A DNA stretch of 45,085 nt, taken from assembly GCA_008015565.1 (NCBI GenBank), contig SSFV01000090.1, forward strand, positions 1 through 45,085, written 5' to 3'. The notes beneath the pieces are model-generated. The model was not told where the DNA came from. It was given only the letters and a program-made list of their open reading frames with translations, and searched no databases. The stretch is from Nitrosomonas sp. (lineage in GTDB: Bacteria; Pseudomonadota; Gammaproteobacteria; Burkholderiales; Nitrosomonadaceae). Positions within the stretch are counted from its first letter, which is position 1, and each line of letters starts with the position of its first letter. Of the stretch, positions 1 through 45,085 are shown one piece after another. The position numbers and the translations under genes were made by a program.

Positions 1-255
1 GGGGTGGAGTTTAAAACAATTTAACAGTAAATATCAATACAAAACAATGATATGAGTGGATATTAAAAAATATTAAAACAGTGTAAAACGGGTTATTTTA
101 GAATTCTTAATCAGTAGGTCGTAGGTTCGATTGCTTTCAATAGAACCAATAAAATCAATAAGTTAGTGAATATTATCCCGGAGTTAAATTTATCCGGGGT
201 TACGCCGGGATTACATTACCAGCAATTAACATAAATAATTTTATTGGAGAAAAAC
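1..255. other. AT-rich leader region before the IS scar
   Basis: No ORF of convincing length lies here. The only structure I can see is a tRNA-3'-end-like fragment ending in ACCA, listed separately, and the upstream region of a small gene start at 256. Confidence 0.4.
104..148 (+). other. tRNA 3'-end-like fragment (degenerate)
   Basis: The stretch TTCTTAATCAGTAGGTCGTA followed by GGTTCGATT looks like the anticodon loop, variable region and T-arm of a tRNA with a CTT-like (Lys) anticodon. The spacing from the T-loop to a terminal ACCA (5+7+5+7+1+CCA) fits a tRNA exactly. The T-stem does not pair properly (the 53-61 pair is G-G) and no 5' half with a D-arm is visible, so this is not a working tRNA. 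It could be the tail left by an integration event, or chance similarity. Confidence 0.3.
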
Positions 256-327
256 ATGCAAGAATTTCAAATCGACCGCGATAATGGCGCGCCTCTTATT
301 TTAATCGATGATCTTCTTATTTTCTGA
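256..327 (+). pseudogene. 5' end of a small gene cut off by IS material
   Basis: An ATG at 256 follows a good ribosome binding site (GGAG, six bases upstream) and reads MQEFQIDRDNGAPL before running into sequence next to the IS3-type transposase relic and stopping after 23 codons. The good translation signal with an immediate loss of the frame suggests a gene start truncated by the insertion. I do not recognise the protein and see no obvious continuation on the far side of the element near 1175-1300. Confidence 0.3.
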
Positions 328-1173
328 TAATAAACTTTATCGGATGTCTGATTGTTGAGTTCCTGATGAAAGTGTTCTTGATTGTACCAGTCAAACATGC
401 AAGTTAAACTGCCTCTTACCTTCTTTAAGTTGTTGAATGCTTGGGTATAGAGATGTTCATACGTGACAGTGCGCCATAGCCGTTCAACAAAGATGTTGTC
501 ATGGAAGCAACCTTTACCGTCCATGCTGATTTGAATATGATGTTGCTGTAACACTTCGATAAATGCAGTGCTGGTAAATTGAGCACTTTGAGCGGTATTC
601 ATGATTTCCGGACAACCGTGGATTTGAATTGACGCATCCAGCGCTTGAACACAGAAATCTGCATCCATGGTGTTGGGTAGGCGTCAGCTCAGCTCCTTAC
701 GGGAATACCAATCGATGATAGCCACAAGATAGCCGAACCTTTTTTCCATGGGCACATACGTGATATCGGCAGCCCAGACTTGGTTAGGCCGGTTGATGGT
801 CAACCCTTTGAGCAGATAGGGATAGACTGTATGCTGCTTTCCTGGAATGCTGGTTCTGGGTTTGGGGGCTATACTGATAATCCCCAGCGTCCTCATCATC
901 GATGCTGCCCTTGTCTCTGCCGGTACCATCACTACGAGCAAATAACTCCGCAGCTTGTTCAATCAAATGTCGCTTCCAACTATTGATCTGTGTCGTATGG
1001 ATTCCATACCGGAATGTCAACTGCGGCAAAGTTTCTTCCCCTCGTATGGCTGTCAAGGCAACTTTCGCTTTGAATTCAGTGGAATATTGTACGAGTTTCT
1101 TACTCATGGTTAATTCACTCATTTTCTGTTTTGCCTAGAGCTTAACAACTTGTCCAATTTTTGGTACCAATTC
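285..1173 (-). mobile_element. Degenerate IS3-family insertion sequence
   Basis: The element carries OrfA-type and OrfB-type transposase pieces on the minus strand. The right end in the window, TTGTCCAATTTTTGGTACC, resembles the complement of IS3-group termini of the GTCCAACTTTTGG type. No matching inverted repeat is visible at the left end, so that limit is approximate. The element is shorter than a normal IS3 member (about 1.2 kb) because transposase sequence is missing internally. Confidence 0.7.
300..1122 (-). pseudogene. IS3-family transposase OrfA/OrfB relic
   Basis: Residues from 1122 downward (MSKKLVQYSTEFKAKVALTA, an HTH) are a typical OrfA. After about 65 residues (ELFARSDG) the OrfA tail and the N-terminal part of OrfB are missing, and the sequence jumps to the OrfB core (MRTLGIISIAPKP, then DITYVPM) in another frame. 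In the core a TGA replaces the usual Trp codon after RKELS, splitting ORFs 684-962 and 267-668, which share one frame. The second catalytic Asp, normally NTDQGSQFTS, reads NTAQSAQFTS. The final Glu motif (DNIFVERLW) is kept. With a deletion, a nonsense codon and a lost catalytic Asp, it cannot be active. Confidence 0.85.
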
Positions 1174-1306
1174 AAGGTGGTGCGGTTGAAGGGATGCAAA
1201 AGATTCATATTAAGTTTTAATCTTAATGCAAATTCGTGATAAATTTTGTCTTGAGTTGACTGGCAAATCAATTAGAACGATTTTAAATTTAAGCGAGGGG
1301 GTTAAT

Positions 1307-1504
1307 ATGATAGAGCGGAATAAGCTTATCGAGCCTGAGAAAGTTTCTTGTGAAGTATGTTTAAAAGAAATACCAATATCCGAAGCTAGTAGTGTTAAAG
1401 CTACAGATTATATTATGTATTATTGTGGTCTGGAATGTTATGAGAAATGGAAAAAGCAAGCTGAGAAATCCGGTAAAGAAAGCGTTTCTAAAGGTAACGG
1501 TTGA
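1307..1504 (+). CDS. Small Cys-rich protein, DUF3330 type
   Basis: I chose the internal ATG at 1307 (MIERNKL) because a GAGGGGG-like ribosome binding site precedes it. The 27 codons upstream in the track ORF look non-coding. The 65-residue product has two Cys pairs, SCEVC near residue 16 and YYCGLEC near residue 46, the pattern of a small zinc-binding knuckle, followed by a charged Lys-rich tail. It matches my memory of short proteobacterial DUF3330 proteins (CEVCLKEIP ... CGLECYxKW), whose function is unknown. It lies next to an IS relic and may belong to the accessory DNA there. Confidence 0.7.
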   Translation: MIERNKLIEPEKVSCEVCLKEIPISEASSVKATDYIMYYCGLECYEKWKKQAEKSGKESVSKGNG

Positions 1505-1622
1505 ATTTGTGAATTACAAATGGTGTGGGATTTTTGCAGCCGCACATTTAAAGTCGCGCAATTTTCTTGCTAAACACTATAAGTTGGTTTTTCTTGTTCG
1601 TTTTGCTTTGACCGGCTGTCTG

Positions 1623-2279
1623 TTATTGCTCTTCAGAGATCCATCGAGTAGCATAGCGGATCAAATCTGCACCATCTTTCAGGTTTAGCTTGGTACGGAT
1701 ATTGAATCGATGTGTTTCTATCGTTTTGATACTGCGGCAAAGTAACTTTGCAATTTCTTGGCTGCTATGGCCTTGTCCAATAAGATGCAGCACTTCAAAT
1801 TCGCTTGGAGTAAGGGTATTGATCAATTGCTCAGGTTCGGCACTGCCAGCTACCATTCGTTTTAATACCTTTTCGTGCATTTGTTTACTGAGATAAACAT
1901 TACCTTTCAGTACTTCACGAATTGCTGTGAGTAAAATTTCTCCAGGTTCCTGCTTCATTACATAGCCCCGGGCGCCGGCACGTAATGCACGCTCGGCATA
2001 GATTGATTCGTCGTGCATGGAAATAAAAAGTATGGGAAGTGTCGGAATCAATGCATGCATACTCTTTATTACTTCAAATCCTGACACTGTTTTAAGCGTA
2101 ACATCCAATAAAACGATGTCAACCGGGCCGCTTTTCTTGAGTATTGTCAATGCTTCATTTCCATCGCCTGCTTCTGCAAATACTTCCATGTCGGGTTCCA
2201 TATTGATGAGCATTGCCATGCCGTGCCGCAACATAGCATGATCATCCACTAACATTACTTTTGCTTTAGCAGTTGACAT
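1623..2279 (-). CDS. NarL/FixJ-family response regulator (REC-LuxR HTH)
   Basis: This two-component response regulator of 218 residues has an N-terminal receiver domain (about 6-125) with acidic residues at VDDH, phospho-acceptor Asp59 in LLDV and Lys near YVMK. A C-terminal LuxR/GerE helix-turn-helix follows (about 152-210; LTPSEFEVLHLIGQG, IKTIETHRFNI). Such proteins bind DNA once phosphorylated by a partner kinase. The start at 2279 lies two bases after the stop of the histidine kinase gene upstream, so the two are co-transcribed and almost certainly form a cognate pair. The HisKA_3 type of the kinase is the usual partner of this regulator class. The target genes are unknown. Confidence 0.93.
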   Translation of the reverse strand: MSTAKAKVMLVDDHAMLRHGMAMLINMEPDMEVFAEAGDGNEALTILKKSGPVDIVLLDVTLKTVSGFEVIKSMHALIPTLPILFISMHDESIYAERALRAGARGYVMKQEPGEILLTAIREVLKGNVYLSKQMHEKVLKRMVAGSAEPEQLINTLTPSEFEVLHLIGQGHSSQEIAKLLCRSIKTIETHRFNIRTKLNLKDGADLIRYATRWISEEQ

Positions 2280-2281
2280 TC

Positions 2282-5170
2282 TTAAACTATTCGCATTTCT
2301 AAGCGTACTTCAGTGCCACCTTCACTGCGTGGCAAAAATTCCAGTTTTGCACCTAGTTGCTTGGCGCGATATTGCATAATTTTAATTCCCATTCCAGAAA
2401 TAGATTTTTGGCTGGTATCAATGCCGACAAAACCACCGCCATCATCGCAAATTGATAAGCGTAAAACGCCTTGCTGACTGCTCAACGATATGATGAGATG
2501 TTGTGCCTTGCCATGACGAATAGCATTGTTTGCAGCTTCTTGGGTAATTCGATATAAATTAAGTGCCAAGTTATTATCATTAATTACAATGTCATCTTTA
2601 CATGAAAAACTGCAATCAATGCTATAGGTTGTTGCGATTCTCACGGCTAAATTCTGTAAGGCAGAGATAAGGCCATCGGCCTCTAATTCAAAAGGTAGTA
2701 ATCCTTGTGCGATCTGTTTGATTTGTATGACAGCTATTTGCGCTTGCGAAGCAATGGAACCCGCAGCCGTAGCCATATTCACATTCCCCGTGTTAACAAT
2801 CTGTTTTTCTAATGCTCGAGCTTGATAACCTATTGCCGCAATCTGTTGTCCAAGATTATCATGCAGTTCCTGACCAATCGTGTGAGCCTGTTCTTCTGCG
2901 ACAAAAACTAACGCCTGTTCAAGACGTTTTCGTTCCAGCCAGCTTTCGAGATCACTAGCAATAGCATTGACGAGTTTTTGTTCTTCCGGTACAAAAAAAG
3001 GTTTATCCGTAGGATAAAATATGCGTAATTGGCCGATGATCTTGCCATTGACGCTAATCGTTGACCAGCAAGTACAAGCCGGATCGCGCTCTGGACGCCG
3101 TTGGCCACGAGCTCTATCGATAAGTTTAGTTTTTGATGGCAATTGATGGGCAAGATTCTGCCCATATTTAGCGGAAGCGTAGCGCCAACCGTCCAATTCA
3201 ATAACTGCAGTAGCAAACTCAGGGTACTGCACAGCAGGAATAAGATGCTCAAAAATATTTTGGCAAACATTATCGATGGACGATTCCATTCCAATACCGC
3301 GACGGATTTCATAAAGACAAGTAATTTCTTTTAACCGCTCACGCAATTGCTCATCCACTAGTTTGCGTTCTAGCCATTTTGACAGGTCATCTGCAATGGC
3401 ATCAATGAGCCGCTGCTCCTCCGGCATCAGGAATGGCTTATCCTCGGGGTAAAACACGCTTAAATGACCGCACATTCTGTCATTTACACTAATTTTTGAC
3501 TGCAATACAAATCCGATTGCGTCATTTTTCCGATAACACTCAAAACATACTTTCTCCTCGGCAGGAGAAATTTTAGGTACAGCATTGTTGCTGGAATAGC
3601 GATTTTGACTGTTGTTGGAAGAAAAACGCTTGCCATTTATCTCGATAACTACCGTTGCTATTTCCGGAAACTGCATTGCAGGTATTAGTTGCGCGAATAT
3701 ATTTTGCGTGACGTCATCGATCGATAATTCTAGTCCTAAACTGCGGCGTATCTCATATAGGCAGGTGATTTCTTTAAGACGCACTCGCAATAATCCGTCG
3801 ATTTGTTTGCGTTCCAGCCATCGCGCGAGATCGCTCGTAATAGCATCAATAAGTCTTTGTTCTTCATTTAATAAAAAGGGTCTGTCTTCGGGATAAAAAA
3901 CACTCAGGCGGCCGCAAACTTTGCCATTGACGAGAATATCCGACTGTAATTCGTGAATTAAATTTAGATTATGATTGGGCGGGATAATTCGTCTGTCATC
4001 GATTTCTATCATTGCAGATGCGGATTCCGGATACTGCATCGCCGGAATGAGATGTTCAAAAATTTGCTGACAAACATCATCGACTGATAATTCCAGTCCC
4101 ATGCTGCGGCGAATTTCGTAGAGGCAAGTAATTTCTTTTAAACGTTCACGAAGTTCAATTTCCTTGTGGCTCAATTCAATTGAAAATTGCTCGGCGGTCT
4201 CTTTAGCACTGCGCGCCTCTCTCTCCGATTTTATAAGCTTCCGGACGAACCAATTTAATATGAATATTTCCGCAAAAATTAATCCAACCAAGTAAAGAAT
4301 GATAATTTTCAATTCTTCGTTCACCGGTTTGAATAATTCCTCTTCATCCAGCTTCAGAGTCATGCCTAAACCGATGGTATGAAGCGGTGCATAGGCTTCG
4401 ATTACCGGTATATGCCGGTAATCTTTTACTGCAATAACTCCATTCTTCCCATCAAGCGCATCACTTATCGGCAATACGCCGCCTTCCGTTACACGCTTCA
4501 ATGATCTAAATTTCACACCATCAATCTGACTCATCAAACAAGCCATTTCCAGCTTGCCTCGCAGTGGCGGTGCGCATAGCATGAATTCGCCAGTTTCGCC
4601 AATCGATCTTATTTCGCTGAGTCTGCGCGTCAATTGAGGCAATGCAATTTCTGTCGTAATGCTGCCAAGACGGTACATATTTTCATCAATCACTTCTTTG
4701 CTGGTACGCAAAATAATACTTTGCTCTTCCCATACGAGGAAAGTGTTGGGATATTTATTGAGCGGTACGATGTGAGACTGATTAGTAGAAAAGAGACCAG
4801 CTTGGGATAAGGTTTTACCGTGTATATCTTTGACGATTGCAGCGGAAAAACCAGCCTGCATGAGTGAGTTAATATTCCGCATCAGATCGTTCTGGGCAGT
4901 TTCATTTTTAGGTTGAGTGCTCAGTTCGCGCATTGATTGAAGGATAAAAGGTCGAAGCGCCAAAGTGCGAGTATCTTCCAGTCCTTTTTCAATTTCAGTT
5001 TCAATTAAAAGCGCTTTACCTTGTAAAGCGACTCCTAAACCCCTGCCTAATACGGACTCGATTTGTTGCCGCATCGCACTGTATACAGCGACACCAGTGG
5101 TTAAAGTCAATCCTAATAAGAGTAGGCCGCCAATGATGCTGATTTTGCGATCGTCACGAGTTAAGAGCAA
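2282..5170 (-). CDS. Membrane sensor histidine kinase with three tandem GAF-like repeats
   Basis: The 962-residue hybrid has an N-terminal membrane helix (about 11-31), a large periplasmic sensor region, a second helix (about 288-308) and a short coiled linker. Three tandem GAF-like units begin near residues 340, 462 and 610, each opening with RLKEITCLYEIRR and ending with an FYPxDxPF...EEQ..I.AI..DL..WLERK motif. A HisKA_3 dimerisation helix carries His770 (GQELHDNLGQQ), and the HATPase domain shows N (NNAIRHG), G1 (DDGGGF) and G2 (GMGIKIM) boxes. The start is TTG at 5170, preceded by an ideal AAGGAG six bases upstream. Units two and three carry extra Cys motifs (CFEC, CTCW) absent from unit one. 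The ligand is unknown. It is paired with the adjacent response regulator. Confidence 0.92.
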   Translation of the reverse strand: MLLTRDDRKISIIGGLLLLGLTLTTGVAVYSAMRQQIESVLGRGLGVALQGKALLIETEIEKGLEDTRTLALRPFILQSMRELSTQPKNETAQNDLMRNINSLMQAGFSAAIVKDIHGKTLSQAGLFSTNQSHIVPLNKYPNTFLVWEEQSIILRTSKEVIDENMYRLGSITTEIALPQLTRRLSEIRSIGETGEFMLCAPPLRGKLEMACLMSQIDGVKFRSLKRVTEGGVLPISDALDGKNGVIAVKDYRHIPVIEAYAPLHTIGLGMTLKLDEEELFKPVNEELKIIILYLVGLIFAEIFILNWFVRKLIKSEREARSAKETAEQFSIELSHKEIELRERLKEITCLYEIRRSMGLELSVDDVCQQIFEHLIPAMQYPESASAMIEIDDRRIIPPNHNLNLIHELQSDILVNGKVCGRLSVFYPEDRPFLLNEEQRLIDAITSDLARWLERKQIDGLLRVRLKEITCLYEIRRSLGLELSIDDVTQNIFAQLIPAMQFPEIATVVIEINGKRFSSNNSQNRYSSNNAVPKISPAEEKVCFECYRKNDAIGFVLQSKISVNDRMCGHLSVFYPEDKPFLMPEEQRLIDAIADDLSKWLERKLVDEQLRERLKEITCLYEIRRGIGMESSIDNVCQNIFEHLIPAVQYPEFATAVIELDGWRYASAKYGQNLAHQLPSKTKLIDRARGQRRPERDPACTCWSTISVNGKIIGQLRIFYPTDKPFFVPEEQKLVNAIASDLESWLERKRLEQALVFVAEEQAHTIGQELHDNLGQQIAAIGYQARALEKQIVNTGNVNMATAAGSIASQAQIAVIQIKQIAQGLLPFELEADGLISALQNLAVRIATTYSIDCSFSCKDDIVINDNNLALNLYRITQEAANNAIRHGKAQHLIISLSSQQGVLRLSICDDGGGFVGIDTSQKSISGMGIKIMQYRAKQLGAKLEFLPRSEGGTEVRLEMRIV

Positions 5171-5279
5171 GCCATTCTCCTTATTGAGGTTTTTTTAAAT
5201 TAAATTGGATACGATTATAAGCACAACCGTTTGGTAACTCCAGCGATAGCCTTAAATGCCTTACTAAATCAAAAGCATG

Positions 5280-6392
5280 TTATAGCCATTTTTTTCTTCT
5301 GAAAAAAATTAATAAACCGGCGCTGATTACGATAAAAACAACCCAAATCATAGGGTAAGCCCAACGCCATTTTAATTCCGGCATGTACTCAAAGTTCATG
5401 CCATAAATTCCGGCAATAAATGTCAAAGGTATAAATATTGACGCAAATATCGTTAGAATTTTCATCGTTTCATTGAGTTTATTGCTGATGCTCGTGAGAT
5501 AGATATCGTGCATGGCTGAGATTCTCTCGCGGAAAGACTCGAGCGAATCCGTCACACGCAGTACGTGATCATAAACATCGCCGTAGTATCGTAAAGTTTT
5601 TTCGTGGAATAGAGGATTGTCACTTCGTAAAATTGTGGCCAGTAACTCCCGTAACGGAGCAATATTTCGCTTCATGGAAATCAGGCCGCGGCGGATTTGC
5701 TGCAGTGTTTGCAACATTTCTTTATTGGAATTGAATAAGATATGCTCTTCGAGTGGATCCATGATCTCATCCAGATTATCTTCTACAACGAAATACTCAT
5801 CCACGATTGTATCGAGAATGACATAAGCCAGATAATCACTGCCAAATTGCCGTAAACGGGCATTATGGTTTTGCAGATGGTGATAAATGGGATTAAATGT
5901 ATCGTCAGCTTTTTCTTTAAAAGTGATGACGTAATTGGTTAATAACAGGATGCTGATTTGCTCGTATCGTAAACTAAAATTTTTTTCCTGATTAAGATCG
6001 ATACCTTTGATGACCATGTAAAGAAAGTCTTCATACACTTCCAGCTTTGGACGTTGATGCGTGCTTAGTATGTCTTCCAGCACGAGGGGATGAATGTTTA
6101 ATTCCTGCCCAATAGCCGCCACGATATGAGTATCATTTAAGCCATCGACATTTACCCAGGTAATTACACCGGTTTTTTTGAGATGCCTTAATTCGCCAAT
6201 TGAATTGATTTCGTGCCGCACCAATGTATCCGCATTATACTGCGTGACTGAAATTTTACTTTTTGATTCATGCCGTTCTCCGACATGTATTAATGTTCCT
6301 GGAGGAAGCCCGGATTTATCGGATGCGCTGCTTAATTTTTTCTTGTTTATCTGCTGATACGAACGAAGCGTAGGCGGTAAGTTGGAATGCAT
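5280..6392 (-). CDS. corA: CorA-family magnesium/cobalt channel
   Basis: CorA proteins are pentameric inner-membrane channels for Mg2+ and Co2+. The 370-residue length, the large soluble N-terminal region with long helices (EDNLDEIMDPLEEHI...), the two C-terminal membrane helices (about 315-335 and 342-362) and the signature YGMN (near residue 335) with a following acidic loop (FEYMPEL) all fit. The C-terminus ends in basic residues (RRKKWL) on the cytoplasmic side. It sits alone between the kinase gene and a long upstream region, about 110 bases from the kinase start, so it probably has its own promoter. Ion preference cannot be read from sequence. Confidence 0.95.
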   Translation of the reverse strand: MHSNLPPTLRSYQQINKKKLSSASDKSGLPPGTLIHVGERHESKSKISVTQYNADTLVRHEINSIGELRHLKKTGVITWVNVDGLNDTHIVAAIGQELNIHPLVLEDILSTHQRPKLEVYEDFLYMVIKGIDLNQEKNFSLRYEQISILLLTNYVITFKEKADDTFNPIYHHLQNHNARLRQFGSDYLAYVILDTIVDEYFVVEDNLDEIMDPLEEHILFNSNKEMLQTLQQIRRGLISMKRNIAPLRELLATILRSDNPLFHEKTLRYYGDVYDHVLRVTDSLESFRERISAMHDIYLTSISNKLNETMKILTIFASIFIPLTFIAGIYGMNFEYMPELKWRWAYPMIWVVFIVISAGLLIFFRRKKWL

Positions 6393-6557
6393 GTTAAGCC
6401 CACCTGGTGATTGATTAAAGCGCTCATTTTAAGAGCATTAAAGAAGTTTTGGTGGATTGCAGCAAAAAATTATGGAAGAGCAACGTAAAACCAGGCTGTG
6501 AATTGCCTAGGATATTGCTGCCAAGTGCACGGGGAGATATTTAAAGTGGCGTATCTT

Positions 6558-6728
6558 TCAGATGTTCTGAGGCTCGATTGGCTTTCTCATATTTTCTTTT
6601 TGTAAAGAACACCAATCCTGCCAAACTTTACGAGCTTCCTCTACATTACTGAATGTCCACAGCACTACACCATCTTCTGTCATTAAGGTTGCCATTTTAT
6701 TAGGCCATTCTTTAATTACACAATACAT
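6558..6728 (-). CDS. Small hypothetical protein (56 aa), not in ORF track
   Basis: An ORF with an ATG at 6728 and a TGA at 6558 encodes MYCVIKEWPNKMATLMTEDG..., 56 residues. An AAGGA ribosome binding site lies six bases before the ATG. The product is acidic and basic mixed, with a Trp-rich pattern (EWPN, VLWTF, VWQDW) and no signal peptide or membrane helix. The pattern of a short antiparallel sheet followed by a helix (VEEARKVWQDW) resembles small stand-alone proteins common in Nitrosomonas-type genomes, but I cannot name a family. It lies in the 520-base gap between corA and the DUF2780 lipoprotein gene. Confidence 0.6.
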   Translation of the reverse strand: MYCVIKEWPNKMATLMTEDGVVLWTFSNVEEARKVWQDWCSLQKENMRKPIEPQNI

Positions 6729-6912
6729 CGTTTTTCCTTTTAAGTTTTAATATGATCGCAAGCTTAAGCGTCAAATATGAAAATATGATGACAGCGATGT
6801 GAAGAGTTTAAAATAAATGCATGTATGATATAGCTTTAGTTTGGCATTAATGGCATGCTAATAAGCGAAGCATCGGGTTTTAATAGCTTTTCATCTTTTA
6901 CAAGGAGTTATT

Positions 6913-7470
6913 ATGAATAAAATCAGTTATATTCAATTGAGTTCTATAATAATGTTGGTAGCAATTGCAGGATGTGCGGCTACAAGCGATCCAGCCAATC
7001 CATTAGGCGCCGCAGAGAGTAGTGCGCAAATGATGGGGTCTGGGGCTGCCGGCGCAGCGACAGCTGCAGCAACATCGGCTAGTATGAATCAAATAGGCTT
7101 GGTCGATATTCTGGCGCATCGTCTGGGCGTGTCACCACAGCAAGCTTTAGGGGGAGCCGGGGCAATTTTTCAGGCAGCACAAGGAAATATGGATCCACAA
7201 GCGTTTGCCACATTGTCAAAGTCTATTCCCGGAATGGATACGATGCTTGGAGCTGCCCCTAATTTAGCAGGTGCTGGCGGTTTATCTTCTTTGATGGGCG
7301 GAGCAGATAGTACTTTAGGCAGCGTAGCGGCACTAGCTGGATCATTCCAGCAATTGGATCTTTCCCCCGATATGGTGGGTAAATTTATTCCCGTCATCAC
7401 TGACTATGTAAAGCAAGCCAGCGGACAGGCAACAGCGAACCTTTTTCAATCAGCACTGGGTGTGCGGTGA
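6913..7470 (+). CDS. DUF2780-type lipoprotein
   Basis: The 185-residue product begins with a lipoprotein signal peptide ending in the lipobox IAGC (Cys21). An Ala/Gly-rich linker follows, then a domain from about residue 60 (LVDILAHRLGVSPQQALGGAGAIFQAAQGNM...) that matches DUF2780 (VcgC/VcgE type) proteins as I remember them. The repeated Gly-Ala-rich helical segments and the final helix (FIPVITDYVKQASGQ) are typical. An AAGGAG ribosome binding site stands directly before the ATG. It is predicted to be a membrane-anchored envelope protein. No function is established for the family. It is a single gene with a hairpin about 90 bases downstream. Confidence 0.85.
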   Translation: MNKISYIQLSSIIMLVAIAGCAATSDPANPLGAAESSAQMMGSGAAGAATAAATSASMNQIGLVDILAHRLGVSPQQALGGAGAIFQAAQGNMDPQAFATLSKSIPGMDTMLGAAPNLAGAGGLSSLMGGADSTLGSVAALAGSFQQLDLSPDMVGKFIPVITDYVKQASGQATANLFQSALGVR

Positions 7471-7556
7471 TCTTAGAACAGCATGCCACAAGCAAAATAA
7501 GAATTGCAGGAATGCGGCTGGCGGCTTCTTGCTGACAAGTGAGATATAAACAGAAA

Positions 7557-7600
7557 TGATTAGATTCGCGGGTGATGATGATTTATCACGAATCTAATCA
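7557..7600. terminator. 12-bp perfect inverted repeat between convergent genes
   Basis: TGATTAGATTCG and CGAATCTAATCA form a perfect 12-bp stem, extended inside by TGAT/ATCA. It lies between the convergent DUF2780 and oxidoreductase genes. It lacks a clear T-run, so it may act as a bidirectional transcript end or be a protein-binding palindrome. Confidence 0.5.
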
Positions 7601-7689
7601 GTTTCGTGCAGGTTGTGATCACTTTGCAGAAGGAAGTAAGCGAAGCAATCCTTTGTTTTTGATTTTCAGGGAAATTGCTTTAATGAATG

Positions 7690-8688
7690 TTAGTCTAGTG
7701 ATAAAACAAGCTTGCCGATCGGATGATTTTGCTCAAGAAAATTATGTGCAGCGGCAGCTTCTGCCAAGTTGAAAGTGCGTGCAATCTCTACGATTAATTT
7801 ATTTTCTTCAAAGAGCATGGCGCATTGTTTTAATATTTCTGCTTGATGTAATTTCGCTTGTTCCATTTCCGTCCAAACTGGCGTTAACATCAATTCAAAA
7901 CCGAAACGTACATTACGTATTCTTGCATTGCTCCAATTCGTTTCCGGGCTTGGTTGTAGGATCGTTACGACATCACCGTAATATTTCACACAATTAAAAC
8001 AGCTTTGCAGTACATTTGCGCCGACCGTATCAAAAGCGATATCAACTCCTTTACCGTCAGTCCATTGCATTACTTCCGAAACGACATCTTGTGTGCGGTA
8101 ATTGATAATTTTATCGGCGCCAAGCCTTGTGACAAAATCTGCTTTCTCGTTGCTGCTTACAGTGGTTATTACACGAGCACCAGCCAGCTTCGCCAGCTGA
8201 ATTGCAGCATGGCCTACACCACCGGCTCCGGCATGAATTAATATTTTTTGCCCGCTTATTAAATGCGCTCGATCATGTAACGCTTCCCATGCCGTTATGA
8301 AAACCAGCGGTGCTGCTGCAGCTTCAGCAAATGATAAAGATTGCGGTTTTAATGCAAGCAGGCTTGCGTCAACAAGGACATATTCCGCATAAGTGCCTTG
8401 GCGATTATTAAATCCTGGTTGTGAAAAATAAACTTCATCGCCTGGTTTGAAATTTTGTACATTGCTCCCGGCAGCTTCTACAATTCCTGCGCCGTCGCAA
8501 CCTGGAATCACGGGAAGAGTAACTGGAAATCGTTCTGGCGCCAAACGAATTTTTATATCGATTGGATTGATGCCAATGGACATGAGACGAATTAACACCT
8601 GATCATTACCGCATCGACTAGGATTATTCACTTCGTTATAGCGTAATACACCCGCTTGACCGCCTTGCTCAAAATATACTGCTTTCAT
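7690..8688 (-). CDS. Zinc-independent quinone oxidoreductase-like NADP-dependent dehydrogenase (MDR family)
   Basis: This is a medium-chain dehydrogenase/reductase of the quinone-oxidoreductase branch, which reduces quinones or enones with NADPH in the cytoplasm. I placed the start at the internal Met at 8688 (MKAVYFEQGG), which has a GGGAG ribosome binding site. The extra 32 residues in the track ORF are hydrophobic and unlike the family. The 332-residue protein has the N-terminal GroES-like fold (PVIPGCDGAGIVEAAG) and the Rossmann motif HAGAGGVGHAAIQLAK near residue 150. The catalytic zinc ligands of alcohol dehydrogenases are absent. The substrate is unknown. It is transcribed alone, convergent with the lipoprotein gene. 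Confidence 0.9.
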   Translation of the reverse strand: MKAVYFEQGGQAGVLRYNEVNNPSRCGNDQVLIRLMSIGINPIDIKIRLAPERFPVTLPVIPGCDGAGIVEAAGSNVQNFKPGDEVYFSQPGFNNRQGTYAEYVLVDASLLALKPQSLSFAEAAAAPLVFITAWEALHDRAHLISGQKILIHAGAGGVGHAAIQLAKLAGARVITTVSSNEKADFVTRLGADKIINYRTQDVVSEVMQWTDGKGVDIAFDTVGANVLQSCFNCVKYYGDVVTILQPSPETNWSNARIRNVRFGFELMLTPVWTEMEQAKLHQAEILKQCAMLFEENKLIVEIARTFNLAEAAAAHNFLEQNHPIGKLVLSLD

Positions 8689-8910
8689 AGCTGCTCCCGT
8701 CAATTGGTAATTGAAATTTAATGGCTGTGGGTTAAATCCGAATCTCACAATGATATATATGAAGAGTAAATCGATATCTATCATGTAGTAGTGAAAGTTA
8801 CATCAATTTTTACAAAGAATTTACATTTTGTTAACAATTAACTTTTCTTTTTAACTTATAGTTAATCCATAAACTAATTTTTAATTATATTTCGATATTG
8901 AGAGGCAGTT
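8689..8910. promoter_or_regulatory. Divergent AT-rich intergenic region
   Basis: This very AT-rich stretch (for example TTGTTAACAATTAACTTTTC and TATAGTTAATCC) separates two divergently transcribed genes and presumably holds both promoters. I cannot assign individual -35 and -10 boxes with confidence. Confidence 0.35.
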
Positions 8911-9414
8911 ATGACCACGATAACTTTTTTGGTAAACGATGCGCAAGTAAACGGTAATAAAACAAATGCGTGGGTTGCTATCGAAGAAGCTGATAATGGT
9001 TCGCTTTTATTTAAAATTAAGCTCATGGATAACATTGCAAGAAATTTATACGGCATCTATTTGGAAATCACTGATGAGAGCATTATGAAGGCGCTAAGAG
9101 TTTCTGCCGTGTCTTATCAAAATTACGCAAATGAAGATTCAATGAATTACCTAAGAAATGGAACGGATTCAAGATTTTCTAACGTAAATAATGAACGCAG
9201 AGAAATTACCGCTATTGACCCAAGAACGGGAAAACAAAATGCAGCTATGAATAAGGTCAAAGGTTACAGTTTTTTATTGCGGTGTAAAACACGAGTCTTG
9301 TCGTTGTGTGATTTTTCCCATTTGCAATTCGACTACACGAATGATTATGCGAATTCATGTATAGCTCCTAGCAATGAAGGTAGTCACCGGCGCATATATC
9401 TAAGACTAATGTAA
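8911..9414 (+). CDS. Hypothetical protein (167 aa)
   Basis: I do not recognise a named family. The ATG at 8911 follows a GAGAGG ribosome binding site. The N-terminal half (TFLVNDAQVNGNKTNAWVAIEEADNGSLLFKIKLMD...YGIYLEITDE) is rich in alternating hydrophobic residues typical of a beta-sandwich and resembles secreted calcium-binding or PEP-CTERM-type proteins seen in this group. It has no signal peptide or membrane helix. The middle is Asn/Asp-rich, and the C-terminal third contains three Cys. Codon and base use is more AT-rich than in neighbouring housekeeping genes, and an IS481 relic follows immediately, so it may be acquired DNA or have an altered C-terminus. Confidence 0.55.
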   Translation: MTTITFLVNDAQVNGNKTNAWVAIEEADNGSLLFKIKLMDNIARNLYGIYLEITDESIMKALRVSAVSYQNYANEDSMNYLRNGTDSRFSNVNNERREITAIDPRTGKQNAAMNKVKGYSFLLRCKTRVLSLCDFSHLQFDYTNDYANSCIAPSNEGSHRRIYLRLM

Positions 9415-9423
9415 GTATTCGAT

Positions 9424-10040
9424 TGTTTGACACAAAAATTATATTAGTAAGGCCCGATCTGTCAGCCGAGCTTGATAGCATGTCCCGCGCCTGCAAGGTG
9501 ATGGGACTTGGATTTCCCTAAGCTACTTTCTATCACTATCAGTGTGCCGTGGAAGCAAGCGGGGTTGAGGCTCTGATTGATGCGAACCGGTGCAAGCCCA
9601 AAATCAAGAACCGTGTTAAAGAGGCGACAGTCAGTCTTGGAAAAGCATGTCACCGAGACTGGGGAGAATTTACCGCTGCCTCTTCGTCGATACCTATTCC
9701 AAGTGGGCGACGGCCAGGTTATTTACTACCAAAACACCGATCGCAGCAATTAACTTGCTCAATGACCAGGTAATGCTGTTTTTCTGCAGGAATTCTACCA
9801 GGTAGCTTTTCGACTTAAGATTTACCAATCCATTGAAGCGTTGCGAGTCAATTTGGATCTCTGGATGGTTTATTCTAAGAAATGTGCAATTACCAAGGCA
9901 AAATGTGTTGAGGAGCACGGTGTTGCAAGCATTAATTAGGAAATATAGAACGATAAAATAACCGCATTAAACAACTCAATTTGATCTAACAGACACATCG
10001 TCAAATCGGGTAACTGCCGGATTAGGCCGCAATTGCTACA
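9424..10040 (+). mobile_element. Relic of an IS481-family insertion sequence
   Basis: The region carries broken transposase pieces in order along the plus strand. The left edge TGTTTGACACAAAAATTATA and a right edge near CGCAATTGCTACA fit TGT...ACA-type termini, but no clear inverted repeat can be matched, so the limits are estimates. Confidence 0.5.
9456..9939 (+). pseudogene. IS481-family transposase pseudogene
   Basis: The frame starting at 9456 reads DLSAELDSMSRACKVMGLGFP, stop (TAA at 9519), ATFYHYQCAVEASGVEALIDANR, which is the N-terminal HTH region of IS481-type transposases with a nonsense codon. After KEATVS a large piece is missing. The next recognisable segment, in another frame, is LYRCLFVDTYSKWATARLFTTKTPIAAINLLNDQV, around the first catalytic Asp. 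A second deletion then joins it to EFYQVAFRLKIYQSIEALRVNLDLWM near the C-terminus. The catalytic core is therefore absent. The track ORFs on both strands here are fragments or shadows of this relic. Confidence 0.75.
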
Positions 10041-10194
10041 ACCAATATCTATATTTAATGAAACTTTGGACTGCATAAAACTCTATCAGCCTTCGCTTGA
10101 GTATACAATGATCATGAATGATTGGTTTTAGTCGCGCTTTAGGACTGAAAACTTTATGTATTAATGCTTTTTTAATAAAAGATCAGGAGGTTAT

Positions 10195-10548
10195 ATGCAC
10201 TATGCAATTTCTACGACTTGGGGCCCAACCGATACCACGCGGGCTGCGTTACCGTTCATATTTGCTTCATCAGCTTTACAAGCGGGTGATACCGTAGTGA
10301 TTATGCTTTTTCATGATGCGGTAACTATCGCTATCGACGGAACGCATCAGAAAATCATTCCTTTCGGTCCAACTTCAAAATTTGCTGAAGTGTTTTCCAA
10401 TCCCAATGCCAAGGTAATCGTGTGTAAACCTTGTGCTGAGGCACGTTCCTTTAGAGAAGATATGCTGTTAAAGAACGCTATATTTGGCGGAATGAATGAT
10501 TTGCATCAAGAGGTCTCCCGTCCGGACGCAAAATTCATCAGTTTTTAA
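10195..10548 (+). CDS. DsrE-like small soluble protein
   Basis: The 117-residue protein begins at an ATG preceded by an AGGAGG ribosome binding site. The pattern of a short beta strand (YAISTTWGPTDTTRAALPFIFASSALQAGDTVVIMLFHDAV) followed by KFAEVFSNPNAKVIVCKPCAEARSF is that of the DsrE/DsrF-like fold, which includes sulfur-carrier subunits and many uncharacterised stand-alone proteins. The conserved Cys pair CKPC (about residues 80-83) sits where sulfur-relay members have their active Cys. No dsr genes are nearby, so a role in sulfur oxidation cannot be claimed. A peroxiredoxin-like or sulfur-transfer role is only possible. Confidence 0.8.
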   Translation: MHYAISTTWGPTDTTRAALPFIFASSALQAGDTVVIMLFHDAVTIAIDGTHQKIIPFGPTSKFAEVFSNPNAKVIVCKPCAEARSFREDMLLKNAIFGGMNDLHQEVSRPDAKFISF

Positions 10549-10565
10549 TCTGGTAGACATTCCAA

Positions 10566-10618
10566 ATTATCAGATCGCCTATGTTCGCTGCATTTGTCAT
10601 TTGGCTTGATCTGATAAT
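10566..10618. terminator. 11-bp inverted repeat after the DsrE-like gene
   Basis: ATTATCAGATC at 10566 pairs perfectly with GATCTGATAAT ending at 10618, and GCC/GGC can extend the stem. It lies just past the DsrE-like stop codon. It lacks a T-run, so it may stabilise the transcript end rather than be a textbook terminator. Confidence 0.4.
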
Positions 10619-10644
10619 CGACAAAACAAAAAAATTTATTGATT

Positions 10645-11894
10645 ATGAGATCAATTGCAGTCTCGGTTATTCTGGTCATCTTTGTTGCTTTGCTACCGGC
10701 ATTGACAGTCGTTTCTTCTCTGTCATTGAATGTTCAAGGAATCGGTCTTTTGTTGGGGTGGCTAGGAACGGGATTGTTGGTAGCGAGCTTGCTATTAATG
10801 ATCCGAGATCCGTATTGGGCATCTTGTTTTGGAGGCCTGCAACAGATGTACCGATGGCACCATGGAATGGGTGTGCTGGGTTTTGTATTGATATTAATGC
10901 ACCCTGTGCTGCTGGCGGGATATTACTTACCTTTGGGTGCCGATATTGCAGGGGAATATTTATCACCACTTAATCCGCAATTGACAAATATCTTGGGCTG
11001 GTTGGCATTGGTTATTATTATGCTAGGCATGGCCACGACTTTTTTCTGCACCTCCCTTACGGCTTTTGGCGGCGCTTACATATATTGTTGGTCGTAGCCA
11101 TAGCTCTCGGTTTTGGACATATTTGGACTGTAAGTGGATTTTCCGTCAGCCTAGCAGCGGCTTTGCTTCCTGCGGTAATACCCGTTGGATGGCGGTTATT
11201 GCGTGCCGATCGAAGTGGCGACACTCTTCCTTACGAAGTCAGTGCAGTCAACCATCCTGCAAAACACATCACCGAAGTAAATTTACGGCCATTGGCAAAG
11301 CCTATATCGATCGCACCGAGTCAATTCGTACGAGCGGCTTTTTTTGAAGGATCGCATTTTCAAGGTTGTGGTGATTTTCATCCGTATACCGTAAGTCATA
11401 TCGCAAAAGATGGCGGTTTGACGTTAAGTATTAAGGCATTGGGAGATTGCACTCGGCATATACAGTTAATTGAACCGGGTGTTGCTGTCCGCTTGCAAGG
11501 ATCATATGGTAATTTTTTGCTTACTCGCCCAATTGCACCAGAAATATGGATCGCTGCCGGTATTGGCCTAACTCCTTTTCTAGCTTTGCTGCGAAGTCAA
11601 CCAGTCACCCAGCATACCGACATGATTTACGTTCATCGTGAAAGTGAGCGTGTTCCTTACGAAGAGGAATTACAGATGTTTGCCACAAATCAATCACTTT
11701 TACATTTTAATTCTTTGCCAATGACGAATGATTTGACCCCTTTATTCATGCAATTGGAAAGCATTGATAAGCTCAATATGAAACAAGTGTATCTTTGCGG
11801 CCCTCCGCCATTCATGACTAAGGTTACCCAATGGCTACGGAAACGTGATATGCATAGGCAACAAATTCATTTTGAACAATTCGATTTCCGTTAG
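10645..11894 (+). pseudogene. Ferric reductase-like / NAD(P)H oxidoreductase, split by a -1 frameshift
   Basis: Together ORFs 10639-11097 and 11085-11894 make one flavocytochrome-like protein. The membrane part has helices with candidate haem His residues (YRWHHGMGVLGFVLILMHP; second pair in RRLHILLVVAIALGFGHIW). A ferredoxin-reductase module follows, with FAD motif FHPYTVSH, nucleotide motif GIGLTPFLALLRS and C-terminal CGPPPFM. The family passes electrons from NAD(P)H through FAD and haem across the membrane. At 11040-11046 the sequence is T TTT TTC in frame 0. Slipping back one base restores LHLPYGFWRRLH, the expected loop before the next helix. This is either one T lost from a T7 run or a programmed -1 site. 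I prefer the ATG at 10645 to the TTG at 10639. Confidence 0.85.
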
Positions 11895-12298
11895 TGAGTA
11901 TGAGACAGATGGTTTTGTCAAAGAAATTTGCCATTTAATGCTTCGCTATTCAATTCACTTTTAAACTTCAATGAACAATCGGCGTTACCATTACCCTCAT
12001 CAGGAACAAGCACTGCGAATTCTCCCATATACAACGGAAACACCACTTACGTGCATCAGCGTAGATTGCCCGCTTGTCGGTAGCGTGATTGTATGTACAA
12101 ATTATTTTAGAAATGCTTCCTGAGACACTGGCCGATTATTAAAAAAACTTCTGCATAACCAAATTTCTGAGCTTTTCTACTCATTAATCGCGCTTGTTAG
12201 TCTAATAACTATAATTGATAAAGTTGAAAACTGGTTATGCAAAATACTTAGACAGTGCTATGAGTGAAATAAGCTTAATTATCTCTTGGAAATAATCC
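11895..12298. other. 404-base intergenic region with a MITE-like repeat
   Basis: No gene is supported here. A 50-codon ORF at 11971-12123 (MNNRRYHYPHQEQ) lacks a convincing ribosome binding site and is unrecognised. The right half contains the inverted-repeat element listed separately, and the promoter of the P-type ATPase gene must lie close to it. Confidence 0.4.
12143..12250. repeat. MITE-like element with TGCATAACCA terminal inverted repeats
   Basis: TGCATAACCA at 12152-12161 and its exact complement TGGTTATGCA at 12232-12241 frame about 70 bases of AT-rich DNA. The similarity extends imperfectly outward to about 19 bases (14 matches). There is no coding capacity inside. The size and ends resemble a small non-autonomous element of the type mobilised by IS4/IS5-like transposases, but no transposase for it is present in the window. 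Confidence 0.45.
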
Positions 12299-14770
12299 AT
12301 GCATCGATCTGTGCCTATCATCCGCTTGGGGGGCATCCTAAAGGGCAACCGAGGTTTAACCCGCGAAGAAGTGAATGCCCATCTAAACCAGTATGGACGT
12401 AATGATATCGTGGAAGCCCCCACCTCGAATCGATGGGCGTTGCTATTAGAGACAGCTCGAGATCCTATGTTATGGTTTTTATTTGGCATGGCCATATTGT
12501 TTATCTTCCTTGGCGATACGATAGAAGCCGCGATTCTTTTTGTGGCAGCAATTCCGCTGATTGGAATGGATTTGTACTTGCATCGCCGCACCCGGGCTTC
12601 CACAGAAAATCTGTCGAGCCAGCTTGCGGCACAAGCCAAGGTAGTTCGTGATAATCAAATCGTAGATATTGTCGCAACAGAACTAGTACCCGGAGATCTC
12701 GTGCTGCTATCTGCAGGACAAAATGTGCCTGCTGATGGCATTCTTATCTCTGGTGAGCCAATTCAGGTAGATGAGTCTATATTGACCGGTGAAGCTTTCC
12801 CGGTACGAAAGCAGCCATTTACTCAGTTAGACCAGTCAACTATGAGTGGCTCAATCAATACTGTTCACTGGATCTTGGCTGGAACCCGGTTACTTACTGG
12901 AACGGCCACTATCCGAATTGTGTTCACCGGTGCTGAAACGATTTACGGAAATATCGTGCGCTCTGCATTGCTTGGCAGCCGTGAACGGACCCCTCTTCAA
13001 ACTGCCATTGCCCATTTAGTTGTTATGCTTCTTATTGCGTCCACGATCTTCTGCTTAGCGCTTGCTTGGGTGCGTCTGCACCAGGGATTCGGCATTGTCG
13101 ATGCATTGCTGAGTGCGGTTACGCTGGCAGTTGCTGCGCTACCTGAAGAATTCCCAGTTGTTTTTACTTTTTTTCTGGGTGTAGGTGTTTATCGCCTTGC
13201 GCAACGGCGTGCGCTGGTGCGGCGTGCGGTAGTGGTGGAGAACATCGGACGTGTATCATGCATTTGTTCGGATAAGACAGGCACTATCACAGAAGGCCGG
13301 TTGAATTTGACCCACCGCTACCCGAATAATGATTTTAGCGCCGAGCGATTGCTATCGATCGCAGCATTGGCTTCACGAAGTGAAACCGGTGATCCGTTAG
13401 ATTTAGCAATTCTTGGCACGGCACCCGCAATCCACTCTCATTATTCTCTGGAAAAGACATTTCCATTCACGGAAAACCGCAAGTGCGAAACTGCCATATG
13501 GCGCAAACCTGATGATGAATTAATAGCAGTGACCAAAGGCGCACCGGAAACAATATTTGACATGTGCGCTTTTGCCGATAGCGAGCCTATAAAATGGGAA
13601 ACTCGAGTTGCAGAGCTTGCTAAGGCTGGACATAAGGTTATTGCCTGCGCTGAGCGGCGCATCACAGCTGATGCTTGGGTTGGTAAAGAACCCGATCAGA
13701 AATTCAGTTTCGCCGGTTTGCTTGCATTTGAAGACCCCGTACGAGAAGGAGTTACCGAGGCAATTCAAAACTGTCGTGAAGGGGGTATTCACGTGATAAT
13801 GATAACAGGCGATCATCCCGCTACTGCAGAGGCGGTAGCACGCGAGATAGGCTTGGGCCAAGGAACTCCTAAAGTAATCGAAGCAAATCAATTGGAGGCA
13901 TTGTTACAACTGGATAGCGCCGCTTTGATAAGCGTAGATGTCATTGCTCGTGCCCTCCCATCGCAGAAGCTCACCTTAGTCCGTGCTCTGCAATTCACTG
14001 GTGAAATCGTGGCGGTCACGGGAGATGGCGTAAATGATGTGCCGGCACTACAGGTTGCTGATATTGGTATTGCTATGGGTCAGCGCGGGACTCATAGCGC
14101 ACGTGAGGTTGCTACCATTGTGCTATTGGACGACAATTTCCGCACGATCATTCGCGCGATCGCCGAAGGCAGACAGTTGTTTCGCAATTTGAAGTTGAGC
14201 TTTGCCTATCTATTGATGATCCACATTCCCTTGGTTATCACGGCAGCTCTTATACCTTTAACTGGCTACCCTCTGCTTTATCTTCCTATTCACATTGTCT
14301 GGCTTGAGTTGATCATTCATCCCACAGCATTATTGGTATTCCAGGAGCTGCCAGCGACTGAACGCTTGACTCCACGACAAAAAACGCATCGCACCAAATT
14401 TTTTAATCCGGGAGAGTGGGGAGTGATTGGTATTGTAGGGGGACTGCTAACATTCGTAATCATTTATGGCTATGAATATAGCCTTGGGATAGGGTACGAG
14501 GTTGAACACGCACGAGCGATGGCTCTAGTAACTCTGACATTTGCAAGCGCCATGTTAACGATTGCTCTGAGCGGTCTGGCTAACTTTATTTCACGTATCA
14601 TCGTGGGGGCAACTATTACGTTGACTCTACTACTGGTGCAATATCCAGCCATGGCTTCGTTATTACATTTGACTCCCCTACATTTAAACGACTTGATGCA
14701 AAGTGTAGTGAGTACGCTTGGAATCGCCATGATTGTCTTATTTGGACGGTTCAGGATTTGGATACATTAA
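12299..14770 (+). CDS. P-type cation-transporting ATPase
   Basis: The 823-residue pump hydrolyses ATP through a phospho-Asp intermediate to move cations across the inner membrane. The N-terminal cation-ATPase segment (GLTREEVNAHLNQYGRND) is followed by two helices, the actuator domain (VDESILTGEAFPV), and two helices with the ion-site motif LPEEFP. The phosphorylation loop CSDKTGT has Asp325. The nucleotide domain shows KGAPE, the hinge reads TGDGVNDVPAL, and six further helices end the protein. The PEEFP site replaces the PEGLP of Ca2+ pumps and lacks the CPx motif of heavy-metal pumps, so the ion cannot be assigned. The start at 12299 has only a weak GGA-type ribosome binding site. It is transcribed alone beside a MITE-like repeat. 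Confidence 0.93.
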   Translation: MHRSVPIIRLGGILKGNRGLTREEVNAHLNQYGRNDIVEAPTSNRWALLLETARDPMLWFLFGMAILFIFLGDTIEAAILFVAAIPLIGMDLYLHRRTRASTENLSSQLAAQAKVVRDNQIVDIVATELVPGDLVLLSAGQNVPADGILISGEPIQVDESILTGEAFPVRKQPFTQLDQSTMSGSINTVHWILAGTRLLTGTATIRIVFTGAETIYGNIVRSALLGSRERTPLQTAIAHLVVMLLIASTIFCLALAWVRLHQGFGIVDALLSAVTLAVAALPEEFPVVFTFFLGVGVYRLAQRRALVRRAVVVENIGRVSCICSDKTGTITEGRLNLTHRYPNNDFSAERLLSIAALASRSETGDPLDLAILGTAPAIHSHYSLEKTFPFTENRKCETAIWRKPDDELIAVTKGAPETIFDMCAFADSEPIKWETRVAELAKAGHKVIACAERRITADAWVGKEPDQKFSFAGLLAFEDPVREGVTEAIQNCREGGIHVIMITGDHPATAEAVAREIGLGQGTPKVIEANQLEALLQLDSAALISVDVIARALPSQKLTLVRALQFTGEIVAVTGDGVNDVPALQVADIGIAMGQRGTHSAREVATIVLLDDNFRTIIRAIAEGRQLFRNLKLSFAYLLMIHIPLVITAALIPLTGYPLLYLPIHIVWLELIIHPTALLVFQELPATERLTPRQKTHRTKFFNPGEWGVIGIVGGLLTFVIIYGYEYSLGIGYEVEHARAMALVTLTFASAMLTIALSGLANFISRIIVGATITLTLLLVQYPAMASLLHLTPLHLNDLMQSVVSTLGIAMIVLFGRFRIWIH

Positions 14771-14841
14771 CTAAGTAGTGAAGTCACTTTACTAAACTTC
14801 CTCAAGAATCAATTTCCTATCATATAGCCACACCAAATAAC

Positions 14842-14964
14842 CTGCTTACGGCCGATATTATCGATAATCAGTACACGATACTTGTTTAATCAGGTCATGG
14901 TGGTCATCATGTCCAACTCTTTATTGGCTTGTTGCAAGTACTGAACTAATACTGTTGCCGACAT
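14842..14964 (-). pseudogene. Fragment of an IS21-type IstB ATPase
   Basis: Read on the minus strand from 14964 the frame gives MSATVLVQYLQQANKELDMM, then a TGA (14890-14892), then LNKYRVLIIDNIGRKQ. This matches the IstB helper-ATPase pattern LVQxLQxAKxEL...LDKYxLLIxDDIGYV around the Walker B motif, with the second Asp changed to Asn. Only about 40 residues remain. Confidence 0.5.
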
Positions 14965-14990
14965 CCATTTCGATATACAAACAAAAAATA

Positions 14991-15989
14991 TCATCGAGGA
15001 TCATCATAGCGCGTGTGCTGCAAGCGCGGGGTATGCGGATTTAAAACTGTAGAGAATTGTTTTTTACTAAAAATGACACGTGCCTGCGGATCCGGGTCGA
15101 TAGCTTTGAGCGTTTCGATGACAGCAACTCTTGGAGCCAGTCCGGCATAATTAGCAACTTGAATGGATAATCCGGGACGGGCATTCAGTTCAATAATCAT
15201 TGGACCTTGATCCCTGTCCAGTACAAGATCTGCGCCTAAATAACCCAAGCCGGTCATTTCATAGCAAGCTGCAGCCAATTGCAGTAATTTATCCCAGTGA
15301 GGAATAAATAGCTCCGAGAATGTCTTGCGTGTATCCGGATGGTGCAAAACCGTTTCACCAAATTGAACAGCGTGTAATGCACCGCCCGTTCCAATATCAA
15401 TGCCCACGCCTACTGCGCCTTGATGTAGATTGGCTTTGCCATCGGATGCATGAGTCGTCAATCGTAGCATCGCCATGATGGGGTAGCCACGGAAAACGAT
15501 GATGCGGATATCGGGAATGCCTTCATAACTGTAGCCGGAGAAAACCGGATCCAGTTGTATCAACGATTCAATCATGACACTGTCAGGCTTACCGCCGAGA
15601 CTGTGAAGACCGCTTAGAATATTGGAAACGTGGCGTTCTATATCTACTAACTGTATGGCATCCCCACTGGGTTTAAAATATAGATTGTGATCGTGTTCGA
15701 CGATTACCAGTATGCCCTTGCCACCGCTGCCTTTTACAGGTTTGATAACAAACTGGTTATAAGGTCTCAGTACTTCTTGCAACAGTTTGACATCATGCTG
15801 GTAATGTAATGTGCCGAGCAGTTTGGGCACGGTGATACCAGCTTGTTGTGCCAGCAGCTTGGTTTTTAATTTATCATCGACAAGCGGGTATAAATGACGC
15901 GGGTTATACCGGGATATCAGGCCAAAGTTCCTTTGGTTCATCCCGATGATGCCAAAGCTTCTGAGCTTTTTAGGACTTGCTAGAAACAT
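14991..15989 (-). CDS. Alpha-L-glutamate ligase-related ATP-grasp protein
   Basis: This ATP-grasp enzyme of 332 residues is related to RimK-type glutamate ligases. I chose ATG 15989 (MFLASPKKLRSFGI), which has an AAGG-type ribosome binding site. The track start adds 21 residues read from inside the upstream gene. The ATP-grasp features are QFVIKPVKGSGGKGILVI (P-loop-like lysine and glycine loop), DIRIIVFRGYPIMAMLRL, and metal ligands in the segment LGADLVLDRDQGPMIIELNARPGL. It overlaps the 7TM gene by 20 bases and is the last gene of a three-gene unit. The family is known to travel with the 7TM transglutaminase-like protein and the zinc-protease-like protein. Its substrate is not established. 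Confidence 0.9.
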   Translation of the reverse strand: MFLASPKKLRSFGIIGMNQRNFGLISRYNPRHLYPLVDDKLKTKLLAQQAGITVPKLLGTLHYQHDVKLLQEVLRPYNQFVIKPVKGSGGKGILVIVEHDHNLYFKPSGDAIQLVDIERHVSNILSGLHSLGGKPDSVMIESLIQLDPVFSGYSYEGIPDIRIIVFRGYPIMAMLRLTTHASDGKANLHQGAVGVGIDIGTGGALHAVQFGETVLHHPDTRKTFSELFIPHWDKLLQLAAACYEMTGLGYLGADLVLDRDQGPMIIELNARPGLSIQVANYAGLAPRVAVIETLKAIDPDPQARVIFSKKQFSTVLNPHTPRLQHTRYDDPR

Positions 15990-17517
15990 TTCGCCTTTCC
16001 AGAGAATGAAATCGATACAGTTCGGATAACCGGTAGCCTGTATACTGACCAAGCAACAGGATGAATGCCAGATTAACCAGCATCAATTCAGGAAAATTAA
16101 AACTCAGATATTCTATGGTGCGATTGCTCATGAACAGATAGGCAATGACAGCCGTCAGCAGGCTGCCACCACCCTGAATCAGCACCTCCCTGGGACCGTC
16201 TTCTTCCCAAAGCACCGACATGCGTTCAATAGTCCATGACAGAATGATCATCGGGAAGAAAGTCACTGTCAGAGCTTGATCGAGCCCAAGTTTGTTACTA
16301 ATGATACTGATGCTTGCCATAATGACGATTACCACGATGATAACGGCCGATATTCGCGCTACAAACAATAGATTCAGGCGTGATAAATACGACCGGATTA
16401 ATAGCCCGGTACCGACTACGGTGAGAAAGATGATAATGCCGGTAAGTAATGTTGTCTGTATCAAGGCTAATGCAATCAAAATAGGCATGAACGTGCCGGA
16501 AGTGCGCAGGCCGATCAGCAAGCGCATAATGACCACAATCAGTGCACCGATCGGTAATAGCAAAATCATTTTAAATGCATTTTGCTGCTCAATGGGCAAA
16601 CTATAAATAGAGAAATCGATAATGCCGGCTTGTTTACTCATGCTGTCGCGCACTACCAGATTTCTCGTGGATTGAAGGTTTTTGATGATGGAAAACGAAA
16701 TTTGGGAATTTTTGCCGCCCACTACATCCAGCAAAGATTCATCGCCTCGCTGCCAGATCAAGAAATTTTCCGGTTTGCCATGTAAGCCGGTGTTTTGATT
16801 AAACAGTAACCACTGTCCGCCAATATACACTTCGACGAAGTTGGTCAATGATTGTCTGCGCCGGCCATCTTCTAAATAAAGGCCGCGCACGATGCGTGCG
16901 CTGATGCCTTCCATTGCTAGCAAGTTAATGATCAAGTGCGTTTTGTAATCGTCACTGGAGCGTTCACTAAGCAATAGGCTTTGATTCTGGCTAGGCACTT
17001 TGGAATTTAGCGCAGTAATCAATTCGCGCGTAAATATTTTCGTGTTTGCTGACCGGTTGCGTACTTGATCCAGCAATGTAATCGCTGCGGTATTAAGTAC
17101 TTCGTCAAATTCCGGCTTTTCCGGTTCGGATGGAAGATCGGCTGCAATGGAAGAAGTGATTTGATCCGTTTCATACAAACTTAAACGGTAATAAGCGGTT
17201 TGTGCGCCTTTTACAGCCCTTTTACTCCACTGCGCACGGCGCCCCGAAGGGGAAGCGAGCTCACTGAAACCGTAATCCGGGGAAGCAAAATCTTCTTTGA
17301 TGATAACGATGTCCGGAGTTTCGGGCGGTAACGCAAACGACACCACCACTGGACCGCCGCGTGCACTAAAATCGATCTTGGCTTCGATGTTCCAAACCGG
17401 TGTTTTGTCATCCGGTAATAATGGAAATCCCAAAATGAAGTGTTTGTATAAGATCAAACCTACGCCGAGCCCCATGATCAAAATAACCAGAAGGTAGAAC
17501 CGGAGATTTGCATGCAT
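15970..17517 (-). CDS. Inactive transglutaminase domain fused to seven transmembrane helices
   Basis: The 515-residue protein has an N-terminal helix (about 8-28), a periplasmic region of about 240 residues containing a transglutaminase-like fold (FTRELITALNSK...KTHLIINLLAMEGISARIVRGLYLEDGRR...NFVEVYIGGQWLLFNQNTG), and then seven hydrophobic segments from about residue 320 (MILLLPIGALIVVIMRLLIGL...). The Cys normally needed for catalysis is not at its expected place, as is typical of the family (Transglut_i_TM plus 7TM_transglut_C). It shares one base with the upstream stop (TAATG) and overlaps the ligase gene downstream, so the three products are translationally coupled and probably form one envelope system. 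The role is unknown. Confidence 0.92.
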   Translation of the reverse strand: MHANLRFYLLVILIMGLGVGLILYKHFILGFPLLPDDKTPVWNIEAKIDFSARGGPVVVSFALPPETPDIVIIKEDFASPDYGFSELASPSGRRAQWSKRAVKGAQTAYYRLSLYETDQITSSIAADLPSEPEKPEFDEVLNTAAITLLDQVRNRSANTKIFTRELITALNSKVPSQNQSLLLSERSSDDYKTHLIINLLAMEGISARIVRGLYLEDGRRRQSLTNFVEVYIGGQWLLFNQNTGLHGKPENFLIWQRGDESLLDVVGGKNSQISFSIIKNLQSTRNLVVRDSMSKQAGIIDFSIYSLPIEQQNAFKMILLLPIGALIVVIMRLLIGLRTSGTFMPILIALALIQTTLLTGIIIFLTVVGTGLLIRSYLSRLNLLFVARISAVIIVVIVIMASISIISNKLGLDQALTVTFFPMIILSWTIERMSVLWEEDGPREVLIQGGGSLLTAVIAYLFMSNRTIEYLSFNFPELMLVNLAFILLLGQYTGYRLSELYRFHSLERRNVSSKS

Positions 17518-18290
17518 TATTTTTTGCCCGTTGATTCTGAATTGTCAGTTTTTGCGGTGATATATTTTTTACTGACATCTACGATCGCAAGGTCGCTCAA
17601 CAGATTACGTCCGATGAGTACCTGATGATCGAATTTATTGCGATTTTCAAGTGTAAAATCTATTTGTTCATTAATATCCGCGAGCATAACACGTATTCTG
17701 ACAACCGGCCGCCGTTGCGATTCTTTGTCACCGCGCTCTTTGATGCGCACGTGACGACGCAATCGCCGGGTAAGCTCAATTAATTCCCCGCTTTGCGGAT
17801 GATGCATTTTGAATTTCACAAAAGGTTTTCCGTCTCGCTCAAATTCAACTATATCCATCGCATGTAATGAAGACGTACGGGCACCGGTATCGATGCGCGC
17901 ACTGAATGCCAATCCCGGTGGATCGAGATGCACATACTCGAGTTCTCCTAACAGTGTTTTGGTTTCAGTGTTAACTGGAGCATCCCGGTTGGAGTCATCG
18001 GCATTGGGCAACTCACATGAACAATTATTAGGGGCGATTTGGCTGGAATCCTCGTTATTTTCGAGAATTTTATCGGACTCATTTTTTTCCAAAGATTTCT
18101 TTTGTTCTACCAATTCGGCAAATAACGTAACCAGTTCGGATTCTCTGGCACTAATACGTGCTTCGCGTTCAGCAAGTGTTTGTTCATGATTATCGCAGGC
18201 TGAAAATAAAAGCAATGCAAAAAGGCTGAAAAAGGATTTGTAATTGATAGATGTAGATGTTAATGATGAATGCAGCACACTAATTCTCAT
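17517..18290 (-). CDS. Lipoprotein with retropepsin-like 'ATP-dependent zinc protease' (RimK/LysX-associated) domain
   Basis: The 257-residue product starts with a signal peptide ending in a lipobox-like LFSAC (about residue 32), followed by a heptad-rich coiled segment (LAEREARISARESELVTLFAELVEQKKSLEK) and a Ser/Asn linker. From about residue 110 there is a DUF785-type aspartic-protease-like domain with the active-site triad-like ARIDTGARTSSLHA, the matching strand HQVLIGRNLLSDLAIVDVSKKYI, and an arginine-rich middle (TRRLRRHVRIKERG). The database label 'zinc protease' is historical. The DTGA motif points to a retropepsin fold. It is first in the trio, overlapping the 7TM gene by one base. 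Confidence 0.88.
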   Translation of the reverse strand: MRISVLHSSLTSTSINYKSFFSLFALLLFSACDNHEQTLAEREARISARESELVTLFAELVEQKKSLEKNESDKILENNEDSSQIAPNNCSCELPNADDSNRDAPVNTETKTLLGELEYVHLDPPGLAFSARIDTGARTSSLHAMDIVEFERDGKPFVKFKMHHPQSGELIELTRRLRRHVRIKERGDKESQRRPVVRIRVMLADINEQIDFTLENRNKFDHQVLIGRNLLSDLAIVDVSKKYITAKTDNSESTGKK

Positions 18291-18422
18291 AAGTAATTTG
18301 TTTTAATTTTATTAGGTATGACATGACAGAATTATTACTGACTCTGCACTTTGCCAGCCTAAATACATCGGAGTATGTCAGAGGTCAAAGGAAACGCAGC
18401 AATTGTGCGAAGCCAAACCGTG

Positions 18423-18827
18423 TCAGGGTGTTGTCAAGTTGATCGATAGCGTTTGGGTTTTGTAGGTGCAGGCATAGCGATGGATTTCCAAGCAGTGCGA
18501 AGTAATAATGAGTTGATAGTTTCCAGGTTTTTCATCGCGCGTATCAAACTTGAATTCAAAGCGGCCATTGGCATCGCTGGGATACGATTGATCGGCGGCA
18601 ACAGTGCCATCCTCCCGCGTGAGTTTGAAATTGAGTAAAACATCCGGTGCGGGTTGTGCGTTATATTCAACCCATCCATATAAAGTGATCGTTTCGCCAA
18701 CATGATATTGCGCTTGGGGATTCTCAAGAATAGGCTGTGAAATATGCGTTGCCAATGCGTTACCGTTCAGGCTGGCTAGGAAGATTAAAGCAATGAACAA
18801 GGAATTATAAATTTTTTTTGAGGTCAT
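18423..18827 (-). CDS. Secreted Ig-like/beta-sandwich hypothetical protein
   Basis: The 134-residue protein has a clear Sec signal peptide (MTSKKIYNSLFIALIFLASLNGNALA, cleavage near residue 26). A domain with carboxypeptidase-regulatory or bacterial Ig-like strands follows (YHVGETITLYGWVEYNAQPAPDVLLNFKLTREDGTVAADQSYPSDANGRFEFKFDTRDEKPGNYQLII). Two Cys (SHCLEIHRYACTYK) could form a disulfide in the periplasm. It lies between the trio and lpdA on the same strand, with gaps of more than 60 bases on both sides. No function can be named. Confidence 0.75.
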   Translation of the reverse strand: MTSKKIYNSLFIALIFLASLNGNALATHISQPILENPQAQYHVGETITLYGWVEYNAQPAPDVLLNFKLTREDGTVAADQSYPSDANGRFEFKFDTRDEKPGNYQLIITSHCLEIHRYACTYKTQTLSINLTTP

Positions 18828-18890
18828 GATTTCTTTAAAAATAATGGTTATAGCGCATTGAAATTAGGCCTTAACTCCGGCATGGATAAT

Positions 18891-20660
18891 TTATTGCTTT
18901 GGTATGAAGAGGTCGGTAATAGTTCCTTCCGCCATCTCAGCCGCAAACAGTATGGTTTCTGAAAGCGTTGGATGCGGGTGACTGGATAGGCTGATGTCTT
19001 GCATGTCCGCTCCCATTTCTAACGCCAATACCGTTTCGGCGATCAATTCACCCGCGTTGATGCCTACCATACCGGCGCCCAAGATACGGCGCGTATTTTT
19101 ATCCAGCAGCAATTGCGTCAATCCTTCCTCACGTGCCATGGATATTGCACGCCCGCTTGCAGCCCATGGAAAGCTGGCTTTCTCGTAATCGATGCCTTGT
19201 TTGATGGCTTCTTTTTCAGTTAATCCCATCCAAGCGATTTCAGGATCGGTATAGGCCACGGAAGGAATTGTGCGGGCATCGAAAATAACTTTGTGTCCGA
19301 CTATGATTTCTGCAGCCAGTTTACCTTCATACGTAGCCTTATGTGCCAGCATCGGCTCACCGGCGATATCTCCTATTGCAAAGATATGCGGCAAATTGGT
19401 ACGCATTTGCTGGTCTACAATAATAAATCCGCGTTCATCGAGCTGTATACCGATTTCTTCCGCACCGATCGTGCCCCCATTCGGGCGCCGCCCGACCGCT
19501 ACTAAAATACTGTCATAAGTTTGCGGTTGCGGTGCATTGTCGCCTTCAAACGCGACAATTAATCCTGCTTTGCTTGGCTCAATTTTTGTAACTTTGGTTT
19601 TGAGATAAATCGCTTCATAACTTTTACTGATGCGGCGGTGCAATGGTTTGACCAGATCGGCATCAGCGCCGGGAATCAATTGGTCCAGCCATTCCACCAC
19701 GCTGATTTTACTACCGAGTGCATCGTAGACGGTGGCCATTTCCAGGCCGATAATGCCGCCGCCGATAACCAGCATGCGCTGAGGCACTGCTTGCAATTCA
19801 AGCGCCCCAGTGGAATCTATCAATCTCGGATCACCATAGGGAAAACCGGGAATGCGGGTAGGGCTGGAACCGGCAGCGATAATACAGTTGTCGAATGAAA
19901 CGGTTTTTTGGCCTGAGGGCGTGTCAACTCGAATCGAATGGGGTGTAATCAATTTACCCGTGCCTTGGATGACTTCCACTCTGCGTTGTTTAGCCAGAGA
20001 TTTCAATCCTTTGGTCAGTTTGCCAATGACTGAAGTCTTCCAGCTGCGTAATTTTTCTAGATCGACTTTGGGCTTATTAAAAACAATCCCGTGCGCTTCA
20101 ACCGCTTTTGCTTCGGTAATGACTTTTGCCACGTGCAACAAAGCCTTAGAGGGAATGCAACCAACATTTAAACATACACCGCCTAATGTTGTATGGCGTT
20201 CGATAAGCACCACTTTTTTGCCCAGATCAGCCGCGCGAAAGGCAGCAGTATAACCACCGGGGCCGGCGCCGAGCACGACCACATCCGCATGGATATCGCC
20301 CGGTGCTACGGATTCGGAGGATGCAGGCACTGTCGCAGTGATAGACGCGGTATTTGGGGATACCGGTTTTTCAGTGGTTTGTGTTGCGGTTTGGGGGCGC
20401 GCTGAATCTTCAGGTTGGTCTGCCAATGCCAAAGTCAGGATGACTGAACCCTCGGAAACTTTATCGCCCGTTTTGATTTTGATTTCCTGAACTAATCCGG
20501 CATGCGGAGACGGCACTTCCATTGATGCCTTGTCTGTCTCCAGCGTGATCAACGATGTTTCTTTTGCGACGGTGTCGCCAGGTGCAACAAGTATTTCAGT
20601 AACCGGAACATCCTTGAAATCACCGATATCGGGGATTTTTATTTCAACAATTCGTGTCAT
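18891..20660 (-). CDS. lpdA: Dihydrolipoyl dehydrogenase with N-terminal lipoyl domain (E3)
   Basis: E3 reoxidises dihydrolipoamide of 2-oxoacid dehydrogenase complexes using FAD and NAD+. The 589-residue length reflects an extra N-terminal lipoyl domain (1-80) with lipoylation site Lys44 in ETDKASM, then a Pro/Thr/Ala-rich linker (80-120). The FAD motif VVVLGAGPGGYTAAFRAADLG, redox disulfide GGVCLNVGCIPSK (Cys161/Cys166), NAD motif VIGGGIIGLEMA, and C-terminal His-Glu dyad region (SSHPHPTLSE) follow. An AAGAAGG ribosome binding site lies five bases before the ATG. Lipoyl-E3 fusions are typical of betaproteobacterial pyruvate dehydrogenase operons, yet aceE and aceF are not adjacent. proA lies 48 bases upstream on the same strand. 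Confidence 0.97.
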   Translation of the reverse strand: MTRIVEIKIPDIGDFKDVPVTEILVAPGDTVAKETSLITLETDKASMEVPSPHAGLVQEIKIKTGDKVSEGSVILTLALADQPEDSARPQTATQTTEKPVSPNTASITATVPASSESVAPGDIHADVVVLGAGPGGYTAAFRAADLGKKVVLIERHTTLGGVCLNVGCIPSKALLHVAKVITEAKAVEAHGIVFNKPKVDLEKLRSWKTSVIGKLTKGLKSLAKQRRVEVIQGTGKLITPHSIRVDTPSGQKTVSFDNCIIAAGSSPTRIPGFPYGDPRLIDSTGALELQAVPQRMLVIGGGIIGLEMATVYDALGSKISVVEWLDQLIPGADADLVKPLHRRISKSYEAIYLKTKVTKIEPSKAGLIVAFEGDNAPQPQTYDSILVAVGRRPNGGTIGAEEIGIQLDERGFIIVDQQMRTNLPHIFAIGDIAGEPMLAHKATYEGKLAAEIIVGHKVIFDARTIPSVAYTDPEIAWMGLTEKEAIKQGIDYEKASFPWAASGRAISMAREEGLTQLLLDKNTRRILGAGMVGINAGELIAETVLALEMGADMQDISLSSHPHPTLSETILFAAEMAEGTITDLFIPKQ

Positions 20661-20708
20661 AACAGCCTTCTTGGCAGAGCATTGATTTTCCTGATGGGAA
20701 AAGGATAT

Positions 20709-21974
20709 TTATTGTCTTAACTGGCCATCACCCAGTACGATAAATTTCTGACTGGTCAATCCTTCCAGACCAATCGGACCACGTGCGTGGATTTTGTCTG
20801 TCGAAATACCGATTTCCGCACCCAGGCCATACTCGAATCCATCTGCAAATCGGGTGGTGGTATTGACCATCACCGAACTGGAATCGACTTCGCGTAAGAA
20901 CCGGCGCGCCCGGCTATAGTTCTCGGTGACAATCGCGTCGGTATGTTGCGAGCCATATTTCGTAATATGATCGATTGCTTGATCCAATCCGTCGACAATG
21001 CGGATACTGAGTACCGGTGCCAGATATTCTTCATACCAATCCTGCTCGGTAGCTGCATTCATTTGCGGGACGATTTTGCGGGCAGCTTCGTCGCCGCGCA
21101 ATTCCACACCTTTATCGAAATAAATCTTGCTTAATACCGGTAATAGTTTTTGCGCAATGTCAGTATGAATGAGCAATGTTTCCATGGTATTGCAAGTGCC
21201 ATACCGCTGTGTTTTGGCGTTATCGGCGATATTAATGGCTTTGTCGAAATTTGCCTGATCGTCAATGTAGACATGGCAAACACCGTCCAGATGCTTGATC
21301 ACCGGGATGCGGGCCTCATTGGCGATACGTTCGATCAAACCTTTTCCGCCGCGCGGTACGATGACATCGACAAAATCCTTCATCGTAATCAATTCTCCAA
21401 CTGCCGCACGATCAGTCGTTTCGATCACTTGTACCGCCGCTTCCGGCAAACCGGCCAATCGCAGGCCTTCTTTCACACAGGCTGCGATAGCTTGATTGCT
21501 GTGTATGGCTTCGGAACCGCCACGCAAAATAGCCGCATTGCCAGCTTTCAAGCACAACCCTGCAGCGTCGGCCGTTACATTCGGGCGCGCTTCATAAATG
21601 ATGCCGATAACGCCCAGCGGCACCCGCATTTTTCCTACTTGAATACCGGATGGGCGGTAATTCAACCCGCTGATTTCACCCACCGGATCAGCCAATGCCG
21701 CTATTTGCATTAAACCTTCCGCCATGGTGTGCAGAGCTTTGGCCGATAAAGCCAAACGGTCGATCATCGCAGCTTCCAAGCCCTTGGCGCGCGCATTGTC
21801 AAGATCCTTGGCATTAGCCGCCAATAATAAAGCTTCATCACGCCGGATAGCATTGGCCATCGCAGCCAATGCATGATTTTTGGCCGCCGTATCCGCTTTG
21901 GCAACCAAACGAGAAGCCGCACGTGCTTGTTGTCCGACGGATTGCATGTAAGTTTTAATGTCTGTGGTGTTCAT
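20709..21974 (-). CDS. proA: Glutamate-5-semialdehyde dehydrogenase (gamma-glutamyl phosphate reductase)
   Basis: ProA reduces gamma-glutamyl phosphate to glutamate semialdehyde with NADPH in proline synthesis. The 421-residue protein carries the aldehyde-dehydrogenase fold with the family pattern [38 protein letters not shown] and the catalytic Cys261 in [13 protein letters not shown]. It ends with the typical [19 protein letters not shown]. The usual partner proB is not adjacent, and lpdA follows 48 bases downstream. The ribosome binding site is weak. Confidence 0.97.
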
Positions 21975-22234
21975 GAGTTTACATTTAACCGCTAATCAGT
22001 AGTAATCAATTATTTGTATGGAATTATAGTACAAGATGATGGTTGTAACGAATTGAGATACACGTCGGCAAATAGCGGTAATGTTATGGGAAGGCAAAGA
22101 AATACGAACAAGCAATATTAAGAAATAGCTTCGATAACTTGCTTTTATTCTGAAATTATCCAGGCAGTTATTGAGATAACCTGCCAGATGTGAATGTAAA
22201 CTGTCATTGAGTGGTTTAGGTGAGAAGGATATTT
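21975..22234. other. Divergent intergenic region proA / HDOD gene
   Basis: This 260-base stretch separates divergent genes and should hold both promoters. I see no RNA gene or strong hairpin in it. Confidence 0.4.
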
Positions 22235-23095
22235 ATGGAAAAAAGTGCGATATTGAGCGTATTGGCTGACGAAGTGGAGCAAGGAAGGTTGGTTTTTCCG
22301 ACTTCAGCCAACGCGGCAATTAAGATCAAAGAGAAGCTGGAAGATCCCGATTGCAATCTTGATTCGGTTATTCGATTTATCCAAATCGAGCCGCTATTGT
22401 CCACAAAGGTGGTAGCTATAGCCAATTCGGTTGTTTTTAACCGTTCCGGGAGAAAAATCACCGATGTGCGGTCGGCAGTCACGCTCATCGGGATGCGGAC
22501 AATACGCAATTTGGCCACGGCGATTGTCGTGCAGCAACTCGCAGGATCACAATTAAAAAGTCCGATTGCCACACAATTATGGAAACACTCTGCGCACGTA
22601 GCTGCGCTCGCGCAAGTGATAGCACGCCGTGTTACCGCTCAGGATCCTGATACTGCGATGTTTGCCGGCATGATTCATGAGATTAGCTGGTTTTATCTAT
22701 TGGCAAGGGAGAAGCATTATCCTGGATTGGTGGATGAAAGTTTGGCCAGTGCATGGTCCAGTGACGAAGATCTGGAAAATGAAAGCGAACTGGAATGTGA
22801 GATTAAAATAGGTACTGCGATTCTTAAAGCGCTTCTGGTTCCCAAGCCTGTGCTTGAAAGCATTATTTGCCTGTGGGAAGGTTATCTGGCTTTTCCGCCC
22901 AACACATTGGGCGATACGCTGCTGTTTGCTGATCAGTTAGCGCCAGTCAAGTCTCCTTTTGCATTGCCTTCGCATCAAACAGGCGACGATATCATTGGAA
23001 ACTTTGATGCACTTGCCGGACAGGAAGCATTGAGCAGTATCATTAAAGACTCACAAGATGAAGTCAGCTCACTGACCGAAGCGTTGTGCGCTTGA
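22235..23095 (+). CDS. HDOD-domain signalling protein
   Basis: I chose the ATG at 22235 (MEKSAILSVLADEVEQG), which has AAGG six bases upstream, over the GTG at 22220. The 286-residue protein matches the HDOD domain, a degenerate HD relative without the phosphohydrolase metal ligands. It has a helical N-terminus (LVFPTSANAAIKIKEKLEDPDCNLDSVIRFIQIEPLLSTKVVAIANS) and the central run VRSAVTLIGMRTIRNLATAIVVQQL. FAGMIHEISWFYLLAR follows in the region where true HD proteins carry their HD pair. HDOD proteins take part in signalling linked to motility, stress or c-di-GMP, but no partner is encoded nearby. Confidence 0.9.
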   Translation: MEKSAILSVLADEVEQGRLVFPTSANAAIKIKEKLEDPDCNLDSVIRFIQIEPLLSTKVVAIANSVVFNRSGRKITDVRSAVTLIGMRTIRNLATAIVVQQLAGSQLKSPIATQLWKHSAHVAALAQVIARRVTAQDPDTAMFAGMIHEISWFYLLAREKHYPGLVDESLASAWSSDEDLENESELECEIKIGTAILKALLVPKPVLESIICLWEGYLAFPPNTLGDTLLFADQLAPVKSPFALPSHQTGDDIIGNFDALAGQEALSSIIKDSQDEVSSLTEALCA

Positions 23096-23102
23096 TCGCT
23101 TG

Positions 23103-23345
23103 TTATTTCAGCTTATTTTCACTTTCGGTTTGTTTTTTGTATGTCTCATAAGCAGTGCTTGCATTGTTTAAGCAGCGTTCGCGTTCTGGTTGGTCTATCA
23201 ATGTGTGACATTGGTTGCGCTGCCATGCTTGGCCGGTGGTGTAAAGTTGCTGTGTAGAGCAGCCTGGCTGAATTACCGCGGAGATTGTCAATATGGCCAC
23301 GATGATTAGTAATCTCTGTGACCGGCTGGAATTCGAATGACGCAT
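23103..23345 (-). CDS. Small lipoprotein-like hypothetical protein
   Basis: The 80-residue product has a basic N-terminus, a hydrophobic stretch (LLIIVAILTISAVIQPGC) ending in a lipobox-like QPGC, and then STQQLYTTGQAWQRNQCHTLIDQPERERCLNNASTAYETYKKQ with two further Cys that could pair. The conserved look of GQAWQRNxC...DQPERxRCL suggests a genuine small envelope lipoprotein of proteobacteria. The function is unknown. It lies 7 bases from the end of the convergent HDOD gene and downstream of the broken VOC gene. Confidence 0.7.
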   Translation of the reverse strand: MRHSNSSRSQRLLIIVAILTISAVIQPGCSTQQLYTTGQAWQRNQCHTLIDQPERERCLNNASTAYETYKKQTESENKLK

Positions 23346-23359
23346 TAACTATTTCAGCG

Positions 23360-23778
23360 CTAAGGTACCACATTAATCATCCAGCTAACGCCAAAACGGT
23401 CGGTAAGCATGCCAAATCTCGGTGACCAGAAGGTTTTGGATAGCGCCATTTGCACCTCACCACCCTCGCAAAGTGCCGTAAAGAACCGGTCTGCTTCGGT
23501 TTCGGTGGTGACCTGAATAGAAAGCGAAAAACCGTTAAAACGCTGACCTTCTTCACAGCCATCGGAAGCCATAAGTATGTTGTTCCCGACGCGAAAACTA
23601 GTGTGCATAATTTTGTTTTCAAAGCCTGCTGGAAGCATGCCCGGCGGTGGTGGCTCCGGGCTGTCTTGATAACGTATGAGTAAATCCACTTCCGCACCCA
23701 AGGCGCTTTGGTAGAAATTCAACGCTCTTCACAGCGGCCGCCAAAAATCAGATAAGGTTGAATGATCGGGCTTGGCAT
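23360..23778 (-). pseudogene. PhnB-like VOC protein, frameshifted near the N-terminus
   Basis: The real start is the ATG at 23778, with AAGGAG six bases upstream, reading MPSPIIQPYLIFGGRCEER before a stop. One base later in frame the protein continues as LNFYQSALGAEVDLLIRYQDSPEPPPPGML...WSPRFGMLTDRFGVSWMINVVP, the usual body of PhnB/YjdN-type glyoxalase-fold proteins. GAAGAGCGTTGAAT would be expected as GAAGAGGCGTTGAAT, so one G is missing near 23730. The track ORF starts at an internal Met and lacks the first beta strand. The family's function is poorly known. Either the base is a sequencing loss or the gene is newly broken. Confidence 0.85.
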
Positions 23779-23872
23779 AATGATCTCCTTGGATTTGAAA
23801 TAAATTGCTATGCAAGAAATAAAATAACGCGCTTTAGAAATTATAATGCAAGCTTGTTCAAATTTTAACCGG

Positions 23873-24883
23873 TCAAGTTTTAGCTACCGCAAAGCGTAAA
23901 CCTAATTGCAGCAACTCTTCCCAACTGTCACCCCGTGCGACGCCTTTGATGATACGATCGATTTCCGCAGCGTGTGACAATCCTTGCATCAGCAATTGCA
24001 TATTGATGCGCTTACAAGCAGCCATGACTGTTTTTTGCCGCTCACCCCAAATTTTTGCTGCTGACAATAATTGTGTTGCCGATTCGCCGGCGCCAAGACC
24101 CGCACGAATACTGATGAGTTGACGAATTTGCTCTGTCAGAGTGGCTAGAATCAGTAGCGGCGGGGTGCCTTCACCTTGTAAGCCGCTTAGAATGCGCGTG
24201 TAGCGGGTAGTATCGGCAGCCAGCATAGCATCGGATAACTGGTACACATCGTAGCGCGCAACATCCAGTACGGCATCTTTCACCTGCTCGCAACTCAGAT
24301 CGCCGGCGGGGTAAATTAATGCAAGTTTTTGGATTTCTTGGTATGCAGCGAGTAAATTGCCTTCAACCTGGTCAGCTAAAAATTGTAACGTAGCGGCATC
24401 AGTTCTTTGTCGTTGCCGAGTAAGTCGCTGTCCGATCCAACTGGGTAATTGTTGCCGCTCAATACTATAGATAGGGATTAGCGTTCCGTAATATTCAAGT
24501 GCTTTAAACCACTTGGCAGCTTGACTCTGCTTATCGATCTTAGGAAGCGTAACCAGTGTCAGGGCATCCAATGGCAAATTGCTGCAGAAAGTTTCAATGG
24601 CTTTGCCGCCTTCTTTGCCGGGTTTTCCGGAAGGCATGCGAATATCCAGGAACTTGCGTTCACCAAACAAAGATAGATTGGTTCCTGCGTTGAGCAGGTC
24701 CGACCAATCAAAGTGCTGATCGATGATGAATAGCTCGCGCTCGGTATAACCGTGCTGGCGTGCATACGTGCGGATGAGGTCAGCGGCTTCCATAATGAGC
24801 AACGTATCATTTCCCGATAATGTATACAATGACCCAGCCTGCTTTTGCAGGCTTTGCGATAATTGTTCAAGCTTTATTCGCAT
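23873..24883 (-). CDS. holA: DNA polymerase III delta subunit
   Basis: HolA is the wrench subunit of the clamp loader, opening the beta clamp at primed sites. The 336-residue length is typical. The N-terminal region (MRIKLEQLSQSLQKQAGSLYTLSGNDTLLIMEAADLIRTYARQHGYTERELFIIDQHFDW) and the central segment (LDALTLVTLPKIDKQSQAAKWFKALE, VEGNLLAAYQEIQKLALIYP) are characteristic of the family. It follows lptE by 42 bases in the conserved order leuS-lptE-holA. Confidence 0.95.
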   Translation of the reverse strand: MRIKLEQLSQSLQKQAGSLYTLSGNDTLLIMEAADLIRTYARQHGYTERELFIIDQHFDWSDLLNAGTNLSLFGERKFLDIRMPSGKPGKEGGKAIETFCSNLPLDALTLVTLPKIDKQSQAAKWFKALEYYGTLIPIYSIERQQLPSWIGQRLTRQRQRTDAATLQFLADQVEGNLLAAYQEIQKLALIYPAGDLSCEQVKDAVLDVARYDVYQLSDAMLAADTTRYTRILSGLQGEGTPPLLILATLTEQIRQLISIRAGLGAGESATQLLSAAKIWGERQKTVMAACKRINMQLLMQGLSHAAEIDRIIKGVARGDSWEELLQLGLRFAVAKT

Positions 24884-24925
24884 ACTGTTCAGCGACTTGC
24901 AAGAATAAGCTCAGTCAAATGCAAT

Positions 24926-25426
24926 TTAGTCGGGAAGCTTGGCTGCTGATAAGCGCCACAGAATTTGTTGAATGGCGTCACTTTGCATATCCCTTTGCAA
25001 CAGTCTTTCTTCTGCTTCTTTCGCAAGAATTTGCGCATCCAGGAATGGGAGAATACGTGTGATTGCGATTTCGGTATTGGGCACAATTTCAGTGCCTTGT
25101 TGATCAACCAGGCGGTAGACAACGCGGTAAATCAAATTAAAGTCGCGTACACGACCTCCCGCGGAGAGTGATAAGATCGCCTTTTCATGGATGGCACTGA
25201 TTACTTGCAGCGTTGCTTCGGCTGCTTCGGCATCGTGCACTACTTTGGTTGTCGATGAGATATTGATAGCACGCTCCAGATCCATACCAATTGTGTGACC
25301 GTCGGGCGCCGAGACGTAGAGCGTTTTGTATGGCAAGCTTGAAATTTGTCCGCGTAGCTTGAATCCGCAAGCCGCCAGTAAAGATAGCATTATTAGAATA
25401 ATAATCTTCTGTTTATTCAGCATCAT
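24926..25426 (-). CDS. lptE: LPS-assembly lipoprotein LptE
   Basis: LptE is the outer-membrane lipoprotein that plugs the LptD beta-barrel and helps place lipopolysaccharide on the cell surface. The 166-residue product starts with a lipoprotein signal peptide (MMLNKQKIIILIMLSLLAACGFKLRG; lipobox LAAC, Cys20). It continues with the family's typical start GFKLRGQISSLPYKTLYVSAPDGHTIGMDLERAI, a sheet region (DFNLIYRVVYRLVDQQGTEI), and a long C-terminal helix with paired charges (AKEAEERLLQRDMQSDAIQQILWRL). It lies 45 bases after leuS and 42 before holA. Confidence 0.93.
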   Translation of the reverse strand: MMLNKQKIIILIMLSLLAACGFKLRGQISSLPYKTLYVSAPDGHTIGMDLERAINISSTTKVVHDAEAAEATLQVISAIHEKAILSLSAGGRVRDFNLIYRVVYRLVDQQGTEIVPNTEIAITRILPFLDAQILAKEAEERLLQRDMQSDAIQQILWRLSAAKLPD

Positions 25427-25471
25427 AGGTCTTGAATATACAAACGATAACGGGTAATTCCGGCAGTAAAA

Positions 25472-28144
<2,673 letters not shown>

Positions 28145-28300
28145 CTAGCAGGCAGCAGTTTGTTTGTTTCATCGATAAATATTTGCCAGGCAATAAATAC
28201 ACTATCCGTGAGAAGAAAATGCTGCTTGTGCAATATAGCCGATCCAGATAATCGTCAACACAACGTTAAGAAGTTGTCCATGCATTACAATGTTGATAAA

Positions 28301-28507
28301 TCAATCTAGACGAAAGCCAATTTTTAATTTGACCTGGAAGTGCGCGATTTTTGAATCAACGATATGTCCACGCGTTTCCACGACCTCGAACCAATCAAGA
28401 TTGTGCAGACTTGAACCGGCTTTTGCGATTGCCTGCTGAATGGCATCGTCGCTGCTTTTAGTGGATGAGCCGACGATTTCAATAACTTTATAAACGTGAT
28501 CGCCCAT
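28301..28507 (-). CDS. Dodecin
   Basis: Dodecins are small flavin-binding proteins that assemble as dodecamers and store or buffer riboflavin-type flavins. The 68-residue length and the sequence MGDHVYKVIEIVGSSTKSSDDAIQQAIAKAGSSLHNLDWFEVVETRGHI...FQVKLKIGFRLD match the beta-alpha-beta-beta fold. The Trp in LDWFEV is the residue that stacks on the flavin ring. It stands alone between leuS and the divergent M48 gene. Confidence 0.93.
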   Translation of the reverse strand: MGDHVYKVIEIVGSSTKSSDDAIQQAIAKAGSSLHNLDWFEVVETRGHIVDSKIAHFQVKLKIGFRLD

Positions 28508-28670
28508 TTTGGAATTCCTCTTTATATGATGGAAAAAAGCGTTATATCATATTTTATGCTATTAACCATATTGAAAACAGTTAAATGTAATCCTCTGATA
28601 AATTGCCGGTTAGCCCGGCGATACAGAACTATGTAATAAAATTTTATTCATTTCTATGGAGCTGTTTACC

Positions 28671-29453
28671 ATGAAACACCGATTGATACTTATATTATCG
28701 ATACTATTTCTTGCGGCCTGTGCGACGACGCCAACCGGCAGGAATCAACTGGCTTTTATGCCCGACGCGGAATTGGATGCTATGGGATTGCAAGCTTTTT
28801 CGGATATGAAAAATGAAAAAAAGATTAGTCAAGATGCGCATGAAAACCAGTTTGTAAATTGCATTGCAAATGCTGTGACGCGCGAAGTAGGAGGTAGTTG
28901 GGAAGTGGTTGTATTCGAGGATAAAACACTCAATGCATTTGCCTTGCCAGGTAACAAAATCGGCGTGCATACAGGATTGGTCGACCTCGTGGATAACCAG
29001 GATCAATTGGCATCCGTCATTGGCCACGAAATCGGACACGTGCTGGCTCGCCATAGTAACGAAAGGATGTCACAGAAACTCGGCGCGCAGATGGGTGTAT
29101 CGCTGATTGCCGCAGTAGCGGCACCGCAGACAGCATTGGGACAAACTGCGCTTGGTTTGCTTGGGGTAGGCGCACAATATGGATTGATCATGCCATTTAG
29201 CCGTTTGCACGAAAGTGAGGCAGATGCGATTGGCATAGAGTTAATGGCAAAAGCCGGATTCAATCCGGCTGAAAGCATCACGTTATGGCAAAAGATGGCG
29301 CAAGCAAGTCAAGGCGGGCAACCGCCGGAATTTCTGTCAACGCATCCTTCCCATGAAACGCGCATTGACGATTTACATAAGCACCTGGTAAAAGCTAAAA
29401 ACCTGATGTTACAAGCGCATAAAGCAGGAAAAAAACCGAATTGTAAGAAATAA
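28671..29453 (+). CDS. M48-family metalloprotease lipoprotein (LoiP/YcaL-like)
   Basis: A periplasmic, membrane-anchored zinc protease of 260 residues. I chose ATG 28671 (MKHRLILILS), since GGAG lies nine bases upstream. The ATG at 28656 only adds MELFT. The signal peptide ends in the lipobox LAAC (Cys17). The zinc motif is HEIGH (His119, Glu120, His123) followed by VLARHSNERMSQK, and the third ligand Glu is in RLHESEADAIGIELMAKAGFNP. The C-terminal FLSTHPSHETRIDDL is the typical family closing motif. Such proteases handle misfolded envelope proteins. The gene stands alone. Confidence 0.94.
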   Translation: MKHRLILILSILFLAACATTPTGRNQLAFMPDAELDAMGLQAFSDMKNEKKISQDAHENQFVNCIANAVTREVGGSWEVVVFEDKTLNAFALPGNKIGVHTGLVDLVDNQDQLASVIGHEIGHVLARHSNERMSQKLGAQMGVSLIAAVAAPQTALGQTALGLLGVGAQYGLIMPFSRLHESEADAIGIELMAKAGFNPAESITLWQKMAQASQGGQPPEFLSTHPSHETRIDDLHKHLVKAKNLMLQAHKAGKKPNCKK

Positions 29454-29457
29454 TTAC

Positions 29458-29847
29458 TTATAAATTAGGTTCCGGCTCATCTGCCGGAAAATCCAACTCC
29501 ACTTTTGCACCGTCCGGATCATGGCAGAACAACTGCCAGATTTCCAAGCCTTGCAGGCGGTGCAAGTCGTATCGAATGTTATGTTGTTTTAAAGTGTCGA
29601 TTACAGCTTGCAGATTGAATGCGCTAAAAGCCATATGATCAATTACACCCGCGGCATTTGCGGGCATTGGCCTGCCCGCCATAATGTGTAAAATCGCCTG
29701 GTTGCCAACGTAAAGCCATGCTCCAGGAAAAGCAAATGGCGGACGATAGCCCTCTTTGAGTCCAAGAATATCAATGTAAAAAGCTTTGCTTTTTTCCAGA
29801 TCGGAACTTAATACCGTGAAATGATTCATGCCAATAATGCAGGTCAT
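29458..29847 (-). CDS. VOC-family (glyoxalase/dioxygenase fold) protein
   Basis: I chose ATG 29847 (MTCIIGMNHFTVLSSDLEKSKAFYIDILGLKEGYRPPF), with AGGAG upstream, instead of the track start 11 codons earlier. The 129-residue protein has the two beta-alpha-beta-beta-beta halves of the vicinal-oxygen-chelate fold. Metal-ligand candidates are His9, His52 in AILHIMAG, His67 in IDHMAF and Glu120 in KVELDF. FCHDPDGAKVELDFP is the usual closing motif. It could be a glyoxalase-like lyase or a fosfomycin-type enzyme, and the substrate cannot be told. Confidence 0.88.
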   Translation of the reverse strand: MTCIIGMNHFTVLSSDLEKSKAFYIDILGLKEGYRPPFAFPGAWLYVGNQAILHIMAGRPMPANAAGVIDHMAFSAFNLQAVIDTLKQHNIRYDLHRLQGLEIWQLFCHDPDGAKVELDFPADEPEPNL

Positions 29848-30374
29848 TTTTATCTCCTGAAAGAATGTAATTCTTAGCATAAATTGAGATCCTAAATAAT
29901 TTATTAAGATCAGAAATCAATGCACTTACAACTTATCGTATTAGATTTATATCAATATGATGTCTAAAAAAACGGTGTGAAATTCATATGCCGGATCTGT
30001 TTCGTATTCAGTTTATCAAAGATACTTAACGTTCTAACTTTAATGGATTTTTCCTTTTTTTTTTTGAACCGGAAGAGATGTACTGCCTTGATACAACTTT
30101 CGCACAATATAACGTATTTTATTATCCCTATTTGGCATATTGTTATTCAAAAATTGATTTAAGATTCTTGCGTTTTGTTAAAGAAAATCCTTCCCTTTGT
30201 CGTAAGAAAACTCTTACAGTTTATAGGCTGATAAATTGTAGGAAATGAACTGAAGAGCAATAAAGTATTTTTAAAAGGTAACACTAATTGTCAGGTGTGC
30301 AGGCAGGATATGAAGTTTACCAATACGTACGGCATGTGGTGGGATTTAAATAGCATTTAAGAGGAGCGCAAAAT
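29848..30374. other. 527-base intergenic region upstream of the chemotaxis genes
   Basis: No gene is supported. The 61-codon track ORF at 29977 is hydrophobic, AT-rich and lacks a ribosome binding site. A T10 run lies near 30055, and a possible sigma-28 promoter is listed separately. The region must carry the promoter of the cheW-receptor genes. Confidence 0.4.
30207..30234 (+). promoter_or_regulatory. Possible sigma-28 (FliA) type promoter
   Basis: GCTGATAA at 30227 differs by one base from the sigma-28 -10 consensus GCCGATAA. AAAACTCT lies 12 bases upstream and is a weak -35 match. The position before a CheW-receptor gene pair fits flagellar-class control, but the match is short. Confidence 0.25.
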
Positions 30375-30887
30375 ATGATACAGGAGCAAGCAACCGATAA
30401 GGTTGTTTAGTCATCAAATTCCGTTATTAGCGAAATGGCGAATGAATTTCTGACTTTTCGTCTTGGAAATGAGGAATACGGAATAGAGATTTTGAAGGTA
30501 CAAGAAATTCGCGGTTATGACGCCATCACCCAAATTGCAAATGCACCTGACTTCATTAAAGGAGTTGTCAATTTGCGTGGAATTATCGTGCCCATTGTCG
30601 ATATGCGGATTAAATTCAGACTGGGTAATGCGAGTTATGACCAATTCACAGTTGTCATTATTCTAAATGTATCGGGCCGCGTGATGGGGGTCGTTGTGGA
30701 TGGCGTGTCGGATGTGATTACGTTGAGACAGGAACAAATGCGTCCCACACCTGGCTTGGGCTCGATCATTGATACGGAATATATTATGGGACTCGGGACT
30801 ATTGATGAGCGCATGTTGATATTGATCGATATCGAAAAGCTGATGGGTAGCAGAGATATGGGCTTGGTTGATCAGAGTATCAATTAA
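30375..30887 (+). CDS. cheW: CheW-type chemotaxis coupling protein with an amber codon in the N-terminal extension
   Basis: CheW links chemoreceptors to the CheA kinase. The domain starts at [25 protein letters not shown] and continues with [19 protein letters not shown] and [11 protein letters not shown], all family hallmarks. An ATG at 30375 with GAGGAG upstream opens the same frame as [11 protein letters not shown], then TAG (30408-30410), then [19 protein letters not shown] to TAG is the simplest origin. The core could still be translated from the ATG at 30435 (150 aa), although that start has no clear ribosome binding site. The receptor gene follows 43 bases downstream. No cheA is present in the window. 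Confidence 0.88.
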
Positions 30888-30930
30888 CTAACGGTTTGTT
30901 TTCTGGTAATAAGGCATAGAGGAGAGTGTA

Positions 30931-32655
30931 ATGTTTACGAATACGTCTATAAAGTTTCGCTTGATGTTTGTAATGAGCATCATGGTGGTTTTATTGGTGG
31001 GTGTCGGTGCGCTAGGTTTATACGGTTTTAATCATGCTAATCAGAGTGTTAAAACAGTTTATGCGGATCGATTGGTTCCTTCCGTTCAGCTGGGATCGAT
31101 TTTGGACGTGTGGTATCAGGTTCGCGAAAAAGCCAAAAATGCGGTTGAATCGCGAAATAACGCCACAGCTAAGGCTTTGGGAGAAGAAGCGAATAAGTTA
31201 GTGCGGCAAAATGAAGGGGTTTGGGAGAAATATCTGGAAACCTATTTAACGCCTGAAGAAGCCATACTTACTAAGACTAAAGGTGAGCAGCATGTCCAAT
31301 ATGTAAGCTCGATGAACCGGACAATTCAATTGGCAATGGCCGGGGAATTTGAGGCAGCAGCTAGAAACCTGGAATCTGATACCGTGCCGAAATTTAATGC
31401 CTTACGGGATACGGTATTTGCTTTGTTAGATTTGCAAGGAAATGTCGGAGAAAAGGAATTTGCAAATTCACAAAGCAGTTTTAGCGCGATTTTCTTATTT
31501 TCATTGGTAGCTATGGGGCTAAGTGTTGGTGTAGCGATTATTCTTGGTTTCTTACTTCTTAAGTCTATTGTTGCACCATTGGATGAAGCGATCGACATTG
31601 CTCATAAAGTAGCGTCCGGCGACCTAACATCGAATATCGTGGTCGGTTCTACCAAATCATCTACGGGTCGCCTGCTTCAAGCGTTAAAAGAAATGAATGA
31701 CAGTTTGATTGACTTGGTTGGCAAAGTGCGTTCAAGCACAGACCAAATTACAACCGCATCGGGCGAAATTGCATCGGGAAATTCTGATTTGAGCCAGCGA
31801 ACCGAAGAACAAGCTTCGAGTTTGGAAGAAACAGCATCTTCGATGGAAGAGTTGACGTCGACTGTGAAGCAGAATGCTGATAATGCACGTCAAGCCAATC
31901 AGTTAGCTGCCGGTGCCTCGGAAGTTGCCGTAAAAGGCGGCGCAGTAGTGGGGCAAGTGGTGCATACCATGAAATCGATCAACGAAAGCTCGCACAAGAT
32001 TGTCGATATTATCAGTGTCATTGACGGTATTGCTTTTCAAACCAATATTCTGGCACTGAATGCAGCGGTTGAAGCAGCGCGTGCAGGCGAACAAGGCCGC
32101 GGATTTGCGGTGGTGGCTACGGAAGTACGCACCTTAGCGCAACGATCTGCCGCTGCAGCAAAAGAAATTAAAGATTTGATTAATGACTCGGTCGCTAAAG
32201 TTGACGAAGGTACGCGATTGGTGGATGAAGCCGGTGTAACCATGGATGAGATCGTCAGTTCGGTTAAACGTGTTACTGACATCATGAGTGAGATCTCTGC
32301 TGCATCACAGGAACAAAGTTCTGGGATAGAGCAAGTCAATCAAGCCGTAACGCAAATGGATGAGGTAACGCAACAAAATGCTGCATTGGTGGAAGAAGCA
32401 GCAGCTGCGGCAGAATCCATGCAAGAGCAAGCACAAGTCTTGACGCAGGCAGTCAGTATTTTTAGATTGTCAGGCGGTTATACAACATCGACACCGGTTA
32501 AAAGAAGCAATCGCCCGGTAATTGCTAAACTCCCTAACCGTGGCCCTGCAACAAAAAAAGCTGTAGTAAAGACTGAATCCGATTCAACATCGATACCTGC
32601 CCAACCACGTAAAGTTGCCGCTGGCGGTGGTGGCGATGAATGGGAAGAGTTTTAG
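30931..32655 (+). CDS. Methyl-accepting chemotaxis protein
   Basis: This 574-residue receptor has TM1 (about 11-31), a four-helix-bundle-like periplasmic ligand domain (about 32-187), TM2 (about 188-210), a HAMP linker, and a long cytoplasmic coiled coil. The signalling tip reads [51 protein letters not shown], with methylation-type Glu/Gln helices on both sides. The protein ends in GDEWEEF. This is a pentapeptide of the xWxxF type that tethers CheR and CheB in major receptors, joined by a flexible Pro/Ser/Thr tail. GAGGAG precedes the ATG. It is transcribed with cheW. The ligand is unknown. Confidence 0.96.
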
Positions 32656-32702
32656 CCCTTAATAAAACCAGTACAAATAAATCGGTAATAAATTTGGACA
32701 TA

Positions 32703-32743
32703 ATGAATACTCCCCCGGATATGCGGGGAGTATTCATTTTTTT
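32703..32743 (+). terminator. Strong intrinsic terminator after the receptor gene
   Basis: ATGAATACTCCCC pairs perfectly with GGGGAGTATTCAT over 13 bp around a short loop and is followed by T7. It ends the cheW-receptor transcript before the tandem-receiver gene. Confidence 0.93.
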
Positions 32744-32918
32744 GGCTACGTTTGCTTAAGTCATACTGAAATTATGAGTGGCAACGGATAGTTTCAGCAG
32801 TATTGATTAGGGATTTTGTTGCAAATTTAAATAATATTCCTTTCTCATTTTAAACACGAAAATGTCAGTTGCTTAGGAAATCCTCCGTGGATGGAAAAAT
32901 ACGCGGGAGTCTCGTCAA

Positions 32919-33716
32919 ATGGTACAGCAATTCAATAAATTACGAGTATTAATTGTAGATGATTCTATTTCTATTCGCTCTGTTTTACGCACATTCCTGG
33001 ACAAGGTGGGTTTTGATGTTGTAGGTGAATTAGGAAACGGACGAGTTTTACTGCCAGCCATAGTTAAGCTCAAGCCTCAAATTATTTGCCTTGATTATAA
33101 TTTGCCTGATAAAGACGGGCTTTCTTTACTTAAGGAAGTTCACTCCACATACCCTCAGATAGCTGTAGTCATGATTACCGGTACCAACGATGCAGGGTTA
33201 GAATCTGTTGCCGCCGAAGCCGGAACTGCTGGTTTTATTCAGAAACCATTTTCTCTGGAACAAATTGAGGCGGTATTTCACAGAGTTGCTCATGCACAGC
33301 GATTGTTGGCTGTCGCGGCACGTAAACATAATCCTTTCGAAAATAAACCTTATCGAGCCAGCGCGGTTATTGCTGACGATAGTCAGACATTACGGCGGCT
33401 TCTAGCCGCGATACTTATCCACAGCGGTATTGAAATTGTTGGTGAAGCATGTGATGGCAAGCACGCGATCGAGCTGGTATCAGAAAAAAGACCCGATATC
33501 GTTTGTCTTGATTATGAAATGCCGGTGATGGGCGGTTTTGAAGCACTCAAAATTATTCATAACCAGTATCCCGAAATAAAGGCGATTATGGTTACTGCCA
33601 TTGCCAATCGAGAAACATTCGAACGTGTAACAAGTCTGGGAATTAGGGGATATATTATTAAACCATATCATCCAGACAAAGTAACTCAAACCATTTTACA
33701 CATACTTGCAAATTGA
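32919..33716 (+). CDS. Tandem receiver (REC-REC) response regulator
   Basis: Two CheY-like receiver domains fill the 265 residues, with no output domain. The first (about 8-125) has LIVDDS, phospho-Asp in CLDYNLPDKDG and the switch motif MITG...IQKPF. The second (about 145-262) has VIADDS, CLDYEMPVMGG and MVTA...IIKPY. Both carry the acidic pocket, Asp, Thr and Lys needed for phosphorylation. Such proteins may bind a motor or partner, or act as a phosphate sink. A separate transcript is likely because a terminator lies upstream. A role together with the neighbouring receptor is inference. Confidence 0.9.
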   Translation: MVQQFNKLRVLIVDDSISIRSVLRTFLDKVGFDVVGELGNGRVLLPAIVKLKPQIICLDYNLPDKDGLSLLKEVHSTYPQIAVVMITGTNDAGLESVAAEAGTAGFIQKPFSLEQIEAVFHRVAHAQRLLAVAARKHNPFENKPYRASAVIADDSQTLRRLLAAILIHSGIEIVGEACDGKHAIELVSEKRPDIVCLDYEMPVMGGFEALKIIHNQYPEIKAIMVTAIANRETFERVTSLGIRGYIIKPYHPDKVTQTILHILAN

Positions 33717-33799
33717 ATGCCTTATAGCGGCAATTTACTAGCACAAGATTTCTGAAGCGCTGTTGCCAAATATTGAGATGATTCGGGGAACTGGTGTGC

Positions 33800-34327
33800 T
33801 TAAGAAGGGTTGTTGAAACGGTGAAGTACCGGATAGATGTGTTCATGCCAAATTTTGCGTTTATCGTTAATAGATAAGCGAGCGTTTGCTGGGCTGGTGG
33901 AGGGCAGACGCAAAAATTGTATGGCATTAAGATTGCAGATAGGCAGTACGTGGCGTGTAAAGTAACGCTCTGCTGTGCCGCCGTTGAAAAATACATGACT
34001 AATGTTTTTATGGCTGGAGAACAGTGACGCGAAATCATTGATAATATAATTGCCGGAACTAATCTGAGTATCCAAACTGCCGGTACGTTCGCACGATTTG
34101 AATACATCCCAGAGCGCGAGATGCGAAGAATGTAAAGCGGTTATTTTCTCCTGGTAAGAGGCATCGGTTTGAATAAGTAGTAATGGCGCTATGATTGGCC
34201 AGAATGCATTGCGTTGATGCGCATAATATTGATTGGCTGCAAGTGATGCCTCACCAGGCATGCTGCCGAGAATCAGGATTTTTGCGTGATCGCCGGCAAT
34301 AGGAGCAAAACTATGGATGATCGCCAT
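33800..34327 (-). CDS. DNA-deoxyinosine (hypoxanthine-DNA) glycosylase, UDG family 6 type
   Basis: The enzyme removes hypoxanthine, the deamination product of adenine, from DNA. I chose ATG 34327 (MAIIHSFAPIAG) over the TTG three codons earlier. The 175-residue protein shows the family patterns ILILGSMPGEASLAANQYYAHQRNAFW (active-site and nucleotide-flipping region) and FLRLPSTSPANA (motif 2). It is the last gene of the tight minus-strand run, 21 bases after the phosphoglycerate-mutase-like gene. Confidence 0.88.
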   Translation of the reverse strand: MAIIHSFAPIAGDHAKILILGSMPGEASLAANQYYAHQRNAFWPIIAPLLLIQTDASYQEKITALHSSHLALWDVFKSCERTGSLDTQISSGNYIINDFASLFSSHKNISHVFFNGGTAERYFTRHVLPICNLNAIQFLRLPSTSPANARLSINDKRKIWHEHIYPVLHRFNNPS

Positions 34328-34348
34328 ACTATCCAAACAAGAATAAAA

Positions 34349-35086
34349 TCAACTTATCTTATCAACATAATAATTCCGGATCACAGTACTGTGTTGATCT
34401 AGTTCGTAGACCACAGGCCGGCCGGTAGCCAGTCTGCATTTCATTGCTTGCCTAGGAGTAAGGTTATTTAATAGCATCATCAGTACACGTAAGGTATTGC
34501 GATGAGAAACAATCAAAATACGCTTCCCTTTCCGGATTTCCGGCTGAATCGCTTCTTCCCAATAAGGCTTAACGCGCATCAGTGTTTGCTGAATACTTTC
34601 TCCCGCTGGCAATTCATTTTTATCGATGCTGGCATAATTCAATTGATTTCCCGGAAAACGCGGGTCGGCGGGATCGAGGTATGGCGGCGTAGCGTCAAAT
34701 TTGATTTGACACCCTAAAATAGGCCAGATGCCGAATCTTTTGATGGCTGGCCAACGTTCCATTCCCTCCAGTGCACCGTAATGGCGTTCATTTAACCGCC
34801 AATGTGTAATGATAGGAACATCCAAGCGCATGGCAGACAATACAAGGTGTGCAGTGGTAGCCGCCCGTTGTAACGAAGAAGAAAAACATAGATCGAACGT
34901 GATACCGGCTTGTTTTAGCAAATAGGCAGCTTGCTTGGCTTCTTCCTCACCTTTTGGACTTAATGGTACGTCGCTCCAGCCGGTAAATTTTTTGTCGCGA
35001 TTCCAAATACTTTGTCCGTGGCGCAGCAAAACGAGCTTCGTGATTTGCAGTTGCGGATGCGCCGAGGCTGGAATGGCTCTTAGCAT
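34349..35086 (-). CDS. 2,3-BPG-dependent phosphoglycerate mutase-like (GpmA-like) histidine phosphatase
   Basis: The 245-residue protein belongs to the histidine-phosphatase superfamily, with LVLLRHGQSIWNRDKKFTGWSDVPLSPKGEEEA holding the phospho-His and second half ILIVSHRNTLRVL holding the other His (HGN is changed to HRN). I chose ATG 35086, which shares its A with the stop of the desaturase gene (TGATG), over the track start 25 codons earlier. GpmA has a WRRSYD segment that helps bind 2,3-bisphosphoglycerate. Here the same place reads ILGCQIKFD. It could thus be a phosphatase of another substrate rather than a glycolytic mutase. The tight operon with lipid-type genes supports that doubt. 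Confidence 0.85.
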   Translation of the reverse strand: MLRAIPASAHPQLQITKLVLLRHGQSIWNRDKKFTGWSDVPLSPKGEEEAKQAAYLLKQAGITFDLCFSSSLQRAATTAHLVLSAMRLDVPIITHWRLNERHYGALEGMERWPAIKRFGIWPILGCQIKFDATPPYLDPADPRFPGNQLNYASIDKNELPAGESIQQTLMRVKPYWEEAIQPEIRKGKRILIVSHRNTLRVLMMLLNNLTPRQAMKCRLATGRPVVYELDQHSTVIRNYYVDKIS

Positions 35087-36159
35087 CAACGATTGCCAGG
35101 CTGCTGCGGATTCCTGGATGCTTGCGAGGATTCCTGCCAGATTTGTTTCAAGGCAGGCCACAAGCCGCTTCGCAACGTTTTGATATACTGAGAATTGTCG
35201 ATCAAGCCTTTTACCAGGCGGCGCTGCGCTCTACCTAGATTGTGATACGGCATGCTCATGAAAAGATGATGTGTTGCATGATAGCGTAATCCAACCGGCG
35301 CCCATAACGGCGTAATCAAGAAATTGCCGGGTATATTGATAGAATCGAGATATTGCTCAGCCAATGTCATTTTATGATTGCCGGGATTGCGATAGGCATG
35401 GGCTGCCAATGTGCGTAATGAATTGAGTGTAAAAACGGTTACTGCGGTCAAGTACCACAATACCAGCAACGAATAGGGAAATACATCGACTGCCACTAAC
35501 CCAATAACGCTCATACCGAACAAGCATGCGGCCATTTCTTGCTGGCGCCAATTCAGATCGTTGCGAATGGCATCCTCGGCACGCCGGTAAGCCGGATCGA
35601 TTGTCAGTGATGAAGCGCGTTCCCACACTAGCTTGCGCAGTGGCGGAATCAAGTACGACAACGGTGTCAACAGAACGAATCGCACTACGAGAAAGATGGG
35701 TATCAGCCATGACAACAACACGTAAACGATTATTTCAGCGGGTCTACGCGTTGCAAATGGAAGATATTCGCCGTCGGCGCTGGTGCCATATACATCCGGT
35801 TTGTGGTGGTCGTTGTGTACGCCATCATAGGTAAACGACGGAATCATAAATGGAATCCCGCAGATGATATTCCATACCAAACGAAAGTTTTTGAACGTGC
35901 CTTTCTTTAAGTGCGCCAGTTCGTGTACGAAAATCGCCGAGCGGTACAATGCCAGCACTGCAACGATAAATCCACCCAATTGCCATAGCGAGAACAATGG
36001 AGAAAATAGTGCTGTAAAAAAAGCTGCCCAACCCAATGTAATATGAAAAGTAAAATCTATCCAATAAATCCACGGATTGGGGGTCATCAAGTCGCGTACC
36101 AAATGATGCGCTTCGCGTAACGGAAATTCTTTGACGTAAATCTCTTTTTGTTCAATCAT
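35086..36159 (-). CDS. Membrane fatty acid desaturase
   Basis: A di-iron integral membrane desaturase/hydroxylase of 357 residues. The three His boxes are HELAH (near residue 79), HNDHH (near 115) and HATHH (near 300), with hydrophobic pairs near residues 36-70 and 150-175 and further helices at 205-240. It acts on acyl chains in the membrane and needs an electron donor that is not encoded here. It starts 11 bases after the HIT gene and overlaps the phosphoglycerate-mutase-like gene by one base, so it is part of a co-translated run. The chain position it acts on cannot be told. Confidence 0.9.
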   Translation of the reverse strand: MIEQKEIYVKEFPLREAHHLVRDLMTPNPWIYWIDFTFHITLGWAAFFTALFSPLFSLWQLGGFIVAVLALYRSAIFVHELAHLKKGTFKNFRLVWNIICGIPFMIPSFTYDGVHNDHHKPDVYGTSADGEYLPFATRRPAEIIVYVLLSWLIPIFLVVRFVLLTPLSYLIPPLRKLVWERASSLTIDPAYRRAEDAIRNDLNWRQQEMAACLFGMSVIGLVAVDVFPYSLLVLWYLTAVTVFTLNSLRTLAAHAYRNPGNHKMTLAEQYLDSINIPGNFLITPLWAPVGLRYHATHHLFMSMPYHNLGRAQRRLVKGLIDNSQYIKTLRSGLWPALKQIWQESSQASRNPQQPGNR

Positions 36160-36170
36160 ACGGCGTCTCG

Positions 36171-36638
36171 CTAAGCTTTGGATTTAGGCCAACAAGATTG
36201 GATATGTTTCATAATCAACAGATTAACGGCAACATCGGTTTTGTTGACTTGCCCTAAATTCGGCATTGCCGGCCAGCCAGTATCGGTAAATTCTTGATTT
36301 GCAAACTGTGTGGGCTGGGCATATCGCGGAATTACGTGAAAATGCACATCCGGATCGACCATCATCAGCATCAAGTAATTGATTTTGTCATAGTGAAACG
36401 CCTGCGCCAACGCCACTTCGATATGCTGGGTGACTTCATGCAATTCTGTAAAACTTGCCGGACTCAATCCGGAAAAAGCTTGTGCAGGCTCATGAGCGGC
36501 CAAAACCAGTGCACCGAGGGTCGCCTGAGCCGGACGTAATAACACGGACCAGTAGCGGTAGCGCCGGATGATGGTTTGCGGTGCGCCGAATTTGCGCATC
36601 GTGGCATTGAAATCTGCGGGTGTCGAATGCATGGTCAT
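36171..36638 (-). CDS. HIT-family nucleotide-binding protein
   Basis: HIT proteins hydrolyse or transfer nucleotide phosphates through a His triad. In this 155-residue protein the triad is DVHFHVIPRY (HxHxh with Pro), preceded by LGALVLAAHEPAQAFSGLSPASFTELHEV, the family's strand-helix region. The start at 36638 lies six bases after the nucleotidyltransferase stop. The context, beside a nucleotidyltransferase, suggests turnover of its nucleotide-linked product, but this is inference. Confidence 0.85.
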   Translation of the reverse strand: MTMHSTPADFNATMRKFGAPQTIIRRYRYWSVLLRPAQATLGALVLAAHEPAQAFSGLSPASFTELHEVTQHIEVALAQAFHYDKINYLMLMMVDPDVHFHVIPRYAQPTQFANQEFTDTGWPAMPNLGQVNKTDVAVNLLIMKHIQSCWPKSKA

Positions 36639-36644
36639 AGCCGG

Positions 36645-37406
36645 TTATTCGCTAAAAATAATTCCGGCGCGCGCCAAATCTTCAATGAAATCAATTTCGC
36701 ACCACCGCAATCCTTTAATCGAGCAGGATTTAACCAAATGTTGTTTTGCCAGATTATCGACAATTGATAAATACCACGATTTCAATTCAGCCGGATGACG
36801 AAGCGCCAATTCCACCGCGTGCCGGAAAAGGTATGCGCCTTGTGAGCGAAAGTATATCAAACCGATCGATTCGGCATCGACTTGGTGTGGCGGTATAATT
36901 TTGCTGACTTGCTTTACCCAGCCCTCGGTATCCAGTTGCACTTTCATATCATCCGCATCGTAATTGTCTTTAAAGTCCACACTGAGTGTAATGGGTGCAA
37001 ATTCCGAATTCAAGACTTTACTTAGGAGAGCAGACTCGACCACGGTATCACCGTTCAACAGTAGAAAATCGTCATCCATTTCCGCACGGGCTATCCAACA
37101 ACTGGCCAAATTGTCGGCGACCTCATAAAAAGGATTGAACAAGGTCTTGATAGTGGGATAACCGGCATATCGCTGTAGCAGCAGGGATTCAATCAAACCG
37201 ACCTGGAACCCGCTAATAATAGTAATATTTTCCACACCAACCGCCAATAACGCGTCGATTTGCCATGTTAATACCGGCTTTCCTGAAACCGGCAATAGGC
37301 ACTTCGGTGTGCTTTCGGTCAGCGGCAGTAGCCGACGCCCTTGCCCGGCGCTGAGTATGATGGCTTTAACAGGTTTTGTATTGTTTGTATTATTCGGCAT
37401 ATCCAT
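36645..37406 (-). CDS. Sugar/choline-phosphate nucleotidyltransferase (LicC-like)
   Basis: The 253-residue protein has the nucleotidyltransferase signature AIILSAGQGRRLLPLTESTPKCLLPVSGKPVLTWQIDAL, with the Gly-Arg loop and Lys that bind the NTP. The metal-binding Asp is in FLLLNGDTVVE, and the second metal ligand is in CEIDFIEDLARAG. The set of motifs (NPFYEVADNLASCWIARAEMDDDFLLLNGD) matches the phosphocholine cytidylyltransferase family as I remember it. It would form a CDP- or other NDP-linked alcohol or sugar in the cytoplasm. It is translated just before the HIT protein and 16 bases after the cysteine desulfurase gene. Confidence 0.85.
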   Translation of the reverse strand: MDMPNNTNNTKPVKAIILSAGQGRRLLPLTESTPKCLLPVSGKPVLTWQIDALLAVGVENITIISGFQVGLIESLLLQRYAGYPTIKTLFNPFYEVADNLASCWIARAEMDDDFLLLNGDTVVESALLSKVLNSEFAPITLSVDFKDNYDADDMKVQLDTEGWVKQVSKIIPPHQVDAESIGLIYFRSQGAYLFRHAVELALRHPAELKSWYLSIVDNLAKQHLVKSCSIKGLRWCEIDFIEDLARAGIIFSE

Positions 37407-37422
37407 TGATTTTGGGAAGTTT

Positions 37423-38580
37423 TTAAAGGCAAAGGCTGCTCGTGCGTTTTAATTCTGTAACGATATGCTGTGTGGTGCCGAGAAAATTTTCGATTTCTCC
37501 CATCGTGTTACTGCTTCCTAAACTAACGCGCACCGCGCAGCGCGCGAGCATCGGATCCACTTGCATGGCTGCCAGCACATGACTTTGTCCGGGATTTACA
37601 CTGGAGCAGGCAGCGCCGGCAGCTACAGCAAAACCGGCTTTGTCAAGCTTTACTACCAAAGTATCGCCTTCGATATCCGGCAGTGCAAAATAACAGGTAT
37701 TGGGTATGCGAGCAGCTTGTTTGCCAAAAATGACAGCACCCATGCCAAGCAAACCAGCTTCCAAACGATCACGCAAGCGTGAGACTTGCTGCGCTGATTC
37801 TGCCAAGCGCAGAGCAGCGAGTTCGCAAGCGACACCAAAACCTACGATAGCGGGTACATTTTCGGTTCCTGAACGCAAACCATTTTCGTGGCCACCTCCA
37901 TAAATCAACGGCTTCAATAATAAGCGTTTGTCTACAATCAACGCTGCTGCGCCTTTAGGGCCATAAATCTTATGTGCGGATAACGTCATGGCATGCACTT
38001 TGAGTGTCTGAAAATTCACCGCGATTTTTCCTAAACCTTGAATCGCATCGGTATGCACGTACGCACCGTGAGCGCGCGCCATTTCAGCAATTTTCGCAAC
38101 ATCTTGTATGACACCGGTTTCATTATTGGCTAGCATGACGGAAATCAATCCCGGTTTGTGCGCATGCATGGCTGCGCTGGCAGCGGCCAAATCAACTTGA
38201 CCATGCGCGTCAGTCGCTAATTGATGCAATACCCAGGCATCGCAATTACGGCGCGATAGCGCTTGCGCTGGTTTTAAAATGCAAGGATGTTCAATGGCGC
38301 TGATGAACAGATTGCCCGGTTTCAAACTATCCGCGGCCCCGCGAATAAATAAATTGTTGGCTTCCGATCCGCCGCTGGTAAAAATCACTTGCACCGGTTG
38401 CACGCCGACCGCTTCAGCAACTTGTTTGCGCGCTTGATCAATCGCACGTCGCGCATTGATGCCATAGGTGTGACGGCTGGATGCATTGCCAAATTGCTGC
38501 TGGAAATAGGGTAGCATGGCTTCGATTACTGCGTGATCGGCGGGAGTGGTGGCATTGTGGTCGAAGTAAGCGATTTCCAT
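37423..38580 (-). CDS. Cysteine desulfurase (NifS/IscS-type class V aminotransferase)
   Basis: A PLP enzyme of 385 residues that takes sulfur from cysteine for Fe-S clusters or thio-cofactors. I chose ATG 38580 (MEIAYFDHNATTPAD), the family's normal start, over the track start 13 codons upstream. The internal aldimine Lys204 lies in TLSAHKIYGPKG next to His203, GGSEANNLFIRG binds PLP, and the catalytic Cys325 lies in AAGAACSSVNPGQSHVL. No iscU, iscA or iscR lies beside it, so it is a second, stand-alone enzyme rather than part of an isc operon. It heads the six-gene run. Confidence 0.93.
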   Translation of the reverse strand: MEIAYFDHNATTPADHAVIEAMLPYFQQQFGNASSRHTYGINARRAIDQARKQVAEAVGVQPVQVIFTSGGSEANNLFIRGAADSLKPGNLFISAIEHPCILKPAQALSRRNCDAWVLHQLATDAHGQVDLAAASAAMHAHKPGLISVMLANNETGVIQDVAKIAEMARAHGAYVHTDAIQGLGKIAVNFQTLKVHAMTLSAHKIYGPKGAAALIVDKRLLLKPLIYGGGHENGLRSGTENVPAIVGFGVACELAALRLAESAQQVSRLRDRLEAGLLGMGAVIFGKQAARIPNTCYFALPDIEGDTLVVKLDKAGFAVAAGAACSSVNPGQSHVLAAMQVDPMLARCAVRVSLGSSNTMGEIENFLGTTQHIVTELKRTSSLCL

Positions 38581-38685
38581 GATTTCTTTGTGTATTGATT
38601 TGCAATTAAGATCGGTCAAAAGCGATTATAGGGGAATATGACGCATAATGGATCCGGCTAATCAGTTAAACATGCATGCATGACA

Positions 38686-39327
38686 TCAATATTCAACCGG
38701 TAGCGGATCCAGGCTGCGCCACAAATACCAGGTAGCAACCGAGCGCCAGGGTTGCCAGCAGCAAGCAAGCTCGTGCATCATTTTTTTATCCACCGTTTGT
38801 TTGCCGAAATAATGCTGGCTGATCGCGCGTTGCAGGCCGATATCGTCCAATGGCAGCACATCCGGGCGATGCAGATGAAAAATCAGAAACATCTCGGCGG
38901 TCCAGCGCCCGATACCTTTGATTTTTGTCAGTTGAACGATAATAGCTTGATCATCCATGTTTGACCAAACTGTGCCGCTTAAATTTCCATCTGAGAAGTG
39001 CCACGACAAATCTTGCAAGTAAACAATTTTTCTTGCGGATAGTCCGCAGCGACGCAATACATCATGATCTGTAGCTGCAATGGCATGAGGCGTGATCGCG
39101 GGTATGGTTCTGTTTATTTTTTGCCATACGCTTTCGGCGGCCCTAACGGAAATTTGTTGACCCACGATGGAACGTGCCAGCGTGGTATAAGCGCAACCGC
39201 GCGAAGTCAGCGCGATGTCCGGAAATTGCCCGATCAGCTGCTGCATCACAGGATCGCTGGCAGACAATGCCTGGCAAGCCTGTTTCCAATAAGCTGGTGC
39301 GGTCGATTCGCTAGGATGAAATTTCAT
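38686..39327 (-). CDS. DNA-3-methyladenine glycosylase II (AlkA-type, HhH-GPD)
   Basis: This base-excision glycosylase removes alkylated bases. The 213-residue protein lacks the N-terminal extra domain of E. coli AlkA and fits the short branch. The helix-hairpin-helix is LTKIKGIGRWTAEMFLIFHL, and the catalytic Asp is in the pair Asp161-Asp162 of VLPLDDIGLQRAI. SIVGQQISVRAAESVWQKI is the substrate-pocket helix typical of the family. It follows a short hypothetical gene and precedes cysteine desulfurase on the same strand. Confidence 0.92.
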   Translation of the reverse strand: MKFHPSESTAPAYWKQACQALSASDPVMQQLIGQFPDIALTSRGCAYTTLARSIVGQQISVRAAESVWQKINRTIPAITPHAIAATDHDVLRRCGLSARKIVYLQDLSWHFSDGNLSGTVWSNMDDQAIIVQLTKIKGIGRWTAEMFLIFHLHRPDVLPLDDIGLQRAISQHYFGKQTVDKKMMHELACCWQPWRSVATWYLWRSLDPLPVEY

Positions 39328-39411
39328 TTGCCAGACACCTAATCAGCTAGAAAAAATTTTAAAAAACAATGCGATAACGGATTGTATTTTGAACAGATTT
39401 CATCATGATTG

Positions 39412-39651
39412 TCATGGCCGCAGCCTTGCATTGATTTGCCGCAATATTTTAACGCGATGACCAAAGCGTGCGAGTAGCCAATAAAGCGGATAACCGAAAT
39501 AGTGGAGAAATCCCAATATGATGATAAATCGGGTTCCCGGACCACCTGCCAAATTTCCAAGCGGTAAGATTTTGCCAACCAGCGTGATTTTTGCCAATCT
39601 TGAGATTTCAAGACCTTGCAAGTCATAATTTTTTTTCAGAATTTTTCTCAT
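39412..39651 (-). CDS. Small basic hypothetical protein coupled to the HAD gene
   Basis: The 79-residue ORF starts within ATGA shared with the stop of the HAD gene, a common sign of translational coupling. The product is basic (MRKILKKN..., RFGHRVKILRQINARLRP) with one hydrophobic segment (FIIILGFLHYFGYPLYWLLARF) that could sit in the membrane. I recognise no family. The overlapping 95-codon ORF in another frame is judged a shadow. Confidence 0.45.
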   Translation of the reverse strand: MRKILKKNYDLQGLEISRLAKITLVGKILPLGNLAGGPGTRFIIILGFLHYFGYPLYWLLARFGHRVKILRQINARLRP

Positions 39652-41702
39652 TCATTGATCCTCTGCCGTATATGGTTGATAAAATAACGAATTCTCAATA
39701 ATGGATTAAATCTGAGTTGGGCTGGCGGCTGGTTCCAAAGCGAAAGAGATGCTTTACCAGTGCCAGCCACCGGTTTCTTATTACCTTGAAAATCATCGAG
39801 ATGATGGCGGTATTTGATGTTTGCCACTTCCCGGGCATGGGGAAATGCGAGTTTACTGAGAAATAGAAAGTTGATCCACGGTTTCCAATCATCAAACGAA
39901 AAATTCAATAGCGCCGCTGCCGCGGCAAATTTTCCGGCAGAATCCAGTATTCCCTGTTGCAGCGGCGCAAAATACCGGTCTTGTTCCTGCTCTGCCAACC
40001 CGCTTGCATCATCGGTGCGACGAAACTCCAGCGCGTAACCCTGTTCGGTCAATCGATATCCATTCAGTGTCGGATGGGGAGCCCGGCAAGCTTCTTCGAA
40101 AATATCCTGCGCATAATATAGTGTGCTTCCTGCCAAATCGAAACGTTGGCTATCGAACATAATTCCCCGGATGGAGTTTTTTCTGCCTTCAGGGTAGGGG
40201 ATTGCGCGGATTGCCCCAAACAGCATCCCAAAGCAATTCGGACAATCAGGCCGGTGAGCAATGGCTTCAAATAAAAAACGTTGGATGGTGCCAAGCCATC
40301 CGATGTCGACAATGGCTATATTTTCGTGGGCAAATAAGCCAGCTTCGGTGAAATAACGTTGCATGGCTTCATTCGCTGCTTTGGTTTGGCGTTTCACTTC
40401 ATCCTGGAAAGATTGGTCCAATAATAGCGCATCAAAATTTTCACTGTGCTCAGCACGGTAACCTTCATGCGCTGGGCTTAAGCAAGTATCGGCCGTTAAT
40501 CCATGGGCTGCGAGAAGCGGCAAAAATTTTTCAGCGTCAAGGCTGAAAATCCGGCAAATATCGCGGAAATCGCGATTACCTCTCGGTGTTAAAGCGATAT
40601 TAGCATTCGTTTTAGTCAAGCCTTGATGGGCGCAGGATGCACCAGCAAGCGCCATTCTGCTGACATACAGGTATTCCGTTTGCGGTAAATCCCCGGCAGG
40701 ATAAAGGGTAGCCACGGTTTTATCCCAATACTGCTTGAACATCCAACCTTCCCGCGACAGGAAAAAAATCTTGCTTATTCCTTTTTCTTGGCACAATTTG
40801 CGGATCTGCTGCAGAAATATTCCGATCAGCGGTCCGAGAAAGTTATGGCCCTCGACGTACAATTCCGAAACCGTCCGGTTTTCGCTTTCCAAAGGCGCCA
40901 TTAATTGCTGCAAAGCTCTGCCTCGTAGCAGCGGTTTGATTTCACTGTAGTGATAGTAACGTTTGACCAGAGCCTTGCGCTGATCTTCACGCGGATCATG
41001 AATGATCAAGGCATCAATGCCGGCTTCTGCTGCACGAAGTCCGTCAGCAACCGGATTGTCGCCAATATGCAGCCAAGATTGGCAGGAAATAGAAAATTTT
41101 TCTGCAATCATGGGATAGGCATTTCCGGAAGCTTTTGCCAAGAAAGTATCGGCTGAAGAAACGACTTGTTCGATGAATCCGGTCAAACCGGCTTGTTCCA
41201 GCAATTTTTGTAAGTGGGAAGAGGGTAGATAAATATCGGAAATTACAAAAATTCTTTTTCCAGTTTGTGCAAGCTCTTTCATCCACTCCACCAGTGCTTG
41301 CCTGGGAACAAGCATGGTGCTTTCCATGGCCAGTTCGTAGTCAGTGACTTGCTGTAATAGGGATTCATTAAATTTGGATTGAAAGATATTTTCAAGAAGC
41401 TCCTGCATAAACCGCGGATAACAGGCTTCATGATCGTCGAAATTTTTTGCAGTTTCCTGGCGGTGTCTTTGTTCGATAGCATCCCGCAATTGCTGAATAT
41501 TTCGCCAGCCTTTGGATATTCCTTGCTGTGCAGCGAGGTCTGAAATGTATCGCGCGACGGGCAGTTTTACTAAATCGGGATCGTGAATCCGGCGAATAAA
41601 CAACGTATCGAACAGATCGAATGAAATGACTTGCTTGTTTTTAGCCTTCTTTTTTCCGGCTTTGATCAAGGATGCCAACGAATAATAGGTTGGAAATTTC
41701 AT
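39648..41702 (-). CDS. HAD-like hydrolase domain protein of a surface-polysaccharide cluster
   Basis: The large protein (684 residues from ATG 41702; the track uses a TTG that overlaps the upstream stop) begins with a HAD-type domain. This holds nucleophile motif FDLFDTLFIRR (about residue 29), FVISDIYLPSSHL (motif 2) and HIGDNPVADGLRAAEAG (motif 4). The C-terminal two thirds (from about residue 270: FFLSREGWMFKQYW..., NIAIVDIGWLGTIQRFLFEAI) resembles a region found in HAD proteins of capsule and O-antigen loci. I cannot name its activity. It follows a GT2 glycosyltransferase with overlapping stop and start, which supports a role in glycan or glycoconjugate assembly. Confidence 0.75.
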   Translation of the reverse strand: MKFPTYYSLASLIKAGKKKAKNKQVISFDLFDTLFIRRIHDPDLVKLPVARYISDLAAQQGISKGWRNIQQLRDAIEQRHRQETAKNFDDHEACYPRFMQELLENIFQSKFNESLLQQVTDYELAMESTMLVPRQALVEWMKELAQTGKRIFVISDIYLPSSHLQKLLEQAGLTGFIEQVVSSADTFLAKASGNAYPMIAEKFSISCQSWLHIGDNPVADGLRAAEAGIDALIIHDPREDQRKALVKRYYHYSEIKPLLRGRALQQLMAPLESENRTVSELYVEGHNFLGPLIGIFLQQIRKLCQEKGISKIFFLSREGWMFKQYWDKTVATLYPAGDLPQTEYLYVSRMALAGASCAHQGLTKTNANIALTPRGNRDFRDICRIFSLDAEKFLPLLAAHGLTADTCLSPAHEGYRAEHSENFDALLLDQSFQDEVKRQTKAANEAMQRYFTEAGLFAHENIAIVDIGWLGTIQRFLFEAIAHRPDCPNCFGMLFGAIRAIPYPEGRKNSIRGIMFDSQRFDLAGSTLYYAQDIFEEACRAPHPTLNGYRLTEQGYALEFRRTDDASGLAEQEQDRYFAPLQQGILDSAGKFAAAAALLNFSFDDWKPWINFLFLSKLAFPHAREVANIKYRHHLDDFQGNKKPVAGTGKASLSLWNQPPAQLRFNPLLRIRYFINHIRQRINE

Positions 41703-41710
41703 GGTATGAA

Positions 41711-42655
41711 TCAATTTTTACCCAAGATGTTGCCGTATTTCCTGGAAAACCAGTTTTTTAAGCTTCTGAACAATTCATTTAAAGCGGGCCGAACCCCTTG
41801 CGGTTTTGGAGGCTCGAGTGCTGTTTTCACATCATGGAGCTCATCACCCAACTCTATTAAACGCTGCGCACCGGTTATGATGTCCGTGCGATAGGCTTCA
41901 GGAATTCTCGCCATCATGTATTTCGAAATCAATGCCTGATCCTGCAATCTGCCAGTAATGGCCGCTTCGTTGAGCGTGTTGCCGGAATGAATGCGGTAAT
42001 AAAGCAGCTTGTCGCTGTGCAGGTAGTGCACGCTGTTTGGGAAAGCGAGCATCATTCTGAAGATGTAATCATAATCGTGCAAGTACCTGAGTGGACTGAA
42101 TTTACCCACAACTCGCGCGGCATGTGCGGTCATAAAAAGATTCGATGTGGTAACCATGAAATTGCCTTTGAGAAAACCGGCGTATAGATCCTGGCAGGTA
42201 AAATACCAAGTTCTGTTTTTTGAATGCCAGGTATTCCAGCCAAACTTAGGATCGGTAAATTCCGCACCATCATCGGAAATGGGGATGACATCCGTGAAAA
42301 CACACTGTGCATCGTTTTTCTCAACAAAATTCACCAAGCGTTCAAGACGGTCAAGCGTATAAACGTCATCGGAATTGAGAATGGCGATGTATTGCCCTTT
42401 AGCCAGTGATAAACCTCTGTTCAACGTATTGTAGGCATCCTGATTGTGCTGATAATAATAACTGAGCCGCGGATCATTATAAGCTTTGACGATGCCGCCC
42501 GTTTTATCGGTTGAACCATCGTCCACGACAATTAATTCAAGATCCGCGAGCGTCTGCTGTAACACACTGTCGACCGCAGCCGCGATAAATCGTTCATGAT
42601 TATAAGCGGGAATGATGACGCTAATCAGCGGTTGCTTGATTTCTACCGTTGACAT
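41711..42655 (-). CDS. Glycosyltransferase family 2
   Basis: A GT-A fold glycosyltransferase of 314 residues. The N-terminal LISVIIPAYNHERFIAAAVDSVLQQTLADLELIVVDDGSTDKT binds the nucleotide-sugar. The DxD-type motif is ILNSDDVYTLDRLERL, and RYLHDYDYIFRMML supplies the acceptor-side acidic residues. No membrane helices are visible, so it probably works on the cytoplasmic face. The stop overlaps the alternative start of the HAD gene. The donor and acceptor sugars are unknown. Confidence 0.92.
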   Translation of the reverse strand: MSTVEIKQPLISVIIPAYNHERFIAAAVDSVLQQTLADLELIVVDDGSTDKTGGIVKAYNDPRLSYYYQHNQDAYNTLNRGLSLAKGQYIAILNSDDVYTLDRLERLVNFVEKNDAQCVFTDVIPISDDGAEFTDPKFGWNTWHSKNRTWYFTCQDLYAGFLKGNFMVTTSNLFMTAHAARVVGKFSPLRYLHDYDYIFRMMLAFPNSVHYLHSDKLLYYRIHSGNTLNEAAITGRLQDQALISKYMMARIPEAYRTDIITGAQRLIELGDELHDVKTALEPPKPQGVRPALNELFRSLKNWFSRKYGNILGKN

Positions 42656-43009
42656 GTTTGCTTCACATATTTTGAATCAAAAATGAAATGATTGAGCAGG
42701 AACATCTACCGTTGCAGGCTCGAGGCATGATTCGCGGAGATTCTGAATCATTTTTAAAATAACATTATGATATTAATAGGAAAATAATTTGTTAAAAATA
42801 AATGCAAAATGATCCTTAGCAGCGGGACTGAATATACGGAATGACGTATGTTTAGTCAAACCAAAAAAAGCACGTTCTGATCAACTGCCAGTGCAATGAA
42901 CCATAAGATAGGCGTGGCGCGGCGCGGCAAATCGACTACTCCGAAGACACAGGTAAATTTCCGGTGTTGCAAACTGTCATATTCAGCGGACGTCGATACG
43001 CATATCGGA
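42656..43009. other. 354-base intergenic region
   Basis: No gene is supported. An imperfect hairpin (GACTGAATATACG / CGTATGTTTAGTC, 42826-42857, 11 of 13 pairs) is present without a T-run on either strand, so I do not call it a terminator. Confidence 0.4.
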
Positions 43010-43650
43010 TCATTTCCTGCAAGTAACCGTATAAGTCATTACCATAGAAAATAAACGGCCTTTATGAATTTCAAAAGATGACGCGTTGGATAATTTCATC
43101 AATTTTTCTAATCTATTACCGGATAGCAGGTAAAGATTATCTTTGGTAACCCATGTTTTGTGTGTCTTGCACCAATTGTAAAAAATTGCATTATTCCAGT
43201 GCAGAAAGAAAATATTTGTATGGGCCTCAATCGGAAAATATTTGTTGGGTGTGGTGAAAAAACATTTTTTGCGACTCGCAACATCTCATTGATAAATTGT
43301 AATTGCGCATTATCATCGCCAACATGTTCGATCACGGCGTTGCTGAAGACCCAATCGAATTCATTGTCCTCAAATGGAAATTTACCGCCCGGATACTGGA
43401 TAAATTTTTTCCCGGGGAAAAGACCGGACATTTGACTTAAGTCCTGCACACCCAGACCAGTATAGTATTTGGGGTCATAGCGGTAATTCTTCAGAAAATA
43501 ATTTCTAGCCGGTAAACCAGCTTTAGACTCCGATGATACGCCGACATCAAGAACCGTCATGCCTTCCTTGTAGAGAGAATAAAAATGCGATAGCTTCTCT
43601 TCTCTGGATTTTTTCATGACCTTATCTTTTAAGCTTTTTATGAAAAACAT
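43010..43650 (-). pseudogene. Class I SAM-dependent methyltransferase, frameshifted
   Basis: The protein starts MFFIKSLKDKVMKKSREEKLSHF after a GGGGGA ribosome binding site. It has SAM motif I (VLDVGVS), FPFEDNEFDWVFSNAVIEHVGD and FINEMLRVAKN, typical of class I enzymes of the Methyltransf_11 type. At the T6 run (A6 at 43257-43262 on the plus strand) the frame slips. Adding one T continues it as FFTTPNKYFPIEAHTNIFFLHW...KGRLFSMVMTYTVTCRK, ending at 43010, a normal C-terminus for the family. The track ORF ends early at 43108 in the wrong frame. The gene lies about 350 bases from the SIR2-TIR gene on the other strand. Confidence 0.85.
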
Positions 43651-44001
43651 AATTCCCCCGGTGAATCACCTTTGTTAGTATGAAATTTGATAGCTTGAGC
43701 CAAGGCTATGATAACCAACTCTTGCACTGGATGATAATGATATTAATCAATCGATCCACATTTGTCATTCCGGGCGAAGTGAAAAGTCTATGAAACTGCC
43801 GCTTCATTGCATGAAACGACTATCGCACCATTGACGGGTTGTATGCACTTGATCTTACTGGTAATTTTAATTGCCAGAAATTACAGGTGCTGGATTATTC
43901 TTAGAACTTTTAAATCCTTAATAAAATAATGGGAATTTGATATAGTTGCAGCAGAAATTGCTGATTGATTCTGAATTCAACAAGATTGGGAGAATTATCG
44001 A
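43651..44001. promoter_or_regulatory. Divergent intergenic region before the SIR2-TIR gene
   Basis: This 351-base AT-rich stretch separates the methyltransferase relic from the SIR2-TIR gene and should hold promoters for both directions. I see no repeats or RNA gene. GGGAG at 43988 is the likely ribosome binding site of the downstream gene. Confidence 0.4.
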
Positions 44002-45085
44002 ATGCCTGCCGTTGAGATGCCGTGGCGGAAATTAGTCGAAAGTATCAAACGTGGTAACTGTATTCTCATACTTGGGCCTCAAGTCAGTTTTGATCCAAAC
44101 AATTCTGATTATTTGCCGCTAACCACCGCACTGGCTCATCGCCTAGCTGACCATGCAAAGCTAAAAGAATCGAAAGATCTGATAAACCGGAATGATTTAG
44201 CGCATGTTGCGCAACTTTTCAAACAAGCAACGGATCGCTATGAGCTGGAAATAGCCGCCTCCGATTTTTACAGCGCTTATCAGGCTGTCACGACTGATTT
44301 TCATAGAGACTTGGCGGCACTGCCGTTTACGCTGTGCATCAATGCCGCGCCCGATGATTTGTTCAGCAATTCTGTGATCGAGGCGGGGAAAAAATCTGCG
44401 CAGGATTATTATAATTTCAGGCGACATCGACCGCCGATTGCCAGTCAACCCAATTCCCGCCAGCCTTATATTTATAATTTATATGGCCATTACAGCGATG
44501 CAGAGTCTTTGGTGCTGACGGAAGATGACCTGCTGGAATTTTTAGCCAATATCATCAAAGCCAGTCCTGAATTACCGCCGTTGATCCGTAGTCAAGTAGC
44601 CGATCTAAGCAAAAATTTCTTGTTTATCGGCTTTGGCTTCCGTTCATGGCATCAGCGCATCTTGCTGCATGCTTTAAAAGCGCAGAATCGCAGCTATGAG
44701 TCATTGGCAGTCGAAGACAAGCAATTTTTCGACCTGCCCGATTGTTCACAGACAGCCGTGTTTTATAGTCACCTGCACAAAATCAAATTCGAATGCTACT
44801 CCTGGCTGGATTTTGCCAGAGAATTACGGCAGGCCTATGGAGCTTCGGTGAAAACAGCGATCCCTACCCAGCAAGTGATGACGGATGCGCCCAAGGTTTT
44901 TTTATGTTATGCCAGCGAAGATCGCGGTCAAGTGGGACAGCTTTGTTTAAAATTACGAAACCTCGGCATCGAGCCTTGGCAGGACAAGCAAAATTTACGT
45001 GCAGGCGACAACTGGGACCGGCAGCTCGTGCATGTGATCAATCAACAAGTCAATTACGTCATTGTGGTGCAAACGCCTGCCATGA
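44002..45085 (+). CDS. SIR2-like/TIR fusion protein, cut by the window end
   Basis: The ORF is open to the last base, so it is missing from the track; 361 residues are visible. Residues about 19-225 are SIR2_2-like: a beta-strand ILILGPQVSF where active members have GAGxS, then CINAAPDDLF, NLYGHYSDAESLVLTEDDL and NFLFIGFGFRSWHQRILLHAL. The expected catalytic His (KLHG) is Tyr161 (NLYG), and the glycine loop is GPQVS, so NAD+ hydrolysis by this half is doubtful. Residues from about 297 form a TIR domain (KVFLCYASEDRGQVGQLCLKLRNLGIEPWQDKQNLRAGDNWDRQL). Its catalytic Glu would lie beyond the window. TIR and SIR2 domains both use NAD+ in bacterial antiviral defence. The fusion and its downstream partners are the main unknown here. 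Confidence 0.85.
   Translation, partial: MPAVEMPWRKLVESIKRGNCILILGPQVSFDPNNSDYLPLTTALAHRLADHAKLKESKDLINRNDLAHVAQLFKQATDRYELEIAASDFYSAYQAVTTDFHRDLAALPFTLCINAAPDDLFSNSVIEAGKKSAQDYYNFRRHRPPIASQPNSRQPYIYNLYGHYSDAESLVLTEDDLLEFLANIIKASPELPPLIRSQVADLSKNFLFIGFGFRSWHQRILLHALKAQNRSYESLAVEDKQFFDLPDCSQTAVFYSHLHKIKFECYSWLDFARELRQAYGASVKTAIPTQQVMTDAPKVFLCYASEDRGQVGQLCLKLRNLGIEPWQDKQNLRAGDNWDRQLVHVINQQVNYVIVVQTPAM

Follow-up and report, generated by a model that had tools for sequence, protein, structure and literature searches.

A conserved Nitrosomonas gene run with a CpgD-type cytidylyltransferase, predicted to serve ceramide phosphoglycerate synthesis

The window (the whole 45,085-nucleotide stretch of Nitrosomonas sp. 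that was analyzed) carries a run of six genes, all on the minus strand between positions 33800 and 38580, in the order B-C-D-E-F-G (Table 1). The original prediction placed a six-gene run at 34349-38580; the run is real, but that interval covers five of the genes, the sixth ending at 33800. The predicted intergenic distances of 16, 6, 11, -1 and 21 bases were exact, with TGATG forming the one-base overlap, and the family calls were confirmed with Pfam and NCBIfam. This spacing suggests that the genes are translated together, and in a promoter and terminator scan, terminators were not commoner than in shuffled sequence. Polysaccharide genes were also observed near the run.

Table 1. Genes of the run, with window positions and basis of assignment
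Gene	Assignment	Position	Strand	Basis
B	Cysteine desulfurase	37423-38580	-	Pfam Aminotran_5
C	NTP transferase, CpgD-type CTP:phosphoglycerate cytidylyltransferase	36645-37406	-	45% identity to CpgD, residues
D	HIT-family protein, CPG2-cluster type (CC_1157 by gene position)	36171-36638	-	HIT domain, gene linkage
E	FA_desaturase, membrane di-iron desaturase/hydroxylase family	35086-36159	-	Pfam, histidine boxes
F	His_Phos_1/GpmA-like, separate clade, altered clamp	34349-35086	-	Pfam, tree
G	DNA-deoxyinosine (hypoxanthine) glycosylase	33800-34327	-	TIGR04274

B-C-D-E-F were present in the same order and on the same strand in 33/33 Nitrosomonas loci, with varying flanks. As the order was constant while the flanks differed, the grouping is more than chance; gene order, which had been proposed as a check on the prediction, was conserved among relatives.

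For C, the CpgD reference was a Caulobacteraceae protein (locus L113; it starts MQPVKT, ends EAEAV and follows the described R16/K26/D112 numbering) and not the C. crescentus sequence itself. C was 45% identical to this protein over its full length. Catalytic, CTP and glycerate residues were taken from PMC12275187 and PMC13228409, and G12, R16, K26, N90, N110, G111, D112, M147, K161, S170 and W201 are identical in C, while T93 is replaced by Ser102, retaining the hydroxyl. The residues surrounding glycerate (N90, N110, S170, M147, K161) were identical in 8/8 aligned proteins. C is orthologous to CpgD, which in Caulobacter acts as the CTP:phosphoglycerate cytidylyltransferase of CPG2 (ceramide diphosphoglycerate) synthesis; from its sequence, C is predicted to make CDP-glycerate. 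The earlier LicC-like label holds at superfamily level (LicC, 1jyk, was the best PDB sequence match), but the subfamily is CpgD, which implies an activated glycerate and not the activated alcohol, such as choline, that had been suggested. CpgD favours D-2-PG over 3-PG (Km 0.84 vs 10.9 mM), and its authors raise the idea of a dedicated, as yet unidentified phosphoglycerate enzyme (PMC12275187).

D contains a HIT domain (PF01230, above cut-off). In its motif, DVHFHVIPRY, Asp replaces the first histidine of the three, and the second and third, including the His at the nucleophile position, are retained; a PDB sequence search with D returned distant HIT proteins only. Among 80 CpgD loci of named genomes, D was within reach in 66, cerS in 70 and spt in 45. 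D was fused to a CTP_transf_like (TagD-type) cytidylyltransferase in L108 and L112 by domain search, and the same architecture was judged from length and alignment in L110; the gammaproteobacterial fusion adjoins a CDP-glycerol:glycerophosphotransferase. By gene position D is the CPG2 cluster's HIT-family protein, and it is predicted to be a partner of CDP-glycerate synthesis. Mutants of Caulobacter CC_1157, which D matches by gene position, had no high cofitness with the cluster (PMC11324152), and D may for this reason be dispensable.

E matched FA_desaturase (PF00487, E 1.6e-28) and carries the boxes HELAH, HNDHH and YHATHH, the HELxH, HxxHH and HxxHH histidines being invariant in 21 proteins. 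It was found in 113/120 Nitrosomonadaceae genomes. E is fused to a CpgB-like kinase (ceramide kinase) in L084, stands beside CpgB in L117 and L118, and lies within spt clusters in L115 and L116; it was present in 0/80 fetched CpgD loci and was not found next to pathway genes in Nitrosospira or L114. A Nitrosospira gene upstream of E that resembled C (40-42%) was rejected as RmlA, the true C being elsewhere with D and F. No relatives of E were found in the PDB by sequence search, and its structure model was weak (pLDDT 66), with 0 Foldseek matches to the PDB at E < 0.001. E is predicted to act on ceramide. Caulobacter DesA-family CCNA_00202, cited in PMC11324152 as hydroxylating the amide-linked acyl chain of sphingolipids, is comparable at the level of class: it comes from a sphingolipid producer, belongs to the same broad membrane desaturase/hydroxylase class as E and has a similar proposed role. 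E is tied to CpgB through fusion and neighbourhood, unlike CCNA_00202, whose reported position is outside the spt region.

F matched His_Phos_1 (E 9.3e-37), scored 252 bits where the best GpmA equivalog model requires 305, and formed a clade apart from GpmA (support 100/100). R9, H10, S13, N16, T22, G23, R61, E88 and H183 of GpmA are retained, and the catalytic H10, E88, R61 and H183 were present in 33/33 F proteins. In GpmA, R115 and R116 clamp the second anionic group. In 33/33 F proteins, R115 is replaced by Q and R116 by I/L/C/F, a hydrophobic residue; K99 is mostly R, and G184 is K/R/Q. The WRRSYD segment is thus absent as predicted, with Q/I at the R115/R116 positions here, and since this clamp is missing, F was not classed as GpmA. 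A canonical GpmA (249 aa, WRRSYN) is encoded at G000:C36, so that the second phosphoglycerate mutase sought by the original prediction is present; no iPGM (gpmI) was found in this genome. With the gene order conserved as well, neither outcome named as refuting that prediction was observed. Co-occurrence counts for F and C were 99/2/3/16 (Fisher p 4.5e-15, uncorrected for relatedness, the genomes being related and not independent), and 17/0/0/6 in Nitrosospira alone. F neighbours C-D not just in Nitrosomonas but also in g28 and Nitrosospira. From these sequence comparisons, F is predicted to be a phosphoglycerate-specific enzyme of the pathway and a candidate for the missing step raised by the CpgD authors.

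The remaining pathway genes (aasR, cerR, acpR, spt, cerS, cpgA, cpgB and cpgC) were all present in the same genome. An aasR-cerR-acpR-spt cluster, and cerS accompanied by a CC_1153-like gene and by lptF2, lie on contigs G000:C133 and C116; spt scored 570 bits against the NCBIfam SPT cut-off of 500, and cerS was named by tblastn matches and position in CpgD loci. On G000:C37, cpgA (a CDP-OH_P_transf protein) is followed by cpgB::cpgC, a DAGK_cat::CpgC-like fusion of 666 aa, these three being named by homology and position in CpgD loci; lptG2 is also carried. Across the family, spt was found in 117/120 Nitrosomonadaceae genomes. C-D-F are contiguous in Nitrosospira, standing in L229 beside cpgC-cpgB-cpgA-lptG2-lptF2-CC_1153-cerS and in other loci beside part of this set.

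For the ends of the run, B matched Aminotran_5 (E 6.5e-69) and the NifS model (E 8.9e-116, yet under its cut-off), and is NifS/IscS-type. It adjoins C in 33/33 Nitrosomonas loci; B was not found beside C in the scanned Nitrosospira, g28 or Caulobacter-type loci, and no link of B was found outside Nitrosomonas. B is at most co-transcribed with the pathway genes. A phosphonate route, combining a class-V aminotransferase and an NTP transferase (cf. the fused enzyme 6pd1 among PDB matches), was considered and rejected: B is NifS-type and C is CpgD. G scored above the cut-off of TIGR04274 (E 8e-48) and follows F in 19/33 Nitrosomonas loci, which fits the suggestion that the glycosylase is carried along; G is probably a passenger of the run.

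Two activities of F were weighed. F may be a phosphatase and not a mutase, dephosphorylating a phospho-ceramide-phosphoglycerate intermediate in place of phosphoesterase CC_1158, a reading we hold tentatively, at somewhat under even probability. PGP phosphatases perform an analogous step for phosphatidylglycerol. Replacement of the clamp in all F proteins with the phosphotransfer residues intact is consistent with this activity, as are the order in L090, where F and not E follows cpgB-cpgC, next to cpgC, and the lack of a CC_1158 ortholog in N. eutropha (PMC11324152). However, S13, N16, T22 and G23, common to GpmA and F, are retained, and six Nitrosospira genomes without C are also without F; the search covered three of the six, all of which keep cpgB/cpgC, and this ties F to the C step. 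It is similarly possible, though short of an even chance, that F is a dedicated phosphoglycerate mutase or isomerase giving C its preferred 2-phosphoglycerate, apart from glycolytic GpmA. The preference of CpgD for D-2-PG and its authors' idea of a dedicated enzyme (PMC12275187), the co-occurrence of F with C and its position beside C-D argue for this; the missing clamp arginines, a GpmA in the same genome already able to make D-2-PG, and three g26 genomes with F and without C argue against it.

C and its partners would be very unlikely to activate phosphocholine, inositol phosphate or sugar phosphate in order to decorate lipopolysaccharide or capsule: LicC is the best PDB match, E lies downstream of rmlABCD in Nitrosospira and polysaccharide genes are close to the run here, but C is a full-length CpgD ortholog with conserved glycerate contacts, and its companion genes are ceramide genes. 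A chance or purely regulatory cluster of genes with housekeeping tasks (supply of Fe-S, clean-up of nucleotides, glycolysis and general desaturation of fatty acids) would accommodate the desulfurase, the widespread desaturase and HIT families and the DNA repair enzyme G. Against it stand the constant order despite changing flanks, the canonical GpmA elsewhere and, in other genomes, the linkage of each of C, D, E and F to genes for sphingolipids; it was rejected on the linkage evidence as highly improbable.

It is instead very probable that C-D-E-F belong to a pathway of ammonia-oxidizing bacteria for ceramide phosphoglycerate, an anionic sphingolipid of CPG/CPG2 type, a judgement on membership that excludes each enzyme's exact reaction. 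The earlier proposal of a lipid or head-group function over glycolysis is supported for these four genes and not for B. In the pathway, with the substrates of D, E and F and the production of the lipid as we infer them, Spt/AcpR/AasR, CerR and CerS would form (dihydro)ceramide, which E, as a di-iron enzyme of the membrane, would desaturate or hydroxylate, and the CpgB-CpgC fusion would phosphorylate and activate the ceramide. C would convert CTP and phosphoglycerate (probably D-2-PG) to CDP-glycerate, with D working on or policing this step, and CpgA would move phosphoglycerate onto the lipid; F, a remodelled phosphoglycerate-mutase fold, would supply or trim phosphoglycerate. The genes at other loci of the genome would complete the route. 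No sphingolipid measurement in any ammonia oxidizer was found in the literature searched.

The known counterpart is the CPG2 cluster CC_1168-CC_1152 of Caulobacter crescentus (cpgA-D, spt, cerS etc.), in which C corresponds to CpgD (CC_1152) and D by position to CC_1157; homologs of its spt, acpR, cerR, aasR, cerS, cpgA-C, CC_1153, lptF2 and lptG2 are present here. In contrast to that cluster, the Nitrosomonas genes are scattered over several loci, with CpgB and CpgC as one 666-aa protein, and C-D are joined to E, F and B, none of which was found in the Caulobacter-type clusters scanned. The portions of PMC11324152 and PMC9386255 consulted list 13/17 cluster orthologs for N. eutropha in three genomic regions, including CC_1152 and CC_1157 (C and D) when counted from the excluded genes. 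Those portions give no role to a desaturase, GpmA-like protein or desulfurase, and deem CC_1157 probably unrelated. The CPG2 orthologs of N. eutropha were accordingly already published, and, as far as those portions extend, the roles for D, E and F are new here.

It appears to us evenly balanced whether the ammonia-oxidizer family makes an anionic sphingolipid headed by phosphoglycerate, for which most members would have F as a dedicated phosphoglycerate-processing enzyme and D as a HIT protein dedicated to handling CDP-glycerate. Sphingolipids are rare among bacteria, and those of Caulobacter help survival without lipopolysaccharide. If the proposal is true, F would close the gap named by the CpgD authors, and one HIT family (D) would serve the synthesis of CDP-glycerol as well as that of CDP-glycerate, which are products of two cytidylyltransferase types unrelated to each other. 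The linkages name candidates: F for the source or trimming of phosphoglycerate, D for the CC_1157-type HIT role and E for ceramide modification. If the whole ammonia-oxidizing family makes sphingolipids, these lipids would be a core trait of the cell envelope that has had little recognition, in organisms of central importance to the nitrogen cycle.

Six genes, B to G, were located on the minus strand of the window (coordinates are tabulated below), with 16, 6, 11, -1 and 21 bases between successive genes, which bears out the gene run of the original prediction. The interval stated there for the six-gene run (34349-38580) contains B to F, and G falls just beyond its edge. B-C-D-E-F kept the same order on a single strand in 33/33 Nitrosomonas loci, while the flanks varied and G lay downstream of F in only 19; a full GpmA with WRRSYN was found on another contig. 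Thus neither a scrambled order nor the lack of another phosphoglycerate mutase, both held to speak against the prediction, was encountered. No iPGM was found in this genome (assembly ~91% complete). The genus names Nitrosomonas (group g1) and Nitrosospira (group g27) were assigned here from relatedness and genome size. B belongs to the class-V desulfurases of the NifS type and is constant across the Nitrosomonas loci; the B-C linkage was not seen in the other contexts scanned outside that genus.

Coordinates of the gene run, neighbouring window genes and related loci
Feature	Position	Strand	Basis
B, cysteine desulfurase	37423-38580	-	profile search
C, NTP transferase	36645-37406	-	profile search
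D, HIT protein	36171-36638	-	profile search
E, desaturase	35086-36159	-	profile search
F, GpmA-like	34349-35086	-	profile search
G, deoxyinosine glycosylase	33800-34327	-	profile search
SIR2-like/TIR protein	44002-45085	+	PF13289, PF13676
7TM/ATP-grasp pair	14991-18290	-	PF14400/PF14402, PF14397
Surface-sugar group	39648-42655	-	
HIT::TagD-type cytidylyltransferase fusions	L108 9424-10272; L110 9451-10314; L112 9405-10262		
CpgB-like/CpgC-like protein	L209 (G000:C37) 5027-7027		
Partial second C-D-E copy	L050 (G027:C1) ~2771497-2772999		

Elsewhere in the window, a gene running past its end encodes SIR2-like and TIR domains, a combination known from NAD-depleting anti-phage systems. Genes for an inactive-transglutaminase/7TM protein and for a sugar-transfer-associated ATP-grasp protein, together with an unannotated upstream gene of the same direction, apparently form one set. 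Near the run is a surface-sugar gene group, in which a HAD-type hydrolase/large protein overlaps a family 2 glycosyltransferase by 4 bases, with a methyltransferase further out. One Nitrosomonas genome (G027) holds a second, partial C-D-E copy, its C without the N-terminal half and its E cut; no F turned up in G027.

In ceramide diphosphoglycerate synthesis, CpgD (CCNA_01210) serves as CTP:phosphoglycerate cytidylyltransferase (PMC12275187). By sequence comparison C is the ortholog of CpgD, since orthologs of C beyond the family match the CpgD description: a Caulobacteraceae homolog (L113; N-terminus MQPVKT, C-terminus EAEAV; 45% identity to C) has Arg16, Lys26 and Asp112 at exactly the numbers described (PMC12275187). 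Among the contact residues seen in CpgD structures (PMC13228409), G12, R16, N90, N110, G111, M147, K161, S170 and W201 were identical in C, as were K26 and D112; T93 was serine and T88, a backbone contact, alanine. A PDB sequence search with C did not return CpgD by name, and the top match was LicC.

Using C as query, 80 loci were retrieved from named genomes of alpha-, beta- and gammaproteobacteria, with a D homolog in 66, cerS in 70 and spt in 45. Flanked by the lpt genes and cpgA, the D homolog takes the position of CC_1157, which PMC11324152 calls probably unrelated to the pathway, without high cofitness. Two observations speak against that view. D remains with C in Nitrosomonas, Nitrosospira and a further genome group (g28), even where other cluster genes have moved off, and gammaproteobacterial members of this HIT family are fused to a CTP_transf_like domain of the TagD type, adjoining CDP-glycerol:glycerophosphotransferase genes (L108, L112; in L110 the fusion was judged from length and alignment). 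D therefore appears to accompany CDP-glycerol or CDP-glycerate synthesis irrespective of cytidylyltransferase type, and by analogy with HIT chemistry it would hydrolyse the CDP-compound. The three fusion loci themselves resemble a CDP-glycerol system that has its HIT partner built in.

E was present in 113/120 genomes of the family and rare outside it (6 others among 274 genomes of the class). Among those six, E is followed directly by CpgB and CpgC within a full cluster in two (L117, L118), adjoins CpgC and aasR-cerR-acpR-spt in L116, stands beside a CDP-alcohol phosphotransferase and near an spt-like gene in L115, and overlaps a DAGK_cat kinase gene by 4 bases in L119; at L114 no such neighbour was found. 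In G063, of the same family, E is fused to a CpgB-like kinase, with CpgC adjoining. Because of these neighbours and this fusion, E most likely modifies ceramide, by desaturation or hydroxylation, a proposed role like that reported for CCNA_00202 of Caulobacter (cited in PMC11324152).

F forms its own clade, apart from the GpmA proteins of the family (support 100/100). The phosphotransfer residues are fixed in all 33 F proteins, in which K99 is replaced by R or P, R115 by Q, R116 by I/L/C/F and G184 by K/R/Q; the roles of these positions are those known for E. coli GpmA. C/F co-occurrence counts were 99/2/3/16 (120 genomes), with p-values that overstate independence because the genomes are related; 17 Nitrosospira-like genomes carried both and 6 neither, and three genomes of another group (g26) carried F without C. 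C-D-F stand together on one strand in Nitrosospira-like genomes, at L229 beside cpgC-cpgB-cpgA-lptG2-lptF2-CC_1153-cerS, and at L090 F follows cpgB-cpgC. Given the clade separation, the co-occurrence and these linkages, F, a candidate mutase or phosphatase, is most likely an enzyme of the ceramide phosphoglycerate pathway. The study of CpgD suggests that an as yet unidentified enzyme may be dedicated to producing phosphoglycerate (PMC12275187).

The pathway's remaining genes lie elsewhere in the genome: aasR, cerR, acyl carrier protein and spt are consecutive on contig C133 (Spt scoring above the curated NCBIfam cut-off); a GNAT-type CerS, a CC_1153-like nucleotidyltransferase and an LptF2-like permease are on C116; and C37 carries an LptG2-like permease, a CDP-alcohol phosphotransferase (CpgA) and a single 666-aa protein joining a CpgB-like ceramide kinase to a CpgC-like domain. 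The last two are separate adjoining genes in g26 and most Nitrosospira-like genomes searched. Spt of this type was found in 117/120 genomes of the family. For N. eutropha, 13/17 cluster orthologs are already published (PMC11324152); four genes are named there as missing and CC_1152 and CC_1157 are among the remaining 13, which makes it probable that C and D are listed. The organism is predicted to make a sphingolipid of the ceramide phosphoglycerate type.

Follow-up and report, generated by a model that had tools for sequence, protein, structure and literature searches.

The window, by which we mean the whole stretch of 45,085 nucleotides that was analysed, is contig C3 of a 2.61 Mb Nitrosomonas genome; among named relatives, a Nitrosomonas communis MAG is the closest. 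Its downstream end carries the start of a gene for a protein with a SIR2-like and a TIR domain, and the following features were assigned there:

43651..44001, no strand: intergenic region between a divergent methyltransferase-like gene and the effector gene; probably the promoter region, judged from the list of reading frames and the sequence
44002..45085, plus strand: 5' part of the SIR2-like/TIR effector gene; the frame is open to the contig end, with no stop
44023..44862, plus strand: SIR2-like domain, approximately residues 8-287, predicted to be inactive as an enzyme
44071..44088, plus strand: LGPQVS replacing (L)GAGxS, from alignment and sequence
44338..44358, plus strand: INAAPDD replacing TTNYD, with Ala at the catalytic Asn, from alignment and sequence
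44473..44490, plus strand: YNLYGH replacing YKMHG, with Tyr at the catalytic His, from alignment and sequence
44890..45085, plus strand: first half of the TIR domain (FLCYASED, EPWQDKQNL), Pfam TIR_2

The methyltransferase-like reading frame at 43108-43650 encodes 180 residues and its counterpart in a sister genome (L043:4968-5612) encodes 214; the frame in the window may be truncated.

The effector frame covers 361 of about 440-460 residues, complete homologues having 443-469. Pfam SIR2_2 was matched at residues 118-231 (E 9e-13) and TIR_2 at residues 299-359 (E 2.5e-10), both above the curated cut-offs, and the first-pass annotation was right in joining the two domains in one chain. The SIR2-like half was matched by ThsA at E 7e-5 in a direct alignment, and by the SIR2 domains of L117 and L060 with probabilities of 98.7% and 95.6% in profile comparisons. 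When the SIR2-TIR unit was compared with the PDB, it matched known bacterial TIR NADases, with the best agreement at the TIR end. PADLOC and NCBIfam returned only partial TIR or SIR2 matches, far under the cut-offs where such exist. The structure predicted for the full protein from two sequences (L062 and the window) had a pLDDT of 37 and the model was not used.

The motifs GPQVS and NLYG, which had first suggested that the SIR2 half no longer cleaves NAD+, are present in the window and were compared with ThsA. The TTNYD of ThsA aligned with N-A-A-P-D and its KMHG with NLYG, which puts Ala and Tyr at the positions of the catalytic Asn and His. This loss extends beyond the window copy to the whole family. 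All 24 homologues had Phe, Tyr or Leu at the His position, the Asn was gone in 22 of 23 (the exception is L046), and positions two and three of GAGxS were altered in nearly all members. The control SIR2 proteins L060 (SIR2-STALD) and L117 had intact catalytic motifs. Three motif residues are invariant in the family (the initial Gly in GAGxS, the Asp in TTNxD, the Gly in HG), as are a Trp and an Arg of the SIR2 half that both lie outside the catalytic motifs. For the less saturated pairs (dS up to about 2) the dN/dS of this half was 0.09-0.13; it is under purifying selection and is not decaying. From its sequence, the SIR2 half is predicted to be catalytically dead. The TIR domain of the window is cut by the contig end, and its catalytic Glu lies beyond position 45085, where it was read in relatives and in contig C16. 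The Glu was retained in 21 of 21 members with a readable position, and the family has both marks of a bacterial TIR NADase, the TIR fold (Pfam TIR_2) and the Glu.

Beyond the contig edge, the gene was followed into contig C16, which belongs to the same genome and starts with 682 nt that are 95% identical to the window end, the last 145 nt or so being identical. The two stretches (window 44404-45085 and L003:1-682) are nevertheless distinct sequences, and the difference may be due to a strain variant, a tandem copy or an assembly effect. C16 supplies the remaining TIR part (complete domain E 4e-17, with the Glu in FYKEI), followed by an nSTAND1-TPR gene (nSTAND1 E 5e-31) and then by genes reading as RNA methyltransferase, his and pur. 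In the sister genome G081, contig C113 contains the upstream genes of the window (89% identity over 5.8 kb), the SIR2-TIR gene and then nSTAND1. The end of C113 has an exact 127-nt overlap with C58, which bears the C16-like flank. Since the window-like and the C16-like flanks meet across one operon in G081, the window most likely continues into C16, and a tandem or strain copy is the less probable alternative. The two flanks lie far from each other in three single-contig relatives (G010, G033 and G074); a contig break that arose from two unlinked paralogues was considered and is weakened by the arrangement in G081. The SIR2-TIR gene on C113 (L043:5865-7202) has small length changes that break its frame, either by real decay or by an assembly error.

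The impression that the effector gene stands alone was thus produced by the contig break, which concealed its neighbour: the next gene in C16 and in G081 encodes an nSTAND1 ATPase. The further proposal, that a defence-like operon begins with this gene, is supported, an nSTAND1 gene lying directly downstream in relatives.

In a protein search, 33 of the 125 Nitrosomonadaceae genomes gave matches, some through the TIR alone, and a family profile at E 1e-20 matched 28 of the 125, a few still by the TIR alone. Thirty-six places had a high-scoring match that covered the SIR2 part, and at 34 of them an nSTAND1 gene lay directly downstream on the same strand, the exceptions being the window, where the contig ends, and L126. 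At L126:6817-7890 (G064:C28) the SIR2 half passes directly into a sequence that resembles a WD40 blade (SPDGKHIVSGSWDNTLRLWE), and this stretch is apparently a deletion relic of a SIR2-TIR/nSTAND1 operon. Up to five copies were found in one genome. In all loci read, effector and ATPase were two reading frames, and in most of them the gene ends overlapped or were at most 34 nt apart. Outside the family the pair is rare and was seen in G298 and G490 of the class sample and in one Paraburkholderia replicon; the searched viral contigs, phages and plasmids contained nothing save this replicon with the same pair. Here, the operon is flanked by glycan genes and by his and pur genes, with no recognisable defence island, a setting that speaks against the immune function proposed below.

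In the partner protein the nSTAND1 domain begins near the N-terminus, without a fused effector, and a simple pattern for the P-loop motif was found in 16 of 18 partners. With the nSTAND1 match in C16 (E 5e-31), the partner has the features of a STAND ATPase. Most partners end in a superstructure-forming sensor of TPR, WD40 or FGE type, distributed as follows:

TPR: L003, L042, L044, L058
WD40: L050, L054, L056, L057, L114
FGE-sulfatase-like: L047
C-terminus unassigned: L011, L045, L046, L052, L112

Neither WD40 nor TPR was confined to one clade of the tree, a distribution that points to exchange of the C-terminal sensor. The trees of effector and ATPase were correlated with r = 0.974, the maximum of 2000 permutations being 0.51. 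This congruence reflects joint inheritance of the pair, which is also expected from vertical descent and is no proof of contact. Among the Pfam matches of the scanned proteins there was no bDLD3-type death-like adaptor.

Some related loci were seen alongside. At L058:7072-10835 (G012:C94) the start of a TIR-like gene overlaps an nSTAND1 gene, possibly a split TIR/nSTAND1 pair without SIR2, and a SIR2-TIR/nSTAND1 pair is adjacent on the opposite strand. Near another SIR2-TIR operon, the frame L049:429-1235 (G055:C168) has an N-terminus that looks DUF4062-like (TIR-like, Swarozyc). Two standalone SIR2-like proteins (L118:6531-7391 and L120:5801-6664) have GPGVL for GAGxS and lie near a putative DegT-type aminotransferase gene. 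They have no nSTAND1 neighbour and were set aside from the family, as a putative second, unrelated lineage of altered SIR2 domains.

We consider it probable that the pair is a two-gene NLR-like (STAND) immune system and that the window gene is its effector. As the catalytic residues of the SIR2 domain are gone and a separate STAND ATPase is present, the once-enzymatic domain probably connects the sensor and the killer. An invader product would be bound by the variable C-terminal sensor of the nSTAND1 ATPase, which would then switch and oligomerise. The dead SIR2-like domain would dock the effector onto the ATPase or onto itself and so cluster the TIR domains, and the clustered TIRs would hydrolyse NAD+ and halt the infected cell. 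By analogy with NLR-like STAND systems, the order from sensor to ATPase, SIR2 and TIR is the most likely one. The contact between the two proteins, the TIR activity, the coupling role of SIR2 and the anti-phage function are what we infer here.

Other explanations were weighed against this receptor. The SIR2-like half could be a ligand pocket that binds NAD+ or an ADP-ribose product and controls the TIR allosterically, with the ATPase bringing the infection signal. The kept fold, the three invariant motif residues and the strong purifying selection speak for such a pocket, but the NAD+-contacting residues of GAGxS are replaced in nearly all members and the invariant Trp and Arg lie elsewhere, and we regard it as unlikely. 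The coupling role fits the operon better than ligand sensing, and neither is proven. It is highly improbable that the SIR2 half has kept NADase activity by means of an unusual active site. Avs5 works with NG replacing HG and hence tolerates a change of His to Asn, but its GAGxS and TTNxD motifs are intact and replacing its Asn by Ala abolishes activity (PMC12931631), whereas here Asn is changed to Ala, His to Tyr and GAG to GPQ; this combined loss argues for a dead SIR2 enzyme.

Rather than depleting NAD+ itself, the TIR might resemble ThsB and produce cyclic ADP-ribose to signal to a separate effector. Some bacterial TIRs make cADPR isomers (PMC10022894), and the TIR of one member matched ThcB4, under the cut-off; no recurring receptor gene, ThsA or other, was found beside the pair in the loci read, however, which makes this route improbable. 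A role of the pair as regulator of an ordinary cellular process would suit its chromosomal site beside housekeeping genes, and no relative was found in the phage or viral collections searched. Its patchy occurrence (28 of 125 family genomes), up to five copies per genome, relics and sensor swapping are, on the other hand, typical of conflict systems, and we hold a function outside defence to be quite improbable. The two-gene immune receptor is the reading that we prefer.

The receptor was then compared with known systems. Thoeris, with which the first-pass annotation had drawn an analogy, shares the SIR2 and TIR modules, and the SIR2 half has its nearest solved relative in ThsA. In Thoeris, however, the modules are separate proteins, the SIR2 is active, a STALD/SLOG or macro domain senses cADPR and there is no STAND ATPase. 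The SIR2 here has Ala and Tyr at the Asn and His positions, Pfam detected no STALD/SLOG or macro domain (the control L060 gave STALD at E 2.7e-75), and the conserved partner, at 34 of 36 places, is nSTAND1 and not a ThsA gene or a separate ThsB TIR gene. The analogy was given up and membership of Thoeris was rejected. Assignment to Avs5 (AVAST type 5) was likewise discarded. Avs5 also has a SIR2_2 domain acting with a STAND ATPase and C-terminal repeats, but it is a single chain with nSTAND3 and an active SIR2 and without TIR (PMC12931631); here SIR2 and STAND are on two reading frames and the GAGxS and TTNxD motifs are missing.

Single-chain TIR-nSTAND1 proteins, such as L040 of the same genus, have no SIR2 and combine both functions in one chain; their existence supports the coupling of TIR with nSTAND1. 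In the L117 operon (G288), as here, a SIR2-family gene stands immediately before nSTAND1. At L117:1245-6136 (G288:C35) this gene (GAGAS, TTNYD, KMHG) overlaps the nSTAND1 gene by 4 nt. It differs in its intact SIR2 motifs and lack of a TIR, and its nSTAND1 protein has TPR-S and patatin, the latter possibly a second effector. Such an intact SIR2 beside nSTAND1 suggests that the SIR2 may once have been the effector, retained as a coupler after a TIR had been added, a hypothesis based on the one operon of this type seen among 369 genomes. Tentatively, and with somewhat less than even confidence, we propose that a sirtuin NADase partner of nSTAND1 gained a TIR, lost catalysis and stayed as a docking module, giving a two-gene receptor in which a dead enzyme replaces the death-fold adaptor. 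If true, this would be a class of two-gene STAND receptors with an inactivated NADase as the coupling part, and would show one route by which the effector can be replaced without loss of its link to the sensor. The family offers a compact test case in ammonia-oxidising bacteria, with a single effector architecture and several natural kinds of sensor.

The single elements have been described before, namely nSTAND1, TIR-effector STAND systems whose sensors can be swapped, and two-gene TIR/STAND pairs linked through a death-like adaptor (PMC8195603, PMC7159879, PMC10907252); for a SIR2-TIR fusion partnered with nSTAND1 no description was found in the open-access literature. Kaur et al. 2021 (PMC8195603) named nSTAND1 conflict systems and reported a bDLD3-TIR gene adjoining a bDLD3-STAND-FGS gene. 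These bDLD3 pairs resemble the present operon in having two genes, a TIR effector apart from the STAND protein and swappable sensors including FGS/FGE. There, a death-like adaptor is present on both proteins, whereas here Pfam scans detected no adaptor domain on the ATPase partner, and a predicted dead SIR2 stands on the effector only.
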